From NCBI GenBank assembly GCA_030407315.1, contig JALQPE010000598.1, positions 186,001 through 250,000 on the forward strand: DNA of 64,000 bases, in the 5' to 3' direction. The stretch comes from Asparagopsis taxiformis (taxonomy: Eukaryota > Rhodophyta > Florideophyceae > Bonnemaisoniales > Bonnemaisoniaceae). Shown piece by piece: positions 1 to 64,000 of this stretch. Both the position numbers and the translations under genes were made by a program. Position 1 is the first letter of the stretch; each line of letters begins with the position of its first letter. Below the pieces are notes generated by a model that searched no databases, was not told where the DNA came from, and was given only the letters and a program-made list of their open reading frames with translations.

Positions 1-204
1 GCCCTCACAACGGACGCATTCCTCACGTCCGGTGCCGTTACAATGCGGGCACGTAATCGTATCGCGCGCCGCTTCAGGACCAATTGTGACTGTACCCTCG
101 CCAAAGCAGTAGAGACATTTAGTCGTGCCAGCCCCCTGACATAGCACGCATTTATTGCCGGGCATCTCGTAGATTTTCCACGATTCATGCAGCTCTGCAC
201 ACAT
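1..204 (-). CDS. DnaJ-type (CxxCxGxG) zinc-finger protein, BSD2/PSA2-like, partial
   Basis: The minus strand reads from an ATG at 204 off the left edge. The reading frame shows four closely spaced Cys pairs of the DnaJ central zinc-finger type (CVLCQGAG, CLYCFGEG, CPHCNGTG, CVRCEG), with no J-domain in view. Stand-alone DnaJ zinc-finger proteins of this kind (BSD2, PSA2, LQY1 in plants) are mostly plastid chaperones or thiol oxidoreductases acting on Rubisco or photosystem assembly; that role is inferred from family only. The start is uncertain. An ORF in another frame covers 185-592 and could hold an upstream exon or targeting peptide, but I see no CTRAC-type intron that would join them. The rest of the gene lies outside the window. 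Confidence 0.7.
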   Translation of the reverse strand, partial: MCAELHESWKIYEMPGNKCVLCQGAGTTKCLYCFGEGTVTIGPEAARDTITCPHCNGTGREECVRCEG

Positions 205-1055
205 CAAGGGTCGACGCGAACTGCGCCACGGCCGTTGCAATGCGCGTCTGGGCAATGGCGCCGTGGCGCGAAATGGCAGCGACGCTAGCGCGGGAACAAA
301 GGCGGTCGCGGACATGACGGATATGAATTGTGACGCGTAATGCCGGCAAGTTGGTGAGGAGCGCGAGCAAATAGATAAGCGCGCTGTAGTTTCGAAGTGG
401 AGCGTGTTGAATGGTCGTAATTGATGCGCACATTTGTACCACAAGCCACGGCGTCATTGGCGCCGTGAGAGTTGTGTGATGCACAGCGGACCACAAATGC
501 TTACACAACGACTTGCATTGCTGGATGATACAAGTGGCCAGCGCTGACACGTGCGCTGTGCGTTGCCTCCAGTCAGTCGGCGCGCCGCTCATGTCAGAGC
601 TGCGCTCGGCGCGCACGCGTTGGCAAGGATGACAGTCGCCGGCGACCGTCTGCCCAACGATGCAGTGCAGTGCGGGACCGTTGTTTCAAACCAGCCATTC
701 AAATAGACATGCACTTGTCTTTGAACCGAAATTTTCAAATATTCTTCAATCAGACCAAACGGTCCTCGACACTGACACCTGTCCTCCAGCGCACCCAAAC
801 ATCCGTCAACTTACAGAAATATCGTCGCGGACCAACCTCCAGAGCTCCAGTCGGACCCTCCTTGTGCACAATTTCGCTTCCGCCGCGCGTCGCCGCGGAC
901 CGCCCCGCTCTCGGACCGGTGGAATGGGGCTTATGTAATGCCTCTCTATACCTTCAGCAACTGCCCTCACCCCGACCCCGCCACTCCAGCCAAACCCGCC
1001 TCGCAAGTTAGTTCCTGCCTGCTTTTGCTCATCTTCACGACCGACCCCAATCATC
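205..1055. other. Divergent intergenic region
   Basis: This stretch lies between the minus-strand zinc-finger gene and plus-strand importin alpha, so it should hold both promoters. It contains overlapping ORFs on both strands (for example minus 185-592), none with recognisable domains. The last 250 bases before importin alpha are C-rich and G-poor on the plus strand, as in several other 5' flanks here. I see no clear TATA box. Confidence 0.5.
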
Positions 1056-2723
1056 ATGTCCGAACGCGTTTCAAAGCAGGAGCTGCGGAAGGGCCGCTTC
1101 AAGAAGGCCATCGACAGGGATGAGGCCCGCCGTCAGCGCGGCGATCATCTCGTCGTTATTCGCAAGTCAAAACGGGAGGAGAATCTCATGAAGAAACGTC
1201 GCGAGAAAATGGGCGCTTCTTCCGGATTCGGTGGTAGTGGTGATCTCGATAATTCCACTATCGATTCTAACACTCCACTAAACGCCTCTCTTCACGCCCG
1301 TCTCCCACAGATGGTCGCCGGCGTCTTCTCCAACAATCCCGCAGATCAAGTCCAGTACACACTCGAGTTTCGTAGACTACTCAGTATTGAGCGCAATCCT
1401 CCAATCGAGGAAGTCATTCGTCAGAATGTCGTTCCGCGATTTGTCGAGTTTCTCAAACAGGATATGCAACCTCAGCTTCAGTTCGAAGCCGCATGGGCTT
1501 TGACCAACATCGCTTCTGGAACTTCGGCTCACACAAGAGTCGTTATTGATAACGAGGCCGTTCCCGTCTTTGTTCATCTCCTCAGCTCCCCCAATGATGA
1601 TGTTAGAGAGCAGGCGGTGTGGGCTCTTGGAAATATTGCAGGCGACTCTGCCCAGTGCAGAGATTTGGTCCTGGAAGCAGGTGCGCTTCAGCCCCTTCTT
1701 ATGCAGCTCACAGGTGATTCCAAGGTCACCATGCTGCGCAACGCTACTTGGACTCTCTCAAATCTTTGCCGAGGTAAGCCTCCGCCAAACTTTGAGATGG
1801 TTCGTCCCGCCCTTAGTACTCTGGGCTACCTCATCTATTATGATGATGAAGAGGTACTCACCGATGCCTGCTGGGCTCTATCGTATCTTTCCGACGGAAA
1901 TGACGATAAGATCAAGGCTGTCGTCGAGAGTGGAGTTGTGAAACGCCTCGTGGAGCTCCTCTTGCACCAGAGCGTTTCGGTTCAAACGCCCTCGCTTCGT
2001 ACTGTTGGCAATATTGTCACCGGTGATGATGTCCAAACTCAGTTTGTTATCAATGTGTCAGCACTGCCGTGTCTGCTCAATTTGCTCAACTCTCCGAAGA
2101 AGTCAATTCGTAAGGAAGCCTGCTGGACCATTTCTAACATTACAGCAGGCAATAAGGACCAGATTAATGCCGTTATCGAAGCTAATATCATTCCTCCGCT
2201 TATTCAGATTCTCACCAACGCCGATTTCGACGTCAAGAAGGAGGCTGCCTGGGCTATCTCCAACGCGACATCTGGTGGTACTCCCATTCAAATCAAATAT
2301 CTTGTCGAGCAGGGATGTATTGAACCTCTGTGCAGTCTGCTCACAGTCCACGATGCAAGAATTGTGAGTGTCGCCCTGGAAGGTCTCGAAAACATTCTAC
2401 GTGTCGGACAGAAGGAGAAGGACACCAGCGGAGCAGAGTTCAATGAGTATGCCCGTTCGATTGAAGCTGTCGCTGGCCTCGACAAGATCGAAGGTTTACA
2501 ACAACATTCCAACCAGGAGGTGTACGAGAAGGCCGTGAGAATCCTGGAAGTCTTCTTCTTGGCTCATGAAGAAGAAGAAATTGATGGTGTTGTTCCGGAT
2601 AATGCTGGCTCGCAATTTGGATTTGGAGTTGCACCAGCTCCAGACGGTGGATTCAACTTTGGCGCCCCACCGTCTACTGGGTTTGGATCGGGTGGCCAGG
2701 ACCAGCAGGGTTGGCGTCAATAA
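1056..2723 (+). CDS. Importin subunit alpha (karyopherin alpha)
   Basis: This 555-residue protein is the classical adaptor that binds nuclear localisation signals and hands cargo to importin beta for transport through the nuclear pore. The N-terminus is a basic importin-beta-binding domain (about residues 5-55, rich in Lys/Arg, with ELRKGRFKKAID). It is followed by about ten armadillo repeats (about 75-500), many with the W..N signature (EAAWALTNIASG, EQAVWALGNIAG, ACWTISNITAG) that lines the NLS groove. The C-terminus is a Gly/Phe-rich tail. Length matches the family (about 520-560). The ATG at 1056 begins the IBB domain directly, so the start is secure. It is a single exon with no break. 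Confidence 0.97.
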   Translation: MSERVSKQELRKGRFKKAIDRDEARRQRGDHLVVIRKSKREENLMKKRREKMGASSGFGGSGDLDNSTIDSNTPLNASLHARLPQMVAGVFSNNPADQVQYTLEFRRLLSIERNPPIEEVIRQNVVPRFVEFLKQDMQPQLQFEAAWALTNIASGTSAHTRVVIDNEAVPVFVHLLSSPNDDVREQAVWALGNIAGDSAQCRDLVLEAGALQPLLMQLTGDSKVTMLRNATWTLSNLCRGKPPPNFEMVRPALSTLGYLIYYDDEEVLTDACWALSYLSDGNDDKIKAVVESGVVKRLVELLLHQSVSVQTPSLRTVGNIVTGDDVQTQFVINVSALPCLLNLLNSPKKSIRKEACWTISNITAGNKDQINAVIEANIIPPLIQILTNADFDVKKEAAWAISNATSGGTPIQIKYLVEQGCIEPLCSLLTVHDARIVSVALEGLENILRVGQKEKDTSGAEFNEYARSIEAVAGLDKIEGLQQHSNQEVYEKAVRILEVFFLAHEEEEIDGVVPDNAGSQFGFGVAPAPDGGFNFGAPPSTGFGSGGQDQQGWRQ

Positions 2724-3687
2724 GTCCTCACCGGCGACCCTGCCATGGCAGCATATGCCAGGCATGATAGACCTGGTGAGGTGATTGACCCATGCTGTGG
2801 ACCTCGCAGAGTTTCGCATGGCATGCACTGCAAAACGCTCTTCATTGTACTTGAAATCTGTATATTGACGAAGACGAGCACATGTTGGGCTCTTACGGGT
2901 TTAGTTCCGGAAGAGCTCGACTTGTTGATTCCTATCGTCTTCATCCATCATCTGCCCAACCTTTTGAAGTCCCTCTACCACGCAATCCCCCATCTGGTTG
3001 CCGCCCCCTTCTTCCTCCCTCACCAGCAATCCTTCTCGACCTGCGTTTTAGCAAGCCCTGTCCGGCTTACTCTGCATACTTGTGATCCCGGACCGTTCTG
3101 GAATCATTCCCGAGTTTGTTATCCTTCAACGCCCCTGCTAAAACTGTGGTCCATGGTTAGATGTGAAGCTTGTGTTCTACGACCATGGTTCATGGAGCGC
3201 CGCATGCACATCTTTCATGCCAGAGGTCCTTCATCCTGTAAGAGCATACGTCCCTTTGCCCGCGCTTTCCTTGAGGACCGCATCTGCATGGAATGCCTAG
3301 TTGTAGTGGGTTGAACCATTGAGGCACCAACTCACGCTCCATGATCTCTTTGCAAACCTGCCCCTCAAGAACGGATCGAAATGATTCAATTTTAGGCTTT
3401 CTTTCGTCCTAGAACGTACTCAGATTCCTCTAGCCGTGCGCCCCTTTTCCGATCCCTTAAAAGCCCTTGTCCCATCTTCCCTCTTGTTTGCCATTTCCTT
3501 TTTCCCTATGCTTTGCGATTTCCCTCAATGACTTCACTTCCTTCTACCTGGGTCGCCTACAATTACAAGTAGCGGTAGTGTAGCTAACGTAGTGCTTTCA
3601 GAACGTTAGGCCGAGTAGTGTGTAGAGGGTAGTCAACAGCGTCGATACTATCTATTGTAGTTTATTATTGAATATGTACAGCGTTAT
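2724..3687. other. Intergenic region downstream of importin alpha and RPF1
   Basis: This lies between the convergent 3' ends of importin alpha and RPF1. A plus-strand ORF of 189 codons (2745-3314) is present but shows no domain and sits in C/T-rich sequence poor in stop codons; I do not treat it as a gene. A TGTACA motif at 3675-3680 lies a few bases beyond the RPF1 stop codon. Confidence 0.5.
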
Positions 3688-4575
3688 TTACAAAAAGAAC
3701 CGTCTCCTATTGATATCAGTCTTCGCCTTCCATCTAAACTCGTGCTCAGCTTCGTCGGGGTTCTTGAAAAAGCCCTTTTGCAGTGCGCGTAGTTTGAGTG
3801 TAAACTGAGGTCCAAGCTCTTGCAATCTTGCCTTGCTCTTGGCAGCATTAAACACATATCTATGAAACCTGAAAAATATAAAGTCGCGCTGATTGTGGAA
3901 GGTCGCCACTTGTCTCCCGACAAAGTTTGGCGTATGTGGAAATAACGAGCCCAGCATGCGACCGACACGCACACCAAGTGCCGTCGTGAAATTGTTCAGA
4001 ATAACTTCTGGCGTATGGCCGGTGCATTTGCCATGACCGCGAATGGATTTGGCCGGCACGAAGGACGACAACTTGTAAATAGCCGTAGGACCATCCGGCA
4101 GATGGATATGGGTGAGGGTCGTAAGCTTCTTCTTGTCCTCTTTGACGATGACAACATCTGAAAATTCTTTTTCCAGCGCCTTTTTGGCAAACGTATCGAT
4201 GGAGCTGTTCAAACGTTCAAAATATACCGACTTGGGGAACACCGGTAAAATGGCCTTGATGAAATCAAAGGAAACGTCGGTTGCACTAAGCCCAGTCGTG
4301 ATAACTACATTCGGCTTGGTGTTTCCGGCTAGCACCGGTGTAAATTCATCAGTGATTGCTAGAGCTTCCTCCCGGGTCAGAGGCTTGCCAGTATCTTCAT
4401 CGAAAATTCGATTTGCTTCAATTGTAATCGGGACTTGCTTCGATGGTGCTTCATCACCGAGTTGTTCTTCTAGACGCTGACGCTTTCGTCTCTTGTCGGA
4501 TTTTTCGCGCTTCAGTTGTCGTTGGCGCTTTTTGGTGAATGTGGATCGGATTATTCGATTTGCAGATGCGTCCAT
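3688..4575 (-). CDS. RPF1: Ribosome production factor 1 (Brix-domain protein)
   Basis: This 295-residue protein is a nucleolar assembly factor for the 60S ribosomal subunit; RPF1 and its relatives (RPF2, SSF1, IMP4) share the Brix fold, which binds pre-rRNA. The sequence shows a very basic Lys/Arg N-terminus (KKRQRQLKREKSDKRRKRQR) and then a full Brix domain (about residues 85-275) with PNVVITTG, VGRMLGSLFP and FHNQRDFIFFRFHRY. It ends in the family-typical NRRRFFL. The first in-frame ATG is at 4575; the frame is open a little further upstream without another ATG. A likely 5'UTR intron lies just upstream (annotated separately). Confidence 0.95.
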   Translation of the reverse strand: MDASANRIIRSTFTKKRQRQLKREKSDKRRKRQRLEEQLGDEAPSKQVPITIEANRIFDEDTGKPLTREEALAITDEFTPVLAGNTKPNVVITTGLSATDVSFDFIKAILPVFPKSVYFERLNSSIDTFAKKALEKEFSDVVIVKEDKKKLTTLTHIHLPDGPTAIYKLSSFVPAKSIRGHGKCTGHTPEVILNNFTTALGVRVGRMLGSLFPHTPNFVGRQVATFHNQRDFIFFRFHRYVFNAAKSKARLQELGPQFTLKLRALQKGFFKNPDEAEHEFRWKAKTDINRRRFFL

Positions 4576-5013
4576 GTCAAAACTCTGAACTCCACGCGGC
4601 TGCTCCGTCAATGCTGGGAAGGAAATTGAAACGGGGCGGTAACTCCAGGGGTCAGTGACCGATCACCAGCTTGAGCTTACCTACGCCACCGCCGACGACA
4701 AAGGTTAACCGAACTGCGTTATTTGGCCGTACCGATTTGAATTGAATTAACCATAGACAAAGGTATGCTAAAGAACCAATAATTGGCTCTGTGATCTGTT
4801 CCTATCAAAACCATAACACCGGTGCACCATCATGATCATAACGCATCTAAGATTCGGAGCCTGACAGAGAAATGTCAGATTCTTGTAAGTTCTTCTCTAC
4901 CTCAATTGGTCACAAAATGCTCTTCGTATCCATTTCAACCCACAACGCATCCTCCACCGACGTCGACACCATCTTCCAGACGTCACGCAATTCGCGCACT
5001 GGTCGACATCACA
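4576..5013. other. Divergent intergenic region with RPF1 leader
   Basis: This is the shared upstream region of RPF1 (minus) and the hemerythrin-like gene (plus). Besides the RPF1 leader intron I see no further coding sequence. The plus-strand frame of the downstream gene is open from 4822 but lacks an ATG before 5014. Confidence 0.4.
4614..4680 (-). other. Probable 5'UTR intron of RPF1
   Basis: On the minus strand a GTAAGC donor at 4680 is followed by CACTGACC, which fits the CTRAC branch motif of this window, and by a pyrimidine-rich TTCCTTCCCAG acceptor ending at 4614. No ATG occurs between the donor exon and the RPF1 start, so the intron would lie in the 5' leader. It is inferred from motifs only; there is no transcript evidence. 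Confidence 0.55.
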
Positions 5014-6246
5014 ATGCCGTCCACCACCACGCCAGCATCGGTATCCACTGATCCCTCGCGACGCTCGCGACAACCCAAAGCGCGCATGACACTGAGCCAT
5101 AGCGGCACAACGCCAGCCGATCGTCGACTACCAGCATTCCGTCCGTTGTATCTGCTGCGCGCCACCGCCTCTGCATTGACAACACTTCGTTTCCTTCCCA
5201 TTTTCACGCCGCGCGCAACGCTTGCGCGCTGGCGCTCGCAGCGTGCCATCCGTGTCGCGGCGCGGGATGCGCGTAAATCGCGCGGCGATCCGACGCGCGA
5301 GCGCGAATGGCAACGCACGTTTCGTATGAACGGATTGTGTTGGCATCATTTGTACATTGCGCAGGATCTGCGACGAATTCGCAGCTTTTTACGCGAGAAG
5401 CAGGATGTGTCCGCGACGCCGCCGCTCGTGCCGTTGGAAAAGTCGTTTTCGTATCTCGTGAACAATGTGTGGGACGTGTACAATTTTCTGGAAAAGGACG
5501 TGTTATTCCCGTGGATTGCAAAGGGAGTGGACGGAGATCCGACCGTTTTGCGCGCACTGCAGCTGTTCTCTGTGGAGAGATCCCGCATCGAAGAGGCGGC
5601 TGCCGCGATTCAGGCGCGCTTCTCGCGTCTGGTTTGCAGCACGGGACATCCGTACACTTCGTTAGGCCCGTGTAGTTCCACGCGCCGCATGTCGGCCAAG
5701 CGAATTTTGCGCGAGAAACGACGGAAGAACGGGCGCAATGAACGTGCGCGTGCCAATGCACTCTCCGGCACGGAGGACGTGGAGAGCAGCGCTGAGAAGC
5801 GGGAAAAGTCGTATTTTGCATTGACGGAATGCTTTTCGCCGGCCGAGGAGGCGATAATGGAGCACAAAGCGGTGCGTAGGCCGTCGCGAGAGGATATTCG
5901 ACAGCTTACTGTGGACCTGTCGTCGATCATCGATGACACGGAACGACTGCATCGGACGGAGCGAGAGTTGTTATTCCCGCTGATTGCCAATACGTTTTCG
6001 GAGCGGGAGCAGGGAAGACTGACTCAGGTTTTGGTGTATTCGATGCGGTCCAGTTTGGCCAAGTTTATTATCACAATTTATCACCAGGCAGTCGATAAAC
6101 AAGCGTCGCGCGCACAGTGGAAATGGTACAAGCGTGAAGTGCCGCTGCCGATTCGGGTGTACACGCCGGTATGGAGAGCGAGATTGTTTGACGATTGTCC
6201 GCTTGGGTGGTTGAGACAGACGCCTTTGCGTGACGTTGGGCGGTAG
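5014..6246 (+). CDS. Hemerythrin-like helical protein, function unknown
   Basis: A 410-residue single-exon protein. The N-terminal 130 residues are Ser/Thr/Arg-rich and could be a targeting or disordered region. The remainder is helical, with two segments resembling the HHE/hemerythrin pattern: one with WHHLYIAQDLRRI followed by FLEKDVLFPWI, the other with DDTERLHRTERELLFPLIANT. In hemerythrin-like proteins such His/Glu positions ligate a di-iron centre. Here several canonical His positions are not evident, so metal binding is uncertain. A basic linker (about residues 225-250) separates the halves. Start chosen at the first ATG of the open frame (5014). The assignment is by pattern only; the CDS itself looks real because of its length and even codon use. 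Confidence 0.7.
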   Translation: MPSTTTPASVSTDPSRRSRQPKARMTLSHSGTTPADRRLPAFRPLYLLRATASALTTLRFLPIFTPRATLARWRSQRAIRVAARDARKSRGDPTREREWQRTFRMNGLCWHHLYIAQDLRRIRSFLREKQDVSATPPLVPLEKSFSYLVNNVWDVYNFLEKDVLFPWIAKGVDGDPTVLRALQLFSVERSRIEEAAAAIQARFSRLVCSTGHPYTSLGPCSSTRRMSAKRILREKRRKNGRNERARANALSGTEDVESSAEKREKSYFALTECFSPAEEAIMEHKAVRRPSREDIRQLTVDLSSIIDDTERLHRTERELLFPLIANTFSEREQGRLTQVLVYSMRSSLAKFIITIYHQAVDKQASRAQWKWYKREVPLPIRVYTPVWRARLFDDCPLGWLRQTPLRDVGR

Positions 6247-6315
6247 CACGTTTATTGTCGCAACGTAATGTACAATATGTGAATTGGTAGTTGGTACATG
6301 CGCGCAGTAGAATCG

Positions 6316-6834
6316 TTAGAATGTGATGGTAAGCTTGCTCGCAATGTCAGGCACGTTTATTGCCGATGTAAACTCTTCCCGCGAAATCTTGCCGTCGCCG
6401 TCCGTATCCGCATTCGCAACCACCTTTGCAACGACAGCGTGCAGCGTTTCGTCGGGGATATTGTCACCGACGAGCATCTTCATCACCTGGGCGAGATCCT
6501 GTTCGGAAACGAAGCCATCACCGTCTACGTCGTAAATGCGGAACGCAAAGTCAAGCTTGTCCTCTTGCGGGCTGTTCGGACTCAGGGCGCAGAGATTGGT
6601 GACGAATTGATGGAAGTTGACGTTTTCGAACAACGTGAGAAGACGAGGTTGGAGAGGATTCATAGCGAGTTCAGGTACCATAAGTAAATCATCTGCCTGC
6701 AATGTGCCCGATTGATTTCTATCAAGCTTTTGAAAACGCCTGTATAGACGCTTCACTTCTTCCTGCGACAAGTTTGCATGCCGCGATATCTCCTCGATCT
6801 CCTCCGAGAGCAACGCGGATGTATTTGCGCCCAT
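6316..6834 (-). CDS. Calcineurin B homologous (CHP-like) EF-hand protein
   Basis: A 172-residue calcium sensor. It begins MGANTSALL, a good N-myristoylation signal as in calcineurin B and CHP1, and continues with the EEIEEI and RLYRRFQKLDRNQSG regions typical of these proteins. EF-hand 1 is partly degenerate. The EF-hand 2 loop is essentially missing, as in CHP proteins. EF-hands 3 (DVDGDGFVSEQD) and 4 (DTDGDGKISREE) look fully competent. The C-terminus (KLTITF) resembles CHP1 more than calcineurin B. CHP proteins regulate Na+/H+ exchangers and inhibit calcineurin in animals; the algal role is unknown. The gene is convergent with the hemerythrin-like gene, with a 69-bp gap holding a palindromic TGTACA. 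Confidence 0.88.
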   Translation of the reverse strand: MGANTSALLSEEIEEISRHANLSQEEVKRLYRRFQKLDRNQSGTLQADDLLMVPELAMNPLQPRLLTLFENVNFHQFVTNLCALSPNSPQEDKLDFAFRIYDVDGDGFVSEQDLAQVMKMLVGDNIPDETLHAVVAKVVANADTDGDGKISREEFTSAINVPDIASKLTITF

Positions 6835-7267
6835 CGCAATGTGCAGCACGCAACCGAGACGCCAGTGTCGGACGGAGAGGATTTGTGCCGACATTCATTC
6901 GTAACCCGAGTTGATTGGCACCGGTAAACTCGCGTGCCACCGTTTGTGCCGATTCGTCACTATCTCATCGGACACGTGTCCCAACCATAGCGGCGCATCA
7001 CATATGCAAAGGACATACGAACGAACAACGCGCGTCGAATGACAAGATACCAGCAATGAATATCTCACAATATCTCTGCTACAAAAATTCTCCCATTCAA
7101 CATACATCGACATGTCTACAACTTCAACCAAGACGTGCCGCGTGGAACTTCACATATTTCTCTCGCAACCCATACGCCCGCTAGAATCTCCAGCTTCCAT
7201 TCGCAACCTTTTTGCTCCCAATCTCCAGTCAATGCAAACCGCTACACATAAATAGCTCAGACTACAA
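6835..7267. other. Divergent intergenic region
   Basis: This lies between the minus-strand CHP-like gene and the plus-strand acyl-CoA oxidase gene. No ORF of note. The half nearest the oxidase is A/C-rich and G-poor on the plus strand. I see no specific site. Confidence 0.4.
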
Positions 7268-9399
7268 ATGCCACCCATAAACCAACTGTCCAGCCCACAA
7301 TTCCAAGCCATGTCAACCGTCGACAACTTCTTCGTAAACGCTTGCTCGGAATTTCAAACCCACCCTAGAAAACCACTTGACCGCCAATGGGTCTCTGACG
7401 CCGAAGCTCTTCTCGCCTCTGGGCAACCCCAATTCCCGCCCAATGTCGTCCCACCCAAGCCAGTCTTTTCAGTGCAGCGCATGCGTTATCTCGTAGAGCT
7501 AAACGACCATGCGCTGCGTGCCCAGCTCTACGACCTATTCCGCGAGCCCGTCTTCCACCCGCGATATGACCAAACCCTCTCCGAACAGCGTCAGCATGTA
7601 ATGCAACAGTGGCGCCGCATTGTGCAGACAGGCGTGTTCCGCAACTCAATTTCAATTCCACCCCCAGTAGGGCGAAGAAGATACGAAGCCATCATGGAGA
7701 CTGTTGGTATGCTGGACCATAGTCTTGATATTAAAATGTCCGTTCATTACGGACTGTTTGGTGCGACAGTCGCCATGATGGCCGATGAGAAACAGGCCGC
7801 TCGTTGGTTGCCATTGATAGAAAGCTGCGAAATGTTAGGATGTTTTGCATTGACAGAGCTCGGTCATGGTTCCAATGCTCGCGGCATTCAGACAGAAGCC
7901 GTTTATGACAACAGAACACAGTCGTTTGTTTTGAATACTCCCGTGGATGAAGCGCAGAAATACTGGATTGGTGGCGCGTTTCAATCGGCGCGTTGGAGTA
8001 CAGTGTTTGCACAATTGACCATTGATGGAGTTCAACACGGTGTTCACACTTTCCTCGTTCGAATTCGCAACGATGATGGCTCCCCGGTCCCGGGTGTGCT
8101 GCTCGCGGATTGTGGACACAAATGTGGTCTGAATGGTGTCGATAATGGCCGAATTTGGTTTGACAATCTGCGCATCCCGCATGAAAATTTGCTACGAAAG
8201 CACTCCAATGTGTCTCTGGATGGCAAGTATAGTTCGAGATTTGCGTCAGCGGATGAGAGATTTGGTGCGTCACTTGCATCTCTATCCGGCGGTCGTATCA
8301 GGTAAGCTTCAATTCATTTTCAAACATGTGCAATTGAACGGTGCTTGATCAAATTTCTGACATTTCTTTTGCAATTCCTCGTTTCAGTGTGGCGTCTGCC
8401 AGTCTCAACCAAGCGAAAATTGGACTGACCATCGCCATCAGATATGCGTTGAACCGTCGAGCATTCGGTCCAGCAAATGGAGAAGAAATCCGTTTGTTGG
8501 ATTATCCGCTGCACCAACATCGTCTCATCCCACGACTGGCGAGTACTTATGTATTTCAATTTGTGCTGAATCAACTCAAAGTTCGTTGGCACAACCAGCA
8601 AACAGGAAAGGAGCTTCACGTCTGGAGCTCTGGTTTCAAATCATTGATCTCATGGCATGCGCTGGAGACGCTGCAAGAAGCTCGGGAGGCATGCGGCGGT
8701 CAGGGATACAAATCCGAAAACCGGATTGGACATCTAAAGAATACACATGACATCGCAGTAACCTACGAGGGTGACAATCATATTCTGATGCAGACAGTTG
8801 CAAAGATCATGCTGTCGGAATTCTTAAAGGGCGTGAAGAAGGGCGGTGTATTCGACGGACACTTTGTATATTTGAATGATCGTCACAAGTTGCAACAGGT
8901 GGATCTTTCAGCAATGGACGTACGGTCGCCACAATTTACGCAAATTGTGATGCGGCGACGGGAAGCAGCTCTGTTTGCGAAACTGGCTTCGGAAATTGAA
9001 AACAAGGTCAGAAAAGGCATGTCAAGCACAGATGCCTTCAACGAATGCGCCGTAATGGTGGAGGATGCCGCTTGGGCGCATGCAGAGCTGCTGGTTGTTG
9101 ATGTGTTCCAAGATGCTGTGATGTCGTCATTGAAATCGGGCGAGAAAGAGATTGCGGCGATGCTTGGAATGTGCGGTGCATTGTACTCACTGAAGCGGAT
9201 TGATTCTCAAAGTATCTTTGTCCGCATTGGGGCAGTGTCAGCGAAGATAAGTGAGAGGGTTCATAACACAATTGCGCAATTATGTCGCGAACTACGTCCA
9301 CACGCTTTACACCTCGTGGATTCTTTTGGAATTCCAGTACATTTGCTTTCGCCCATTGCTTTTGATTATGGAGAACATAACAGTCGAGCACGACTTTGA
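7268..9399 (+). CDS. ACOX: Acyl-CoA oxidase (peroxisomal), two exons
   Basis: FAD enzyme that catalyses the first step of peroxisomal beta-oxidation, making trans-2-enoyl-CoA and H2O2. Exons 7268-8301 and 8388-9399 give 681 residues, the usual size. The intron (86 bp) has GTAAGC, a CTGAC branch motif and TTTCAG; joining restores GGRISVASAS without a shift. The N-terminal half shows the acyl-CoA dehydrogenase fold with [20 protein letters not shown], which contacts FAD and substrate. The C-terminal half has [16 protein letters not shown] and [10 protein letters not shown], both diagnostic of ACOX. The protein ends in ARL, a PTS1-type peroxisomal signal. It probably serves fatty acid turnover. 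Confidence 0.95.
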
Positions 9400-10889
9400 G
9401 TATTCCGATGGGCGTGGACGGTGCTGAGTGGCCAAGTTTTCAAACCTGTACAGGAGTGGGACGTATAGAAGTACATTACTGGCAAGTTTGGGACAAGGTG
9501 TTGACAATGTTGCTGTCAGTAATGTTGACATTATTCGCGAAGGCTTGACGTGGAATACAGTGATACTAAAAAAAATTTAATTATACCGTTAAACGTATGG
9601 TAGTTTGCTTCAAGAATATTCGGAGTTGCGCCCAAAGTGTTGCGACGACGTGCGATATGGGCTCAACTTGTGCGGTTATGACGCAATTGATTTGGACCGG
9701 TCTCGCGAAGCGGCACCGAGTGGACAAGATTCCACTGATAAAAACCTGTTGTGAACATGTGAATTGGTCTCGCCATGGGAGTGGAGATGTCCGGTCGGGT
9801 TGTAAGCAATTGGTTTCGAACTTGCCGAGTGAGTTTGCGCAATTGGGCTTTGTGGAGCAAAGTAACATCACGTTGATATCAGTGGAATACAGCGGTAACG
9901 ATAGCGTCCGTTAATCGAGTGAACGAGCATGCGTCGGGCTCAACGATCAGCACATAATTTGGCTACAAACGTATCGAGTGCATTACATAGTGGCACATGT
10001 CCGGAAATATCGATGTGTGTAAGTAGTGGAAGCAATGCGCACAACTACTGATGTGGCATATCTGCTAAAAACACAACACGTATGACGATACGATATTCAA
10101 CCTGCTGCACTGTCCATTCGCATTTCATCGTTGTTGACACCCACCATGGCAAGTCGCGAATCACGGCGAGAGCAGCGGGATATTGCGTGACGAACATGTG
10201 GAGATAATGGAACCTACCTTCATATCATTGCGAATCTATACGCGTGATCATCCAATTGCAGCGCATTGTAAAGAATCGCGTTGCAAAAAAAATCGAAATC
10301 ACAGCCTCACTACTGGCATTGCACACGTAATATTTGTGCACATGTATTGCGCTGCGCTCTTCAGGGTTGCTGTAAACACCACTTGACAAGACACGCATTT
10401 AGTTTCAACGTTTTGTCTCCCACTCCGACGTGTCGTTCACTGCGTGCAGACCCGACAGCGTGTTCAACCCAAGCCTGATGAATCGCCAGCTTGCGAGCGC
10501 TAATTGCATTGTACCTACACGAGCTTCTCACCATGTATTGCCGTTCATTCTCGTTCGATGCCTTATTCTTCCTCAGCGACTGAGTGTTCGCCAACAGACA
10601 AGGCAGACAGCGCAGCACGCGACCAGTTACATCGGCGACCAATAATGCCCAAGCACAAACGTCGCAACGACAAAAAAATTACACAAACGCCCGGACACCA
10701 GCAATGAGACCAAATTGCGATCATCATGTGGACGCGGACATGGACGCCATTTCGTCAACATGGTTGACAATCGTGCCAAATTCCAACCAAATTCAAGCCC
10801 CAAAATTACACCCATGCGCCATAACACACAGACGTTGTACAAGCAACGTTTCCATTCGTCCCCACCGTTACCCGCAATGCACGAACAGC
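9400..10889. other. Intergenic region, no recognised gene
   Basis: About 1.5 kb between acyl-CoA oxidase and the TRAPPC12-like gene. A plus-strand ORF at 9597-9914 (105 codons, ATG start) and an open frame at 10584-10889 running into the next gene are present, but neither shows a domain. The second is probably 5' leader. I see no RNA gene or repeat. Confidence 0.45.
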
Positions 10890-12032
10890 ATGGCACACGA
10901 TCCACGCTTCGGCTTCGACCCTGTTGCCGCCTTCCTACAGCGTCCACTCGATGAAATTGTTCGCAACCAACCGCAACAATCGCCGCAATCAGCGCATCTC
11001 GATCGCTCCGTGCACACGCTCGAGCAGCAAGCCGCCACTTACTCCTGGGCGGCCGTGCTGCAGCTCTCAGCATCATTGCTTGCATCGGACGAAGACGAAG
11101 CATCAACACTCCTTCCACATCAGCGTCTGCTCTGCACATCCTTTCGCGCACTAGCGCTTCTCCAGACGCGCCAACTCGAACGTGCCAGCGACGCCATCAG
11201 CGAGCTCGGCTCGTTGCATGCTTCCAATCCGCAATACCACTACCAAACGTATCCGCAGCACTATTCCGACACGCAAACGGGCTCGTTTGTGCCGTTCCAA
11301 TTGCGTGTGCTCGATGTGGAAGTTCGCGCACGCCAATCGGACCAAACTGCTATCCATGATGCATACCGTCTCAGACACGAATGCACGCGGCAGATGCGGC
11401 TGACAACTCTGGATGCGGCCGTCGCGACGTGGCGCATGCGCGAAGCGCTCGTGCTCTCCTGCATAGCCAGCTACCATCTCAAGGAGCAGCAGTACGATGC
11501 GGCGGTCGATGTGGCGCGGCAACTGCTCGTGCAGCAATCGCGGAGCGCGCGTGCGTTGTACATGTATGCGCGTGTGCTGATGCACGTCGGTGATTTAGAG
11601 GGCGCCGATGTGGCGCTGGGCGAGGCGGCGCGGGCAAGCGACGACTCGGCGGCGCTGCAGCACGTGCATAGAGGGATGTTGCTGGCGGCGAGGGGCCAGT
11701 TTCAAGAGGCGTTGCTGCAGTACGATGAGGCATTGGAAAAGGAGGAAAGTGACGGTGATGGGGCGGGGAGTAACGTGTGGGTTTTCACTTTGAATAACAC
11801 GGCTATTTGTTTAATGCATTGTGGTAGACTGGCGGAAGCTATCGATCGACTTGAAAACACTCTTCGGCGAAATGCAGAGGTGGCGCTCGACGAAGGAGTG
11901 GTGTTCAATCTTTCGACACTGTACGACCTGGCTTATCCGGACAATTGCACGGAGAAGAAGCGCGTGTTGCAGAAATTGGCATTGCGGTTCGGGAGACAGG
12001 GATTCAATTTAGACAGGGTTAACCTAGTGTAG
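10890..12032 (+). CDS. TRAPPC12: TRAPPC12-like TPR protein
   Basis: A 380-residue protein with several tetratricopeptide repeats (about residues 190-345). The C-terminal block resembles TRAPPC12/TTC15, a subunit of the TRAPPIII tethering complex acting in ER-Golgi transport and autophagy. The best match is FTLNNTAICLMHCGRLAEAI, then DEGVVFNLSTLYDL and KKRVLQKLALRFGRQGFNLD, the same order as at the TRAPPC12 C-terminus. The algal protein is much shorter than the animal one and lacks its long disordered N-terminus. The ATG at 10890 is chosen because the upstream open frame is low-complexity leader-like sequence. A TGTACA motif follows 36 bp after the stop. Confidence 0.82.
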   Translation: MAHDPRFGFDPVAAFLQRPLDEIVRNQPQQSPQSAHLDRSVHTLEQQAATYSWAAVLQLSASLLASDEDEASTLLPHQRLLCTSFRALALLQTRQLERASDAISELGSLHASNPQYHYQTYPQHYSDTQTGSFVPFQLRVLDVEVRARQSDQTAIHDAYRLRHECTRQMRLTTLDAAVATWRMREALVLSCIASYHLKEQQYDAAVDVARQLLVQQSRSARALYMYARVLMHVGDLEGADVALGEAARASDDSAALQHVHRGMLLAARGQFQEALLQYDEALEKEESDGDGAGSNVWVFTLNNTAICLMHCGRLAEAIDRLENTLRRNAEVALDEGVVFNLSTLYDLAYPDNCTEKKRVLQKLALRFGRQGFNLDRVNLV

Positions 12033-12380
12033 ATAAGTGAGTGGTTTACCAGTTAATGGTGCATAAATGTACATATTGCTACACAGTCAAGTTAGCAGTC
12101 TTGTTGGTTAATGTGCGGTGCGTCCCTTTGAGCGTTTGGCCTTGCGCAATGCGGCGACGGTGGCATCGGAGGTGTTGTTGCCGCCGTTGTTAGAATCAGT
12201 GAGTGGTTGAGATGTTGGGCAGAAGCAGTGCGAGTAGCAGGAGCACAAGTTGGAGATCATGACGATGGGGCGGGGGTCAAGTTAGGCCGATGATGAAGGT
12301 GTCCACAGGTCGATGGGCAAGTCGTGTTGCTCGTTTATATATGGAGCGAGTTGAGGTATAATTAGTGCATCATACGCGCG
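12033..12380. other. Intergenic region with TATA-like motif
   Basis: Follows the TRAPPC12-like gene. It includes TGTACA at 12068-12073 near the expected 3' end, and a TTTATATATGG motif at about 12332-12342, roughly 40 bp before the ATG of the next weak ORF. Confidence 0.35.
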
Positions 12381-12809
12381 ATGGTTTGTCATGACGGCAC
12401 ATGTTTTGTTTCCGCGAGACAGCAGGTCACAGGTGGAGAAATGATTATCTACAAGAAAATGGGGCGCGTCAACACGACGGTGGACAAGACGATGCGTAAA
12501 CGGCGCCCCCTACTCGCGTCGTTTTCAATGATCGTTTTGGGAATGCTTTCCCGCGCGCACGTGTCGACAATTACACAGCCGCGCGGCCTGCTGCGCGGCG
12601 CGGCGCGGCGCGGCATGGCATGGCGTGGCGTGGCGTGTCGCACCGATGTGACGATTGTGCGGCGCGGCGTTGAAGCGCGTCAGAAACACTCACATCGCAA
12701 CGTGCCGCCCTGTGTTGACGCCGTCAAATTACATAGACAACGCAGAAATCGCTTGTATGTTTCTGCGCGCTTCACGCGTCGAAACGGCAACGCACTGGTC
12801 CTCGACTGA
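12381..12809 (+). CDS. Hypothetical small protein (weak)
   Basis: ORF of 142 codons with ATG start, preceded about 40 bp upstream by TTTATATATGG that could be a TATA box. An internal stretch starting at an in-frame Met near residue 38 (MRKRRPLLASFSMIVLGMLS) looks like a signal peptide. The middle is low-complexity (RGAARRGMAWRGVA) because it runs through a GCGGC/GGCATGGC repeat. I recognise no domain. It may be chance in GC-rich DNA. Confidence 0.25.
   Translation: MVCHDGTCFVSARQQVTGGEMIIYKKMGRVNTTVDKTMRKRRPLLASFSMIVLGMLSRAHVSTITQPRGLLRGAARRGMAWRGVACRTDVTIVRRGVEARQKHSHRNVPPCVDAVKLHRQRRNRLYVSARFTRRNGNALVLD
12590..12645. repeat. GC-rich short tandem repeat (GGCGC / GGCATGGC)
   Basis: A run of GGCGCGGCGC units grading into GGCATGGC and GGCGTGGC units. 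It is read directly as a degenerate microsatellite and would account for the low-complexity stretch in the overlapping ORF. Confidence 0.7.
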
Positions 12810-13813
12810 GAAACTACAAATTTAGTTTCGACAACATTCATGACAACACCTACTGTAATTCGACCCGTTTCTCCACAACTGTAAGACAGCTTGCGCCGCG
12901 TGCTCGTCTGGCCGTACTGTCGTCATGTTCGTTATGTTTTCGCCAAGTTAAAAATCATCATAGGCCAATCTCGCTCCAATTCATTCTCTAAAGCGCACCT
13001 TTATCATCAAAGCTACACTTGTGCACTAAGCTCAACATGTCACCACGTGCTTTCCACGCCATACTCCGCATAAAACAACAACTGTCACAAGCCCCCTCCA
13101 TCATTACAGCCGACACATCCCGAAACGACTCAGCGCGTGCTGTCCCATCCATCCATCCATCCACCCCCGCCACTACCCGCCATATACCGCGTCCGCGCGC
13201 TAGTACAGCTCGTTGTTCATAATGACGGGATAGGCGCGCAGGGGGTCGGACACGAGCGGGTGACGCGTGCGCGCACGGCGTCTGAAACGAGCAAATCGTT
13301 TGGACCAGCCAGTGTCGTCCACAAGGTCGTCCGTGTAAGCGCCAATGAACTGCGTCGGGTCGTCGTCACACGGCGAGCGTTGCTGACGTCGGTGCCAAAA
13401 ACAGACGCGCGCCCGCGCGGTCGACGCCATCGACGGTCGTTGCGACGCCAATTGGGCGAGTGTTTGCGCGGACGCGCGTGGATGTGTCGACGCGACGCGC
13501 GTATACCTCATGGTTTGTGTCGCTGTCGACGACACATGTTGTTGATGCAACGATGCGGCAGCTCGACGATATGCGAATCGGGCGTGTGCGAGCGCTTGAA
13601 ATGCAGCACGACGATTGGCCAATAACCTGCCGGTATGCTTCCGCACTGCGCTGCGCTCGGCTGCGGATTTGTCATGATGGAGCGTGTGCGCGCGTATGAG
13701 TGTTTGAATTGACAGACAGTGCTCACGTGATGAATTGGGTTTAATTTATAATCATGTCGGTATTCACACAGCTATCCATCTATCTAGCTAGCTATCTATC
13801 AATCTCGAGCGCG
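12810..13813. other. Gene-poor region with weak ORFs and microsatellites
   Basis: Opposed ORFs overlap here (minus 13200-13646, plus 13137-13625) without any domain. The minus ORF has no ATG at its upstream end. Short CATC repeats at about 13146-13163 and a run of CTAT/CTAG units at about 13770-13805 (CTATCTAGCTAGCTATCTAT) are present. Confidence 0.4.
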
Positions 13814-14185
13814 TCAGAAAAAGCCGTTGTTCATCACCAGAACCGCCGCCGTATTGTCTCTCTTGTCCGGACCTGATGCGGACGCGACTGGACGTCGCTT
13901 CCCCGACTTGGTCTTTTTCGATTTGGAGCGCGGCTTCACAGGCTTGGGCTTGGGCGTCGCGTCGGATGCCGATGCCGATGCGGTCGGTACCGTTGGCGCG
14001 GAGGTTTGTCGTGTGACGATCGCCGCGTCTACGTTCCTCGATCGCGCGTGGGAGAGCGATTTGCGCTGCGTGGGCAGACGATGCGTGTTGCCCGGTGCAG
14101 TGGGTGTCGTCGCTGCCGACGCATCGGACGCGGAAGAGGCGGCGCGTGCGCTCGTTTTGGATTTTCTCGACCTGAATAAGTGCAT
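13814..14185 (-). CDS. Hypothetical basic Ser/Ala/Lys-rich protein
   Basis: ORF of 123 residues with ATG start, rich in Ser, Ala, Thr, Lys and Arg, with a strongly basic segment (KPRSKSKKTKSGKRRP) that could act as a nuclear localisation or nucleic-acid binding signal. A TATATATA motif lies about 65-75 bp upstream on the same strand (around 14250-14258), which supports a real gene. I recognise no family. Its C-terminal VLVMNNGFF is similar to the end of another minus-strand ORF at 13200-13646 (PVIMNNELY). Confidence 0.4.
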   Translation of the reverse strand: MHLFRSRKSKTSARAASSASDASAATTPTAPGNTHRLPTQRKSLSHARSRNVDAAIVTRQTSAPTVPTASASASDATPKPKPVKPRSKSKKTKSGKRRPVASASGPDKRDNTAAVLVMNNGFF

Positions 14186-14248
14186 TGTGTGGGTTGAATT
14201 GGTGCGGATAGATAGATGCAGCGATCGAGCGCCAGTGCGCTTTTGTTG

Positions 14249-14260
14249 TTATATATAGTG
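14249..14260 (-). promoter_or_regulatory. TATA-like element upstream of hypothetical gene
   Basis: TATATATA read on the minus strand about 65-75 bp upstream of the ATG at 14185. The spacing fits a core promoter with a short leader. Position is approximate and function is inferred. Confidence 0.35.
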
Positions 14261-16612
14261 CAATGTCAGAAAATGATATGTAAGTTGGGAGAAAAAGTTG
14301 TGTCCGCTACTTACAATCTGTAACATGCGATAAATGTTCGCAATGGAAACTTGTTGGCTGTTTATGTGGCATGTCGGTGGAGGAGGCTCTATGCATAGCT
14401 GGAAAGAGACCCGGCTTTGAAACAATCCACGTCGCGTGCGTTGTATCAGTTGAACCGGCATATGTGCCGATGCGACGTGTCCGGGATACATCGTATGTGC
14501 AGGTCCTCTACAGAAGGATGACTCTGGTCCACAATCTCGCCGCGACCACAATCGCAATCATCGGCAAACAGTGGCTACCATGCCGGCGTCATGCGGAGCC
14601 CCCTCTTCCATCACATCTTATCTTGCGTCCGTCAATCACCTTGCACCACTTGGTTACAGTGCATGTTGTTTTGCACCCGATTTACAAGTGTCACCCGTAG
14701 CACACTCCGTTGCACACTTTTTATAGACGCACATCCGCTTGGCCATATATATATAAACTCGCTTGCAAAATTCTACCATAATTCCAATCCCATGTCCGCC
14801 TATACTCTCTCCACTTGCAACTGCTCCAAACCTCTTCGTTATAACTCGATGGAACATACGCCATCCTGATTATAAACCACATCCGCTCAAACTCATCTAT
14901 ATATATACACACACACATGCCCAATATACATTGTTTGTCCTCGTGAAACTGATACCCATTTCTTCCCCCACTTATTCTGCAAAACGCAACCTCATTTCAA
15001 TTCATCCCGCCGCACAGCGGAGAAACTTTGCACCTTCATCGACACATCTCCAATTCTCCCCAAACCACAACGACTTACACATGAAACTGTGTTCTCCAAC
15101 ACTTTCGAAACCTACACCCGTATATACAGCATTATCGACCATCAAAACCTCCAAGTCGTCTTGCAATCTGCACCAAATTGCAACGAATGGTAGACCAGGT
15201 CTACACCACAATATCCACAATGCACACCCTCAATCATTCCGCTATCTCCCGTCCATGTTCCATCCACTCAATCACCAATCTCCCAACACCGCAGAGCCCC
15301 CTCCATCAATTCATTCGCACAATCATACCCATCTTCATCTTGAGCAAGCACGTACAAGACGTCTCTCTGTCTATTTCGACATGCTTCCAATCAATTCCAT
15401 TGCGTTATCGAAGATTCATTCGATCACACGCATATTTACCAGTATGTCTGCTCGTGTACACACGCAATTCACACCTGGTTTGTGTGCGGTTGTGGGTCAA
15501 ACAAAAGCGGTGCAGCCGATCCTTACCAATGGGCGACTTCAACTGAACGTCTTTTTGCGCCGCATGAAACAAGCTGCCGCCTCTCTACACGCTTGCATAG
15601 ACGACATGTCTGTCGTTTTGCTTGCTTCCATGTAAGGTAGCTTTCGACGCTTGTTTGATGCGCGGTGTACGTGCGGCATAGCGTCAACCGTCAGCCTCGG
15701 TGAATTTTGTACATCTCACTGACACTTACGAAGATTCGGCTGCTGATGTTGGTGTTGGTGCTTGTATTGATTTGGACAGGTCGTATGCTTGAATTCTTCC
15801 GAGGCTGATAGACAACCAGCGGCTTGCAACATGCCAGGTCGAGAGCATAGAAATTTAATGTCCAGCAATCGCAAGTAGAAAAAATCAATTTCGAAATTTG
15901 CTTCACGAGTATGATACTTTGTGCACAGGGGGCGCGCAGTGTGATACAGCTTCCCAGATGTGCGGTTCGCGGCATGGTAGCCCGAGCCGGCTTTACTCGA
16001 TCGGCACGTGCACCAAGTAACCTGCGGTTACTGACCTGCATATACTTTTTCTGCACAAATGGACACAAGCGTCGAGCTTGCACATGAATTGGTAGTCAGC
16101 TCTAGTTTGGAATGAATCGAGTCCCGTATCATCACGATAAGCATATTATTTGCACGCGTTGGCAGCAGTAAGGATGGTGAGGGATCACTACTGCTGGTAT
16201 AACTAATTAGTTGTTGAGGTATGCAGATGTACCACGTCTTTTTCGATGACTGGTTTTTTATCACGGCTGAATTTGTTGAGCACTTGTACCATTTGAAATA
16301 GTCGTGTCAGCGGAAGGAACTACAAAGTACACTGCCTCATTGTTGGATTCAAGACAACGACGTCAGCAGGGCTTACTACCTTACCCTGTCATATCATTTC
16401 TCGCCGACTTGCTATTCAAGTGTAAACCGCAGCACGAGTCTTTCCAATTCACTCCCCACCAGCAACTCGGCCAATCTCTAGCCAACGATCTACAATCCAC
16501 GTGAAAAACCAAAAAGTATCCAAAAAGCTTGCAGAGAGCAGCGGACAAAGAAGAATCCCGATAAATTTTAACAATGTCAGAACAAAGTCAATATTCGACC
16601 GAAAACAGAGCA
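14261..16612. other. Long gene-poor region
   Basis: About 2.3 kb without a recognisable gene. The plus strand between 14750 and 15430 is markedly G-poor and C/T/A-rich, with TATATATA runs near 14747 and 14900 and a CACACACA run. This composition keeps a 290-codon frame open (14763-15635), but that frame begins at TTG and has no domain. I find no tRNA, snRNA or mobile element. Confidence 0.5.
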
Positions 16613-17026
16613 CTACACAAGCATCTCCTCCGTCTCCTCGACCTTGACACGGGTGCCCGCGTTGGTAACCTTGATATCGAGTTCCGCCGCACGTTGAATG
16701 ATCGCAATGCGCTTTCTAGACGAGGTACCACGGGCGATCTCAGCGCAGTAGGTGCGGTTCTGCATCATGAGAACTTCGAGTTCATTGACGTTGTGCACGA
16801 GGAATTTGTAGAATCCATTGGGGAGCATGTGACGCGTCTTCTTGTTAGAACCGTAGCCAATGTTGGGCATAGAGACCTTTCCACGCCACTTGCGACGCAC
16901 ACGCGAGTCAATACCCTTTGGTCGACGCCATGACTCTGGCACGCGGATCTTCGTGTCCGACTGATGGCGCTTGAATTGTCGCGTGCGCTTCTTGACGATT
17001 TTCAGCGTATTGAGACTCTTCGGCAT
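16613..17026 (-). CDS. RPL32: 60S ribosomal protein eL32
   Basis: A 137-residue component of the large cytosolic ribosomal subunit. Conserved eL32 blocks are all present: [73 protein letters not shown]. Length is typical (about 130-135). ATG at 17026 gives MPKSLNTLK. The open frame further upstream reads through a probable 5'UTR intron and is not coding. Confidence 0.97.
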
Positions 17027-17035
17027 GTTGAAAGA

Positions 17036-17120
17036 CTGTGAGAACAACGCCAGTCAGAGTCGGTTGTCGTTGTCGTTCGGTATCTGCTGGTTGTTCTGCG
17101 CGTGGAGTTGGTGGACTTAC
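17036..17120 (-). other. Probable 5'UTR intron of RPL32
   Basis: Minus-strand GTAAGT donor at 17120, CTCTGACTGG branch-like motif, and GTTGTTCTCACAG acceptor ending at 17036, nine bases before the ATG. An 85-bp leader intron of this kind is common in ribosomal protein genes. It is inferred from motifs. Confidence 0.65.
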
Positions 17121-17511
17121 CTGCCTGTAACGCGAATCACTCAAAACTGGTCGGGATGGAGCGAACGGGTGCGGCTCGACGCTCGATGGCAATGTGATAG
17201 AGGATGATGGACTGAGCAGTATTGCAAGGATCGACGGCGTACCATAACCCTAGGTCGACAACATCACGGATCAAAACATTTTAAAATATTTAATTTTCAG
17301 CTCTGTTTTTCAAAACTAACAGACGTGTTGTCGGTTTTCCTGTCCGCTGGACTTGTTACCCAACCACATTGTTCGCTTAAATTTCAATAAAAAAGCTCCG
17401 CTGGATCACATCCAACATGCCACATGCCCATCTGCCACCACCGTGATCCCACCTTGGCACAATTCTTTCTCTCAGCAGCAATCCACACGCACCCTCTCCA
17501 CAGCCAGAAAG
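17121..17511. other. Divergent intergenic region
   Basis: Shared upstream region of RPL32 (minus) and BDP1 (plus). It has an AT-rich core around 17275-17300. The BDP1 frame is open from 17353 but has no ATG before 17512. No specific site identified. Confidence 0.4.
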
Positions 17512-19122
17512 ATGGCCGAGGAGCAGACAACGACCCAATTGTTACCGCAATCCGAACCGACAAAACTGCCGGCCCTGCATCCCAACAAGCCGCCGCTACA
17601 CCAGCATTCCAAGCCGACCGACGCCGCGACATCAAGTCTGTCAGCGCACTCCAATCTCGAGTCCGAGCCGTCTGAATCGGCCGCGTCGCGCGCAACCAAA
17701 CGCCCATCATCCGCCGAAGCCGACGGGCTTCGCGCAAAACCGCGCCGAAGACGCCGTCCAACCGATGCCACTCGCGCCGCTCGCGCGCGTAACTCCGCCC
17801 CGGTCAACGTGCGTGACATGGCGATCACGGATATCATTTCCGGCATGAACAGACGATTCGGCGGTAAGCCAATGCCGTCTACGGTGCAACGTGCCGCTGA
17901 GAGACGTAAGAGACGGATTGCACTCGCGAATGGACTACCAGACCCGACGGAGGAGCCCGACACGACCGTTGTAGCGGAAAAGGCTGATGCACCGCCAGTT
18001 GAGCCAGAAGAGACGACACAGCAGCCTGCAGAGGAGGAGGATGTGGATACTAATGTTGTTGCGCCGCAAGTTACCCTGGATGAAAATGGCAATATCGTTA
18101 TTGATCAGGCTAGTCTTGTGGTCAGTGCTGGTACGACGATGAATGCAGAGGCTGGTAATGGCGATGTGACGATGATTGAGAACCATGCTTATTCCAATCA
18201 TATCACGTCGGCGACGTATTCGAAGCGAGAATCTCCGCTTAAATGGGAGGCGGCGGAAACTGAAATGTTCTACGAGGCGCTGCGGAAGTTTGGAACGGAT
18301 TTTTCGTTGATGCAAAGATCGTTTCCAAGGCGGAATCGTAAACAGCTCAAGCTCAAGTTTAAACGTGAGGAGCGCGAGAATGGACAGAGGATAGATTTAG
18401 CTCTCAGTGGCCGTCTCGTTCCGTTACCTGCCAGAAAACCACCTCCACCTGCTACAGAGCAAACCGCCCCCGCATGTGATGCAAATCGGGTGGAAGAACA
18501 GGCTGGTGGGCAGGGTGAGCAACCTGGAACGAATACAGAAAACAATGCAGATGAAGCCGGTGAGCAGGGGGGCAGTGGTCAGGATGGCACTGCTCAAGAG
18601 GAGGAAGCTAGTATCGGTAATGCGGGTGGGAAGCTCGCCGCTGCAGTGGAGGCCGGAGCGGACACAGGAGATGGTGTGGATGGTGATGATGAACAGGTAA
18701 ATGAAGCTGAAACTACAGAGCAAGAAAGTCATATTGCTGCGAGTGCAAATGGCCTCGGGGTCTCGATGGATGTCGACAATGGTGCTGGTGGCGGCGACGA
18801 TGCAGTGAAAGGAATGGATGGGAGTGGGCAAGCTGTAGTTAACGCCGATGAAGAGGAACGGGGACAAATTTACTCAGGTAACGGCGTTGCTGATGCTCGA
18901 CAAGATGTTGGTGCTGGTGAACAGAGCGAATTGATGCAATCTGATGGGGTACTAAAGCATCTGGACAGGGAAGCGAATGGGAATACAGGGACAGATGCAA
19001 CTGATGAACAAAACAAAGAAACAGAGACTAATGGTGGGGCTGGGAAACAAAATGTACAAGAGAATGGTGACAGCGAGAAACAAGTCGATGTACAGGAAGG
19101 AGAGCTGGAGCCATCTGCTTAG
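17512..19122 (+). CDS. BDP1: Transcription factor TFIIIB subunit B'' (BDP1)
   Basis: A 536-residue protein. BDP1 joins TBP and BRF1 in TFIIIB to recruit RNA polymerase III to tRNA, 5S and U6 genes. The diagnostic part is the SANT domain (about residues 235-300): SKRESPLKWEAAETEMFYEAL, KFGTDFSLMQRSFPRRNRKQL, LKFKREERENG. An upstream conserved element (MAITDIISGMNRRFGGKPMP) also fits BDP1. The N-terminus is basic and Ser/Ala-rich. The long C-terminus is acidic and rich in Gly, Glu, Asp and Gln, without repeats I can define. It is convergent with eIF4E, the two stops 178 bp apart. Confidence 0.9.
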   Translation: MAEEQTTTQLLPQSEPTKLPALHPNKPPLHQHSKPTDAATSSLSAHSNLESEPSESAASRATKRPSSAEADGLRAKPRRRRRPTDATRAARARNSAPVNVRDMAITDIISGMNRRFGGKPMPSTVQRAAERRKRRIALANGLPDPTEEPDTTVVAEKADAPPVEPEETTQQPAEEEDVDTNVVAPQVTLDENGNIVIDQASLVVSAGTTMNAEAGNGDVTMIENHAYSNHITSATYSKRESPLKWEAAETEMFYEALRKFGTDFSLMQRSFPRRNRKQLKLKFKREERENGQRIDLALSGRLVPLPARKPPPPATEQTAPACDANRVEEQAGGQGEQPGTNTENNADEAGEQGGSGQDGTAQEEEASIGNAGGKLAAAVEAGADTGDGVDGDDEQVNEAETTEQESHIAASANGLGVSMDVDNGAGGGDDAVKGMDGSGQAVVNADEEERGQIYSGNGVADARQDVGAGEQSELMQSDGVLKHLDREANGNTGTDATDEQNKETETNGGAGKQNVQENGDSEKQVDVQEGELEPSA

Positions 19123-19300
19123 ATTGCCGATAGCAGTGGTGGAAATTGAAATCCGAAAGACTAGGGAATGAAGGCCGATGGGCGAATCACTGGTGATATG
19201 TTGGAGTGGTAACAGGCTAGAAACGTCGTAAACAAGTCGGGTGAAGAGGAAAGCTTGTATGTGAATAATATTGTACAGTAAAATGTGTTTACGCAAACAG

Positions 19301-19966
19301 TTATTCAACTTGATAACGGGCTCTCGGTCTACGACTGCCGCCACCCATGGCATCCTTGAAGGCAATATATTCAATCTTGGGCAAGATATCAGCAGTCGCA
19401 CGCCAACGTTCACCAATACTCTCCTGCAACTGTTGATTGAGAGAAGTCTTTGTCCAGATTGCAATTCGGTCGTTTCCACGCTTAATATTGAGAACAATTC
19501 CAGCAATATCATCGCTAAGCTCCGGACTGAAGCCCTCTCCAATAACGGTGAGCACGGTCGTAATCCAGTAGGTATCCAACTGGGGCGACTTACGCGAGCT
19601 CGGGTTGGTAACGCGCCATTCTCCACCGGCAGCGTTTTGCGGATCTTCCCATTTGGGCTCGATGCCGTATTTGAACAGACTGTACGTACTGCCGGTCGGC
19701 AGTTTGGACGGCTCGAGTAGGTTGTTGAAAAGTCTACGCGTCGAAACGAATGGTTAGCACACGTAAAACGACAACGATGAAACAAGTTTGTGATTGACTT
19801 ACGCCCAGAAATCTTCCACTGTGTCGAATGAAGCCACTTGCTGCAAATTGTCAGCCCATTTGCCCTGTTTGTTGCTGGCCATATCATGCCAAAGCGTCCA
19901 TTTGAACTGCAACGGATGCGGCTTTGCTGTTTGTGCGGCCGCGGTCGCTGTTGTCTGCTCGCTCAT
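19301..19966 (-). CDS. EIF4E: Eukaryotic translation initiation factor 4E, two exons
   Basis: Cap-binding protein of 198 residues that recruits mRNA to eIF4G. Exons on the minus strand are 19966-19803 and 19733-19301. The 69-bp intron has GTAAGT, TGCTAACC and GCGTAG. Splicing joins EDFWA to LFNNLLEPSKL, the conserved eIF4E core. The cap-stacking Trp residues are present (FKYGIEPKWEDP and the Trp in the earlier HPLQLKWTLWHD block), as is the basic RIAIWTK segment that contacts phosphates. Length is slightly short of the usual 210-220, mainly at the N-terminus. Confidence 0.95.
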
Positions 19967-20391
19967 TTTCCAGCCGTAGTACTAAACTGCGCTGCGCAAA
20001 ATACAACAACGGCGGGTGTCACCTGGATAGTAATTAAGCTGATGTTCGGTCTACGTCGTAGTCGTCCAGCGGCGCCTCAAGCGACTCAGTTATATGACAT
20101 GAGAGCGTCGAGCGATGTAATCAACAACAATTATACGCTGCACATATACTGTCAGCAACCCATAGCTTACAGTTCGTTATAAAATTTGTGCTCTTTGCTT
20201 CCCAGCACGTCAAATCCCGCCAAGCCCGATTTGATCCGTCACCACTTCTCAGATTTACGACTTCCCCACCAACCTTCCAACTCGCTTGAACCGCACGATG
20301 CGCGAACAACTCAAACGCTCTCCAAGCTAGACGAGCCCTCCGCAACCCTCTGTCTCGCCTTTCCCATCACGAGTCGTCCATTCCCGCGCCA
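19967..20391. other. Divergent intergenic region
   Basis: Upstream region of eIF4E (minus) and the DONSON gene (plus). The 200 bases before DONSON are C-rich and G-poor on the plus strand. No coding sequence recognised. Confidence 0.4.
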
Positions 20392-21798
20392 ATGTCCGGA
20401 CAAGCATCGGAGACGCCGCCGCGTAAACGCGCACGTCTGCACTCGATGAAGCGGCCACGCGCCGGTCTACAGCGGCCGCCAATCCCGACCAATCCGACGC
20501 GTCTGCGCTCTCTGGCCGACATGCTGAACGCGACGTCCTCCCGCGCGGAGGCTGCGCTCGGCAACGACGCGCCGGAGGACGCGTGGACTGTCGTGCAGAG
20601 CACAATGGACAATCTCGCATCGCTTCCGATCCCCGATGCGTCGCGATCCGCCCAGATACAATCGCCGATTACGCGCCCCATGCCCGACCCCCTGGCGCCT
20701 TCCGAGACCGCTGTGGACGCTGTGTTTCCCTCCGTGCCGTACGACCGCTCGATCAAGACCTCGCTTCGCGTCGTGTCCGCGCATCCGCTCTTTTGGATGT
20801 TGTGCACCAGTCAGCATGTCGAGTTTCTGGCCTTGTCTAATTTGGTGTCTCGTGCTGATTCGGATTTGACCGATGATGATCTCGCTAAACAGACGTTCTA
20901 CAAAGCTCTCTTGCATTTTCGAACACCCGCATCCCCGCTGCCCGCCGCTATCGCCACGCAATGGCAGGCGCTCATTGATACGCCGTCGATAGCTTCGCGC
21001 AGAGATGCTGTAAAAGGTGTTCGTAGTCTGGCATTGCAGAGGTTGACGTGCTGGCATAGCGCGTTACAATCGTTATATTTCGGCTTTCGGCATGGGCATA
21101 TTCCACAATTTTATGTACTTCTCTCTACAACGACTGTGTTGTTTACACGGAGCGACCACCCATCTCCTGCTTCCCACACACCGACTCCGTCTTCGCAATC
21201 AACGCCTCGTGCTCTGTGCTCTTCCGCGACAGTGGGATTGCGATCTCTTCTTCGTGAATATGCTGTCCCGTTTGCGGTAGTGGAGGCACCGGCTGATCAG
21301 CTGCCAAGTCTTGTTGTGGACGGTCACTTGGCCGTACATGCGTTGTACAATTTTATTCTCTCGGCAGGTCCGCGTCTCGCAAATGCGACCGATGTGCCAG
21401 TTTTGCTTTGCGATCATCCGTTTCGCGGATGTACATTTTCGTCGGCGGAGGTTTGTAATGTGCATAAAACAAAGGTCGTGAATGAACCGACTGAAGACGA
21501 TGCGTATCGATTCTCGGTACAGATATCTGGTCTGTTTACGCCACGACAGGTGGCAGGCTTTTGTCAGGCGCTGCGGTCAACGCAAAATGACGATTTCACT
21601 GTTTACATGGAGACAGATTCGAGGAGTTCCCGGCTGAACGCCTGCCAGCATGTCGCGGATAGCTCGAAGAAGAAAACATGGAAGCCTGAAACGGCTGTTA
21701 TTTCTGATGGCGCTTTGCAAGGGGCCTCTGTTTTGTCCAGAGTAGAAATTTCCAAGGAATCAGTCGGCTTCTCAGTTGTCACGAAAGCTTCGGACTAG
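20392..21798 (+). CDS. DONSON: DONSON homologue (replication initiation/fork protein)
   Basis: A 468-residue protein. DONSON helps load the CMG helicase with GINS and protects replication forks in animals; a plant homologue is known. The match is in the conserved middle and C-terminal parts: WHSALQSLYFGFRHGHIPQF, STTTVLFTRSDH, LRSLLREYAVPF, GHLAVHALYNFIL and the later DHPFRGCTFSSAEV block. The N-terminus is basic with a possible NLS (PPRKRARLH). Single exon, ATG at 20392. I call it by recognised motif order; a profile search would be needed for certainty. Confidence 0.8.
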   Translation: MSGQASETPPRKRARLHSMKRPRAGLQRPPIPTNPTRLRSLADMLNATSSRAEAALGNDAPEDAWTVVQSTMDNLASLPIPDASRSAQIQSPITRPMPDPLAPSETAVDAVFPSVPYDRSIKTSLRVVSAHPLFWMLCTSQHVEFLALSNLVSRADSDLTDDDLAKQTFYKALLHFRTPASPLPAAIATQWQALIDTPSIASRRDAVKGVRSLALQRLTCWHSALQSLYFGFRHGHIPQFYVLLSTTTVLFTRSDHPSPASHTPTPSSQSTPRALCSSATVGLRSLLREYAVPFAVVEAPADQLPSLVVDGHLAVHALYNFILSAGPRLANATDVPVLLCDHPFRGCTFSSAEVCNVHKTKVVNEPTEDDAYRFSVQISGLFTPRQVAGFCQALRSTQNDDFTVYMETDSRSSRLNACQHVADSSKKKTWKPETAVISDGALQGASVLSRVEISKESVGFSVVTKASD

Positions 21799-21983
21799 AA
21801 ACCCAAGTGGGATGCGTTCTAGTCAACTGCAATCCGTTGCCACAAGCAGCATTCAGGGGAATCTCGTCTCTGTCCAATGTATAATCGCCGACATATTGTA
21901 TAAAGTGTACAGAAGATATGTTGAACTTTTCCACCTCGTGCGGCAGGCATAATAAATGATTTAGTTACATCGCACGTATCTAT

Positions 21984-22245
21984 TGTGAACGGCAATATTA
22001 CGAGGATATGGAGCATAGCATTTTCTGAAATGACTTTATTACAAACACCTGCAGAGGTAATGATATTACGTGTCATGCATACAAGTGCTACGTAACCTTC
22101 ATGATACGAATTCACTCCCGGAGAGTCATAATAATTACACAGCACAACCCAACTTAGAATTAGCTAGCATCAACAGTAGCAGTATATAACACAGATGACC
22201 AGGAGACTTCAACAAGAAAAAAAAGGGTCAGCACAGGACTCAACA
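21984..22245 (+). repeat. 5' LTR of copia element
   Basis: 262 bp, begins TGTGAACGG and ends CA, matching the 3' LTR over its whole length. Most differences from the 3' LTR are one- or two-base indels, several in homopolymers, plus a few substitutions. Confidence 0.92.
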
Positions 22246-22259
22246 GGTTATGGGCCCAG
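22246..22259 (+). other. Primer binding site, tRNA-iMet anticodon-arm type
   Basis: GGTTATGGGCCCAG directly follows the 5' LTR. It is complementary to the anticodon stem-loop of initiator tRNA-Met, not to a tRNA 3' end. This is the half-tRNA primer type known from Drosophila copia. Recognition is from memory of that family. Confidence 0.75.
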
Positions 22260-22305
22260 CCGAAGAAAACACAACTCGTACAGTTCCCAAGTTGTTATAG
22301 AAGAA

Positions 22306-23290
22306 ATGGCTGGTGACGAAGAAACAAGGATCCAAAAGTTCCACGGACGAGTGGGAGACGATTACAGTTTGTGGCGGATCCGTGCAGAGATTGCACTTAA
22401 AGGAAAGGGATATTGGAAAAAGTTGCAGACAAGTGCATGTGATGAAGACATAAAAGACAAAGCGTCAGCAATGCTGACAAGTGCACTTGGTGATTCAGCA
22501 CTTCGCGTATGCAGCGCGAAGATTGAAGCCCAATCGAAATGATACAGCTTTTGGATCAGCGCTATGCTTCTACACGTGCTGCAACTCGCATATCTGTTCT
22601 AACAGCTGTATACTCAAAGCGATACAGTCACAAGGAGAACATGACAAGATATATTGACGAGTTCGAATCCTTATTTGCACAGTTGGAGCGTATGGGAATG
22701 GAAATTGCAATTCCTGAGACACACAAGGCGCCTCTACTCCTTGCAAGTATTGGTAACAACTCTAGTCTAGAGAGTACAGTTGCAGCTTTACGTATGAAAG
22801 ACACAGATGACCTCACGTGGGAATCTGTGACGGCAGACTTAATTCAAGAATGGAGGAGAGCTAGTGAGTCGTTCCACCAGAAGAAAAAAATGGAAAGAGA
22901 AAGAACAGGGAAGGATACAACATCAAGAACAGAGCTTTCAAAGCAACCTCTGCATCTACGAACAGTACTTGCACATTTTGTGGAAAAAATGGGTCACGAA
23001 GCGGAAAAATGCTTCGTTAATCCACAATCACCGCTATGTCGCCTTCCAGAACAAGCACAAAATTCGATTCGTGCACAAACGTTAAAGCAGAAAGGACAGA
23101 AAAGAAAGAGAAGAAACGCACCCATTTTGGTGGCAATGCTTTGTTACATCGGAAACTGTGCAGCAGTCAAACGTACAAGCAGAAAAAAACAGTAGAGCCT
23201 GCAATACTCGACAGCGGTGCATCAAGAACAATGTTCCGCAGTCCAGAAGAAGTTTTGAATGGAACATACGCGAAAGGATCACTTGATGTT
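22306..23290 (+). pseudogene. Copia gag and protease region (frameshifted)
   Basis: The gag reading starts at MAGDEETRIQKFHG (22306) and changes frame near 22540, continuing through helical gag sequence (RYIDEFESLFAQLERMG) to about 22990. The CCHC knuckle (CTFCGK, then GHEAEKC) is split by an extra base within an A6 run at 22984-22989. The protease active-site block ILDSGASRTMF is near 23195-23230. Capsid and protease functions are from family knowledge. Confidence 0.8.
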
Positions 23291-23559
23291 TGAAGCTTGC
23301 AGCTGGAAGCAATCAAGCAAAATGTAGGGCACTGGAACAGTTCAAGTTGGCAAAATTACATTGCCGAAAAGTATTCATGTCGGTGATCTAAACGGTACAT
23401 TGATATCAGTGGGTGAAATATGCGATCAAGGAAAGGTAGTTGTCTTTACTGCAAAAGAAGCAGTCATTCTCGACGTTGGCAAGATTACTGCAAATGAAGA
23501 TGATGTTGTCATGGTTGTAAACCGTGACTGCTCTACGGGACTATATACGTTTGGGAGCA

Positions 23560-26340
23560 GACAAGAAAGAGCATCTCGTGCCTCTGTAAGCACCGATCTG
23601 CATTTATGGCATCAAAGGTTAATTCACACGAATGTTAAAGTGCTGAAGAATATTGAGAAGCACTCCTCTGATGTACATAAACTGCGCGGAACCTCAAACA
23701 TGCCATCCTTGCCATATGGGCAAGGCAAAGATGAAGTCTTTTGACTCCCATTTTGAACCTGCTTATTATGCTGGCGAGATAATACACTCAGATGTTGCGG
23801 GGCCAATGCCAAGTAGCCATGATGGTCGCAAATACTTCTGTACATTTACGGATCAGTATCCCCGTTTCTCGCATGTGATGGCATGCATACAAAAGGAGAA
23901 GCAAGCGAAGCATTTGAAGCTTACAGAGAGATGTCACATGTGTTAAATACTTCACTCGCGGAGTACAAAGAGTGCACACAGATGGAGGAGGAGAATTTGT
24001 GAATCTATATATCAATGACCATTCGCAGACGACACCCAATACCCCACAGCACAATCCGTTTCGAAAAGATTGAACAGGTCGTTGCTGGATCCCGTCCGAA
24101 CTATCCTGGAAGAAGCAGGGGTGAGCGCGAGATATTGGGAGTATGCATTGGACCACGTGGTCTATATCAAAAACAGACTGCCACACTCGGCACTTGAGTG
24201 CAGCCATTCGAAAAGTTGACGGGAAAGAAGCCTTCGCTACGACACATTCGCATATTTGGGTGCACAGCCTTTGTTTATGACAATAATCCAATCTCTAAGG
24301 TACACGCAAGAGCTAATCCTGCAATATTTCTAGGATGCGATGACAATGGTGTGTATACTGTCGAGAGACTTGTGACCGGAAGTGTTGTCAACTCTGTACA
24401 TGTCACATTCGATGAGACATGCTTTCCAGGCCTTGAAAAACTTGGTTCCAGTAGCAGTGGTTCTGATGAAGAGAGTGTGGCTGACACTGACACTCTAACC
24501 TACGACATGAGATGTTCACATTCCTGTCATCAGAAGAAGAGACAGTCAGTGGCACTGCAGCAGATTCAAACAGTGACGATGTGACAGACAAGATGACTTC
24601 ACCTCAAGAAGAGCAGCTGTCATTAGGTGGCAGTAATTCAAGGCCTTCTAGGAATAGGAAAAGGCCAGTATACTATGGATTCCCCGAATCAGCCGATCTA
24701 CACCCACGCAAATGCAGGCATTTCGGTAATGATTACTACAAGCGACAACCCATCAGTTAGTGAATCTATGGCTGCGTCACCAGATGAAATGGTATTATGG
24801 AAAGAAGCAATGGAGGCAGAGCTCCAAAAGTCTGGAAGATAAACAGACGTGGAGAGTGGCTGGAAGTATTCAAAGACGTCGCAATGGTAGAAGGATTATG
24901 ACCTTACCCCATGGAAGCGCATATTACCAACTCACATTATACTCAAGATCAACGTGACGAAAACGGGGAACCAACAACGATTCAACAGCTCGCATTGTTG
25001 CAGAGGCCACTTACAGGAGCATGGAAAGGATTACAGTCATGTATATTCACCAGTTACTCAATTTTCCAACGTATTGCTTGTTCTTCCATTGCTCTTCAGC
25101 TTGGATGGAAATCTAGACATTTGGACTTCAAGACAGCATTCTTGAACGGTGACATTGATTGTGAAGTATATGTAACCCATCCAACTAATTTGCCAGCAGA
25201 TATGCAAAGTGACTCATATTATATATTGAAGAAGTCTCTTATGGATTGAGACAGGCTCCATTGCAATGGTTATAAAACTGTCGGATACACTGAAGAAAAT
25301 TCAATACAAACAGCTCAAAGTGACACTGCAGTCTTCTCAAGAAATATGAAAAGAATGCCGTTGAAGTAACAGTGATTATACTTGTGTATGTTGATGACTT
25401 GATCATTGTATGTAACGATGACAAAGAGCTCACCGAACAGACAGAAAGCCTTTGAACGCATTTGATGGAAATGATGAAGGAGAGTTAGTTGGTATCTGGA
25501 GTGCGCGTGAGAGCGAAAGAGTCGCATTGCATTCTTTCGCAACAGCTTATATCGAAAACATTATCGACACGTATGGTGGAAACAATATACGACTATATAC
25601 AACGCCTATGAATACAAATTTTCTATGCTGAACTAGAGTCACACAAGGATGAGATTGTCACTGAGACTGATGAGTTCAGAACTTTAATTGGTGCACTTCT
25701 ATACTTTTCAATTAAGACGAGGCCAGATATGCTACAGCTGTGTCTATCTTGTCAAGATACACAGCGAAACCTACTCCATTTCTAATGAAATGTGCTTTAC
25801 GTATCTTGGGATATCTGAAACTAACTATCAACTTCGGCCTTTCATACAGCAATGACAACAGGAATGATCTCACCACTGGAATTCTTTGTTGATGCAGACC
25901 ATGCAGGAGATAAGACAGATCGTAAGTCTAGGACAGGATGGATTGGCAGGTTAAAACGGTTGTGCTTTACTGGAATAGCACGAAGCAATCTTGTGTTGCT
26001 CTTTCTACTAAGAAGCTGAGTATATGGCATTAAGTGACTGCTGTAGGGAGATCAAGCGTGTTCGCAATTCCTTACAGAACTGTGCATTAATGTTCCAGTA
26101 ACACCAATACTGAAAGGAGACAATATGGCAGCTATATCATGGGCTGAGAGTACAAAGAGTTTGCGAAAGAAAAGCATATTGAGTTGCGCTACCACTTTGT
26201 CAGAGAGTGTGTAGAAAATGGAATTGTGGAATTGGAATACATTCCATCTAATGAGAATCTAGCTGACATATTCACAAAAGCCTTGGATCGAACTAAGTTT
26301 GAAGGGTTTTATCAGAATGATTGGCTTAACCAATGCGAAA
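23560..26340 (+). pseudogene. Copia integrase, RT and RNase H region (frameshifted)
   Basis: GAG-pre-integrase (23600-23720), integrase core with HSDVAGPM and FTDQYPRFSHV (23740-23880), an RT stretch with HLDFKTAFLNGDI (about 25115-25155) and YVDDLIIV (about 25385-25410), and RNase H/tether (25830-26320) are all visible. They fall in at least six separate reading segments. The breaks are small indels, not large deletions. Confidence 0.8.
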
Positions 26341-26355
26341 TGACTTTGGTACGCC

Positions 26356-26363
26356 AGGAGGAG
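26356..26363 (+). other. Polypurine tract
   Basis: AGGAGGAG immediately precedes the 3' LTR, the place where plus-strand synthesis is primed in LTR elements. Confidence 0.7.
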
Positions 26364-26622
26364 TGTGAACGGCAATATTACGAGGATATGGAGCATAGCA
26401 TTTTTCTGAAATGACATTATTACAAACACCTGCAGAGGTAATGATATTACGTGTCATGCATACAAGTGCTACGTAACCTTCATGATACGATTTCACTCCC
26501 GGAAGTCATAATATTACACAGAGACACACCCCAACTTAGAATTAGCTAGCATCAACAGTAGCAGTAATAACACAGATGACCAGGAGACTTCAACAAGAAA
26601 AAAGGTCAGCACAGGACTCACA
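26364..26622 (+). repeat. 3' LTR of copia element
   Basis: 259 bp direct repeat of 21984-22245, TGTGAACGG to CACA, followed by the TCTAT target duplication at 26623-26627. Confidence 0.92.
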
Positions 26623-26684
26623 TCTATATATCAAACTATTCGCGATTCGCACAGCTTGGAGAATCAATCACATCCGAATCGCTT

Positions 26685-28987
<2,303 letters not shown>

Positions 28988-29425
28988 GGTGGAGATTGCC
29001 GTCGCAAAAGCGTCGCGTCAGTCGCGATGGATTGTTGTTAGCAATGCCATTCGATATGGGAGCTGATGTTTGTCGTGTCATTTGTGGATGGCGCGTGTGG
29101 ACGACTTGTTCATTGTGTCCGCGATGGCCAATGGAAACTATTCGCAGATTGTTTTCAGAAATTGTGGTGCCGGTTCAGATGCAAAATTTGCAAATTGATT
29201 CACTCGATGAATTCAGTCCACATAATTTCCTTTGAGCCATGCAACGTACACCATGTGTACGATCATTCCGCCGCCAGACCACTCTGTATATCACAAGTAC
29301 AACTACTCTTGGACTTGAATTTCTTTCACGCTATCATCTCTCGACTGTTTTATATCACCCATGATGGCGTCCCCATCCCTCCGCAACGACCAGTGCGAGT
29401 CAGCAGTTACCCGGCTATTCCCGTC
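28988..29425. other. Divergent intergenic region
   Basis: Shared upstream region of aminodeoxychorismate synthase (minus) and the ABC transporter (plus). The transporter frame is open from 29066 but the translated upstream part does not look like transporter sequence. A start at 29426 is preferred. Confidence 0.4.
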
Positions 29426-31396
29426 ATGAGCCACGCATTTGTTCAAAGCGCGCCCGCACTGCGCTCTCTACGGACGACGGCGTTCGCCCCCAGTGTCCAC
29501 TGCAGACGTCCGACGCCCACCATCAAATTTGCGCGGCGCGTCAGGTCGCCTGTCGCGTTCAATCCTCAGTCGCAATGGCAGTCCTCCGCCCCTCCGCCGG
29601 AAACGCAAGTGGACAAAAAACGACGCGATGTGTCCCGCCTCCTAACCCTTTTCAAGCGTCTCGCGCTCCCGTACTGGCAGAAGGAGAAACAAGCGCGTCG
29701 CGATCTTGCAGGTGTGCTTGCCTTGACAGTGCTTCAATCCGGCGTTTCAGTTATGTTTTCCTTCATCTCACGCGACTTTTGGACCGCGTTGAACACAAAG
29801 GACACCACTTTATTCTACCATCAGGCAGGGCTCTTCTTCGCAGCGCTTTGTGCCTTTACGCCAATCGTTGTTTACTACCAGTATTATCGAGATGTATGCG
29901 CTTTACGCTGGCGGGATTGGATTACGCGTCGCGTTCTTGCACAATACGTCCAATCGCGTAATTTTTATCAGCTCGAATCTCAGGATGAAGTTGACAATCC
30001 TGATCAACGAATTACGCAAGATTTGAATTCTTTCACTGCTGAATCACTTAATCTCGTCCTAACTCTCGTGGTGTCCTCACTGGATCTCGTGTCGTTCTCT
30101 GCCATTCTCTTCTCGATTTACCCGCTCCTCTTCGGCATTCTTGTTGGCTATGCTGCAACAGGAACCATTGCAACAGCGGTTGTTGGAAAACGCCTCATAT
30201 CCCTCAACTACAACCAGCTTGTGCGCGAAGCAGATCTGCGTTACAGCCTTATTCGACTCCGAGAGAATGCGGAGAGTATTGCATTTTTCTCAGGGGAAGC
30301 AAGAGAGCAATCGGAAATTACTCGTCGACTCTCGTTAGCTGTGGATAACATGACCGATGTGCTCCAATTACGTCGACAATTGGGCTTTTTACAAACCACC
30401 TACCGTTATGCTGTGCAGGTACTTCCAGCAATCTGCGTTGCGCCACAATATTTCTCTGGTGCTATTCAGCTTGGAAGTGTAACACAAAGTTTCGGTGCTT
30501 TCTCGCATATTCTCGGTGATTTATCGCTCGTCGTGAACCGTTTTGACAGTCTTAGTCAGTTTGGGGCCGGTATAGACCGTTTATCGCAGTTTGTGGACGC
30601 CCTCGAGAAGAACATCGAGCAGGAAGAGCGCACATTTGGATTGGATGAGGTGGAAACAGTTGATGCATCAGAGAATACATCCATTGTTCTTAAAAGGATT
30701 CCTGGACGGACCAGAGCATTGTACGTTGATGGCGTCACGTTGTCAACACCGCTTGAGAGTGTGCAAAGAGTGCTTATTGATGACTTGACATTCCAACTGA
30801 CAGAAGGCGAGCGATTACTCGTAGTTGGCCCTTCCGGAACTGGCAAGAGCTCGCTGTTGAGGGCAATTGCAGGTCTGTGGACGAACGGTTCTGGAACGAT
30901 TACGCGCCCGATGGATAATACATTCTTTCTGCCACAGAAACCGTATTGCACATTGGGAAGTCTAAGAGCGAATCTGCTGTATCCGCGCAATATGGGGGAG
31001 GGAAACGAACCAACTGATGCAGGGTTGATGCGTGTGTTAGAGATGGTGGACTTGCAAGAACTGCCAGAGAGAATGGGCGGATTGGATGCAGTTGCTGATT
31101 GGTCCGATACGCTTTCACTTGGCGAACAGCAACGACTTCAATTTGCGCGCTTGTTCCTCTCACAACCCTCCATGGCTATCATTGACGAGGGGTCATCAGC
31201 TTTGAGCATCGATGCTGAAAGGAGAATGTACGAACTCATTGAAGGGTTGGGCGTCACTGTCATTAGTGTCGGACATCGTCCTTCATTGCTCATGTACCAC
31301 GACACGATCCTGCGGCTCGAGAAGGATGATGGGTCTTGGGAACTGCAAGAGATCAAACAAGAACAAAGGGATAGTATACTCGCCCAGACGCTATGA
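29426..31396 (+). CDS. Plastid-type ABC half-transporter (ABCD/YddA-SbmA family)
   Basis: A 656-residue half-transporter with the membrane domain first and one nucleotide-binding domain. Residues 1-60 are rich in Ser/Thr/Arg/Pro and poor in acidic residues, like a plastid transit peptide. The membrane domain (about 80-400) has hydrophobic spans and the ABC_membrane_2-type stretch IPNPDQRI-like DNPDQRITQDLNSF. The NBD has Walker A GPSGTGKSS (near 470), signature LSLGEQQRLQFARL (near 560) and Walker B MAIIDEGSSALS. Relatives include cyanobacterial transporters and plastid ABCD2 of plants; substrate unknown. It must dimerise to work. Convergent with the GH31 gene. Confidence 0.88.
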   Translation: MSHAFVQSAPALRSLRTTAFAPSVHCRRPTPTIKFARRVRSPVAFNPQSQWQSSAPPPETQVDKKRRDVSRLLTLFKRLALPYWQKEKQARRDLAGVLALTVLQSGVSVMFSFISRDFWTALNTKDTTLFYHQAGLFFAALCAFTPIVVYYQYYRDVCALRWRDWITRRVLAQYVQSRNFYQLESQDEVDNPDQRITQDLNSFTAESLNLVLTLVVSSLDLVSFSAILFSIYPLLFGILVGYAATGTIATAVVGKRLISLNYNQLVREADLRYSLIRLRENAESIAFFSGEAREQSEITRRLSLAVDNMTDVLQLRRQLGFLQTTYRYAVQVLPAICVAPQYFSGAIQLGSVTQSFGAFSHILGDLSLVVNRFDSLSQFGAGIDRLSQFVDALEKNIEQEERTFGLDEVETVDASENTSIVLKRIPGRTRALYVDGVTLSTPLESVQRVLIDDLTFQLTEGERLLVVGPSGTGKSSLLRAIAGLWTNGSGTITRPMDNTFFLPQKPYCTLGSLRANLLYPRNMGEGNEPTDAGLMRVLEMVDLQELPERMGGLDAVADWSDTLSLGEQQRLQFARLFLSQPSMAIIDEGSSALSIDAERRMYELIEGLGVTVISVGHRPSLLMYHDTILRLEKDDGSWELQEIKQEQRDSILAQTL

Positions 31397-31565
31397 TCTT
31401 CGTCACCGCGTTATATTATAGATATGCAACTTTGCGGTACACGGCTGTTACTGAGCGATGCGTATACTGTATTTAAACCAGCTAGCTTGAAACACAAAAT
31501 GTACAAAACAGCACTCAACCAAAGCTCAAGTGGCAAACAACCAGGCGGATCATCTTAGAGCACTC

Positions 31566-33572
31566 TCACCGGGAGCAGACATACGTAGGCATCTCATCCA
31601 ATTCCGCCGAAACCTGCTGTAACCAAACCGGTCCAACAACGCCATCATCTTGAAAAGAGCCATCATGAAGCTGAACTCTATGCCACAAGCCACTCGGCAA
31701 AAACACATCCCTCTTCCTCTGCCCGGCGTTCAAGACAGGCGCCACAACAACACTATCACCAATCATGAACTGATCATAAATAGCGGCAACATCATCTCTC
31801 TCCGGCTCAGCCCACCACATCGGTCTAGCAATGGGCGTATAATCCGCGGCCGCCTTCTGAATACACGCCTCGATCTTATCCCAAAAGAACGCCTTCCTCC
31901 ATTGCAAACAGGCCGCACATAGCGCATCACATTCGGCGCCCATATCCCACGGCGGGATGCTAAACTGCATGGCGGGCATAGCGCAACTAGCCTGTGCCCA
32001 GCGGATCATAAGCTCCGCGTCGGGCTCCTCGCCTCCGTACGCATTGCCGGCGATATAATCCGGAATACAGAACGGGTATCCGAGAATTCCTGTTGTGAGC
32101 AAACCGGCGAGAACGCTCGCCAGGCCGTTCTGTAGACCCCAGGAGGAGAACTTATCGAAGAGACGGAACATTGGCGCGGATCCCTGGCAGCCTCTCACGC
32201 CGGAGCGAACCTCCGAAACTGGGAATTTGGAGGCTACCTGGCGGATCCAGGCGCGTGTGTAGTCGGCCGGACACGACATGGTGTCCTGAAGAATGCTATC
32301 TTTAGGAAGGAAACTGGGCTCGCCGGCGTCGAATTTGAAACCGTCCAGGCCGTGCGCATCGCGTAGACGCTGCAGTTCACCGACGAACCAGGCCACTGCG
32401 GAGGGGTTGGTGACGTCTAGTGCGGCGACGCGTGTGGGTTGCCACCATGCAAAATCGCCCAATTGACCGCTCTTGTTGTGAACGAAGAATTTGCGCGTTT
32501 CGGGGTTTGTGACAGCTTTGGAGTCTGTGTTTGCAAATGGTGTGACCCATAGTGTTACCAAAAAGCCCATGTCGTGAAGTTGTGCTATCATTGCAGTGGG
32601 ATCTGGGAATTTGACTGGGTCGAAGTGTAAATCGCCATACTTTGAGCTCCACCGATCGTCAATGCCCATGATGGATCTGGGCAAGTCTTTGTCGACGACA
32701 TACTTTGCTAACTGCAGTACATCAGATTGTGTAACTGCGTCCTTGTATTTTGCCCATGTGCTCCAGATGGGATCACGCATCATTTTCTCGGGCGGGATCA
32801 CCCCCGGTCCACTGGCGGCAAGTTGGCGCAAAACCGCTTGACATGCTTGTTTAACATTGGTCTCCGCAAACAGATCGAAATGCAGCGTGGGTACTTTATC
32901 ACCCCCGGGCACTTTCCAGGGGTGCTGCACAAATTTATAATCAAAAGCAGTCCTGGACATAACTGTCAGCAAGCCATCTCCGAGTCCTTGATCGGGCTCT
33001 GGAAGAATCTTCCTGTCGAAATTGACGATACCCACGCCCCATTTCAGCGGGACGGGTTCGGGAGCATTGAGGGACAGATGCAAACACGTCGAACTGTCAT
33101 CCACAACCATGGCTGCGCCAGCGGTGTTATAAAAGGTCGGCTCCACGAGGGTGCAAATCCCTGTGGGCCCGTTATCGAACGGGTAGACGGGTCCCATATG
33201 CAGGGAGGAGAGCTCCAGGGGCCAGTGCTGATACAAAATCTGGCCGAGTCCAAACCATTTAGCGGGGCGTATTGGGACGGCAAGGCGGATATCGTTGGCG
33301 TCGGGTGCGGAGATGTGTATGGAGAATTTGGGAGGGTTGAGTTTGATTTCGACAACGGCGCCGGTGGGATAGACTAGTTTGTGAGCGATGGGTGTGTGAT
33401 CATCGTGGATTGTCTTGGCGGTCGGCGAGGCGTCGGGTAAGCCGTGGATGGTCGCTTGGAGAATCGGGGCTGGATTGGCGGGATGGTGGAGTGTTAGCGT
33501 CGGGATTGGCGTCGCGGCTAGAGAGAGAGTTGTTTTTAGTGCTTTGGTTGTCAAGATAAGCGGGGTTGACAT
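31566..33572 (-). CDS. Glycoside hydrolase family 31, MYORG-like
   Basis: A 668-residue GH31 enzyme. The core barrel shows DDRWSSKYGDLHFDPVKFPD, LWVTPFAN, and the nucleophile block GFKFDAGEPSF at about residues 405-417 (Asp in KFDAGE). FDAGE rather than the WxDMNE of alpha-glucosidases places it with the MYORG/KIAA1161-type group, for which alpha-galactosidase activity has been reported. There is no signal peptide, so a cytosolic site is likely. ATG at 33572 chosen over upstream open frame lacking family features. In red algae, whose main soluble photosynthate is the alpha-galactoside floridoside, such an enzyme could act in its breakdown; this is inference only. Confidence 0.88.
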   Translation of the reverse strand: MSTPLILTTKALKTTLSLAATPIPTLTLHHPANPAPILQATIHGLPDASPTAKTIHDDHTPIAHKLVYPTGAVVEIKLNPPKFSIHISAPDANDIRLAVPIRPAKWFGLGQILYQHWPLELSSLHMGPVYPFDNGPTGICTLVEPTFYNTAGAAMVVDDSSTCLHLSLNAPEPVPLKWGVGIVNFDRKILPEPDQGLGDGLLTVMSRTAFDYKFVQHPWKVPGGDKVPTLHFDLFAETNVKQACQAVLRQLAASGPGVIPPEKMMRDPIWSTWAKYKDAVTQSDVLQLAKYVVDKDLPRSIMGIDDRWSSKYGDLHFDPVKFPDPTAMIAQLHDMGFLVTLWVTPFANTDSKAVTNPETRKFFVHNKSGQLGDFAWWQPTRVAALDVTNPSAVAWFVGELQRLRDAHGLDGFKFDAGEPSFLPKDSILQDTMSCPADYTRAWIRQVASKFPVSEVRSGVRGCQGSAPMFRLFDKFSSWGLQNGLASVLAGLLTTGILGYPFCIPDYIAGNAYGGEEPDAELMIRWAQASCAMPAMQFSIPPWDMGAECDALCAACLQWRKAFFWDKIEACIQKAAADYTPIARPMWWAEPERDDVAAIYDQFMIGDSVVVAPVLNAGQRKRDVFLPSGLWHRVQLHDGSFQDDGVVGPVWLQQVSAELDEMPTYVCSR

Positions 33573-34102
33573 TTTGGGATGGCGGCGGCGGTTTGGACGC
33601 TGGTGGGATAATTGTGGGAGTGGCGTGATGATGAAGGATGGACGCATATTTGTATGTGCGCATCGGTTGGGATGTTTGGATGATAAATGTGCGACGCTGA
33701 TCGAGGTGGCATTCTGTGATGGAATTGGACGTTTTTGTCAGTTGATCAGATATGACGAGATTTCATTGTACTCTGCGAGTGGAGCACGATTGGATCCATC
33801 GATGTAGAGTGTGATTTTTAGTTATTTTAAATGGTCCCTGTTGGTAGATGGATCGCCCCACGCGAGCGTTCAGACTGTTGTCGTACGTGTCCTGTGATAC
33901 GCATCTTGTCGATGCGAAAGACCCAAAACCGCCGAAATAAATGCGAAATATTTCACAAATAGTGCACTGCAATCATTGCACAACATTGTTGCCAGTTGGC
34001 CAATCGAAACAGATATCAAGCAGCGAGGTGCAAAAATACCGACCACCAGTTTCCGTGACGCAACACGACAGTGCATCCACAACAGACAAGTTGAAGAGCA
34101 AG
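33573..34102. other. Divergent intergenic region
   Basis: Upstream region of GH31 (minus) and MIF (plus). No coding sequence recognised; small ORFs on both strands have no domain. Confidence 0.4.
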
Positions 34103-34616
34103 ATGCCGTCGCTTCTCATCAAAACCAATGTGCAACTAGACGAAGAAAAGAAGGGTCAACTGATGAAAGAATGCTCAAAGTCTGTGAGCAAGCTGCTACG
34201 AAAACCGGAGCGTTTCGTGCTGGTGAGCTACGAAACGTCATCGATGATATTCGCGGGGAAGAGTGACCCGTGTGCGTATGCGGTATGTATTGCATGACGA
34301 TGAATACGCGCGATTCATATGCAACTCCATCTAACAAACATCGTCGCACAGTTTCTGGCCAGTCTGGGCGCGTTGGGACCGGAGGTGAATCCGGACGTTG
34401 TCAAAGCAATTTCTGCATCACTGGTACGTACAACAACATCGGCGGGCGATTCGTGTTTACAAATCCGATACTGACTGATGCGCTGCGCGGATGTGGCTGG
34501 GAATACGGTCGATGTAGGAGTCTATTGCGGGTATCGCACCGGATCGCGTGTATATTCAGTTCTGTGATGTTGAGAATCGCTCGGATTTCGGCTGGAATGG
34601 TACGACATTTGGTTGA
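34103..34616 (+). CDS. MIF: Macrophage migration inhibitory factor (MIF) family, three exons
   Basis: Exons 34103-34282, 34352-34423 and 34518-34616, all phase 0, give 116 residues, the family length. Introns are 69 and 94 bp, with GTATGT...CTAAC...CACAG and GTACGT...CTGAC...TGTAG. The mature protein begins MPSLLIKTNV, keeping the N-terminal Pro2 that is the tautomerase base in MIF and D-dopachrome tautomerase. PERFVLVSYE and DPCAYAFLASLGALGPEVN match conserved core blocks, and the end reads FGWNGTTFG. MIF-like proteins occur in plants and algae, where the biological role is largely unknown. The gene ends 45 bp before a PIF/Harbinger element. Confidence 0.93.
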
Positions 34617-34660
34617 GTAAACGAGCACGTCATTTGGTGATTGTGAGACAACTTTATATT

Positions 34661-34685
34661 GGGAGCAACCGGAAATCGCCAGTCC
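34661..34685 (+). repeat. Left terminal inverted repeat of PIF/Harbinger
   Basis: 25 bp beginning GGGAGCAACCGGAAATCGCC; reverse complement of 37192-37216 with one mismatch. Confidence 0.92.
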
Positions 34686-34896
34686 GCCATTCCGACACTT
34701 TATGATAGCAATTCGAAAATACAATGACCCGCCACTCCACCAGCTGACTAGTCCACTTTTTGCCATAAGTAGGGTGCAGTTTACAACTGTAATTTCCGCT
34801 TTGCGTATCAATTTGCCTCTACAATTACGTTGAGGCTGGTACCACTACCCATCTTCTGTTTGCACCCATCAAAACGTTTCCAAAAACATAACACTT

Positions 34897-35739
34897 ATGT
34901 CTGCTGTTCCGCAGAACACGCAAAGCAAGCATGGCGACGAGCCCCCATCTTCCTCACGTACCGTCGCCTTACCAGCAGAGGAAGGTGTCAACACGTGTGA
35001 ACCGGTACACCTGGCAGTTGAACCGTTGCGAATAGTGAAAAGGCAAACTCGAGCTGGGGCACCAAACTACACCACAGAAGACATAGATGCTCTTCTCGAT
35101 TGTGTATCTGCCGTGCAACCTCTCGGCTCTAACCATTGGGCTATAGTAGCGAACAAGTTTTCGCTGTGGGCAAAGGAGAACGAGAGACCGGCCAGGGACC
35201 AAGACAGTATCCGCAACAAGTTTGACAAGTTGGCCAATGCCAAAAAACGAACTGGAGACCCTTCGTGCCCCTCGACTGTTCGCAAAGCGAAGAATATAGC
35301 ACGGGACATACAAAATAAATGCGCAGCTCGAGTGCTAGGAAGTGACGTCGACAACGAGGATACAAATGATGCTGACAGTGTCGAGAGAGGTGGAAGTTGT
35401 GTGACAGAGGAGATCGAAACTGTAGGTAAATATGTCGGGAAGCGTCGAATGGGGAGCACGGGTCTTTCAACACCGTCAAAAATGTCAAAGACTGATAGCA
35501 ACTTAGTGGAACATGTGGGGCAAATTTCAGGACATATTGGAAAGATATCAGAGTTCATGTCACGCAGCGCAATCGAAGAAACATCCTCAATGACCAAAGA
35601 AGACGTTAAGGCAGTAGTAAAAGCCGAAATATCAAAAAGCCTACAACCTACTAACCAGATGCTGGAGAATATGGCCGAGATGCTTCGTGCTTTGACTAAG
35701 TCTGGTTTTCAGAGTAATGGCGCGAATAAACCGGGATGA
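34897..35739 (+). CDS. Harbinger Myb/SANT-like (DUF6818-type) protein
   Basis: A 280-residue partner protein of the transposon. Residues about 48-120 form a Myb/SANT-like trihelix: PNYTTEDIDALLDCVSAVQP, NHWAIVANKF, DSIRNKFDKLANAKKRTGDP. In Harbinger systems this protein binds the transposon ends and helps bring the transposase into the nucleus. The middle is acidic, and the C-terminal 90 residues (from about 190) look helical and could dimerise. ATG at 34897, no frame break. The family name is recalled from domain resemblance. Confidence 0.82.
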   Translation: MSAVPQNTQSKHGDEPPSSSRTVALPAEEGVNTCEPVHLAVEPLRIVKRQTRAGAPNYTTEDIDALLDCVSAVQPLGSNHWAIVANKFSLWAKENERPARDQDSIRNKFDKLANAKKRTGDPSCPSTVRKAKNIARDIQNKCAARVLGSDVDNEDTNDADSVERGGSCVTEEIETVGKYVGKRRMGSTGLSTPSKMSKTDSNLVEHVGQISGHIGKISEFMSRSAIEETSSMTKEDVKAVVKAEISKSLQPTNQMLENMAEMLRALTKSGFQSNGANKPG

Positions 35740-35782
35740 TACGATCTAACGAGAACGGTAAAATTAATTTCAACTGTATGGA

Positions 35783-37030
35783 CTAAGCTTGTTGTGGATC
35801 AGAATAGGTAAAGCGAATCTGATTAAGACCGACATATCTCGTTCTAAAGTTGAACAGGTGACAGCAAATTGTCAATAGTCTAAGCCTTTTCGTACAATCC
35901 GCAGGCAGTGGAACTTTTAGTCTAGCGAATGGCGCTTTTATGGCACGTATGCCCCATTCAGCGCTTTGACGTTCACTTGGCATAATTCTCTGTAGTACGA
36001 GATCCACAGCTGCAAGTGGCGCACTTTCAGGTATGTTAGATACCTCATTCGTTTTGCGACTACGAACAATCTTTCCGTTCGTTGCTTTTGTATTTGTCAC
36101 AAAAGCGGAGTCACCTAGTATTGCCATTCCAGGTGGTGTGAACTCATCAGAGAGTTTAGGGTAGTACAAACCAGATACTGTGGCTATTTTGGTGTCGTGC
36201 CAACTACCAGGGTAATTGACAGCTGCATGTATGAGCTCCCCGAAAAAGTTGAACACAAAAAGGTTCGTCACCTCCACGGATTGAGTGAATCCTTCGAAGT
36301 ATGCATTCTGGAGGTTTGGCTCTGTATAGTCTGCACAAGGCATTCTTCCGCCATCAGTTATCCCAAAAACGCCCTCTAAGAGCCTTCCATTCACACGATT
36401 ACAATGCAAAAGTGAAGATGATTTCTCCATTTCATCATGTGATGGCCAACGTATTTCACATTCCTTGTTTCGCTGAACAACTCTTTGTAATACCTCCAGG
36501 CTATAATCTAACCAAACGCCGAGCGTACTACTCACTATTCCAAATATAGGGCATAAGCTGTACATCGTCTGGTTTGTTTTGATGTACCACAGGGACATTC
36601 CTAGTAAATCAATAGATGATAATAGTGGCTTCCTACCTCTGACTTTTGGCCCTTGTCGAAATGGACTTCCAAAGTTCAGTTGCCTGCGCTCCGACTCGAA
36701 CATAGGTAGCAGTTTTTCCAATAAAAGTGCTTTAGTGAAGTTTGTTGACACCAAAAAGTCTTCATCATTTCCACAGGACAGAATCTTGTTCCACGGTGTA
36801 GATGTATCTCCCACAATGGGGCGAATGATTGCACAGCGGTGATATTTCGAAGGCCTCCTGGAGCGCTTCTGTACCTTCTTTTTTTTCTGCCTCGAACTGT
36901 GCTTGTGGATAGCTGCTAACGTAATGGCTAAAGCTGCTGAGCATGCAGCAACTACCGCTGCAAGACGTTTTTTTCGCCAAGAGAGAATTGGAGACATAAT
37001 CACTGGTGGGTATCTCGTTGCATATTTCAT
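35783..37030 (-). CDS. PIF/Harbinger transposase (DDE_Tnp_4)
   Basis: A 415-residue transposase. The RNase H-like catalytic acids are visible: Asp226 in FGITDGGRM, Asp307 in ILGDSAF and Glu358 in RQSAEWGIRAIKAPFARL, with the YPGSWHDTKI block between them as in DDE_4 proteins. Length is normal and no frame break is seen, so activity is possible. The N-terminus is odd: residues 23-41 (LAAVVAACSAALAITLAAI) are strongly hydrophobic, followed by a basic patch (RQKKKKVQKRSRRP) that may be the nuclear signal. A later Met (residue 12) could be the true start. The stop is 43 bp from that of the Myb-like gene. Confidence 0.92.
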   Translation of the reverse strand: MKYATRYPPVIMSPILSWRKKRLAAVVAACSAALAITLAAIHKHSSRQKKKKVQKRSRRPSKYHRCAIIRPIVGDTSTPWNKILSCGNDEDFLVSTNFTKALLLEKLLPMFESERRQLNFGSPFRQGPKVRGRKPLLSSIDLLGMSLWYIKTNQTMYSLCPIFGIVSSTLGVWLDYSLEVLQRVVQRNKECEIRWPSHDEMEKSSSLLHCNRVNGRLLEGVFGITDGGRMPCADYTEPNLQNAYFEGFTQSVEVTNLFVFNFFGELIHAAVNYPGSWHDTKIATVSGLYYPKLSDEFTPPGMAILGDSAFVTNTKATNGKIVRSRKTNEVSNIPESAPLAAVDLVLQRIMPSERQSAEWGIRAIKAPFARLKVPLPADCTKRLRLLTICCHLFNFRTRYVGLNQIRFTYSDPQQA

Positions 37031-37191
37031 CCATGGCTTACCATCAACTTACGGTATAGGGACAGTTTACGGTACGAAACCAAATCTGGCGAAGTGGATC
37101 GCCCTTTCAGACCCCGACCCAAATCACCAGATTTGGCGGAAACTCGCCAAATTTCAGCACTTGTGATTGGTCCAAAGACTGGCGAAGTAGT

Positions 37192-37216
37192 GGAGTGGCG
37201 ATTTCCGGTTGCTCCC
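37192..37216 (-). repeat. Right terminal inverted repeat of PIF/Harbinger
   Basis: 25 bp ending CGGTTGCTCCC; inverted copy of 34661-34685. Confidence 0.92.
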
Positions 37217-37384
37217 ATTCAGTGATCGCTGTTGGAGTGTACAGTTATGCTCACAAACATTTTCAAATTTAACTACTTTTCAATCCACGCGTAACATATA
37301 CAAAACGTACCATCATACGCCGCATTCAGATGCACCACCATCGACACCGCACCTCCCGCCACGCTAGTCCATCCGTCCACCACA

Positions 37385-39166
37385 ATGAACCCCATCCAAC
37401 CCGCCGCGACGTCGCACCCCGCACCGACCCGCCCGTCGAAACGATGGTCTGTCGCCTTGGCGGCGGCGCTGATGAACGCGCTGCAATCCGGCGCGTTCTT
37501 CTTCACCCCAACGACACTAATGCCGTTAATCGTCGCCGATTTCAGCCTCCCCCTCTCCCTCTCGACCGTTCCAATCGCCATCGGCAAGATAGCCTACGTG
37601 CTGCTACTCATACCCGGCGGCATGCTTGTGGATAAATTCGGCCCGCGTGTGTGTGTATTTCTCGGCGTGTTTGGTCTCGCACTCTTCATGACCATGTACG
37701 CTGTTTTTGTCTCGTCGTTTTCATTCCTCGTCGTCATCCACGTGCTGCTTGCAACCGTCGCTAGCGTCAGTGGCGTTCCCGTGTATTCCATATTTGTCGC
37801 CCAGTGGTTCCATACCGCAATCGGCCTCGCCATGGGGCTTGTACTCGCCGGGTATTCCGCAGCTGGTACCGCGATTCCCGCCCTGCTTGGTCCCATTGCC
37901 GCTGCGTTTGGCTGGCGTGTTGCAATGGGTGTTACCTGTGCGTTGTTGTGGTGTGTTGCATTGCCGGTTACGTTTTTCTTTCTGCATGAGAATTGTGACG
38001 CGCAGACAGATTTCATTGCGGTGAAGACGGAGGATGAACAGTGTGCGGAACGTACGCCGTTTCTTTCCAGTGAACAGCATGAGCAAGATGGGGACGTTAT
38101 GATGGGCTTGGAGCATAATTCATGGACGTTTGTGGGCTTTGCGTTTTCCTATATTCTGTTGCAGTATTGTTTCGGGTGCTTTAGTGAGAATCTTATGTTC
38201 TTGTTGACGCTTGATAATGGTATGTCCCTGTCAGTTGCATCCTTGTTTTTCAGTATTTTGAACTTGTCTTCGTTTTCAGCAAAGTTGGTCGGCGGTCACC
38301 TTGGGGATAGGTATGATAGATTTCATGTTGCATCAGCATCCAGCGGCTTGGCAGCTGTGGGTATCTTATTCTTGTTCATGTCACCTCCCAGTCTAGGAGA
38401 TGATAATATTCCACACTTGACATCGTCACCACTGGCGTTTTTGTTGTTTACAATATTATTCGGATTTGGATATGGGGCGACGTTCAACAGCCTGTACGCG
38501 CTCACACCCATTGTGTTTGGCAAACGTAATCTAGGCCGTACTCAAAGTGCGTTGTTCGGCCTCGGTCTCACTGGAAACGCTATAGGCTCGGTGTTGACCG
38601 GTGTGCTGCGCTCGAGATACGGCTCGTATGAACGGGCTTTTCTCGTTTCCGCTGTTGCATGCATTGCAAATTTTTTTGTATTCAATCTCAATCGATTGAC
38701 TCTGGGCGGCAGTGTGGAGGGCTTGAAACGTCTGAATGAGGAGCAGCGAAATGTAATACGAGCAGGCGCGTTGAATGGTATGGAAGAACTAGAAGTGGCG
38801 GAAGCTGCAGCCCAACAGCGAGTAGGACTGCTGAGTAATGCAGCTTCACCGAATATGTCACCGACAGGTAGCATGTCAGATGAACAAGGTGTGGATTTTA
38901 TTTTTGGATCTGGAATACAGACGGATAACGGTTTCCCAATTGCGAGAGATTGGTCTAGTTCGTCTCTGCGAAACGAGCTTTTGGGCGGTCGCACGCGGTT
39001 AGAAAGTGCATCTAGAAGGGCTGGTCGGATGAGAAGATCGTCTACTTTTGAAGCCATGATTGATTCAGGAATTATTTCGGCTAGTTTGGAATCGGCAGGG
39101 TATCTCGGGAAAAAGTCGAGGATTTCACGGAGGAGCTCGAATGATATGTCTATGAGACTTGAATAA
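37385..39166 (+). CDS. Major facilitator superfamily transporter
   Basis: A 593-residue membrane protein with about 12 hydrophobic spans in two groups of six (about residues 25-205 and 245-445). The loop between spans 2 and 3 has the MFS motif GGMLVDKFGPRV, and the second half has the related GGHLGDRYDRF. The central loop and the 150-residue C-terminal tail are hydrophilic, the latter Ser/Arg-rich with possible phosphorylation sites. It resembles the broad oxalate/monocarboxylate-type or nitrate-type MFS groups, but the substrate cannot be told. ATG at 37385, 168 bp after the Harbinger element. Convergent with the amidohydrolase gene. Confidence 0.9.
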   Translation: MNPIQPAATSHPAPTRPSKRWSVALAAALMNALQSGAFFFTPTTLMPLIVADFSLPLSLSTVPIAIGKIAYVLLLIPGGMLVDKFGPRVCVFLGVFGLALFMTMYAVFVSSFSFLVVIHVLLATVASVSGVPVYSIFVAQWFHTAIGLAMGLVLAGYSAAGTAIPALLGPIAAAFGWRVAMGVTCALLWCVALPVTFFFLHENCDAQTDFIAVKTEDEQCAERTPFLSSEQHEQDGDVMMGLEHNSWTFVGFAFSYILLQYCFGCFSENLMFLLTLDNGMSLSVASLFFSILNLSSFSAKLVGGHLGDRYDRFHVASASSGLAAVGILFLFMSPPSLGDDNIPHLTSSPLAFLLFTILFGFGYGATFNSLYALTPIVFGKRNLGRTQSALFGLGLTGNAIGSVLTGVLRSRYGSYERAFLVSAVACIANFFVFNLNRLTLGGSVEGLKRLNEEQRNVIRAGALNGMEELEVAEAAAQQRVGLLSNAASPNMSPTGSMSDEQGVDFIFGSGIQTDNGFPIARDWSSSSLRNELLGGRTRLESASRRAGRMRRSSTFEAMIDSGIISASLESAGYLGKKSRISRRSSNDMSMRLE

Positions 39167-39436
39167 CTGTTTATGGAAAGGTATGCCAGCAACTAAAGTT
39201 GATGTTGCTTATATAACACAACTATATTCCATAATGTTTGTGTACGTGCTTGGCAGCAGAGAATTTCTGGTACATTCAAGTGAGCGATCGCGCTGGTGCG
39301 TCGCCCGACCGGTACTGACGACTAGACTTGGGAAGTTCTCGCGCGCAGAATATTGTTATGATGACCGTATGGGTAAGTGACAAGCTTGTCAATGATTGCA
39401 GATGAAGAAATGACAACTGCTCATTCCAAAATTGGA

Positions 39437-40834
39437 TTACAACGTCTGATGAATGGGCAATTTATAGAGTTGAGTGGCATTTTCTGCGAGAATTTTGCGG
39501 ATGGCCGCTTTGGCCTCCGCTTGACCGAGATCGCCGCTGATGACGGACGCTGCAATAACACCAGCAATGACTCGTCGCCCCCAACGTGCCGCGAGGAAAA
39601 ACACATCCGGAGTTGAATGCGCGTCTGACGAGTAGAGTACTTTTGTAATTGGTGCAATCTCCAGTGCTTCGTCGACCACTTTGAACATGCCGCGCACCGA
39701 CAGCAGTGGAATCGCCAGACCGACGTCCAGATACACCGACGGATACGCCGCTGCGAGGTAGGCAGCCTCTCGCGTATACGGCCATGCCGCGTGCAGCAGC
39801 ACGATTGCAACATCGGGAAACCGTTTAAATACTTGTCGAAGTAGAACGGGATTGGCATTCTTCAAATCGAGATCCGTGTCCCCAAATCCGCAATGGATCT
39901 GAATTGGAATTGCATGGCGTTTGGCAACTTGCAGACCTATTCGCACAACACAGTCCACAATCACCTTATCCTCCAGTCGAATCTTTTGTGCCGCTGAACC
40001 CTCAGATGCCGACAGTGATGCGTAAGACATTTTCGCCAGTGCATCTTCAAGGTCTTCATCAGTCCAATCGAGATTCACTGCCAGACCGCTTCTATATGCT
40101 GCAATGCTCTTAAAGGACACCACATTCGGTGGCAACGGATCCAATCTGGCAGAAAATGCATTTCGAAACTGTTGTGCCCTCAGAGTAGTTCTCGGCTTCT
40201 TATCCGGCGAATGCGTATAACTCACCGGGCGCGGCCCTCTCGACCAGACATGATCTTGATTCTGTCTGACGAGATCGGTCAAAGTTTTCTCAGCCTCCGT
40301 CTCTAATCTGAGCACTCTCCTCGCGATCGGCACGTTGAGCCTGGTGGGAAAGTCGTGCAAATTAACCGGAAGCGCTCCGCGCGGACAGGCGAGACCGTCG
40401 TCGATCAACACGGCGGCTATACCAGCGGCGCCGAAGCAGCGTTTAGCTAGATTCCACGGGCCCATTTCGGCGCGAATGGCCTCGATGGCACGCTCTGTTT
40501 CCGCGGGATGGTCCAGTCCGTGGTGGTCGTCGTCGCGATGCTCGTCGTCCACATCGTCGCTGGAGGCGGCGCTGGAGTCGCGGAACAGACGCGCATCGGG
40601 GAGCACGAGGCCGTGGAGGTCGCGCAACGAGCGGCAGAAGGCGAGGGTGGCTCGTGCGGCGGACGGGTGGTCATGGGCGGCTTCGGATAGCACTTGCGCG
40701 AGCTTGGGCATGGAAAATGTGTTGGTGGTGTGGTCGGGGATGCAGAATGGATGCGCGTGATTGTCCACGAGCAGTGTGGCATCGGCGACAGCTTCTAGAG
40801 TACTGTGTAAGTCTGTTCGCTGCGGCGGGTCCAT
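39437..40834 (-). CDS. Amidohydrolase 2 family protein, FluG N-domain-like
   Basis: A 465-residue TIM-barrel metal hydrolase. The metal site is suggested by VDNHAHPF near the N-terminus (HxH), IQIHCGFGDTD in the middle, VLLHAAWPYTREAAYLA, and LYSSDAHSTPDVFFLAA near the end (Asp). This order fits the amidohydrolase domain found at the N-terminus of fungal FluG and plant nodulin/glutamine-synthetase-like proteins, but here the synthetase domain is absent. Residues about 85-110 form an acidic His/Asp-rich insert. ATG at 40834 chosen because the upstream open frame is unlike the family. Substrate unknown. Confidence 0.85.
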   Translation of the reverse strand: MDPPQRTDLHSTLEAVADATLLVDNHAHPFCIPDHTTNTFSMPKLAQVLSEAAHDHPSAARATLAFCRSLRDLHGLVLPDARLFRDSSAASSDDVDDEHRDDDHHGLDHPAETERAIEAIRAEMGPWNLAKRCFGAAGIAAVLIDDGLACPRGALPVNLHDFPTRLNVPIARRVLRLETEAEKTLTDLVRQNQDHVWSRGPRPVSYTHSPDKKPRTTLRAQQFRNAFSARLDPLPPNVVSFKSIAAYRSGLAVNLDWTDEDLEDALAKMSYASLSASEGSAAQKIRLEDKVIVDCVVRIGLQVAKRHAIPIQIHCGFGDTDLDLKNANPVLLRQVFKRFPDVAIVLLHAAWPYTREAAYLAAAYPSVYLDVGLAIPLLSVRGMFKVVDEALEIAPITKVLYSSDAHSTPDVFFLAARWGRRVIAGVIAASVISGDLGQAEAKAAIRKILAENATQLYKLPIHQTL

Positions 40835-41067
40835 GGCGACGTTGCGATGGCCATGGATGAAGAAGGAGGAGGCGGGGGAGGGAAGAAGTGGATTGTTGTA
40901 AAGGAAACAGAAGTGTGCTTTTAGGTATGAGAATGATGTAGGGTTCTTGGATGACTTAGATGAATGGTTCACATTGAAACTGTAGGTATGATAAAACAGC
41001 TCTTCGATCAACAGCTCGCAGCTCCGTCGTGCACGGGTGCGAAATATCCCTAATACGTGTCTTGCAT

Positions 41068-41704
41068 TCATTCGTTCACGGATCGTAAAGCTTCGAGTAC
41101 AACTGCCCCCGCTGCGGTAGTGAATAAGGTGGCTGAAGATGGTGGTGGCGTATTGCAAGTAATGTTAGACAACCTTCCCTTCGTTTCTATATTCTCGATC
41201 CAATCATTGCCGCTTACCTGGATATACAGAAAATGTCCAAACCGGATGTCGCACAATCACGCAGCCACCCACCAGCTCGCAATCGTAGCCCATCGTTCGT
41301 TGCACGCCCATCACATCACTGTATGGAACGTTTCCATCGCCAAAGTACGGTAGTCCACTAGCTGCGTCTGTAATCTCAACCCATGCCTGTGCATCCAATC
41401 GATGCACCGCATCTCTTACCAGACGACCCCAGTCGAGAAATCGCTCCAACAATCTGTCCTTTTCGCTCGCCTGTTGCTCGCCAAATTCCAGCAGCGGCAG
41501 GCTGGATTTCTGAAATGTTGGCACAATGTACAACGTGGTCGTTTCGTTGATTTTCGCCGCCGGAAACACTGCCTTCAACTCGCGACACAGCGTTTTCGGA
41601 CATTCATGTACGGAATATTCGAAATCGCTCAGCTTTTTGCTTGCAGTTGGTGCTAATATTGTGTTGACACCTTTCTTCGGTATGTAACTACCAGCACCTG
41701 CCAT
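41068..41704 (-). CDS. MMADHC: MMADHC (CblD) cobalamin trafficking protein, two exons
   Basis: CblD directs vitamin B12 to methionine synthase and methylmalonyl-CoA mutase after CblC processing. Minus-strand exons 41704-41218 and 41132-41068 give 183 residues. The intron (85 bp) has GTAAGC, GTCTAACAT and CTTCAG. Recognisable blocks are FEYSVHECPKTLCRELKAVFP, AWVEITDAASGLPYFGDGNVP and GYDCELVGGCVIVRHPVW, in the same order as in animal MMADHC. The C-terminal exon reading is the least certain part. Compared with human CblD the N-terminus is short; an upstream in-frame Met at about 41776 could add a targeting region. Confidence 0.85.
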
Positions 41705-42195
41705 ATCGATTCGTTCATCCTCAAACCGATCCGGCTTCAAGCCGTGGAAGAGTGTGAACCATAGAATGCACCGCACAATCGGGATTTACAAACCGATCAG
41801 GATTTACACCGGACCACGTGTCCAGCTTTGCAACGTCATCACAACTCAACGGCGGAGATCGATTGCGCGCTTGCAGTGCGCCCCGCTATGACTGGCCAGA
41901 TCTACTGCCGCCGTCTGTGCACCGAATGAAAAGTGTTATCATACCGCAGCGAGATGGACCATGAAATTTGAAAATATTTCTCATACTGAATCTATGTTAC
42001 GCTCACCACAAAATATCGTGTGCTCAGTTGCGGCGCCACGCGCGCTCGTCGACATGTAGAGATACACATATCTGGTCGCCAGCTTTATCCGCCACCAATC
42101 CGCTCGACCATATAGACACTCATTGTATTCAATTGCATCTCATCCTATCGCATCTCCCTCATCCTCTCCCACCCGTCTATCAATTCGATTTCCAA
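41705..42195. other. Divergent intergenic region
   Basis: Upstream region of MMADHC (minus) and the phosphate translocator (plus). The plus-strand frame of the translocator is open from 41968 but has no ATG before 42196. C-rich, G-poor stretch before the translocator. No specific site identified. Confidence 0.4.
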
Positions 42196-43365
42196 ATGCT
42201 GTCCGCATTCATCCCCGTCACCGCCCGGCCGCTCGCCAATCGCGCCACCCACCAACGCCTCGCCCTCCAGTCACGCTCCGCCCCATTGCGTCACACCTGT
42301 TTCGTCCGGCCCATTGTCCAACCGCCAATTGAACAACTTCATTCGCGTTCACTAATCCGTGCCAGTGCTGCAGATACATCATCATCGTCCCCTCCAGTTC
42401 CAGCTCCCGCTGAAAAGTCAAACACTCTCAAGGTCGGTTTCTACATCTTCCTCTGGTATGCATTCAACATTGTCTACAACATTTCCAACAAAAAGGTCCT
42501 CAACTGGTTCCCAGTTCCGTGGTTTGTCTCGTGGTTCCAGCTTCTCGTCGGCTGTTTTTACGTGCTCCCCCTCTGGGCATTGCGTATCCGTAAGGCACCC
42601 ACCGTGCCCCGCGAGGCAGTAAATACTCTCTTGCCAATTTCCATCGGACATGTCATCGGACACGTCAGTACAGTGGTATCGTTGGGAGCAGTCGCAGTTT
42701 CGTTCACTCATGTCGTCAAGTCCATGGAACCATTTGTGAATGTCATTGGCTCTGCTGTTTTCCTCCAGTCGATATTCCCATTCCCTGTTTACGCGTCCCT
42801 GCTACCTGTTGTAGCTGGTGTGGTGATGGCATCCGTGTCAGAAGTCTCCTTCACCTGGCTCGGATTCCTGTCTGCAATGACCTCCAACTTTGCCTTTACC
42901 GCTCGTAATATTTTCTCAAAGCTCTCCATGAACAAGCCCAAGGGTGACAATATGGGACCTGCAAATCTCTTTGCTGTACTGTCCATCATGTCCACTATTT
43001 TGCTCGCACCCGTCGCGCTCATCATGGATAACCCCGTAAAGCTGCAAAAAGCATGGTGGGCAGCAACGACCGGCGCAACCGCTGTTGTCACTGCCCCGAA
43101 GCTTCTCGGTGGTCTGTTAATTTCCGGTCTGTTCTTCTATCTCTACCAAGAGGTCGCATTTAAAGCTCTGGACTCGGTTCATCCCATCACTCATGCCGTA
43201 GCGAACACTGTGAAACGTGTGGTAATCATTGTCACGTCTGTCTTTGTGTTCCAGAACCCTGTCACGAAGGCTAATGCGATTGGCTCGGCCATCGCCTTGC
43301 TGGGTGTGTTGCTGTATTCTATCACCAAGAACTACTTTCCGGAGAAGAAAGCAAAGCAGGCATAA
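42196..43365 (+). CDS. Plastid triose-phosphate/phosphate translocator
   Basis: A 389-residue inner-envelope antiporter that exchanges stromal triose phosphate (or related C3-C6 phosphates) for cytosolic phosphate. Residues 1-75 form an Arg/Ser/Pro-rich transit peptide without acidic residues. The rest is the TPT/EamA-type fold with about eight to ten spans: GFYIFLWYAFNIVYNISNKK, FTHVVKSMEPFVNVIGSAVF, SNFAFTARNIFSKLSM, and AVANTVKRVVIIVTSVFVFQ, which carries the Lys-Arg pair that binds the phosphate groups. The sequence looks closest to the TPT class. It supplies carbon for floridean starch and floridoside in a red alga. Single exon. Confidence 0.95.
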   Translation: MLSAFIPVTARPLANRATHQRLALQSRSAPLRHTCFVRPIVQPPIEQLHSRSLIRASAADTSSSSPPVPAPAEKSNTLKVGFYIFLWYAFNIVYNISNKKVLNWFPVPWFVSWFQLLVGCFYVLPLWALRIRKAPTVPREAVNTLLPISIGHVIGHVSTVVSLGAVAVSFTHVVKSMEPFVNVIGSAVFLQSIFPFPVYASLLPVVAGVVMASVSEVSFTWLGFLSAMTSNFAFTARNIFSKLSMNKPKGDNMGPANLFAVLSIMSTILLAPVALIMDNPVKLQKAWWAATTGATAVVTAPKLLGGLLISGLFFYLYQEVAFKALDSVHPITHAVANTVKRVVIIVTSVFVFQNPVTKANAIGSAIALLGVLLYSITKNYFPEKKAKQA

Positions 43366-43868
43366 TTTGCCTCTCGCGTGTTATCATAGCATTTGACCCT
43401 TGTTGAAAGGATGGGTGCTGTCGGTGAGATGGGGAATCGTGAATACATTTCTCAATTGAACAGCCGGGACACGGCCAATTTGCACGGAGTAATGTGTTTG
43501 TCGATGCGCCTCGCACGGTCTGATTGTATGCAGTCATGTTGGTTTTTGGTCAAGTGGACATAGACATACGTACTCATAGACTTCTCGTTTGCATAATGCC
43601 GTCTGACACGCTTTTCTGATGCACGACCGGCTCGTTTCGCTTTTGGAGGGTAAGGTAACAACTGCTTACGTCACGGTAGACCTAGAAAACGAGACAACCT
43701 TTACATGGTCACTGTGTCCGATATAAACCAATTGCTGATTTCGTATCCGGGATTAAATTTGTTCTACAACAATTACAGCTGACCTACCTATCTACATTTG
43801 TCCTTATGTACATTCAAAGCTTAGCCCAAACGCTTTGTACAACTCCATCCTGCTTCGAAAAATACTAG
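43366..43868. other. Convergent intergenic region
   Basis: Between the stops of the translocator and COP1. TGTACA at 43807-43812 and 43836-43841 lies 28-62 bases beyond the COP1 stop. Otherwise nothing recognised. Confidence 0.4.
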
Positions 43869-46115
43869 TTATTCATCTTCAAACCCTTCGCGAGGACCAG
43901 CTTCGAGCGCTAGAACTTTCATAGCACCAAGACTGTTCGCACCTACAAGCATTGCGGGTCCCTTTGGACACCAACACACGCTGCTCACAAATTGCGATTC
44001 ATCATCATCCTGCGTCTCCTCGCCAGTCAACGGGTCGACGCTAGGGAATCGGTACGATGTAAATGGACGCGGAATCGCTTTGTAATAGCAATAAACCGCA
44101 TTTTCCTCTGAACCACATGCAATATAATCAGCGGTCACACTCAATCCAACAAAGTTTTTGTCATTCAAATGCCCCTTAAACGTCCTCGCCAACGACATCG
44201 ACTGGAGATCCCACAATTTTATCGTCGAGTCGACAGACGCAGACACCAGTTCCGTGCCCGACATAAACTTGACGTAACTCACCGCGCGAGAGTGAGAGCG
44301 GAATGTCGTCAAAGCCTCTCGCGTGTTTCGCAAATCGTAATAGTGTACGTTGAAGTCCACCGAGCCGAATGCTAGCTTTTCGGCAGCCGTTGGGTGGAAT
44401 TTTACCGAACAAACATTGGCAGGTTTGTTATCAATGGTCAGTACGCTCTCTCGCTGAGACGTGCTCCACAGCTTCACACGACCATCGTCGGAACCGGATG
44501 CAAAGTACGTCGGATTAGCAGGACAGTAATCCACGCTCCATGCACGATTTTCATGCTCCTCATATTCGCGCAAGGCACTGCTTCTATTCACGTCCCATAG
44601 AGTGACAAAACCTTCATAATCCGATGACACGAGATGATTTCGAATGTACGGATTCCAGCACACCCAGCTAAGTTTCGCCGATGTGGTGATTTCTTTCACT
44701 GGGTAATGAACCTCAGCCAAGTTGCGCGTAATGTTTGCAAACTCGAAGATTTTGATACGTCGGGTAACGCCAGCTGTTGCTAGAAATTCCGACTCTCGAT
44801 CAAACTCGATGGAGGAAATAATATTAGATGCCCGAAATACATCTGGAATTGGCGGGTCTGGTACACGAGCGACATGTATCAAAGTAGCGCGCGATTTGAA
44901 CTGATTGAACTGTGTCAGTTTGAAGATATCCTCCTTGAACCTCCGCAACGCTTGACTTCTCGCGTCTCCCGTTTGATGGGCAACGGTCGAGAAGTAGTGA
45001 GATTGCAGCACGTCGTAGTGCTGACTCAAGCGTTGGCGCTTGGAGGAAAACTCGGAATTATCGCTTTGATGTGCCGTCGATTGCAAATCACCAGATGACG
45101 ACCGACCATCTGGTACTTGCCCAGGGCTTGATGAAGTCATGCCCTCGCGCTTACCAGATATCGACGTCGGGGGCTTGACATTGTCCAAGGCAGGCTGCTG
45201 TGCCTTCTCAACCTCAGTTGCCTTCATATCGACATCTAGAAATTCCACCTCTGACTTTAGTCTATTGATAATACTCTGCTTCTCCTCACGCGTATGCTTT
45301 AAAAAATCCAACAAAAGCTCATTCTCAACGCGTCGCTCCTTGCCTGCCTTTTCTTGCAACTTGCGATTCAAACTGGCAATAATAGCAGTGAGTTGTTCTG
45401 TAGATAAATTCTCCCCAGCGGCTGCAAGCAACGCTTCTGGATTAGCGGCGACACTAGATATACTCGGCACAGCCTTATTATAAAACGAGGTAGCCTGTTG
45501 CAAAGAACCTTCACTTTGCGCGTTTTGATACTGGGACCTGCCATCGCTCTCCGCCGACGTTGTTTGTTTAAACGACGAGTCATTCCGCTGGCTGGACGGA
45601 GCAGGACCGGTCGCGGGGGCGGCACTCGTACTTGCCACGACTGGCTGCTCCATGGCGGCCATGACTCGTGCCTCTGCTCTGGCACGACGTGCGGCGAGGG
45701 TGGATGGGGAGCCACGATTGGCGACGACAGTCTCGGTGCGTCTGGGGAGCGGGGGCGGGGCTGCTCGTCTGGACGAGAGTTGATCGGTGATATCCGGTGT
45801 TCGGGCGGCAGTCGGAGCAGTCGGGGAGGTGGGCGCATTAGAAATAGACTGCGCAGCGTTGCGATGGGGGGCGGATAAGAGCGGGGGAGTGGAAGTGGCT
45901 GTGGTTTGCATGGCGGGTGATGCGCAACTAGCGTCGGCTTGAAAGTGCGGGGTGATGGTTTCCAGGGTGACAACGGCGCCGCAGAGCGGGCATGTTTTGC
46001 GGGTCGCGAGATGGGTGGTGATGCATTCGTAGCAGAAAGTGTGACCGCATTGGGTGCAAAACGGACCCGAGGGCGGCGTTAGACATATGGGGCAGTTGTA
46101 TTGCTGCGTGCCCAT
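43869..46115 (-). CDS. COP1: COP1 E3 ubiquitin ligase (RING, coiled coil, WD40)
   Basis: A 748-residue homologue of COP1, which with SPA proteins targets light-signalling factors for degradation in plants. The N-terminal RING has CPICLTPP, CGHTFCYECITTHL and CPLC (about residues 8-48). It is followed by a long Ala/Ser/Pro-rich linker and a coiled coil at about 250-320. The C-terminus holds seven WD40 repeats with FKEDIFKLTQFNQFKSRATL, SSDYEGFVTLWDV, FASGSDDGRVKLW and SVDSTIKLWDL. The chosen ATG (46115) places the RING at residue 8. The frame stays open to 46469 with proline-rich sequence but without another ATG, so an upstream exon is possible. Light signalling here is inferred. Confidence 0.94.
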   Translation of the reverse strand: MGTQQYNCPICLTPPSGPFCTQCGHTFCYECITTHLATRKTCPLCGAVVTLETITPHFQADASCASPAMQTTATSTPPLLSAPHRNAAQSISNAPTSPTAPTAARTPDITDQLSSRRAAPPPLPRRTETVVANRGSPSTLAARRARAEARVMAAMEQPVVASTSAAPATGPAPSSQRNDSSFKQTTSAESDGRSQYQNAQSEGSLQQATSFYNKAVPSISSVAANPEALLAAAGENLSTEQLTAIIASLNRKLQEKAGKERRVENELLLDFLKHTREEKQSIINRLKSEVEFLDVDMKATEVEKAQQPALDNVKPPTSISGKREGMTSSSPGQVPDGRSSSGDLQSTAHQSDNSEFSSKRQRLSQHYDVLQSHYFSTVAHQTGDARSQALRRFKEDIFKLTQFNQFKSRATLIHVARVPDPPIPDVFRASNIISSIEFDRESEFLATAGVTRRIKIFEFANITRNLAEVHYPVKEITTSAKLSWVCWNPYIRNHLVSSDYEGFVTLWDVNRSSALREYEEHENRAWSVDYCPANPTYFASGSDDGRVKLWSTSQRESVLTIDNKPANVCSVKFHPTAAEKLAFGSVDFNVHYYDLRNTREALTTFRSHSRAVSYVKFMSGTELVSASVDSTIKLWDLQSMSLARTFKGHLNDKNFVGLSVTADYIACGSEENAVYCYYKAIPRPFTSYRFPSVDPLTGEETQDDDESQFVSSVCWCPKGPAMLVGANSLGAMKVLALEAGPREGFEDE

Positions 46116-48412
46116 GTCGATGATGGTGATGTCGCTGCGGTCGGGGGCGACGGGAAGCGTCGGGTCAGACGGTGGTGGCGGGGTATGTTGCGGGAGGCGG
46201 CTGGTTGGCGGTGGCGGATTGGCATTGGATACGGTGTGACGCTGAAATGGAGAAGTTGTTGATAATGGAAGGAGAGTCGCACAGTGCGTTACTACGGGCG
46301 CGCGGCTAAAGTCCGGTCGAGGTGTACAGGTTTGTATGGCTGCGCGTGCGTTGTATGGATATCTCTCGTTTCTGCGGCTTGAAAAAATCTGCAGAAATTT
46401 GTGATTCTTTCCAGATATTTCAGCTTGTTTTTTCCTTATTTTTTCGGCGCTGTTCCAATTCAATTGCAAATCTACATAGACTGTGTAGATGTGAATCTTC
46501 TGGAAATCTCCACCGCTTGGAGATGGAGTACACGACCCAGACGGCAGACCCTGTTCAATACTGTGTCAATGTGCCTGTTGAAAAATGAAACCGCAAGCGG
46601 TGCAAATCAAACCCGAGTAGATGTTACTAACTCATTTTGCAAGATGAAATTGTACGTACAGCGTGCGCGCTCATCGTGGCTCAATCGAATTTCGCCTCAT
46701 TCCATCTACCTACTTTAACCATCCTTCTTACATATTGTGTGCTTAACACAGATATTCGTGAACCCCAGGCTGTCAGTGACATTATCACGCTGCACCCGTG
46801 CTGGCGCGGCAGACTTAACAACTCGAGTCTGATACGCTATGCAATCCTGCCATCCATTGGATGATAATATTGAATCATATCCCAATTTTAAACACGCTTG
46901 AGGATTGGTTGTTTCCATAATCAATAAAAATTAGATGTCGTGACTTGTCCAAAATCAATTGAATCTCTTCCGAGCGACAGTGCACCTCCGCTTCTGCGCC
47001 TCATCATGAGCTCTCCCTCCGATCTCGTCCGTGTTTTGGGCCCGAGGCGAAGTACTCGAAATTGACAATCGTTCCAATGAACCTCCACCGCTACTAGTGA
47101 AGAAACCTATCAAACGACTCTTCCTCGAAACGATATTCAGTTTCGATATCGAGTGATCATGGGATGTTTGTAAACATATTTCCGACGCTTTCCTGTGCAT
47201 TCAAATCATGAGCCCACATCAGGACCCCTTGCTATCTTCCTCTTGCATGGTCCTGCAAACAAATCGTGATGGAGATCATTAGTAGAAGCACTAGGTCTAT
47301 GCTTGAAGAGTTACGAAAGCGGAAAAGAGTGTGGCGCAGGTTACCAAACAAATGTTCTATTTTATCATTCAATCGAAGCAGTGATCCAATACGCCGATCA
47401 ACCTTCTACATCTCCTAGAAACTTTTGGGCTCTTATATGAAAACTACCACTGATGATGTCATTTGTTACGGAACTTTTTCTACGTCCAATGCCACGCAAG
47501 GAGTAAACAAGCCCAGTCATCATTATAGACGGGTTGATGTGGTTTGCATACCCACCCTAAGCACAATATTACTTTTGTTCCATACACCAATGCGTCTATG
47601 AACAACACGAGTGCCTTGACACCTACTACCTACTTCACTTTTCTCCAAGGAACAGTCATGAAAGCACAGTTCAGCATCAGCATAGTTGCTAGCCTATCGC
47701 AATACATTGAAATGATCTTTCAATCCTCGCCAATTTATCACAGCTCCAGCAACGAGGCATTTGAAACATACATGGTGCCACTGTTCAACGGAGGATAGTA
47801 GATTCTCTGTGTTCTCTCCTGAGCAGTCAGCCACGTCCAATAAGAAAGGATTGAGAAAAATAGGTGAAGATGCACCTAAATGGTTCGAGAAGGGGTGAGA
47901 TGGAGATTCCTTGCTTTCTCCGTCCATGATATCTGTTTCCCCATATCGTTACGTTTATGGCCACTGTCTATTCCTCTTACCCTCCCAGGATTCGGTTCCA
48001 CCCATGGACTAGTTCCTCTGTCCTTCGCGCGTTTTCACGAAAAGAGCTATGTGCCTATCGGGGAGAGTATAAGAACTGTGCAATACACAAGGTGCACTTT
48101 GTATTCTGTACACTCTAATCATTGCTTGGACGTACCGACTCGTTCGTACACACCAGGCTGATGATTACAGAGGAAAAGTAGGCCACTCTCCGAACTGAGT
48201 CCTGAATTGCAGTCCTTTATTGTTACCTAGGACTAGACCGAGGGGGAAAGCATTCTCTCCGCAGAGCGTGAACAGGCACTCTACGATCCTTCTCACATAG
48301 AGTGGGCGTGAGGATTGTGTAACCAGACAAGTACAATATCATGTCAAAAACAATTTTGGCTTGAATAACTTCACTGATGCAATTTTCGGGCCGAAACTCA
48401 TGAATAAAAATA
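46116..48412. other. Gene-poor region between COP1 and the inverted repeat
   Basis: About 2.3 kb with only short ORFs on both strands and no recognisable domain. The first 350 bases continue the open COP1 frame and probably include its leader. No tRNA or repeat seen. The stretch is AT-richer than neighbouring coding DNA. Confidence 0.45.
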
Positions 48413-50894
48413 TTGTAACATCGTGTAAAGTTGCCGAGTGCGTGCGTACCTCTGTACGCTGCATCCCCAGGCTGCACCGTGGATGACGATAAAGAGATCT
48501 GAGGAAGAACAACTTTCGTTGACGACGACGATAGTGAACAATTGCTTGGTACTATTGCCCACTAAAGGTCATCCTTCACAATTTCCTCGACCTTGATACT
48601 CGTCCCTCACCTCGCATGCTCATTATTGCAAATTGCGACAAATTCCGTGCGGCCATTGCATCTCTCACATCAGAGTGGTATCCAGAGAATTGCATTTGGG
48701 ACTGTCTATTCTATTCTCTTCTGTTGTGTTCTGTTCATTCCTTCCCCGTCATGGTAGCTGCAATCATCGCTCTAGTATCAGAAACAATTGAATCTCTACA
48801 TCAAGAAAAGAAACGAACGCGCTCTCAATTCTACTAAACATGCTGACAACAATAAAATCTCAAAACAGCACCTCCGCATCCCTTTATATACATCCTATCC
48901 ATCCATCTCTCACTCTCATACTCAATCACATCCTCTCTTTCTTCACAGCCATCACTGCGTCGCTGGCCCACACCCATCCCCCCAACCGCCTCGGTCCATT
49001 GCCCCAGCCGCATGGCGTTCTCCTGCTCGCTCCTGAGTTGCTGCACCGCGCTGTACAACTCCTCAATGGACACACTTCGGAGATCAGACCCACTGCCAGG
49101 AGATGATCCATCAACCTGCATGGCATCATGGGTCTGTTCCGTGTGGTGTGCATAAGCGCCAGCAGCGTTTGCTGGGACCAGCGCCGGACGCGCCTGCGTT
49201 GCTCGGCCCCGCTCCATCCGCTCCATCCGCGCCCGCTGCGCTCTGTGCTGCCAGGCGCGAAGCGCGCCGTTCATGTGTTTGCATGTGTCGGGTCATGCTC
49301 GAGTTCCACATGAACCCCTTGCCGCACCCCGGAACCGTGCACACCATTTTAAACTGTCCCAGATGCATCTTCTCGTGCATCTTCAAGTTGTACTTGGTGG
49401 TAAACTTTTTCCCGCAGTCTTCAAACGTGCAGGGGAACAGAGACTGAGGATCCAAATCCTTCGCCTTCTTGCGCGGTGCACGTTTCTTCAGCGAGGGCAC
49501 GGGCGGAAGAGGCATTGGCGGCTGCGGCTGTTCGACAGCGGCGGGTGCAGATGGTGCAGCCAGTGATTCCACAACCGCGGGCTCGGTCCCATTGAGAGCA
49601 ATGGGCTCTACCGGCGGATTGGGAACATTGAGCTCCGGAGCAGGAATGGGCTCGTACTGCGGAGTCGACGGTGTTATGGGCAAGAACTCGTCGATGTTTA
49701 TCTCCGTCACCGCTTCCATCAACTCACGCGCGTCGGTGGAGTTTGGAGGGGTGGTTGGTTCCACTTCCTCCCACTCTAGAACCAAGTCCCAGTTGATCGG
49801 GGTCTCTTCTGGGGACTTGGGCTCAGCAGCAGCTGCGGTGGGCGCAGCGGGGGCGGACACGTCGGCGCTGTCGCAGTTGTCACCGGGATTGCAGATGACT
49901 TCTGCAGGAACGGAGCTGGTGACAGTATTCGGGTCTGGAGTCACCGCTTCATCGTCCTGCACTGCGTCGGCACCACCCTTCTGTTTATCCGGAGTTTCAA
50001 CTATATGTGTTGAAAATATAGCATCCGGATGACAGTGCTCCTCGAGCTGCTCGGGGTGAACAGGCTCCAGAGGGTCTGCAAATGCGCTTTCGATGAGGGT
50101 CTCGTAGAGCGCGTAGGAGGCAATGTCTTCGTCAGCGGTTACCAATGGAGACGACATTTTGCAGTTTTTCGTGAATTGGTGACGAAGTGTTGAAGTTGTT
50201 GAAGATGTGGATGGTGGATGGGAATGAAGAGCTGCCGAACGAGCCCTGTGAAGCTCGAATAAATAGGACATGGGAAGGTGCTGAGAGGGATCGTGTGAAA
50301 TGATGAGTAAATGTTTGACAGCATTGGAGAGGAAATGGGAGGGATAGGAGTACGCGAAAATTGAGGAAACGAGAAGGTTGCTGGCTGGGAAAGCTTGATT
50401 TTTCTGAGAAGTGTTGAAGACTGAAAGTGAGGGAAGAGAGAGACGGGGAATGTGATTTGGTGTCGACGGGAGGGTGAATATTGATTTGATTCTATGGCAT
50501 TTCCTGTCAAGAGGGAACGAAACCAATGCAACACGCTGTTGAGGTGCAATATTCCAATTTAGTGAAGGTACAACCGTTGCTCGCAGTGATTATTAGTACA
50601 AGCAGTTTGTTCATTTTGATCAAGTTTCTCCGCAGATTCACCAGGGCACCAAGTGGACATGCAACCAAACAGTAAAGATTCAATACTTTGCTGCTTCCGA
50701 TCATTATTGCACAGTCGTCGATGTTTCACGTTTAGAGTAGCATGATTTATTCTGCACTTCTGTTGTACCACATTGCTGTAGTAGATTCTAGCTCAGCCAT
50801 GCAACATTTGCCCAGATCAATCTTCTCTTCGACTACACACCGGTGATGAGTGCGGTTCCAGCTCTTCAATTTTCTTCAAGCTGCTGCAATGCTG
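48413..50894 (-). repeat. Left arm of 2.48-kb inverted repeat
   Basis: Reverse-complementary to 52175-54656 over 2482 bp. Paired positions sum to 103069 throughout the arms. In the stretches compared by eye I found only two one-base indels, which cancel in length. Both ends of homology are sharp on the inside (GCTGCAATGCTG). The outside end shows a short run of weaker similarity beyond the boundary. The arm holds a copy of the C2H2 zinc-finger gene and its flanks. Confidence 0.95.
49126..50157 (-). pseudogene. C2H2 zinc-finger gene, frameshifted copy
   Basis: Mirror copy of the gene at 52912-54174. From ATG 50157 it encodes the same acidic, Pro/Ala-rich N-terminus and the same two C2H2 fingers. 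One extra base in GCGTTTGC (about 49168-49170) shifts the frame after GAGPS, so the product ends at 49126 after 343 residues in an unrelated tail of about 13. The intact copy has 420 residues. The loss removes the C-terminal helical region but not the fingers, so a truncated DNA-binding protein could still be made. A second one-base difference lies further downstream (about 48911). Could be genuine or a sequence error. Confidence 0.85.
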
Positions 50895-52174
50895 CACTAT
50901 TGCGGGTTAACATTTGGAGTGAAGGAACGTTCGTAGAACGTAACTAGATCATGCTAGCCCCTGTACCTATAGTATGGATAACAGTTTAAAAGCAACTGAA
51001 CAATTCCTAATAAAGTGAAGCACAAGTAACGAGATGTTCACGTAAATTTGCTGGAAATGGAGCCGACATGCACTCCGGAGGAGGCAGCAATTAATGGCGA
51101 ACGGGATCTGCGTTGAGTTGCTAACCATGTTCTCTAGATAAAAGTCTATGCCTCATTCAGGCCTGTTTTGGGCTACATGTAATCGGTATCTTTGGAGTTC
51201 AATTTATGGCCCCCGAGTACTGAGCCTTCGTTGGCAGATGTAGTCTTCTATCGACAAAAATCTAATGGAATGGAATATTCACCCAATCAAGAATTGAAAT
51301 CCCACATGTTGTTTGCGTAGATACAGTTAAACCTTGAACTGTTCGCGATTTAACGGAGACAATGTATGATGTCGAAGAAATAATCGCCTCATCCCCATTC
51401 CAATGTATTAACGTACAATCTTCCTCCAGTTGTCGTACGTGAAATCCATATAGTTGAAGCTAAGCAAAGGAGCGTCTCATATTTCCTAACTGTGTCCCGA
51501 AAATTATTTGGATTCAGTTTATTCAGCTGTTCAGCTCTTGAATGTGTCCTTTATGTTTGTTTTCGGTCGCCTAGAATGAGAATACCAAAAATGTTTCTCA
51601 GCGCTCAGTGGATATACTTTGCCCTTCCCTCATTTCTCAGCGAGTGCTCCATAATTTTTAGAGCTATAAGATGTACACTGCGAGTCAGCCAGTGTTTTGC
51701 ATCAATATGCGAAACATTGTTGAAAATCGACGAGGAGAGAATGTCATTTTGGGGATGATATTGTTACAAACGACTTCGGGAAAAGAAAATGTAGATGTAG
51801 AGAGGATTTGATTAGTTTAGGGGAGTCTATCGGTGGAACGTCATACACTTCACTACTCCTGACGAGGCCTTCTACAGAGTGAGGTCTTTCGTGTGGTCAG
51901 GGTCTAGACGTAACAGCATGAAAATACATGATTGTGCTCGTGGACAAAATCTATGTTGTCAATTTGCAGGGGATGTGGACATCTATAGATTCAACAGTCG
52001 ACCTCGTAATTCATGCATCGTAGCGAGACATCATGATCCTTATGTGTATTTCTTTGAGATAAAGAGAAATTCGTACGATTGGCTCAATAGATCTATCGTC
52101 CCAACCTGAATTTGCCCCTGTACCGCGTTCAACATAGAGTTCAATAGGGTTTCCAGAAAAGGATTACCTTTTGT
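50895..52174. other. Spacer between inverted repeat arms
   Basis: 1280 bp of unique DNA between head-to-head zinc-finger genes. It is AT-rich, with two short plus-strand ORFs (51492-51758, 51879-52109) lacking any domain. It probably contains distal upstream sequence of both genes. No mobile element or RNA gene recognised. Recombination between the arms would invert this segment. Confidence 0.5.
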
Positions 52175-54656
52175 CAGCATTGCAGCAGCTTGAAGAAAAT
52201 TGAAGAGCTGGAACCGCACTCATCACCGGTGTGTAGTCGAAGAGAAGATTGATCTGGGCAAATGTTGCATGGCTGAGCTAGAATCTACTACAGCAATGTG
52301 GTACAACAGAAGTGCAGAATAAATCATGCTACTCTAAACGTGAAACATCGACGACTGTGCAATAATGATCGGAAGCAGCAAAGTATTGAATCTTTACTGT
52401 TTGGTTGCATGTCCACTTGGTGCCCTGGTGAATCTGCGGAGAAACTTGATCAAAATGAACAAACTGCTTGTACTAATAATCACTGCGAGCAACGGTTGTA
52501 CCTTCACTAAATTGGAATATTGCACCTCAACAGCGTGTTGCATTGGTTTCGTTCCCTCTTGACAGGAAATGCCATAGAATCAAATCAATATTCACCCTCC
52601 CGTCGACACCAAATCACATTCCCCGTCTCTCTCTTCCCTCACTTTCAGTCTTCAACACTTCTCAGAAAAATCAAGCTTTCCCAGCCAGCAACCTTCTCGT
52701 TTCCTCAATTTTCGCGTACTCCTATCCCTCCCATTTCCTCTCCAATGCTGTCAAACATTTACTCATCATTTCACACGATCCCTCTCAGCACCTTCCCATG
52801 TCCTATTTATTCGAGCTTCACAGGGCTCGTTCGGCAGCTCTTCATTCCCATCCACCATCCACATCTTCAACAACTTCAACACTTCGTCACCAATTCACGA
52901 AAAACTGCAAAATGTCGTCTCCATTGGTAACCGCTGACGAAGACATTGCCTCCTACGCGCTCTACGAGACCCTCATCGAAAGCGCATTTGCAGACCCTCT
53001 GGAGCCTGTTCACCCCGAGCAGCTCGAGGAGCACTGTCATCCGGATGCTATATTTTCAACACATATAGTTGAAACTCCGGATAAACAGAAGGGTGGTGCC
53101 GACGCAGTGCAGGACGATGAAGCGGTGACTCCAGACCCGAATACTGTCACCAGCTCCGTTCCTGCAGAAGTCATCTGCAATCCCGGTGACAACTGCGACA
53201 GCGCCGACGTGTCCGCCCCCGCTGCGCCCACCGCAGCTGCTGCTGAGCCCAAGTCCCCAGAAGAGACCCCGATCAACTGGGACTTGGTTCTAGAGTGGGA
53301 GGAAGTGGAACCAACCACCCCTCCAAACTCCACCGACGCGCGTGAGTTGATGGAAGCGGTGACGGAGATAAACATCGACGAGTTCTTGCCCATAACACCG
53401 TCGACTCCGCAGTACGAGCCCATTCCTGCTCCGGAGCTCAATGTTCCCAATCCGCCGGTAGAGCCCATTGCTCTCAATGGGACCGAGCCCGCGGTTGTGG
53501 AATCACTGGCTGCACCATCTGCACCCGCCGCTGTCGAACAGCCGCAGCCGCCAATGCCTCTTCCGCCCGTGCCCTCGCTGAAGAAACGTGCACCGCGCAA
53601 GAAGGCGAAGGATTTGGATCCTCAGTCTCTGTTCCCCTGCACGTTTGAAGACTGCGGGAAAAAGTTTACCACCAAGTACAACTTGAAGATGCACGAGAAG
53701 ATGCATCTGGGACAGTTTAAAATGGTGTGCACGGTTCCGGGGTGCGGCAAGGGGTTCATGTGGAACTCGAGCATGACCCGACACATGCAAACACATGAAC
53801 GGCGCGCTTCGCGCCTGGCAGCACAGAGCGCAGCGGGCGCGGATGGAGCGGATGGAGCGGGGCCGAGCAACGCAGGCGCGTCCGGCGCTGGTCCCAGCAA
53901 CGCTGCTGGCGCTTATGCACACCACACGGAACAGACCCATGATGCCATGCAGGTTGATGGATCATCTCCTGGCAGTGGGTCTGATCTCCGAAGTGTGTCC
54001 ATTGAGGAGTTGTACAGCGCGGTGCAGCAACTCAGGAGCGAGCAGGAGAACGCCATGCGGCTGGGGCAATGGACCGAGGCGGTTGGGGGGATGGGTGTGG
54101 GCCAGCGACGCAGTGATGGCTGTGAAGAAAGAGAGGATGTGATTGAGTATGAGAGTGAGGAGATGGATGGATAGGATGTATATAAAGGGATGCGGAGGTG
54201 CTGTTTTGAGATTTTATTGTTGTCAGCATGTTTAGTAGAATTGAGAGCGCGTTCGTTTCTTTTCTTGATGTAGAGATTCAATTGTTTCTGATACTAGAGC
54301 GATGATTGCAGCTACCATGACGGGGAAGGAATGAACAGAACACAACAGAAGAGAATAGAATAGACAGTCCCAAATGCAATTCTCTGGATACCACTCTGAT
54401 GTGAGAGATGCAATGGCCGCACGGAATTTGTCGCAATTTGCAATAATGAGCATGCGAGGTGAGGGACGAGTATCAAGGTCGAGGAAATTGTGAAGGATGA
54501 CCTTTAGTGGGCAATAGTACCAAGCAATTGTTCACTATCGTCGTCGTCAACGAAAGTTGTTCTTCCTCAGATCTCTTTATCGTCATCCACGGTGCAGCCT
54601 GGGGATGCAGCGTACAGAGGTACGCACGCACTCGGCAACTTTACACGATGTTACAA
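52175..54656 (+). repeat. Right arm of 2.48-kb inverted repeat
   Basis: Inverted partner of 48413-50894, same length, almost identical. Inner edge at CAGCATTGCAGC (52175), outer edge near GATGTTACAA (54656). Confidence 0.95.
52912..54174 (+). CDS. C2H2 zinc-finger protein, intact copy
   Basis: A 420-residue putative transcription factor. Residues 1-235 are acidic and Pro/Ala/Glu-rich (activation-domain-like). A basic patch (KKRAPRKKAKD) follows, then two tandem C2H2 fingers at about 240-300: CTFEDCGKKFTTKYNLKMHEKMH and CTVPGCGKGFMWNSSMTRHMQTH, both with complete Cys2His2 ligands. An Ala/Gly-rich segment leads to a short helical C-terminus (IEELYSAVQQLRSEQENAMR) that could dimerise. Start at ATG 52912 (MSSPLVTADEDIAS); the frame is open upstream to 52543 with sequence that looks like leader. 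I know no named family beyond C2H2. A TATATAAAG motif follows directly after the stop. Confidence 0.88.
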   Translation: MSSPLVTADEDIASYALYETLIESAFADPLEPVHPEQLEEHCHPDAIFSTHIVETPDKQKGGADAVQDDEAVTPDPNTVTSSVPAEVICNPGDNCDSADVSAPAAPTAAAAEPKSPEETPINWDLVLEWEEVEPTTPPNSTDARELMEAVTEINIDEFLPITPSTPQYEPIPAPELNVPNPPVEPIALNGTEPAVVESLAAPSAPAAVEQPQPPMPLPPVPSLKKRAPRKKAKDLDPQSLFPCTFEDCGKKFTTKYNLKMHEKMHLGQFKMVCTVPGCGKGFMWNSSMTRHMQTHERRASRLAAQSAAGADGADGAGPSNAGASGAGPSNAAGAYAHHTEQTHDAMQVDGSSPGSGSDLRSVSIEELYSAVQQLRSEQENAMRLGQWTEAVGGMGVGQRRSDGCEEREDVIEYESEEMDG

Positions 54657-54813
54657 CATTTTATTCACACGTGTTACGCCTGGACTGGTTTGGTGAGCGG
54701 ACAAGTCTTGTCATAATCAACCCGATTTTGCCGTCGTTATCAGCCGTCCGTTCTATAACCGTTCCTCGTAATGACGCCAAAGTACACCTCTCCGTTCAAG
54801 CTTGCATCTTGAA

Positions 54814-55778
54814 ATGAATAACCCATCGCGAAAGCCCCCAAATCTTCAATTTCCACTATTTGGAAACATTGCGTCATGCTTCATCCTACCTCAGCCATGT
54901 CAATTTCCGGTACACAGCTACAAACGCACAAATTTCCATTCCGCTCGACCGCGGCATGCAACGGTGGTGAAAACCACAAAGCGCGCTCGAATTGTTGCTG
55001 AAATTGAATCCCCTTCAAACACAACTGTATTACGCGAGCGTGTCATAGACCTCGTTCGTTCTGTCGGGCGGGAGGGCGGTACAGAAGCTGAACAGGTACA
55101 ACAAATTGAGCTGGCGATTAGCGATCTGCTAGCTGCGCGAGCAAGCAATGAAGTTGCGCCCGTTGCAGCAGATGATCTTGATGCGACGCTAGGGCTTAAT
55201 TGGCAGTGTGCTATGCAGGGCAGATGGGAGCTTGCTTTCTCGACGGAGCGCCCCTTGTTACGTCTGATGACGGTTGGAGCGTACCCATTTTTCGCGACTG
55301 GAGATGTATATCAGCTGTTTGAAGCGGACGGTAAAATACAGGTATGTCGGGTGAGGTATTGGTGTGAGTCGACGTGTATTGATGTTTGTACTGACGTTTC
55401 TTTTGATTTGTGCAGAATGTAGTGGAATTTCGGAAGGATGTGGAAAGAGGAACTATACCGGCAGTAATGCGTGTCGGAGTGGAATATGAAGGTGATGACA
55501 ATGAGAGAAGATGCGATTTTGAGTTTCGTACAACGAGATTTCAGATTGGGAAAAGTGCACAGAAGAGCATCATGGACGCCAATGGGCTGAAGGAGCTTGA
55601 TGATGTAGGCGGTTGGCTCAATTTGGATTTCAAGTTCAACTTTGCTATCGGTAAGGGGTTTTTCCGTGTGATATGGTTGGATCACGCTCTGCGCATTGAT
55701 CGTGATACGTCAAATGGGAATGATTGGTTGAACATCTATTTATATAACGGACCAGTGGAACGATGCGGCACGTTGTGA
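54814..55778 (+). CDS. Plastid lipid-associated protein (fibrillin/PAP), two exons
   Basis: Exons 54814-55341 and 55416-55778 give 296 residues. The 74-bp intron has GTATGT, GTACTGACG and TTGTGCAG. Fibrillins bind lipids in plastoglobules and thylakoids and help in photoprotection and plastoquinone metabolism. The N-terminal 60 residues are basic and Ser/Thr-rich, fitting a transit peptide. The PAP domain shows LNWQCAMQGRWELAFSTERP, then DVYQLFEADGKIQNVVEF across the splice, and ends in the typical conserved WLDHALRIDRDTSNGNDWLN (DxxLRIxR.. G..F/V) block. ATG at 54814 is the first in the frame. Confidence 0.88.
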
Positions 55779-55939
55779 CGTGGAGAAATACTATTTCTCA
55801 GCCTTATTGAGTTTCGTTATCATAGATATATCTCGCGAAAATTGATTTTAAGATACTGTAGATTCTCTTCCTGCAAATAGATCATAATCACAATCAGTCA
55901 CAGACGCATGCCGCACCGATCCTAGCAAAGCACCATACG

Positions 55940-56936
55940 ATGTCGCACAATGATCCATCCTCTCCAAAATCACGAGCGCTACCTTTTCTGCGCGGAGGCA
56001 TAGCCGGCGTAACATCTTGGATGATGATCCATCCCGCGGACGTCGTGAAGGTGCGCATGCAGCTATCAAGCGAGGCTACCAATCCCGGTGTAAAATACCG
56101 TGGATTTCTACATGCCATCAACACGATTACCCGAACGGAGGGCATATCTGCCATGTACAGCGGCCTCAGCGCCGCCCTAACTCGCCAAGTAACCTATACG
56201 ACGCTTCGACTCGGTCTTTATTCATCTCTGCGCGAATCGTATAGCGACGATCAGGGGCGCATTTCAACCTTTGCAAAGTACGGTGTCGGCATGCTGAGCG
56301 GCGGTGTGGCTAGTGCGATTTCGACGCCTGTTGAAGTCAGCATGGTGCGGATGTACAATGACGGCGCGTTACCCCCGGCACAACGACGTGGCTATCGCAA
56401 TATCGGCGATGCGCTTTTCCGTATCGCGCGCGAGGAGGGCGTGTTTGGGTTGTGGCGAGGAGCTACGCCGACGATTGTGAGAAGTATGGTGGTGAATTGT
56501 GTACAATTAGGAACGTATGATGAGGCGAAGGAGATGTATTCCGCGACTGGAATTGGTCTATTGCAGGAGGGTGTGCCGTTGCATATTGCGGCATCGACAA
56601 CGTCAGGGTTTTGTTATTCAGTTGCGACCCTTCCGATCGATTCCGCGAAGACGAGATTGCAGAATCAGAAAGCATTGCCGGATAGATCGCTGCCGTACCG
56701 GAATTTGATGCATGCGATCGTGCGAGTGGCTCATGAGGAGGGTGTTCTGTCACTTTGGCGTGGTTTCTTACCCTATTTCGCTCGCTGCGCTGGTAGGTGT
56801 CACGATTTTTTTGTATCTGTTTCGCAGGAGTTATGTCTATTTTACTGACTTGAGAGCTTTATACGGTGTTTGCTTTGGTGCAGGCCATACGGTGGCAATG
56901 TTCTTGGTGCTTGAGCAAGTGAAGAAGGTTTTGTAA
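55940..56936 (+). CDS. Mitochondrial carrier, 2-oxoglutarate/malate (dicarboxylate) type, two exons
   Basis: Exons 55940-56792 and 56884-56936 give 301 residues, the usual carrier length. The 91-bp intron has GTAGGT, TTACTGACTT and GGTGCAG. Three repeats each carry the Px[DE]xx[KR] signature: HPADVVKVRMQ, TPVEVSMVRM and LPIDSAKTRLQ. The run MYSGLSAALTRQVTYTTLRLGLY is closely like the animal oxoglutarate carrier and plant DTC, which exchange 2-oxoglutarate, malate and related dicarboxylates across the inner mitochondrial membrane. The last exon supplies only the final transmembrane residues (GHTVAMFLVLEQVKKVL). Confidence 0.93.
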
Positions 56937-57433
56937 TTGGTCATGGAGAAGGCACGCCTTTTCAGCTGCTGAACAGGTACAGTTGTCTTGTAGGCAAACA
57001 AATTTTTCTGCAAGGTAGCGAAGCACGTGTAGCTGCGAAAAATACGGAGTGGACTTAACTTGGTGTAAGGTATTGACTGTAGTAAACGTTGTTTTCAAAG
57101 ATGTAAAGAGATTTTGAAGATGTAGCAAAACGTTGGGACGGCAATAAAGAGCAGGACGGATCAACTGCTTCAAAAACATGAGCGTCAAGCATAGACAATT
57201 ATATTTCCACTTGGCTTCCGGCCATTGGTTGAAAAAAATTCTATAAATCCCGAGTGAATCAGTTCGGAAGACACACGGGATTTCTTCATCAGATTCTCCT
57301 CGACCCATTCTTTCAAAGCTGTTCCCAATTCCCCGACATGTCTATTAATTGAAGCTAATTATTGTCGACCTTGCGTCCGAGGCCGAGCAGCAAACCCGCG
57401 ACAACTCTTCAATTTTTGCCTCGACTATCCGCA
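56937..57433. other. Intergenic region
   Basis: Between the carrier and the acyltransferase. The acyltransferase frame is open from 57362 but begins at TTG. Short ORFs on the minus strand have no domain. Nothing else recognised. Confidence 0.4.
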
Positions 57434-58489
57434 ATGGCAGCTGCGACGCTATCACAAGAGGAAAAGGCATTCATTCAAGAGCACAGCCGCCTCTTTCGCC
57501 CCGTCGAACATCCCGCTTTTGACCCTTTCAGACGCAAACGTATAAAAGTTCCCGTGTTGATCTCCTACCTCCAGGTCATCCTCTCTTTTCTTCTAATCCC
57601 TTTTCGCCTCACCATCGCTATAATTGCCACCATCATATGCTATGCACTCATCAAAATATTCGGGCCGCCTATCACGAAGGAGTCCATCGCCAATTTTGAG
57701 CCTACGATTCTACCACGGTGGAGACGGAGCATAGTGACAGCAGTGACTTATTTCTTGGCACGCAGTTTATTACTGTCCCTTGGTTTTTGGCGAATTAGAG
57801 GCACCCAACATCCAGATTATGACCATGAAGAAGCAAAAAAGGCCACTATTATCTCCAATCACTCCAGTTTGGCAGATCCGTGTATCCTTGCCTATTTATA
57901 CGCTCCAGCATTTGTCGCTAAATCGGCCGTGTATGGCATACCAGGGGTTGGAGTTGTCGGGGCCGCGCAGCATGCGTTCTATATCAACCGTGTGGATGGC
58001 TCTGGAGTCAGCGTCACGGAAAAGATTTGCGAAAGACAAAAGCTTGTCTCTCAGGGTGATGATGTTCCACCTGTTGCAATTTTCCCAGAAGGAACTACTA
58101 CAAGTGGCGATTACTTGTTGAAGTTTCGCACGGGCGCATTTGTTGCAGGCACGCCTGTGGTACCGATCCTGTTCAGATATGACCGCACGTTTTTCTCACC
58201 AGCATATGAAACCATCAAGACTGGGAAGTATCTTTACGGATTGTTGTCGCAATTTTCGAATAGTGTGGAGTACTACAAATTGCCGGTGTACTACCCTTCA
58301 GAAGAGGAAAAGAAAGACCCTAGATTGTACGCCGATAACGTACACGCGTTGATGTTGGAAAAGTCGCAAGAAGCAGTCGGGCTGAATCTTGTCAGTTCCA
58401 ATTCCAATTATGTCGATAAGATGGAGTATCACTCGATCGTGAGGGGAACAAAGCTGAAAAAAGGATTGCAGCTCAATTCGGACACGTAA
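57434..58489 (+). CDS. PlsC-type acyltransferase (LPLAT, LPCAT/LPEAT-like)
   Basis: A 351-residue membrane acyltransferase of glycerolipid metabolism that transfers an acyl group from acyl-CoA to a lysophospholipid. Two hydrophobic segments lie at about residues 45-80, followed by the catalytic motif SNHSSLADP (HxxxxD) near 143 and the substrate motif FPEGTTTSG near 219. VVPILFRYD is a further conserved block. It resembles LPEAT/LPCAT proteins, but the C-terminal EF-hands of some members are absent. ATG at 57434 chosen; the open frame upstream starts at TTG. Convergent with the RING-H2 gene. Confidence 0.92.
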   Translation: MAAATLSQEEKAFIQEHSRLFRPVEHPAFDPFRRKRIKVPVLISYLQVILSFLLIPFRLTIAIIATIICYALIKIFGPPITKESIANFEPTILPRWRRSIVTAVTYFLARSLLLSLGFWRIRGTQHPDYDHEEAKKATIISNHSSLADPCILAYLYAPAFVAKSAVYGIPGVGVVGAAQHAFYINRVDGSGVSVTEKICERQKLVSQGDDVPPVAIFPEGTTTSGDYLLKFRTGAFVAGTPVVPILFRYDRTFFSPAYETIKTGKYLYGLLSQFSNSVEYYKLPVYYPSEEEKKDPRLYADNVHALMLEKSQEAVGLNLVSSNSNYVDKMEYHSIVRGTKLKKGLQLNSDT

Positions 58490-58846
58490 ACCTGCAGACT
58501 GCAGTTGGATGACTTTTCCATCTTGACAACCTCAATTTCTTTTTACATTTGATTGCCTGCTGTTTTTATAAATTGTACAACAATCGTGTGAACACCTCAA
58601 TCTATTCTTATAACTTCAACACGGACATGCTCGAACGCTGCGCACATCCTCCACGGAAACCAATTATCCGTTGGGAAACACAATTAGCTTGGCAGTTGCT
58701 CAGATCAGATCAGCAGCGTGTTCAGTGATTCAACTATTCATTTGCCGGTACACTACTGCATGCCGCAAAGCCGCAGCAAATAGTCTCACGCGCCCGCTAT
58801 GGCCTCTATCAAGGCAACTGCTTCAAGCAAATTGGAGGCAGGACAC
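58490..58846. other. Convergent intergenic region
   Basis: Between the stops of the acyltransferase and the RING-H2 gene. It contains TGTACA at 58574-58579. No ORF of note. Confidence 0.4.
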
Positions 58847-59974
58847 TCACACTGATTGCAAAGATTGCGAATCGATATCCTGCTTGCACAGACAACAAGC
58901 CTTGTCCAATCTCAACCATACGTCAACGCAGTCCTTGTGAAAGTGATGCTTACAAGGTAAAAAGCGTATCATTTCGTCAACCTCGTAGTCGCACAGGCAT
59001 ATGACACAACTCGCATCTTCAAGGGAGTCGTTTCCGGTATGAGTCGAGAAAGTGGCAGCAGAATATGGCACAGCACTTAGACTCTGTACTTGAGCGGGGT
59101 CTGCAGCGCGCGCTCTTCGCCGCTCGCGCTCTGCGTACGGAAGCATGATCCGATAGACGAGAATGAATAGCGGAAGGCAGCATACGATGAGACAAAAACA
59201 TGCTAGAGGGAGAAATAGCAGCGCGTAGTAGATAATAGTCAAGGCGACGATGAGACGATATAAATGAGGAGCGGTCTCCGAACACGTGCCTCCATTGGAC
59301 ACCCAGATGGAACCGAGAATGAACCAGAACAAGTAGCACGCGTTGATGATACGAACGTAGCGGTCGAGGAAATCTGTCGAAATGTACAGACGGGAGGGCA
59401 GAGAAGAAGACTGTGGGAACGTAGCGGGCGGATTATCATCCGACTGTTGCGAAGACTGGTCTTGCGAAGCGGACTCAATGAGGGGCTCTGCACCGGTCTG
59501 GGTGGGCGATGCGATTGCCCCTGGCTGTGGATCCACAACTTCTACCACCACGGAAAGAACGGAGCGTTGGGAAGGGTCGGTAACCGGGGTTTGTGTGGGG
59601 GTACTATTCGCATACATGTCCAAATCGGAGGCAGAAAGACCGTTACGATGGGGCGCAAATGAATCACGGCCCTGGAAAATGTTGATACAACTGAGCACAA
59701 CAGTGGCGACTTGGAGCATGATGAGCACGAGGAGCCAAAAGCGCAGGGGTCTGTCGCAGGGGTGGCCACGACTCCAGAATAGAACGAAAATCTCTGCCAG
59801 GAGTTCACAGGAGACAAGAAAGACGGAGAGCATGCGACCGGCGGGTAGCAGGTCGCGCTGCACCTGGTCGGCTACATTGGAACGGAGACGGGTGGATTCG
59901 AGGTGAAAGATGCCGGAGCGGGGGCGGGTTGTCGGCATGTCGAAGGATGAATTTGCGGCGCCGCGGTGCGGCAT
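58847..59974 (-). CDS. Membrane RING-H2 E3 ubiquitin ligase
   Basis: A 375-residue protein. The C-terminus carries a RING-H2 finger (C3H2C3): CVICLCDYEVDEMIRFLPC, KHHFHKDCVDVWL and CCLC, with the His-His pair that defines the H2 class. Upstream are about five hydrophobic spans in two groups (residues about 45-110 and 225-300), separated by a polar Ser/Gln/Pro-rich loop. The same layout is found in plant membrane RING ligases such as At1g12760 and At4g11680. It should ubiquitinate membrane or secretory proteins; targets are unknown. ATG at 59974 (MPHRGAANSS) selected as the first in-frame Met in a normal position. Confidence 0.88.
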   Translation of the reverse strand: MPHRGAANSSFDMPTTRPRSGIFHLESTRLRSNVADQVQRDLLPAGRMLSVFLVSCELLAEIFVLFWSRGHPCDRPLRFWLLVLIMLQVATVVLSCINIFQGRDSFAPHRNGLSASDLDMYANSTPTQTPVTDPSQRSVLSVVVEVVDPQPGAIASPTQTGAEPLIESASQDQSSQQSDDNPPATFPQSSSLPSRLYISTDFLDRYVRIINACYLFWFILGSIWVSNGGTCSETAPHLYRLIVALTIIYYALLFLPLACFCLIVCCLPLFILVYRIMLPYAERERRRARAADPAQVQSLSAVPYSAATFSTHTGNDSLEDASCVICLCDYEVDEMIRFLPCKHHFHKDCVDVWLRLDKACCLCKQDIDSQSLQSV

Positions 59975-60324
59975 GCCGCGAGGAATGGAGGACGGTGGAT
60001 TGGAGTGGAGAGCGCTGAAGCTGGTGTGATGTGCGAGTATATGTACAAGTGTAGAACCAGTGCAACTGGTAGTTTGGTATGTCGATTTGGCCCGATATTT
60101 TTCGAGCTGCAAATATTGCAACTTACTGCCGTATGTTACGTACTGGCATGAGATGACAAGCGAGAATCGTTGGCAAAATGGAGTTGCCTCTTTTGTCTCT
60201 CCGATTCCCGCATTGTTCATCGCGGTACCCCCTTGTCATAATCTTATCACCTATCACCCCTGCTTTGCCGCTTGCGCAATTCGAACATGATTGCTTGGTT
60301 GGTTCACGACAAGCAAAAATGATT
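59975..60324. other. Intergenic region between RING-H2 gene and tRNA-Lys
   Basis: The RING-H2 frame remains open to 60220 in what is probably its leader. A run of A at 60315-60319 acts as the tRNA terminator on the minus strand. Nothing else recognised. Confidence 0.4.
60315..60319 (-). terminator. RNA polymerase III terminator of tRNA-Lys
   Basis: TTTTT on the minus strand, six bases after the discriminator base, as expected for Pol III termination. Confidence 0.75.
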
Positions 60325-60423
60325 CACCTCCCGCGGGGCTCGAACCCGCGACCAACAGATACCACCGACTTATTTCTAAGAGTCTGTCGCTCTTTGTCAT
60401 TGAACCGACTGAGCTAGGGAGGC
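60325..60423 (-). tRNA. tRNA-Lys(CUU) with D-loop intron and anticodon-loop intron
   Basis: The 99-nt minus-strand gene folds into a tRNA-Lys once two insertions are removed, leaving 73 nt. Acceptor stem GCCTCCC pairs with GGGAGGT (one G-U pair). T-arm is GCGGGTTCGAGCCCCGC. The anticodon arm reads ACAGA-CTCTTAA-TCTGT with anticodon CUU. A 16-nt insertion (GAAATAAGTCGGTGGT) follows nucleotide 37, the standard position, and contains AAG able to pair with the anticodon. A second, 10-nt insertion (TCAATGACAA) splits GGT from AGAGC, between nucleotides 20 and 21 of the D-loop. Introns at this D-loop site are known in the red alga Cyanidioschyzon merolae. Processing is inferred. Confidence 0.93.
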
Positions 60424-60584
60424 TTCCGAACTTACCAGAGCCCGTTTTTCCTAGGTATTCATACACTGTTGACATTGTTAGTTGCATTGTTTCACGTACT
60501 TGCCTTTCTCCATCCAACCACAAAACATCCACGCCGCACAAGCTTCTGCCGACACAGTTGCAAATTTTATCGACACAAACGCTC

Positions 60585-60959
60585 ATGGCTACTCCTCCTC
60601 GAAAAACGCCTACGCCGCGCAGAGAGAAACAGATAGCACCCGGTATATACTTCACACCGGCGCCATCAACCACCAAGCCACGAACAGTCCCAGAAACGCG
60701 CCCGTTATCTGAGATGTCGTTGTCGGAATTGCAAGCTGAACGCGACGCTCTCTTACAGTCTGTTGCAATGCTGCGTAGCTCCAACGTCCAAATTGACGCC
60801 TTCGACCCCGCTGGCGAGGACCCGGATCTCCGCCAGGCCCTGCTGGAAAATCGCGATATCATCGCCGCACGAGAGGCGCGTGCCGAGACTATCGCTCAGG
60901 CTATCGCATCCATGCCTTCCACATGTGCAGCAAAATCTGACAATGGCATGTTTTTGTAG
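60585..60959 (+). CDS. Small coiled-coil protein, unknown
   Basis: A 124-residue protein. The N-terminus is Pro/Thr/Arg-rich (MATPPRKTPTPRREKQIAPG). From about residue 45 it is helical with heptad-like spacing (SELQAERDALLQSVAML and DLRQALLENRDIIAAREARA). I do not recognise a family; the helix-loop-helix with conserved-looking ENRDII resembles several small coiled-coil scaffolds, without a firm match. It ends seven bases before the stop of the convergent CpcS/CpeS gene, so their 3'UTRs must overlap. Confidence 0.65.
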   Translation: MATPPRKTPTPRREKQIAPGIYFTPAPSTTKPRTVPETRPLSEMSLSELQAERDALLQSVAMLRSSNVQIDAFDPAGEDPDLRQALLENRDIIAAREARAETIAQAIASMPSTCAAKSDNGMFL

Positions 60960-60966
60960 TTGTACT

Positions 60967-61683
60967 TTATTTGTCTCCTAACTCGAGTCGTCGAATTTCA
61001 GTGGAAAATGACGCTGTAACAACTCCACGTCCAGAACTCGTTCGAATCTGCGACACTCTCATCCGCAGGTCGGGTGTCGCAAACCAAATTCTCTCCTCGG
61101 CAGCCGCCATGTCATAAAACGTTTTCAGCACAAACACCCCATCCGCTGTCATCTCCCACGTCCCAATTGCTGGGATAGTCTCAGCGTATCCAACACTTCG
61201 CAATAATCGTCCGTGTGCTGGTCCGTCTTTCACAACAGACATTAAAGTCGTTCCTTCCAAAACCTCGTCCTCTTCATCGTTCCAATCTGATTCTCCCTCC
61301 CAACTCATAAACAATGAAATGTCCGTATCATTCACCTCAACCTTATTTGCCTCACAGAGCGCGATCACACCTTCATCCGTCTTGTCACGCGGTTCGATCT
61401 TGATTTCACTTGTTACAGCTTCAAATTGTGACCATGCCAGGTTGTGGCTAGACCGTTGACTACGCCATTCTCCCATAGATTTTGTGAAAAACTCTTCCAC
61501 AGTCATTCCTTCAGGTGAATATGGTTTCGGTATGGTCTCATCCACCTCCATCACCATGCGTGTCTTGCGTGACTTTGATGCACATGTTGTAAACCGAGTC
61601 CGCTGTGCAATACGTCGAGGAAATCGTGTCTGTCCAATGTTTCTAGAGCCTGGTCTTGTGTGAATGGGTGTGATGAAAGCCAT
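60967..61683 (-). CDS. CpcS/CpeS-type phycobiliprotein lyase, plastid-targeted
   Basis: A 238-residue protein. CpcS/CpeS lyases attach phycobilins to Cys residues of phycobiliproteins (usually Cys-84 of the beta or alpha chains). Residues 1-45 are Arg/Thr-rich and lack acidic residues, fitting a plastid transit peptide. The lipocalin-like lyase domain begins MTVEEFFTKSMGEWRSQRSS and shows HNLAWSQFEAVTSEI, GRLLRSVGYAETIPAIGTWE, ERIWFATPDLRMRVSQI and ends SFSTEIRRL; each block is typical of the family. Phycobilisomes occur in red algae and cyanobacteria (and derived forms in cryptophytes), so this gene is the best lineage marker here. Single exon. Confidence 0.93.
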   Translation of the reverse strand: MAFITPIHTRPGSRNIGQTRFPRRIAQRTRFTTCASKSRKTRMVMEVDETIPKPYSPEGMTVEEFFTKSMGEWRSQRSSHNLAWSQFEAVTSEIKIEPRDKTDEGVIALCEANKVEVNDTDISLFMSWEGESDWNDEEDEVLEGTTLMSVVKDGPAHGRLLRSVGYAETIPAIGTWEMTADGVFVLKTFYDMAAAEERIWFATPDLRMRVSQIRTSSGRGVVTASFSTEIRRLELGDK

Positions 61684-61943
61684 TTGAAGTGCCGCGCCTA
61701 GATGTCCGATGCACTCTCCAGTGAGATCGGACTTTCCCCGTCCCCAACGTTTGTATCAAGCAAGATTGAGATCGTGTCTTAATTTGGTAGCCCCAAATTT
61801 ACCGAGATATTTTAGGGTTTTAATCTTACAGAGAAGTGATGCATCCTTCCTTTTATGGGAGATACCGTTCCCACTTCCCAACACTTCAATCGTCTACACA
61901 ACATCCCCGTCAAAGTGCATCTTGTGTTTCAAGATTTTTCACC

Positions 61944-63031
61944 ATGCCAAATGCAGCATTCCAATGTTCAATACCCCTAACCGCTCCATACGCATTCGAT
62001 ACTACTACTCCACTACGGAGACGACGAACCATTCATCGCACTTCATTTCGTGCTAAACCACTCCACATATCTACCTCTCTACGTGCTTGCACAGAAATAC
62101 CAACCCCACCAACAACTCTAGATGTTCTCATTCCACAAGTCGCTGCTACAGTTGATACAGCAATTGCCAATGGTCATAGGCGCTTGCAATTGACGACTCT
62201 AATTCCCGGATTAAATCCTCAGATAGAGAATACCGTCCCATACAATGAAGAATTGTTCCAACAAATTTCACTCCAGCTCATCTTGTCATCTGAGAGGCTC
62301 TCACAGTATCCCACAATATCATTACTCTTCAAGTCTGCCGGTACTGCCGCCGCTGCTCTAAATCAGTTTCGAAAGTCCGAGATCGCTGTCCCTGAAAATG
62401 TCAATATTGCATCGTACTTTGGCCGAGATGCAGCTATGGGAAAGTCTCGCATTGGTGATGCCAACATAATCGTCAATCCTGCTTCAGCGCGTGGTAATCC
62501 AGTATTCAAAGACTTGATGTCTCTTCTTGCAGAAGACAAAGATGCCATATGGATTCTCATCAATCCAGACTTTTCAGCGGACCGTGCAGCTCTTGGAATG
62601 CGCGAAATTGAGGAAACTGAGATGTTTTTGGCGTCCTTCACTTCCGTATTTTACTTTCGCAACCTGGTATGTTACATCCACTAACTCTCCGGATTCCACA
62701 GATTCTGATTCGGTACTAACACCAATTGCAGTTTGAGGTTCAGCGACCAAGACTCATCGCCGTTGAACGCGGTGCACTGCTTTTCGTTTACCCTGGAAAG
62801 TACCACCTCTTCAATCTGACAGATACGGGTTATGCTTACATAGATTCTACAGATGACATGCCAAGCCCGAATGAAATCACTACAAAAGTGCAGAGGGCCC
62901 GAGCGATGAATGCAAAACCAAGAGTATTGCAGGACGGTACGGATGAAGAATTCCTGAAGGTTGTAGCTGCATCTGCTCTTCTCGTTGCTACTGTATATAT
63001 TGCCCTGAAAGTTGGACTTGTGTTCCAGTGA
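61944..63031 (+). CDS. DUF1995 plastid protein, two exons
   Basis: Exons 61944-62666 and 62732-63031 give 340 residues. The 65-bp intron has GTATGT, a perfect TACTAAC branch sequence and ATTGCAG. DUF1995 proteins are plastid or cyanobacterial; the plant member LPA3 assists photosystem II assembly. Residues 1-60 are a Ser/Thr/Arg-rich transit peptide candidate. The domain shows RLQLTTLIPGLNPQ, YFGRDAAMGKSRIGDANIIV and LINPDFSADRAALGMREIEE. Exon 2 ends in a hydrophobic segment (VVAASALLVATVYIALKVGL) that may anchor it to a membrane. ATG at 61944 chosen; another in-frame Met lies at 61836. Confidence 0.87.
62667..62731 (+). other. Intron with TACTAAC branch sequence
   Basis: 65-bp intron of the DUF1995 gene. 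GTATGT donor and GGTACTAACACCAATTGCAG at the 3' end give the full yeast-type branch consensus 17 bases from the acceptor. Confidence 0.85.
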
Positions 63032-63633
63032 ACCCAATAGTATATGTATGGCGGTGAAATCCCAATGACAACGACTGTAGTAGTTCAATGAGTCTGGGTT
63101 TGTAGACAGATATTCATTTCCAGCTCGACCATATTGGAGAAAACATGATAGAAATGGTGGGAGGTACATGTATCGAGAATATGCGATGTTCAATTTGTTT
63201 TGTAACATTCGTCGCACTGTGCAATTTACCATTCACTGTGATAGAATAGGTGACTGGTAGTTTGCAGTTACTTGATCCCGAGAAAAAATGCTCAACTAGG
63301 TATTATCGGTGAGTAGCATTTCCAGCATCTGATGTGTCGAGAGTCATCCCGTTAGCGGTGATGCGGCCCGAGCACAACGAGATCGGCTTCCGAGGCCAAG
63401 TCCTCGCCAAAAAAATTTTGTCATCGGCACATTTTTGTTGCCAGATTGCTCAGTTTTTTGTGATTCCGGAGATCATCATTTCGATAATCACGTGTCCAAG
63501 AGCGATCACCCTTCCTCGTTTAGCCGGCCCAGAGGTTTGAGTGTACACACTTTCCACCGTTACGACTTCAATTGCAAGAAGCTTCTCAATCCATCTTTTC
63601 GATATTCGTGCCTACATCTGCCTCTCTCTGCAA
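63032..63633. other. Intergenic region
   Basis: Between the DUF1995 gene and the GNAT gene. Two overlapping plus-strand ORFs (63334-63540 and 63435-63749) show no domain and are out of frame with the downstream gene. Nothing else recognised. Confidence 0.4.
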
Positions 63634-64000
63634 ATGGATACCAACACTTGCACCACTTTTATTGTTTCAGGTCTAGCAGTTCCACTAAATCGATCCGGAC
63701 TTTCAGCGCAATGCACTCCAATTGTTCGCAACGCTTATCCAAAGAATAGGAGAGTTCTACCAATTTCGATGCAGACTAGAGGTAGTTCAGACCAGAAGAA
63801 AAGAGGACAAGCAAAGAAGAAGGCTGCTCCAGTTTTTGCTCTTGATATGAAGGGAAATTTTGTGTGGACAATGAGGTCGGCTACTCCACAAGATCAGGAT
63901 GGAATTATAGCTTGCATCGGCTCATCGAGTATTCCAGATTTCATGGTAAGCTCCTTCCTAGAGGATTCGCCCTGTTGCATTGTTTGCGAAGTGTCTGTGA
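63634..64000 (+). CDS. Plastid-type GNAT acetyltransferase, partial
   Basis: Reading frame from ATG 63634 to the right edge, without a stop. The first 70 residues are Ser/Arg/Asn-rich and basic, like a plastid transit peptide, and include SMQTRGSSDQKKRGQAKKKA. The GNAT fold then begins with NFVWTMRSATPQDQDGIIAC and continues through SIPDFMVSSFLEDSPCCIVC, the beta1-alpha1 and beta2 elements that precede the acetyl-CoA site. The site itself is beyond the window. A GTAAGC at 63951 resembles a donor, but the frame reads on sensibly through it. Confidence 0.6.
   Translation, partial: MDTNTCTTFIVSGLAVPLNRSGLSAQCTPIVRNAYPKNRRVLPISMQTRGSSDQKKRGQAKKKAAPVFALDMKGNFVWTMRSATPQDQDGIIACIGSSSIPDFMVSSFLEDSPCCIVCEVSV

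What the first reader, a model, noticed from the sequence alone, without database searches (positions are those of the whole stretch)
48413..54656. Near-identical 2.48-kb inverted repeat with head-to-head zinc-finger genes
Two arms of equal length (2482 bp) match almost base for base as an inverted pair around a unique 1.28-kb spacer. Each carries one C2H2 zinc-finger gene plus flanks. The near identity, including non-coding flanks, implies either a very recent inverted duplication or ongoing gene conversion. The structure can flip the spacer by recombination, form a cruciform, or, if both strands are transcribed, give double-stranded RNA. A misassembly (two haplotypes or a hairpin join) is the main alternative.
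Basis: partly seen in the sequence, partly recalled or inferred. Interest (0 to 1): 0.8.

Follow-up and report, generated by a model that had tools for sequence, protein, structure and literature searches.

The report
Mirror-image duplicated zinc-finger gene pair
What is probably a red alga carries two nearly identical copies of a zinc-finger gene as mirror images around a short unique stretch; the arrangement appears in both assembled versions of the region, so it looks real, and one copy seems to have been overwritten by the other, a known way for such mirror pairs to stay alike.

Summary
The inverted repeat is in the sequence: arms 48401-50894 and 52175-54667 (99.84% by BLAST; one substitution in the frayed outer end, none from 48413 inwards, two cancelling 1-nt indels) around a unique 1280-nt spacer. 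Each arm holds one C2H2 frame pointing outwards. The host is inferred to be a red alga. A second contig, C843, is the other haplotype (it lacks two TE insertions). It carries left flank, left arm, spacer in the same orientation and most of the right arm, so misassembly is unlikely. A very recent duplication is also unlikely: the C843 left arm differs from both window arms (and from its own right arm where that is covered, 4 of 10 sites) by 10 substitutions, all in the outer arm, and the excess stops at the arm edge (10 in 731 nt inside, 1 in the adjoining 3400 nt). Simplest reading: the window's left arm was overwritten by right-arm sequence, i.e. arm-to-arm gene conversion of an older inverted duplication. 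Consensus collapse is the main rival. As assembled only 1 of 4 gene copies has an unbroken frame. Precedents exist in worms, yeast and primates: a new member of a known kind.

The parts
48401..50894 (-). left arm of the inverted repeat (A1)
   Evidence: similarity frays between 48401 and 48413
50895..52174 (.). unique spacer, 1280 nt, 41% GC against 51% in the arms; no inverted self-similarity and no similarity to the rest of the window; its two ORFs of at least 80 aa give no Pfam match above cut-off (one at E 0.2); no Rfam hit at gathering score; found once per haplotype, same orientation in both
52175..54667 (+). right arm of the inverted repeat (A2)
49126..50157 (-). left copy of the C2H2 gene as assembled: ATG at 50157, frame shifted by the extra T at 49168, 343 aa, both fingers before the shift
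52912..54174 (+). right copy of the C2H2 gene, one open frame, 420 aa. The start codon is inferred (an in-frame ATG also lies upstream at 52798); absence of introns is inferred from the open frame
53632..53706 (+). zinc finger 1 (residues 241-265)
   Evidence: PF00096, E 6e-09 for the whole protein
53722..53796 (+). zinc finger 2 (residues about 271-295), same C-x4-C-x12-H-x3-H spacing
   Evidence: PF00096 gives two stretches at max_evalue 1 but one at 0.001; residue limits read from the sequence
48436..49217 (.). tract in which the C843 left arm (B1) differs from A1 and A2: 10 substitutions (4 of them also covered in B2, which sides with A1 and A2), a 4-nt deletion, a 5-nt insertion and a 9-nt deletion; interpreted as the part of A1 overwritten by right-arm sequence
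8219..54224 (+). stretch of the window covered by the second-haplotype contig C843 (38765 nt, whole contig), apart from two insertions at 21984-26621 and 34661-37216 that C843 lacks; C843 ends inside the right arm

Best explanation
A genuine inverted segmental duplication ('spaced palindrome') in a nuclear genome, inferred to be that of a red alga, with one C2H2 zinc-finger gene and its flanks in each arm. It arose before the two sampled haplotypes separated. The arms are kept alike by arm-to-arm (non-allelic) gene conversion: homologous pairing of the arms copies one arm onto the other, and the most recent visible event copied right-arm sequence over the outer part of the left arm in the window's haplotype. 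The likely consequence is two near-identical copies of one putative DNA-binding regulator evolving in concert. Shown: the structure, its presence on two haplotype contigs, and the variation pattern. Inferred: conversion as the cause, its direction, that both copies work, and the regulatory role.
For: Structure on two contigs with the same spacer orientation. C843 is a second haplotype: it aligns over window 8219-54224 with 76 substitutions and 68 indels and lacks a copia-type LTR element with an apparent 6-nt target-site duplication and a 2.56-kb element with 25-nt terminal inverted repeats and a 3-nt target-site duplication. A1 against A2: 0 substitutions from 48413 inwards; at the allelic rate seen outside the outer arm, 4.3 expected, P(0)=0.014. 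B1 against A1: 10 substitutions in 48401-49131, against 1 in the adjoining 3400 nt outside (Fisher 2.6e-7), 18 in the 11184 nt of left flank (3.4e-6) and 0 in the inner 1763 nt. At the 4 sites covered by all four arms A1=A2=B2 and B1 is the odd one; at the other 6, A1=A2 and B2 is not covered. A mutation-only reading needs all 10 changes on the B1 branch (two-sided 0.002 by a fair-coin test; 0.0002 with the three longer indels). The tract's outer limit is where arm homology ends. The arm was found nowhere else in the genome search (4 matches, all in these two contigs, whose counts are lower bounds).
Against: Two haplotypes only, no reads, no related species. Only 4 sites are seen in all four arms (coin test 0.125 on those alone), and at the 9-nt deletion B2 has its own 6-nt deletion in the same short tandem repeat. 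Dense substitution clusters also occur outside the repeat: 9 in a 696-nt window from 29033. The inner arms show no substitution between haplotypes (0 where 6.6 are expected, P 0.0013), which fits homogenisation but also consensus collapse. Within C843 the two arms are not homogenised at the 4 covered sites. As assembled only 1 of the 4 gene copies (A2) has the full 420-aa frame: A1 is shifted behind the fingers, B1 by one nucleotide before the fingers, B2 in several places; I take most of these 1-nt indels for consensus errors, but they could mean decaying copies. The right-arm/right-flank junction is seen on one contig only.
Confidence: 0.7

Rival explanations
1. Real inverted duplication, but the identity of the window's two arms is (partly) produced by the assembler: reads of the four near-identical arms were mixed in correction or polishing, so that A1 took right-arm sequence.
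For: No substitutions among the four arms inward of 49131 although about 6.6 are expected over the two allelic comparisons. 1-nt indels scattered in C843 and one frameshift in A1. If the source is the published A. taxiformis L6 assembly, it was made with Canu and Pilon (passages read), and short reads cannot tell the arms apart.
Against: B1 kept 10 substitutions and three longer indels in the same process, so the pipeline did not collapse everything.
Confidence: 0.19
2. Very recent inverted duplication with no conversion; the B1 differences came in by an allelic crossover with an unduplicated, divergent chromosome.
For: A1 and A2 differ by no substitution from 48413 inwards; an allelic stretch with about 1.3% divergence (9 in 696 nt) exists elsewhere in this contig pair.
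Against: The left flank next to the arm has 1 difference in 3400 nt, so the divergent tract would need a second crossover at the arm edge. The duplication is in both haplotypes with the same limits at the three junctions that C843 covers, but for 2 nt at the right inner one.
Confidence: 0.07
3. Misassembly: hairpin join, missed-adapter fold-back read, or two haplotypes joined head to head.
For: Long-read assemblies do make such joins (general knowledge); the right flank is on one contig only.
Against: A fold-back read has no unique spacer and no different flanks; here a 1280-nt spacer and unrelated flanks exist, and a second contig with allelic differences repeats left flank-arm-spacer-arm.
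Confidence: 0.03
4. The inverted repeat is itself selected as a structure (cruciform, regulatory hairpin or dsRNA source), and conversion is the means.
For: Zhao et al. (PMC1803023, Results part 1 and Discussion read) argue this for similar worm pairs whose inverted structure outlives the sequence.
Against: Nothing here tests it. Divergent genes give same-sense mRNAs; Rfam gives no match at gathering score in 48000-55000; a 1280-nt spacer makes spontaneous cruciform formation unlikely (general knowledge).
Confidence: 0.05

Closest known systems
Divergent paralogous gene pairs in long inverted repeats of Caenorhabditis (F44E5.4/F44E5.5 and others; Zhao et al. 2007, PMC1803023)
   Same: Two divergent near-identical genes with flanks in kilobase arms around a short unique spacer; the paper gives 2207 bp of arms, a 126-bp spacer and 99.7% for the F44E5.4 locus, and names gene conversion as one possible mechanism.
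   Different: Probable red alga instead of nematode; ten times longer spacer; different gene; no related species could be compared here, so maintenance across species is untested.
Homogenised inverted repeats bounding the flip/flop region of Saccharomyces (Centroid genes; PMC9731477, abstract read)
   Same: Gene-bearing, nearly identical inverted repeats kept alike by continual homogenisation.
   Different: There the 24-kb interior inverts recurrently; here the 1.28-kb spacer has the same orientation in 2 of 2 haplotypes.
Human Y palindrome P6 (PMC3723533, abstract read)
   Same: Arm-to-arm conversion with tracts of kilobases (mean 2068 bp) and rare inversions. GC bias is reported there; here the right-type allele is G/C at 6 of the 8 sites that change between G/C and A/T (counted; too few to test).
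   Different: Y-linked and shown on 378 chromosomes; here two haplotypes of unknown linkage.

Membership tests
Gene-conversion-homogenised inverted repeat (spaced palindrome) | Two inverted, near-identical arms around a unique spacer | tested here: met
Gene-conversion-homogenised inverted repeat (spaced palindrome) | Duplication present in different haplotypes at the same place | tested here: met
   (2 haplotypes; right outer junction in one only)
Gene-conversion-homogenised inverted repeat (spaced palindrome) | Paralogous arms within a haplotype more alike than alleles | tested here: inconclusive
   window haplotype: 0 arm-arm substitutions while A1-B1 alleles differ at 10 (met); C843: B1 and B2 differ at 4 covered sites while A2 and B2 differ at none (not met there)
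Gene-conversion-homogenised inverted repeat (spaced palindrome) | Inverted structure conserved in sister species | not testable with these tools
   no relatives of this genome are held; protein searches gave no homologue beyond distant C2H2 matches
C2H2 zinc-finger protein | C2H2 finger motif above Pfam cut-off | tested here: met
   PF00096 36.3 bits against cut-off 25.2; in the stop-to-stop frames of both arms 35.8 and 36.4 bits
Transposon with long terminal inverted repeats | Multiple copies in the genome, target-site duplication, transposase between or in the arms | tested here: not met
   arm found only at this locus in its two haplotypes; the 1.5-kb outer flanks share only 12- and 17-nt matches at E 0.28; no transposase domain in the arm and spacer ORFs tested
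Spacer-inversion switch | Both spacer orientations found | tested here: not met
   same orientation in 2 of 2 haplotypes; a rare flip is not excluded

The most novel reading that the evidence does not exclude
The mirror arrangement is kept by selection because conversion between the arms continually repairs or co-evolves a fast-changing, lineage-specific regulator, making this a palindrome in a red alga that works like the mammalian Y palindromes.
Probability: 0.12. Interest if true: 0.5.

Novelty: new member of a known kind. Interest (0 to 1): 0.3.

Why it matters
Gene conversion between arms of inverted repeats is described in animals, yeast and a willow sex chromosome (abstract starts, abstracts). 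For red algae I saw no nuclear case among the listed titles and abstract starts of three searches (15 of 170 papers, 12 of 43, 2 of 2); most of these papers were not opened. Here one haplotype keeps arm differences and the other appears to have lost them, a small natural test of conversion. It also warns that near-identical inverted gene pairs in such assemblies need not be assembly errors.

Tried and rejected
Transposon: the arm was found at one locus in two haplotypes and lacks the hallmarks. Fold-back or hairpin misassembly: unique spacer, unrelated flanks, second haplotype. An older, longer duplication with decayed outer flanks: between the 1.5-kb outer flanks only a 12-nt and a 17-nt match at E 0.28. 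A gene or RNA in the spacer: two ORFs of 124 and 97 aa with no Pfam match above cut-off (DUF5477 at E 0.2), no Rfam match at gathering score. Homologues in other species to date the duplication: 10 hits among 7994 scored candidates, 8 named vertebrate proteins and 2 unnamed, each covering 11-12% of the query, presumably the fingers; in a second search with residues 220-310, 14 candidates and no hit. Best distant relative in the same genome: 35% over 148 residues (C1568:66257; 40 matches listed, lower bound).

How common such pairs are: the control is small. In 90 kb of other stretches (10 kb and 20 kb of C598, 20 kb each of C211, C1878 and C59) one inverted pair of at least 100 nt was found (684 nt, 89%, C598:250001-270000); in the 64-kb window only the pair under study. 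Stretches of 10-20 kb would miss wider pairs.

One gene, so an inference. The assembly size (141.5 Mb, 3156 contigs) resembles the published Asparagopsis taxiformis L6 assembly (142.47 Mb, 3308 contigs, from a diploid tetrasporophyte; passages of PMC12115072); the contig numbers differ, and this identification is not proved.

Recalled, from no call: Drosophila hsp70 at 87A as a divergent pair homogenised by conversion; a search listed papers on hsp70 and gene conversion, none opened.

Full report
What is there. The window is bases 186001-250000 of contig C598 in a 141.5-Mb, 3156-contig assembly. The inverted pair is as described: arms 48401-50894 and 52175-54667, a 1280-nt spacer, 99.84% identity by BLAST with 1 mismatch and 3 gap openings. 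The mismatch lies at 48412, in the frayed outer end; from 48413 inwards the two arms differ only by a missing C at 48908 and an extra T at 49168 in the left arm, which cancel in length. BLAST at E<=1e-10 shows no other inverted pair in the 64 kb.

The genes. Each arm contains one open frame pointing away from the spacer. The right copy (52912-54174) encodes 420 aa with C2H2 fingers at residues 241-265 and about 271-295 (the second is weaker, one stretch at E 0.001 and two at E 1). The left copy has the same start, but the extra T shifts the frame behind the fingers, so it ends after 343 aa. The three other arm copies lack this T. The C843 copies are broken too: the left one by a nucleotide at 49482 before the fingers, the right one in several places near the contig end. 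So 1 of 4 copies has the full frame as assembled. I take most of these 1-nt indels for consensus errors, but decay of some copies is not excluded. About 740 nt upstream of the start and about 490 nt downstream of the stop lie inside the arm (from the coordinates), so each copy has its own upstream region. No homologue was found beyond distant C2H2 matches (own genome). That the protein is a transcription regulator is an inference from the fingers.

The organism. The best hits with a named organism for the neighbouring COP1-like gene are red algae. The assembly statistics resemble, without matching, those published for Asparagopsis taxiformis L6, made from a diploid tetrasporophyte with PacBio reads, Canu and Pilon (passages of PMC12115072). 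Likely but unproved.

Is it an assembly artefact? The genome search finds the arm four times: twice in C598 and twice in C843 (counts are lower bounds by the tool's own note). C843 (38765 nt) runs parallel to window 8219-54224 and ends inside the right arm. It differs from the window by 76 substitutions and 68 indels, and it lacks two window segments: a 4638-nt copia-type LTR element (about 259-nt LTRs, apparent 6-nt target-site duplication, gag domain) and a 2556-nt element with 25-nt terminal inverted repeats and a 3-nt target-site duplication. C843 is therefore taken as the other haplotype. It carries left flank, arm, spacer in the same orientation, and most of the second arm. A hairpin or fold-back artefact would not give a unique spacer and unrelated flanks. 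The junction of the right arm with the right flank rests on C598 alone.

Recent duplication or conversion? I aligned four arms: A1 and A2 (left and right, C598), B1 and B2 (left and right, C843; B2 lacks the outermost 0.4 kb). Substitutions occur at 10 positions, all in 48436-49131. At each, B1 is the one that differs: from A1, A2 and B2 at the 4 positions that B2 covers, and from A1 and A2 at the other 6. B1 also has a 4-nt deletion, a 5-nt insertion and a 9-nt deletion in 48438-49217; at the last, in a short tandem repeat, B2 has its own 6-nt deletion. B1 and B2 further have scattered 1-nt indels, and B2 a 4-nt insertion and a 2-nt insertion at the spacer junction. Inward of 49131 no arm differs from another by a substitution. 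The excess begins at the edge of the repeat: 10 in 731 nt inside, 1 in the adjoining 3400 nt outside (Fisher 2.6e-7), 18 in 11184 nt of the longer left flank (3.4e-6). If both left arms had simply mutated since the haplotypes parted, the ten changes should fall on both; all ten on one is 0.002 by a fair-coin test, 0.125 if only the four fully covered sites are used. If instead the left and right arms had drifted apart earlier and A1 was then overwritten by right-arm sequence, one event explains the pattern, and its outer limit is where the homology ends. I prefer that reading. Of the two coding substitutions in B1 one is silent and one changes Val to Leu.

What speaks against it. Four fully covered sites are few. 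Another, unrepeated stretch of the same contig pair has 9 substitutions in 696 nt, so density alone is not proof. The lack of substitutions in the inner arms between haplotypes (0 where 6.6 are expected) fits homogenisation but is also what a consensus built from mixed reads would give. In C843 the two arms are not homogenised at the covered sites. Raw reads would decide, and I had none.

How it works. Arms of 2.5 kb at this identity can pair and convert each other; in the human P6 palindrome such events are frequent and inversions rare (PMC3723533, abstract). In this sample the spacer has one orientation in 2 of 2 haplotypes. Double-stranded RNA is not implied: both genes read outwards and their mRNAs would be the same sense.

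Comparison. The same architecture is described in Caenorhabditis (PMC1803023; abstract, Results part 1 and Discussion read): divergent paralogues, kilobase arms, short spacer, identity kept over long times, with gene conversion named as one mechanism. Homogenised gene-bearing inverted repeats also flank an inverting region in Saccharomyces (PMC9731477, abstract). The present case is a new member of this kind, probably in a red alga. Three searches for red algae with gene conversion or inverted gene pairs showed no such nuclear case in the titles and abstract starts listed (15 of 170, 12 of 43 and 2 of 2 papers). One paper on red algal sex chromosomes was searched by term: 'palindrom' and 'gene conversion' do not occur in its main text (PMC12502185).

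Noticed in passing
window 21984-26621: 4638-nt insertion absent from C843: copia-type LTR element with about 259-nt LTRs (3 substitutions and 11 gap columns of 264 between them), apparent target-site duplication ATCTAT, gag domain PF14223; present in one haplotype only.
   Followed up: partly
window 34661-37216: 2556-nt insertion absent from C843 with 25-nt terminal inverted repeats (96%) and a 3-nt target-site duplication (ATT); looks like a DNA transposon present in one haplotype only.
   Followed up: partly
window 27000-29999: Allelic divergence between C598 and C843 is raised here (19 substitutions and 18 indels by 1-kb bins; densest 9 substitutions in 696 nt from 29033), with no cause known.
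   Followed up: no
window 43869-46565 (-): COP1-like E3 ligase (RING plus WD40) in one open frame; best hits with a named organism are red algae.
   Followed up: partly
window 60311-60424: An element of about 100 nt with 10 listed copies at 77-83% in 8 other contigs, in C154 and C106 as inverted pairs about 75 nt apart: a short dispersed, possibly MITE-like repeat.
   Followed up: no
L042/L043 (C598:250001-270000): Another inverted pair on the same contig: 684 nt at 89%, arms about 3.8 kb apart.
   Followed up: no
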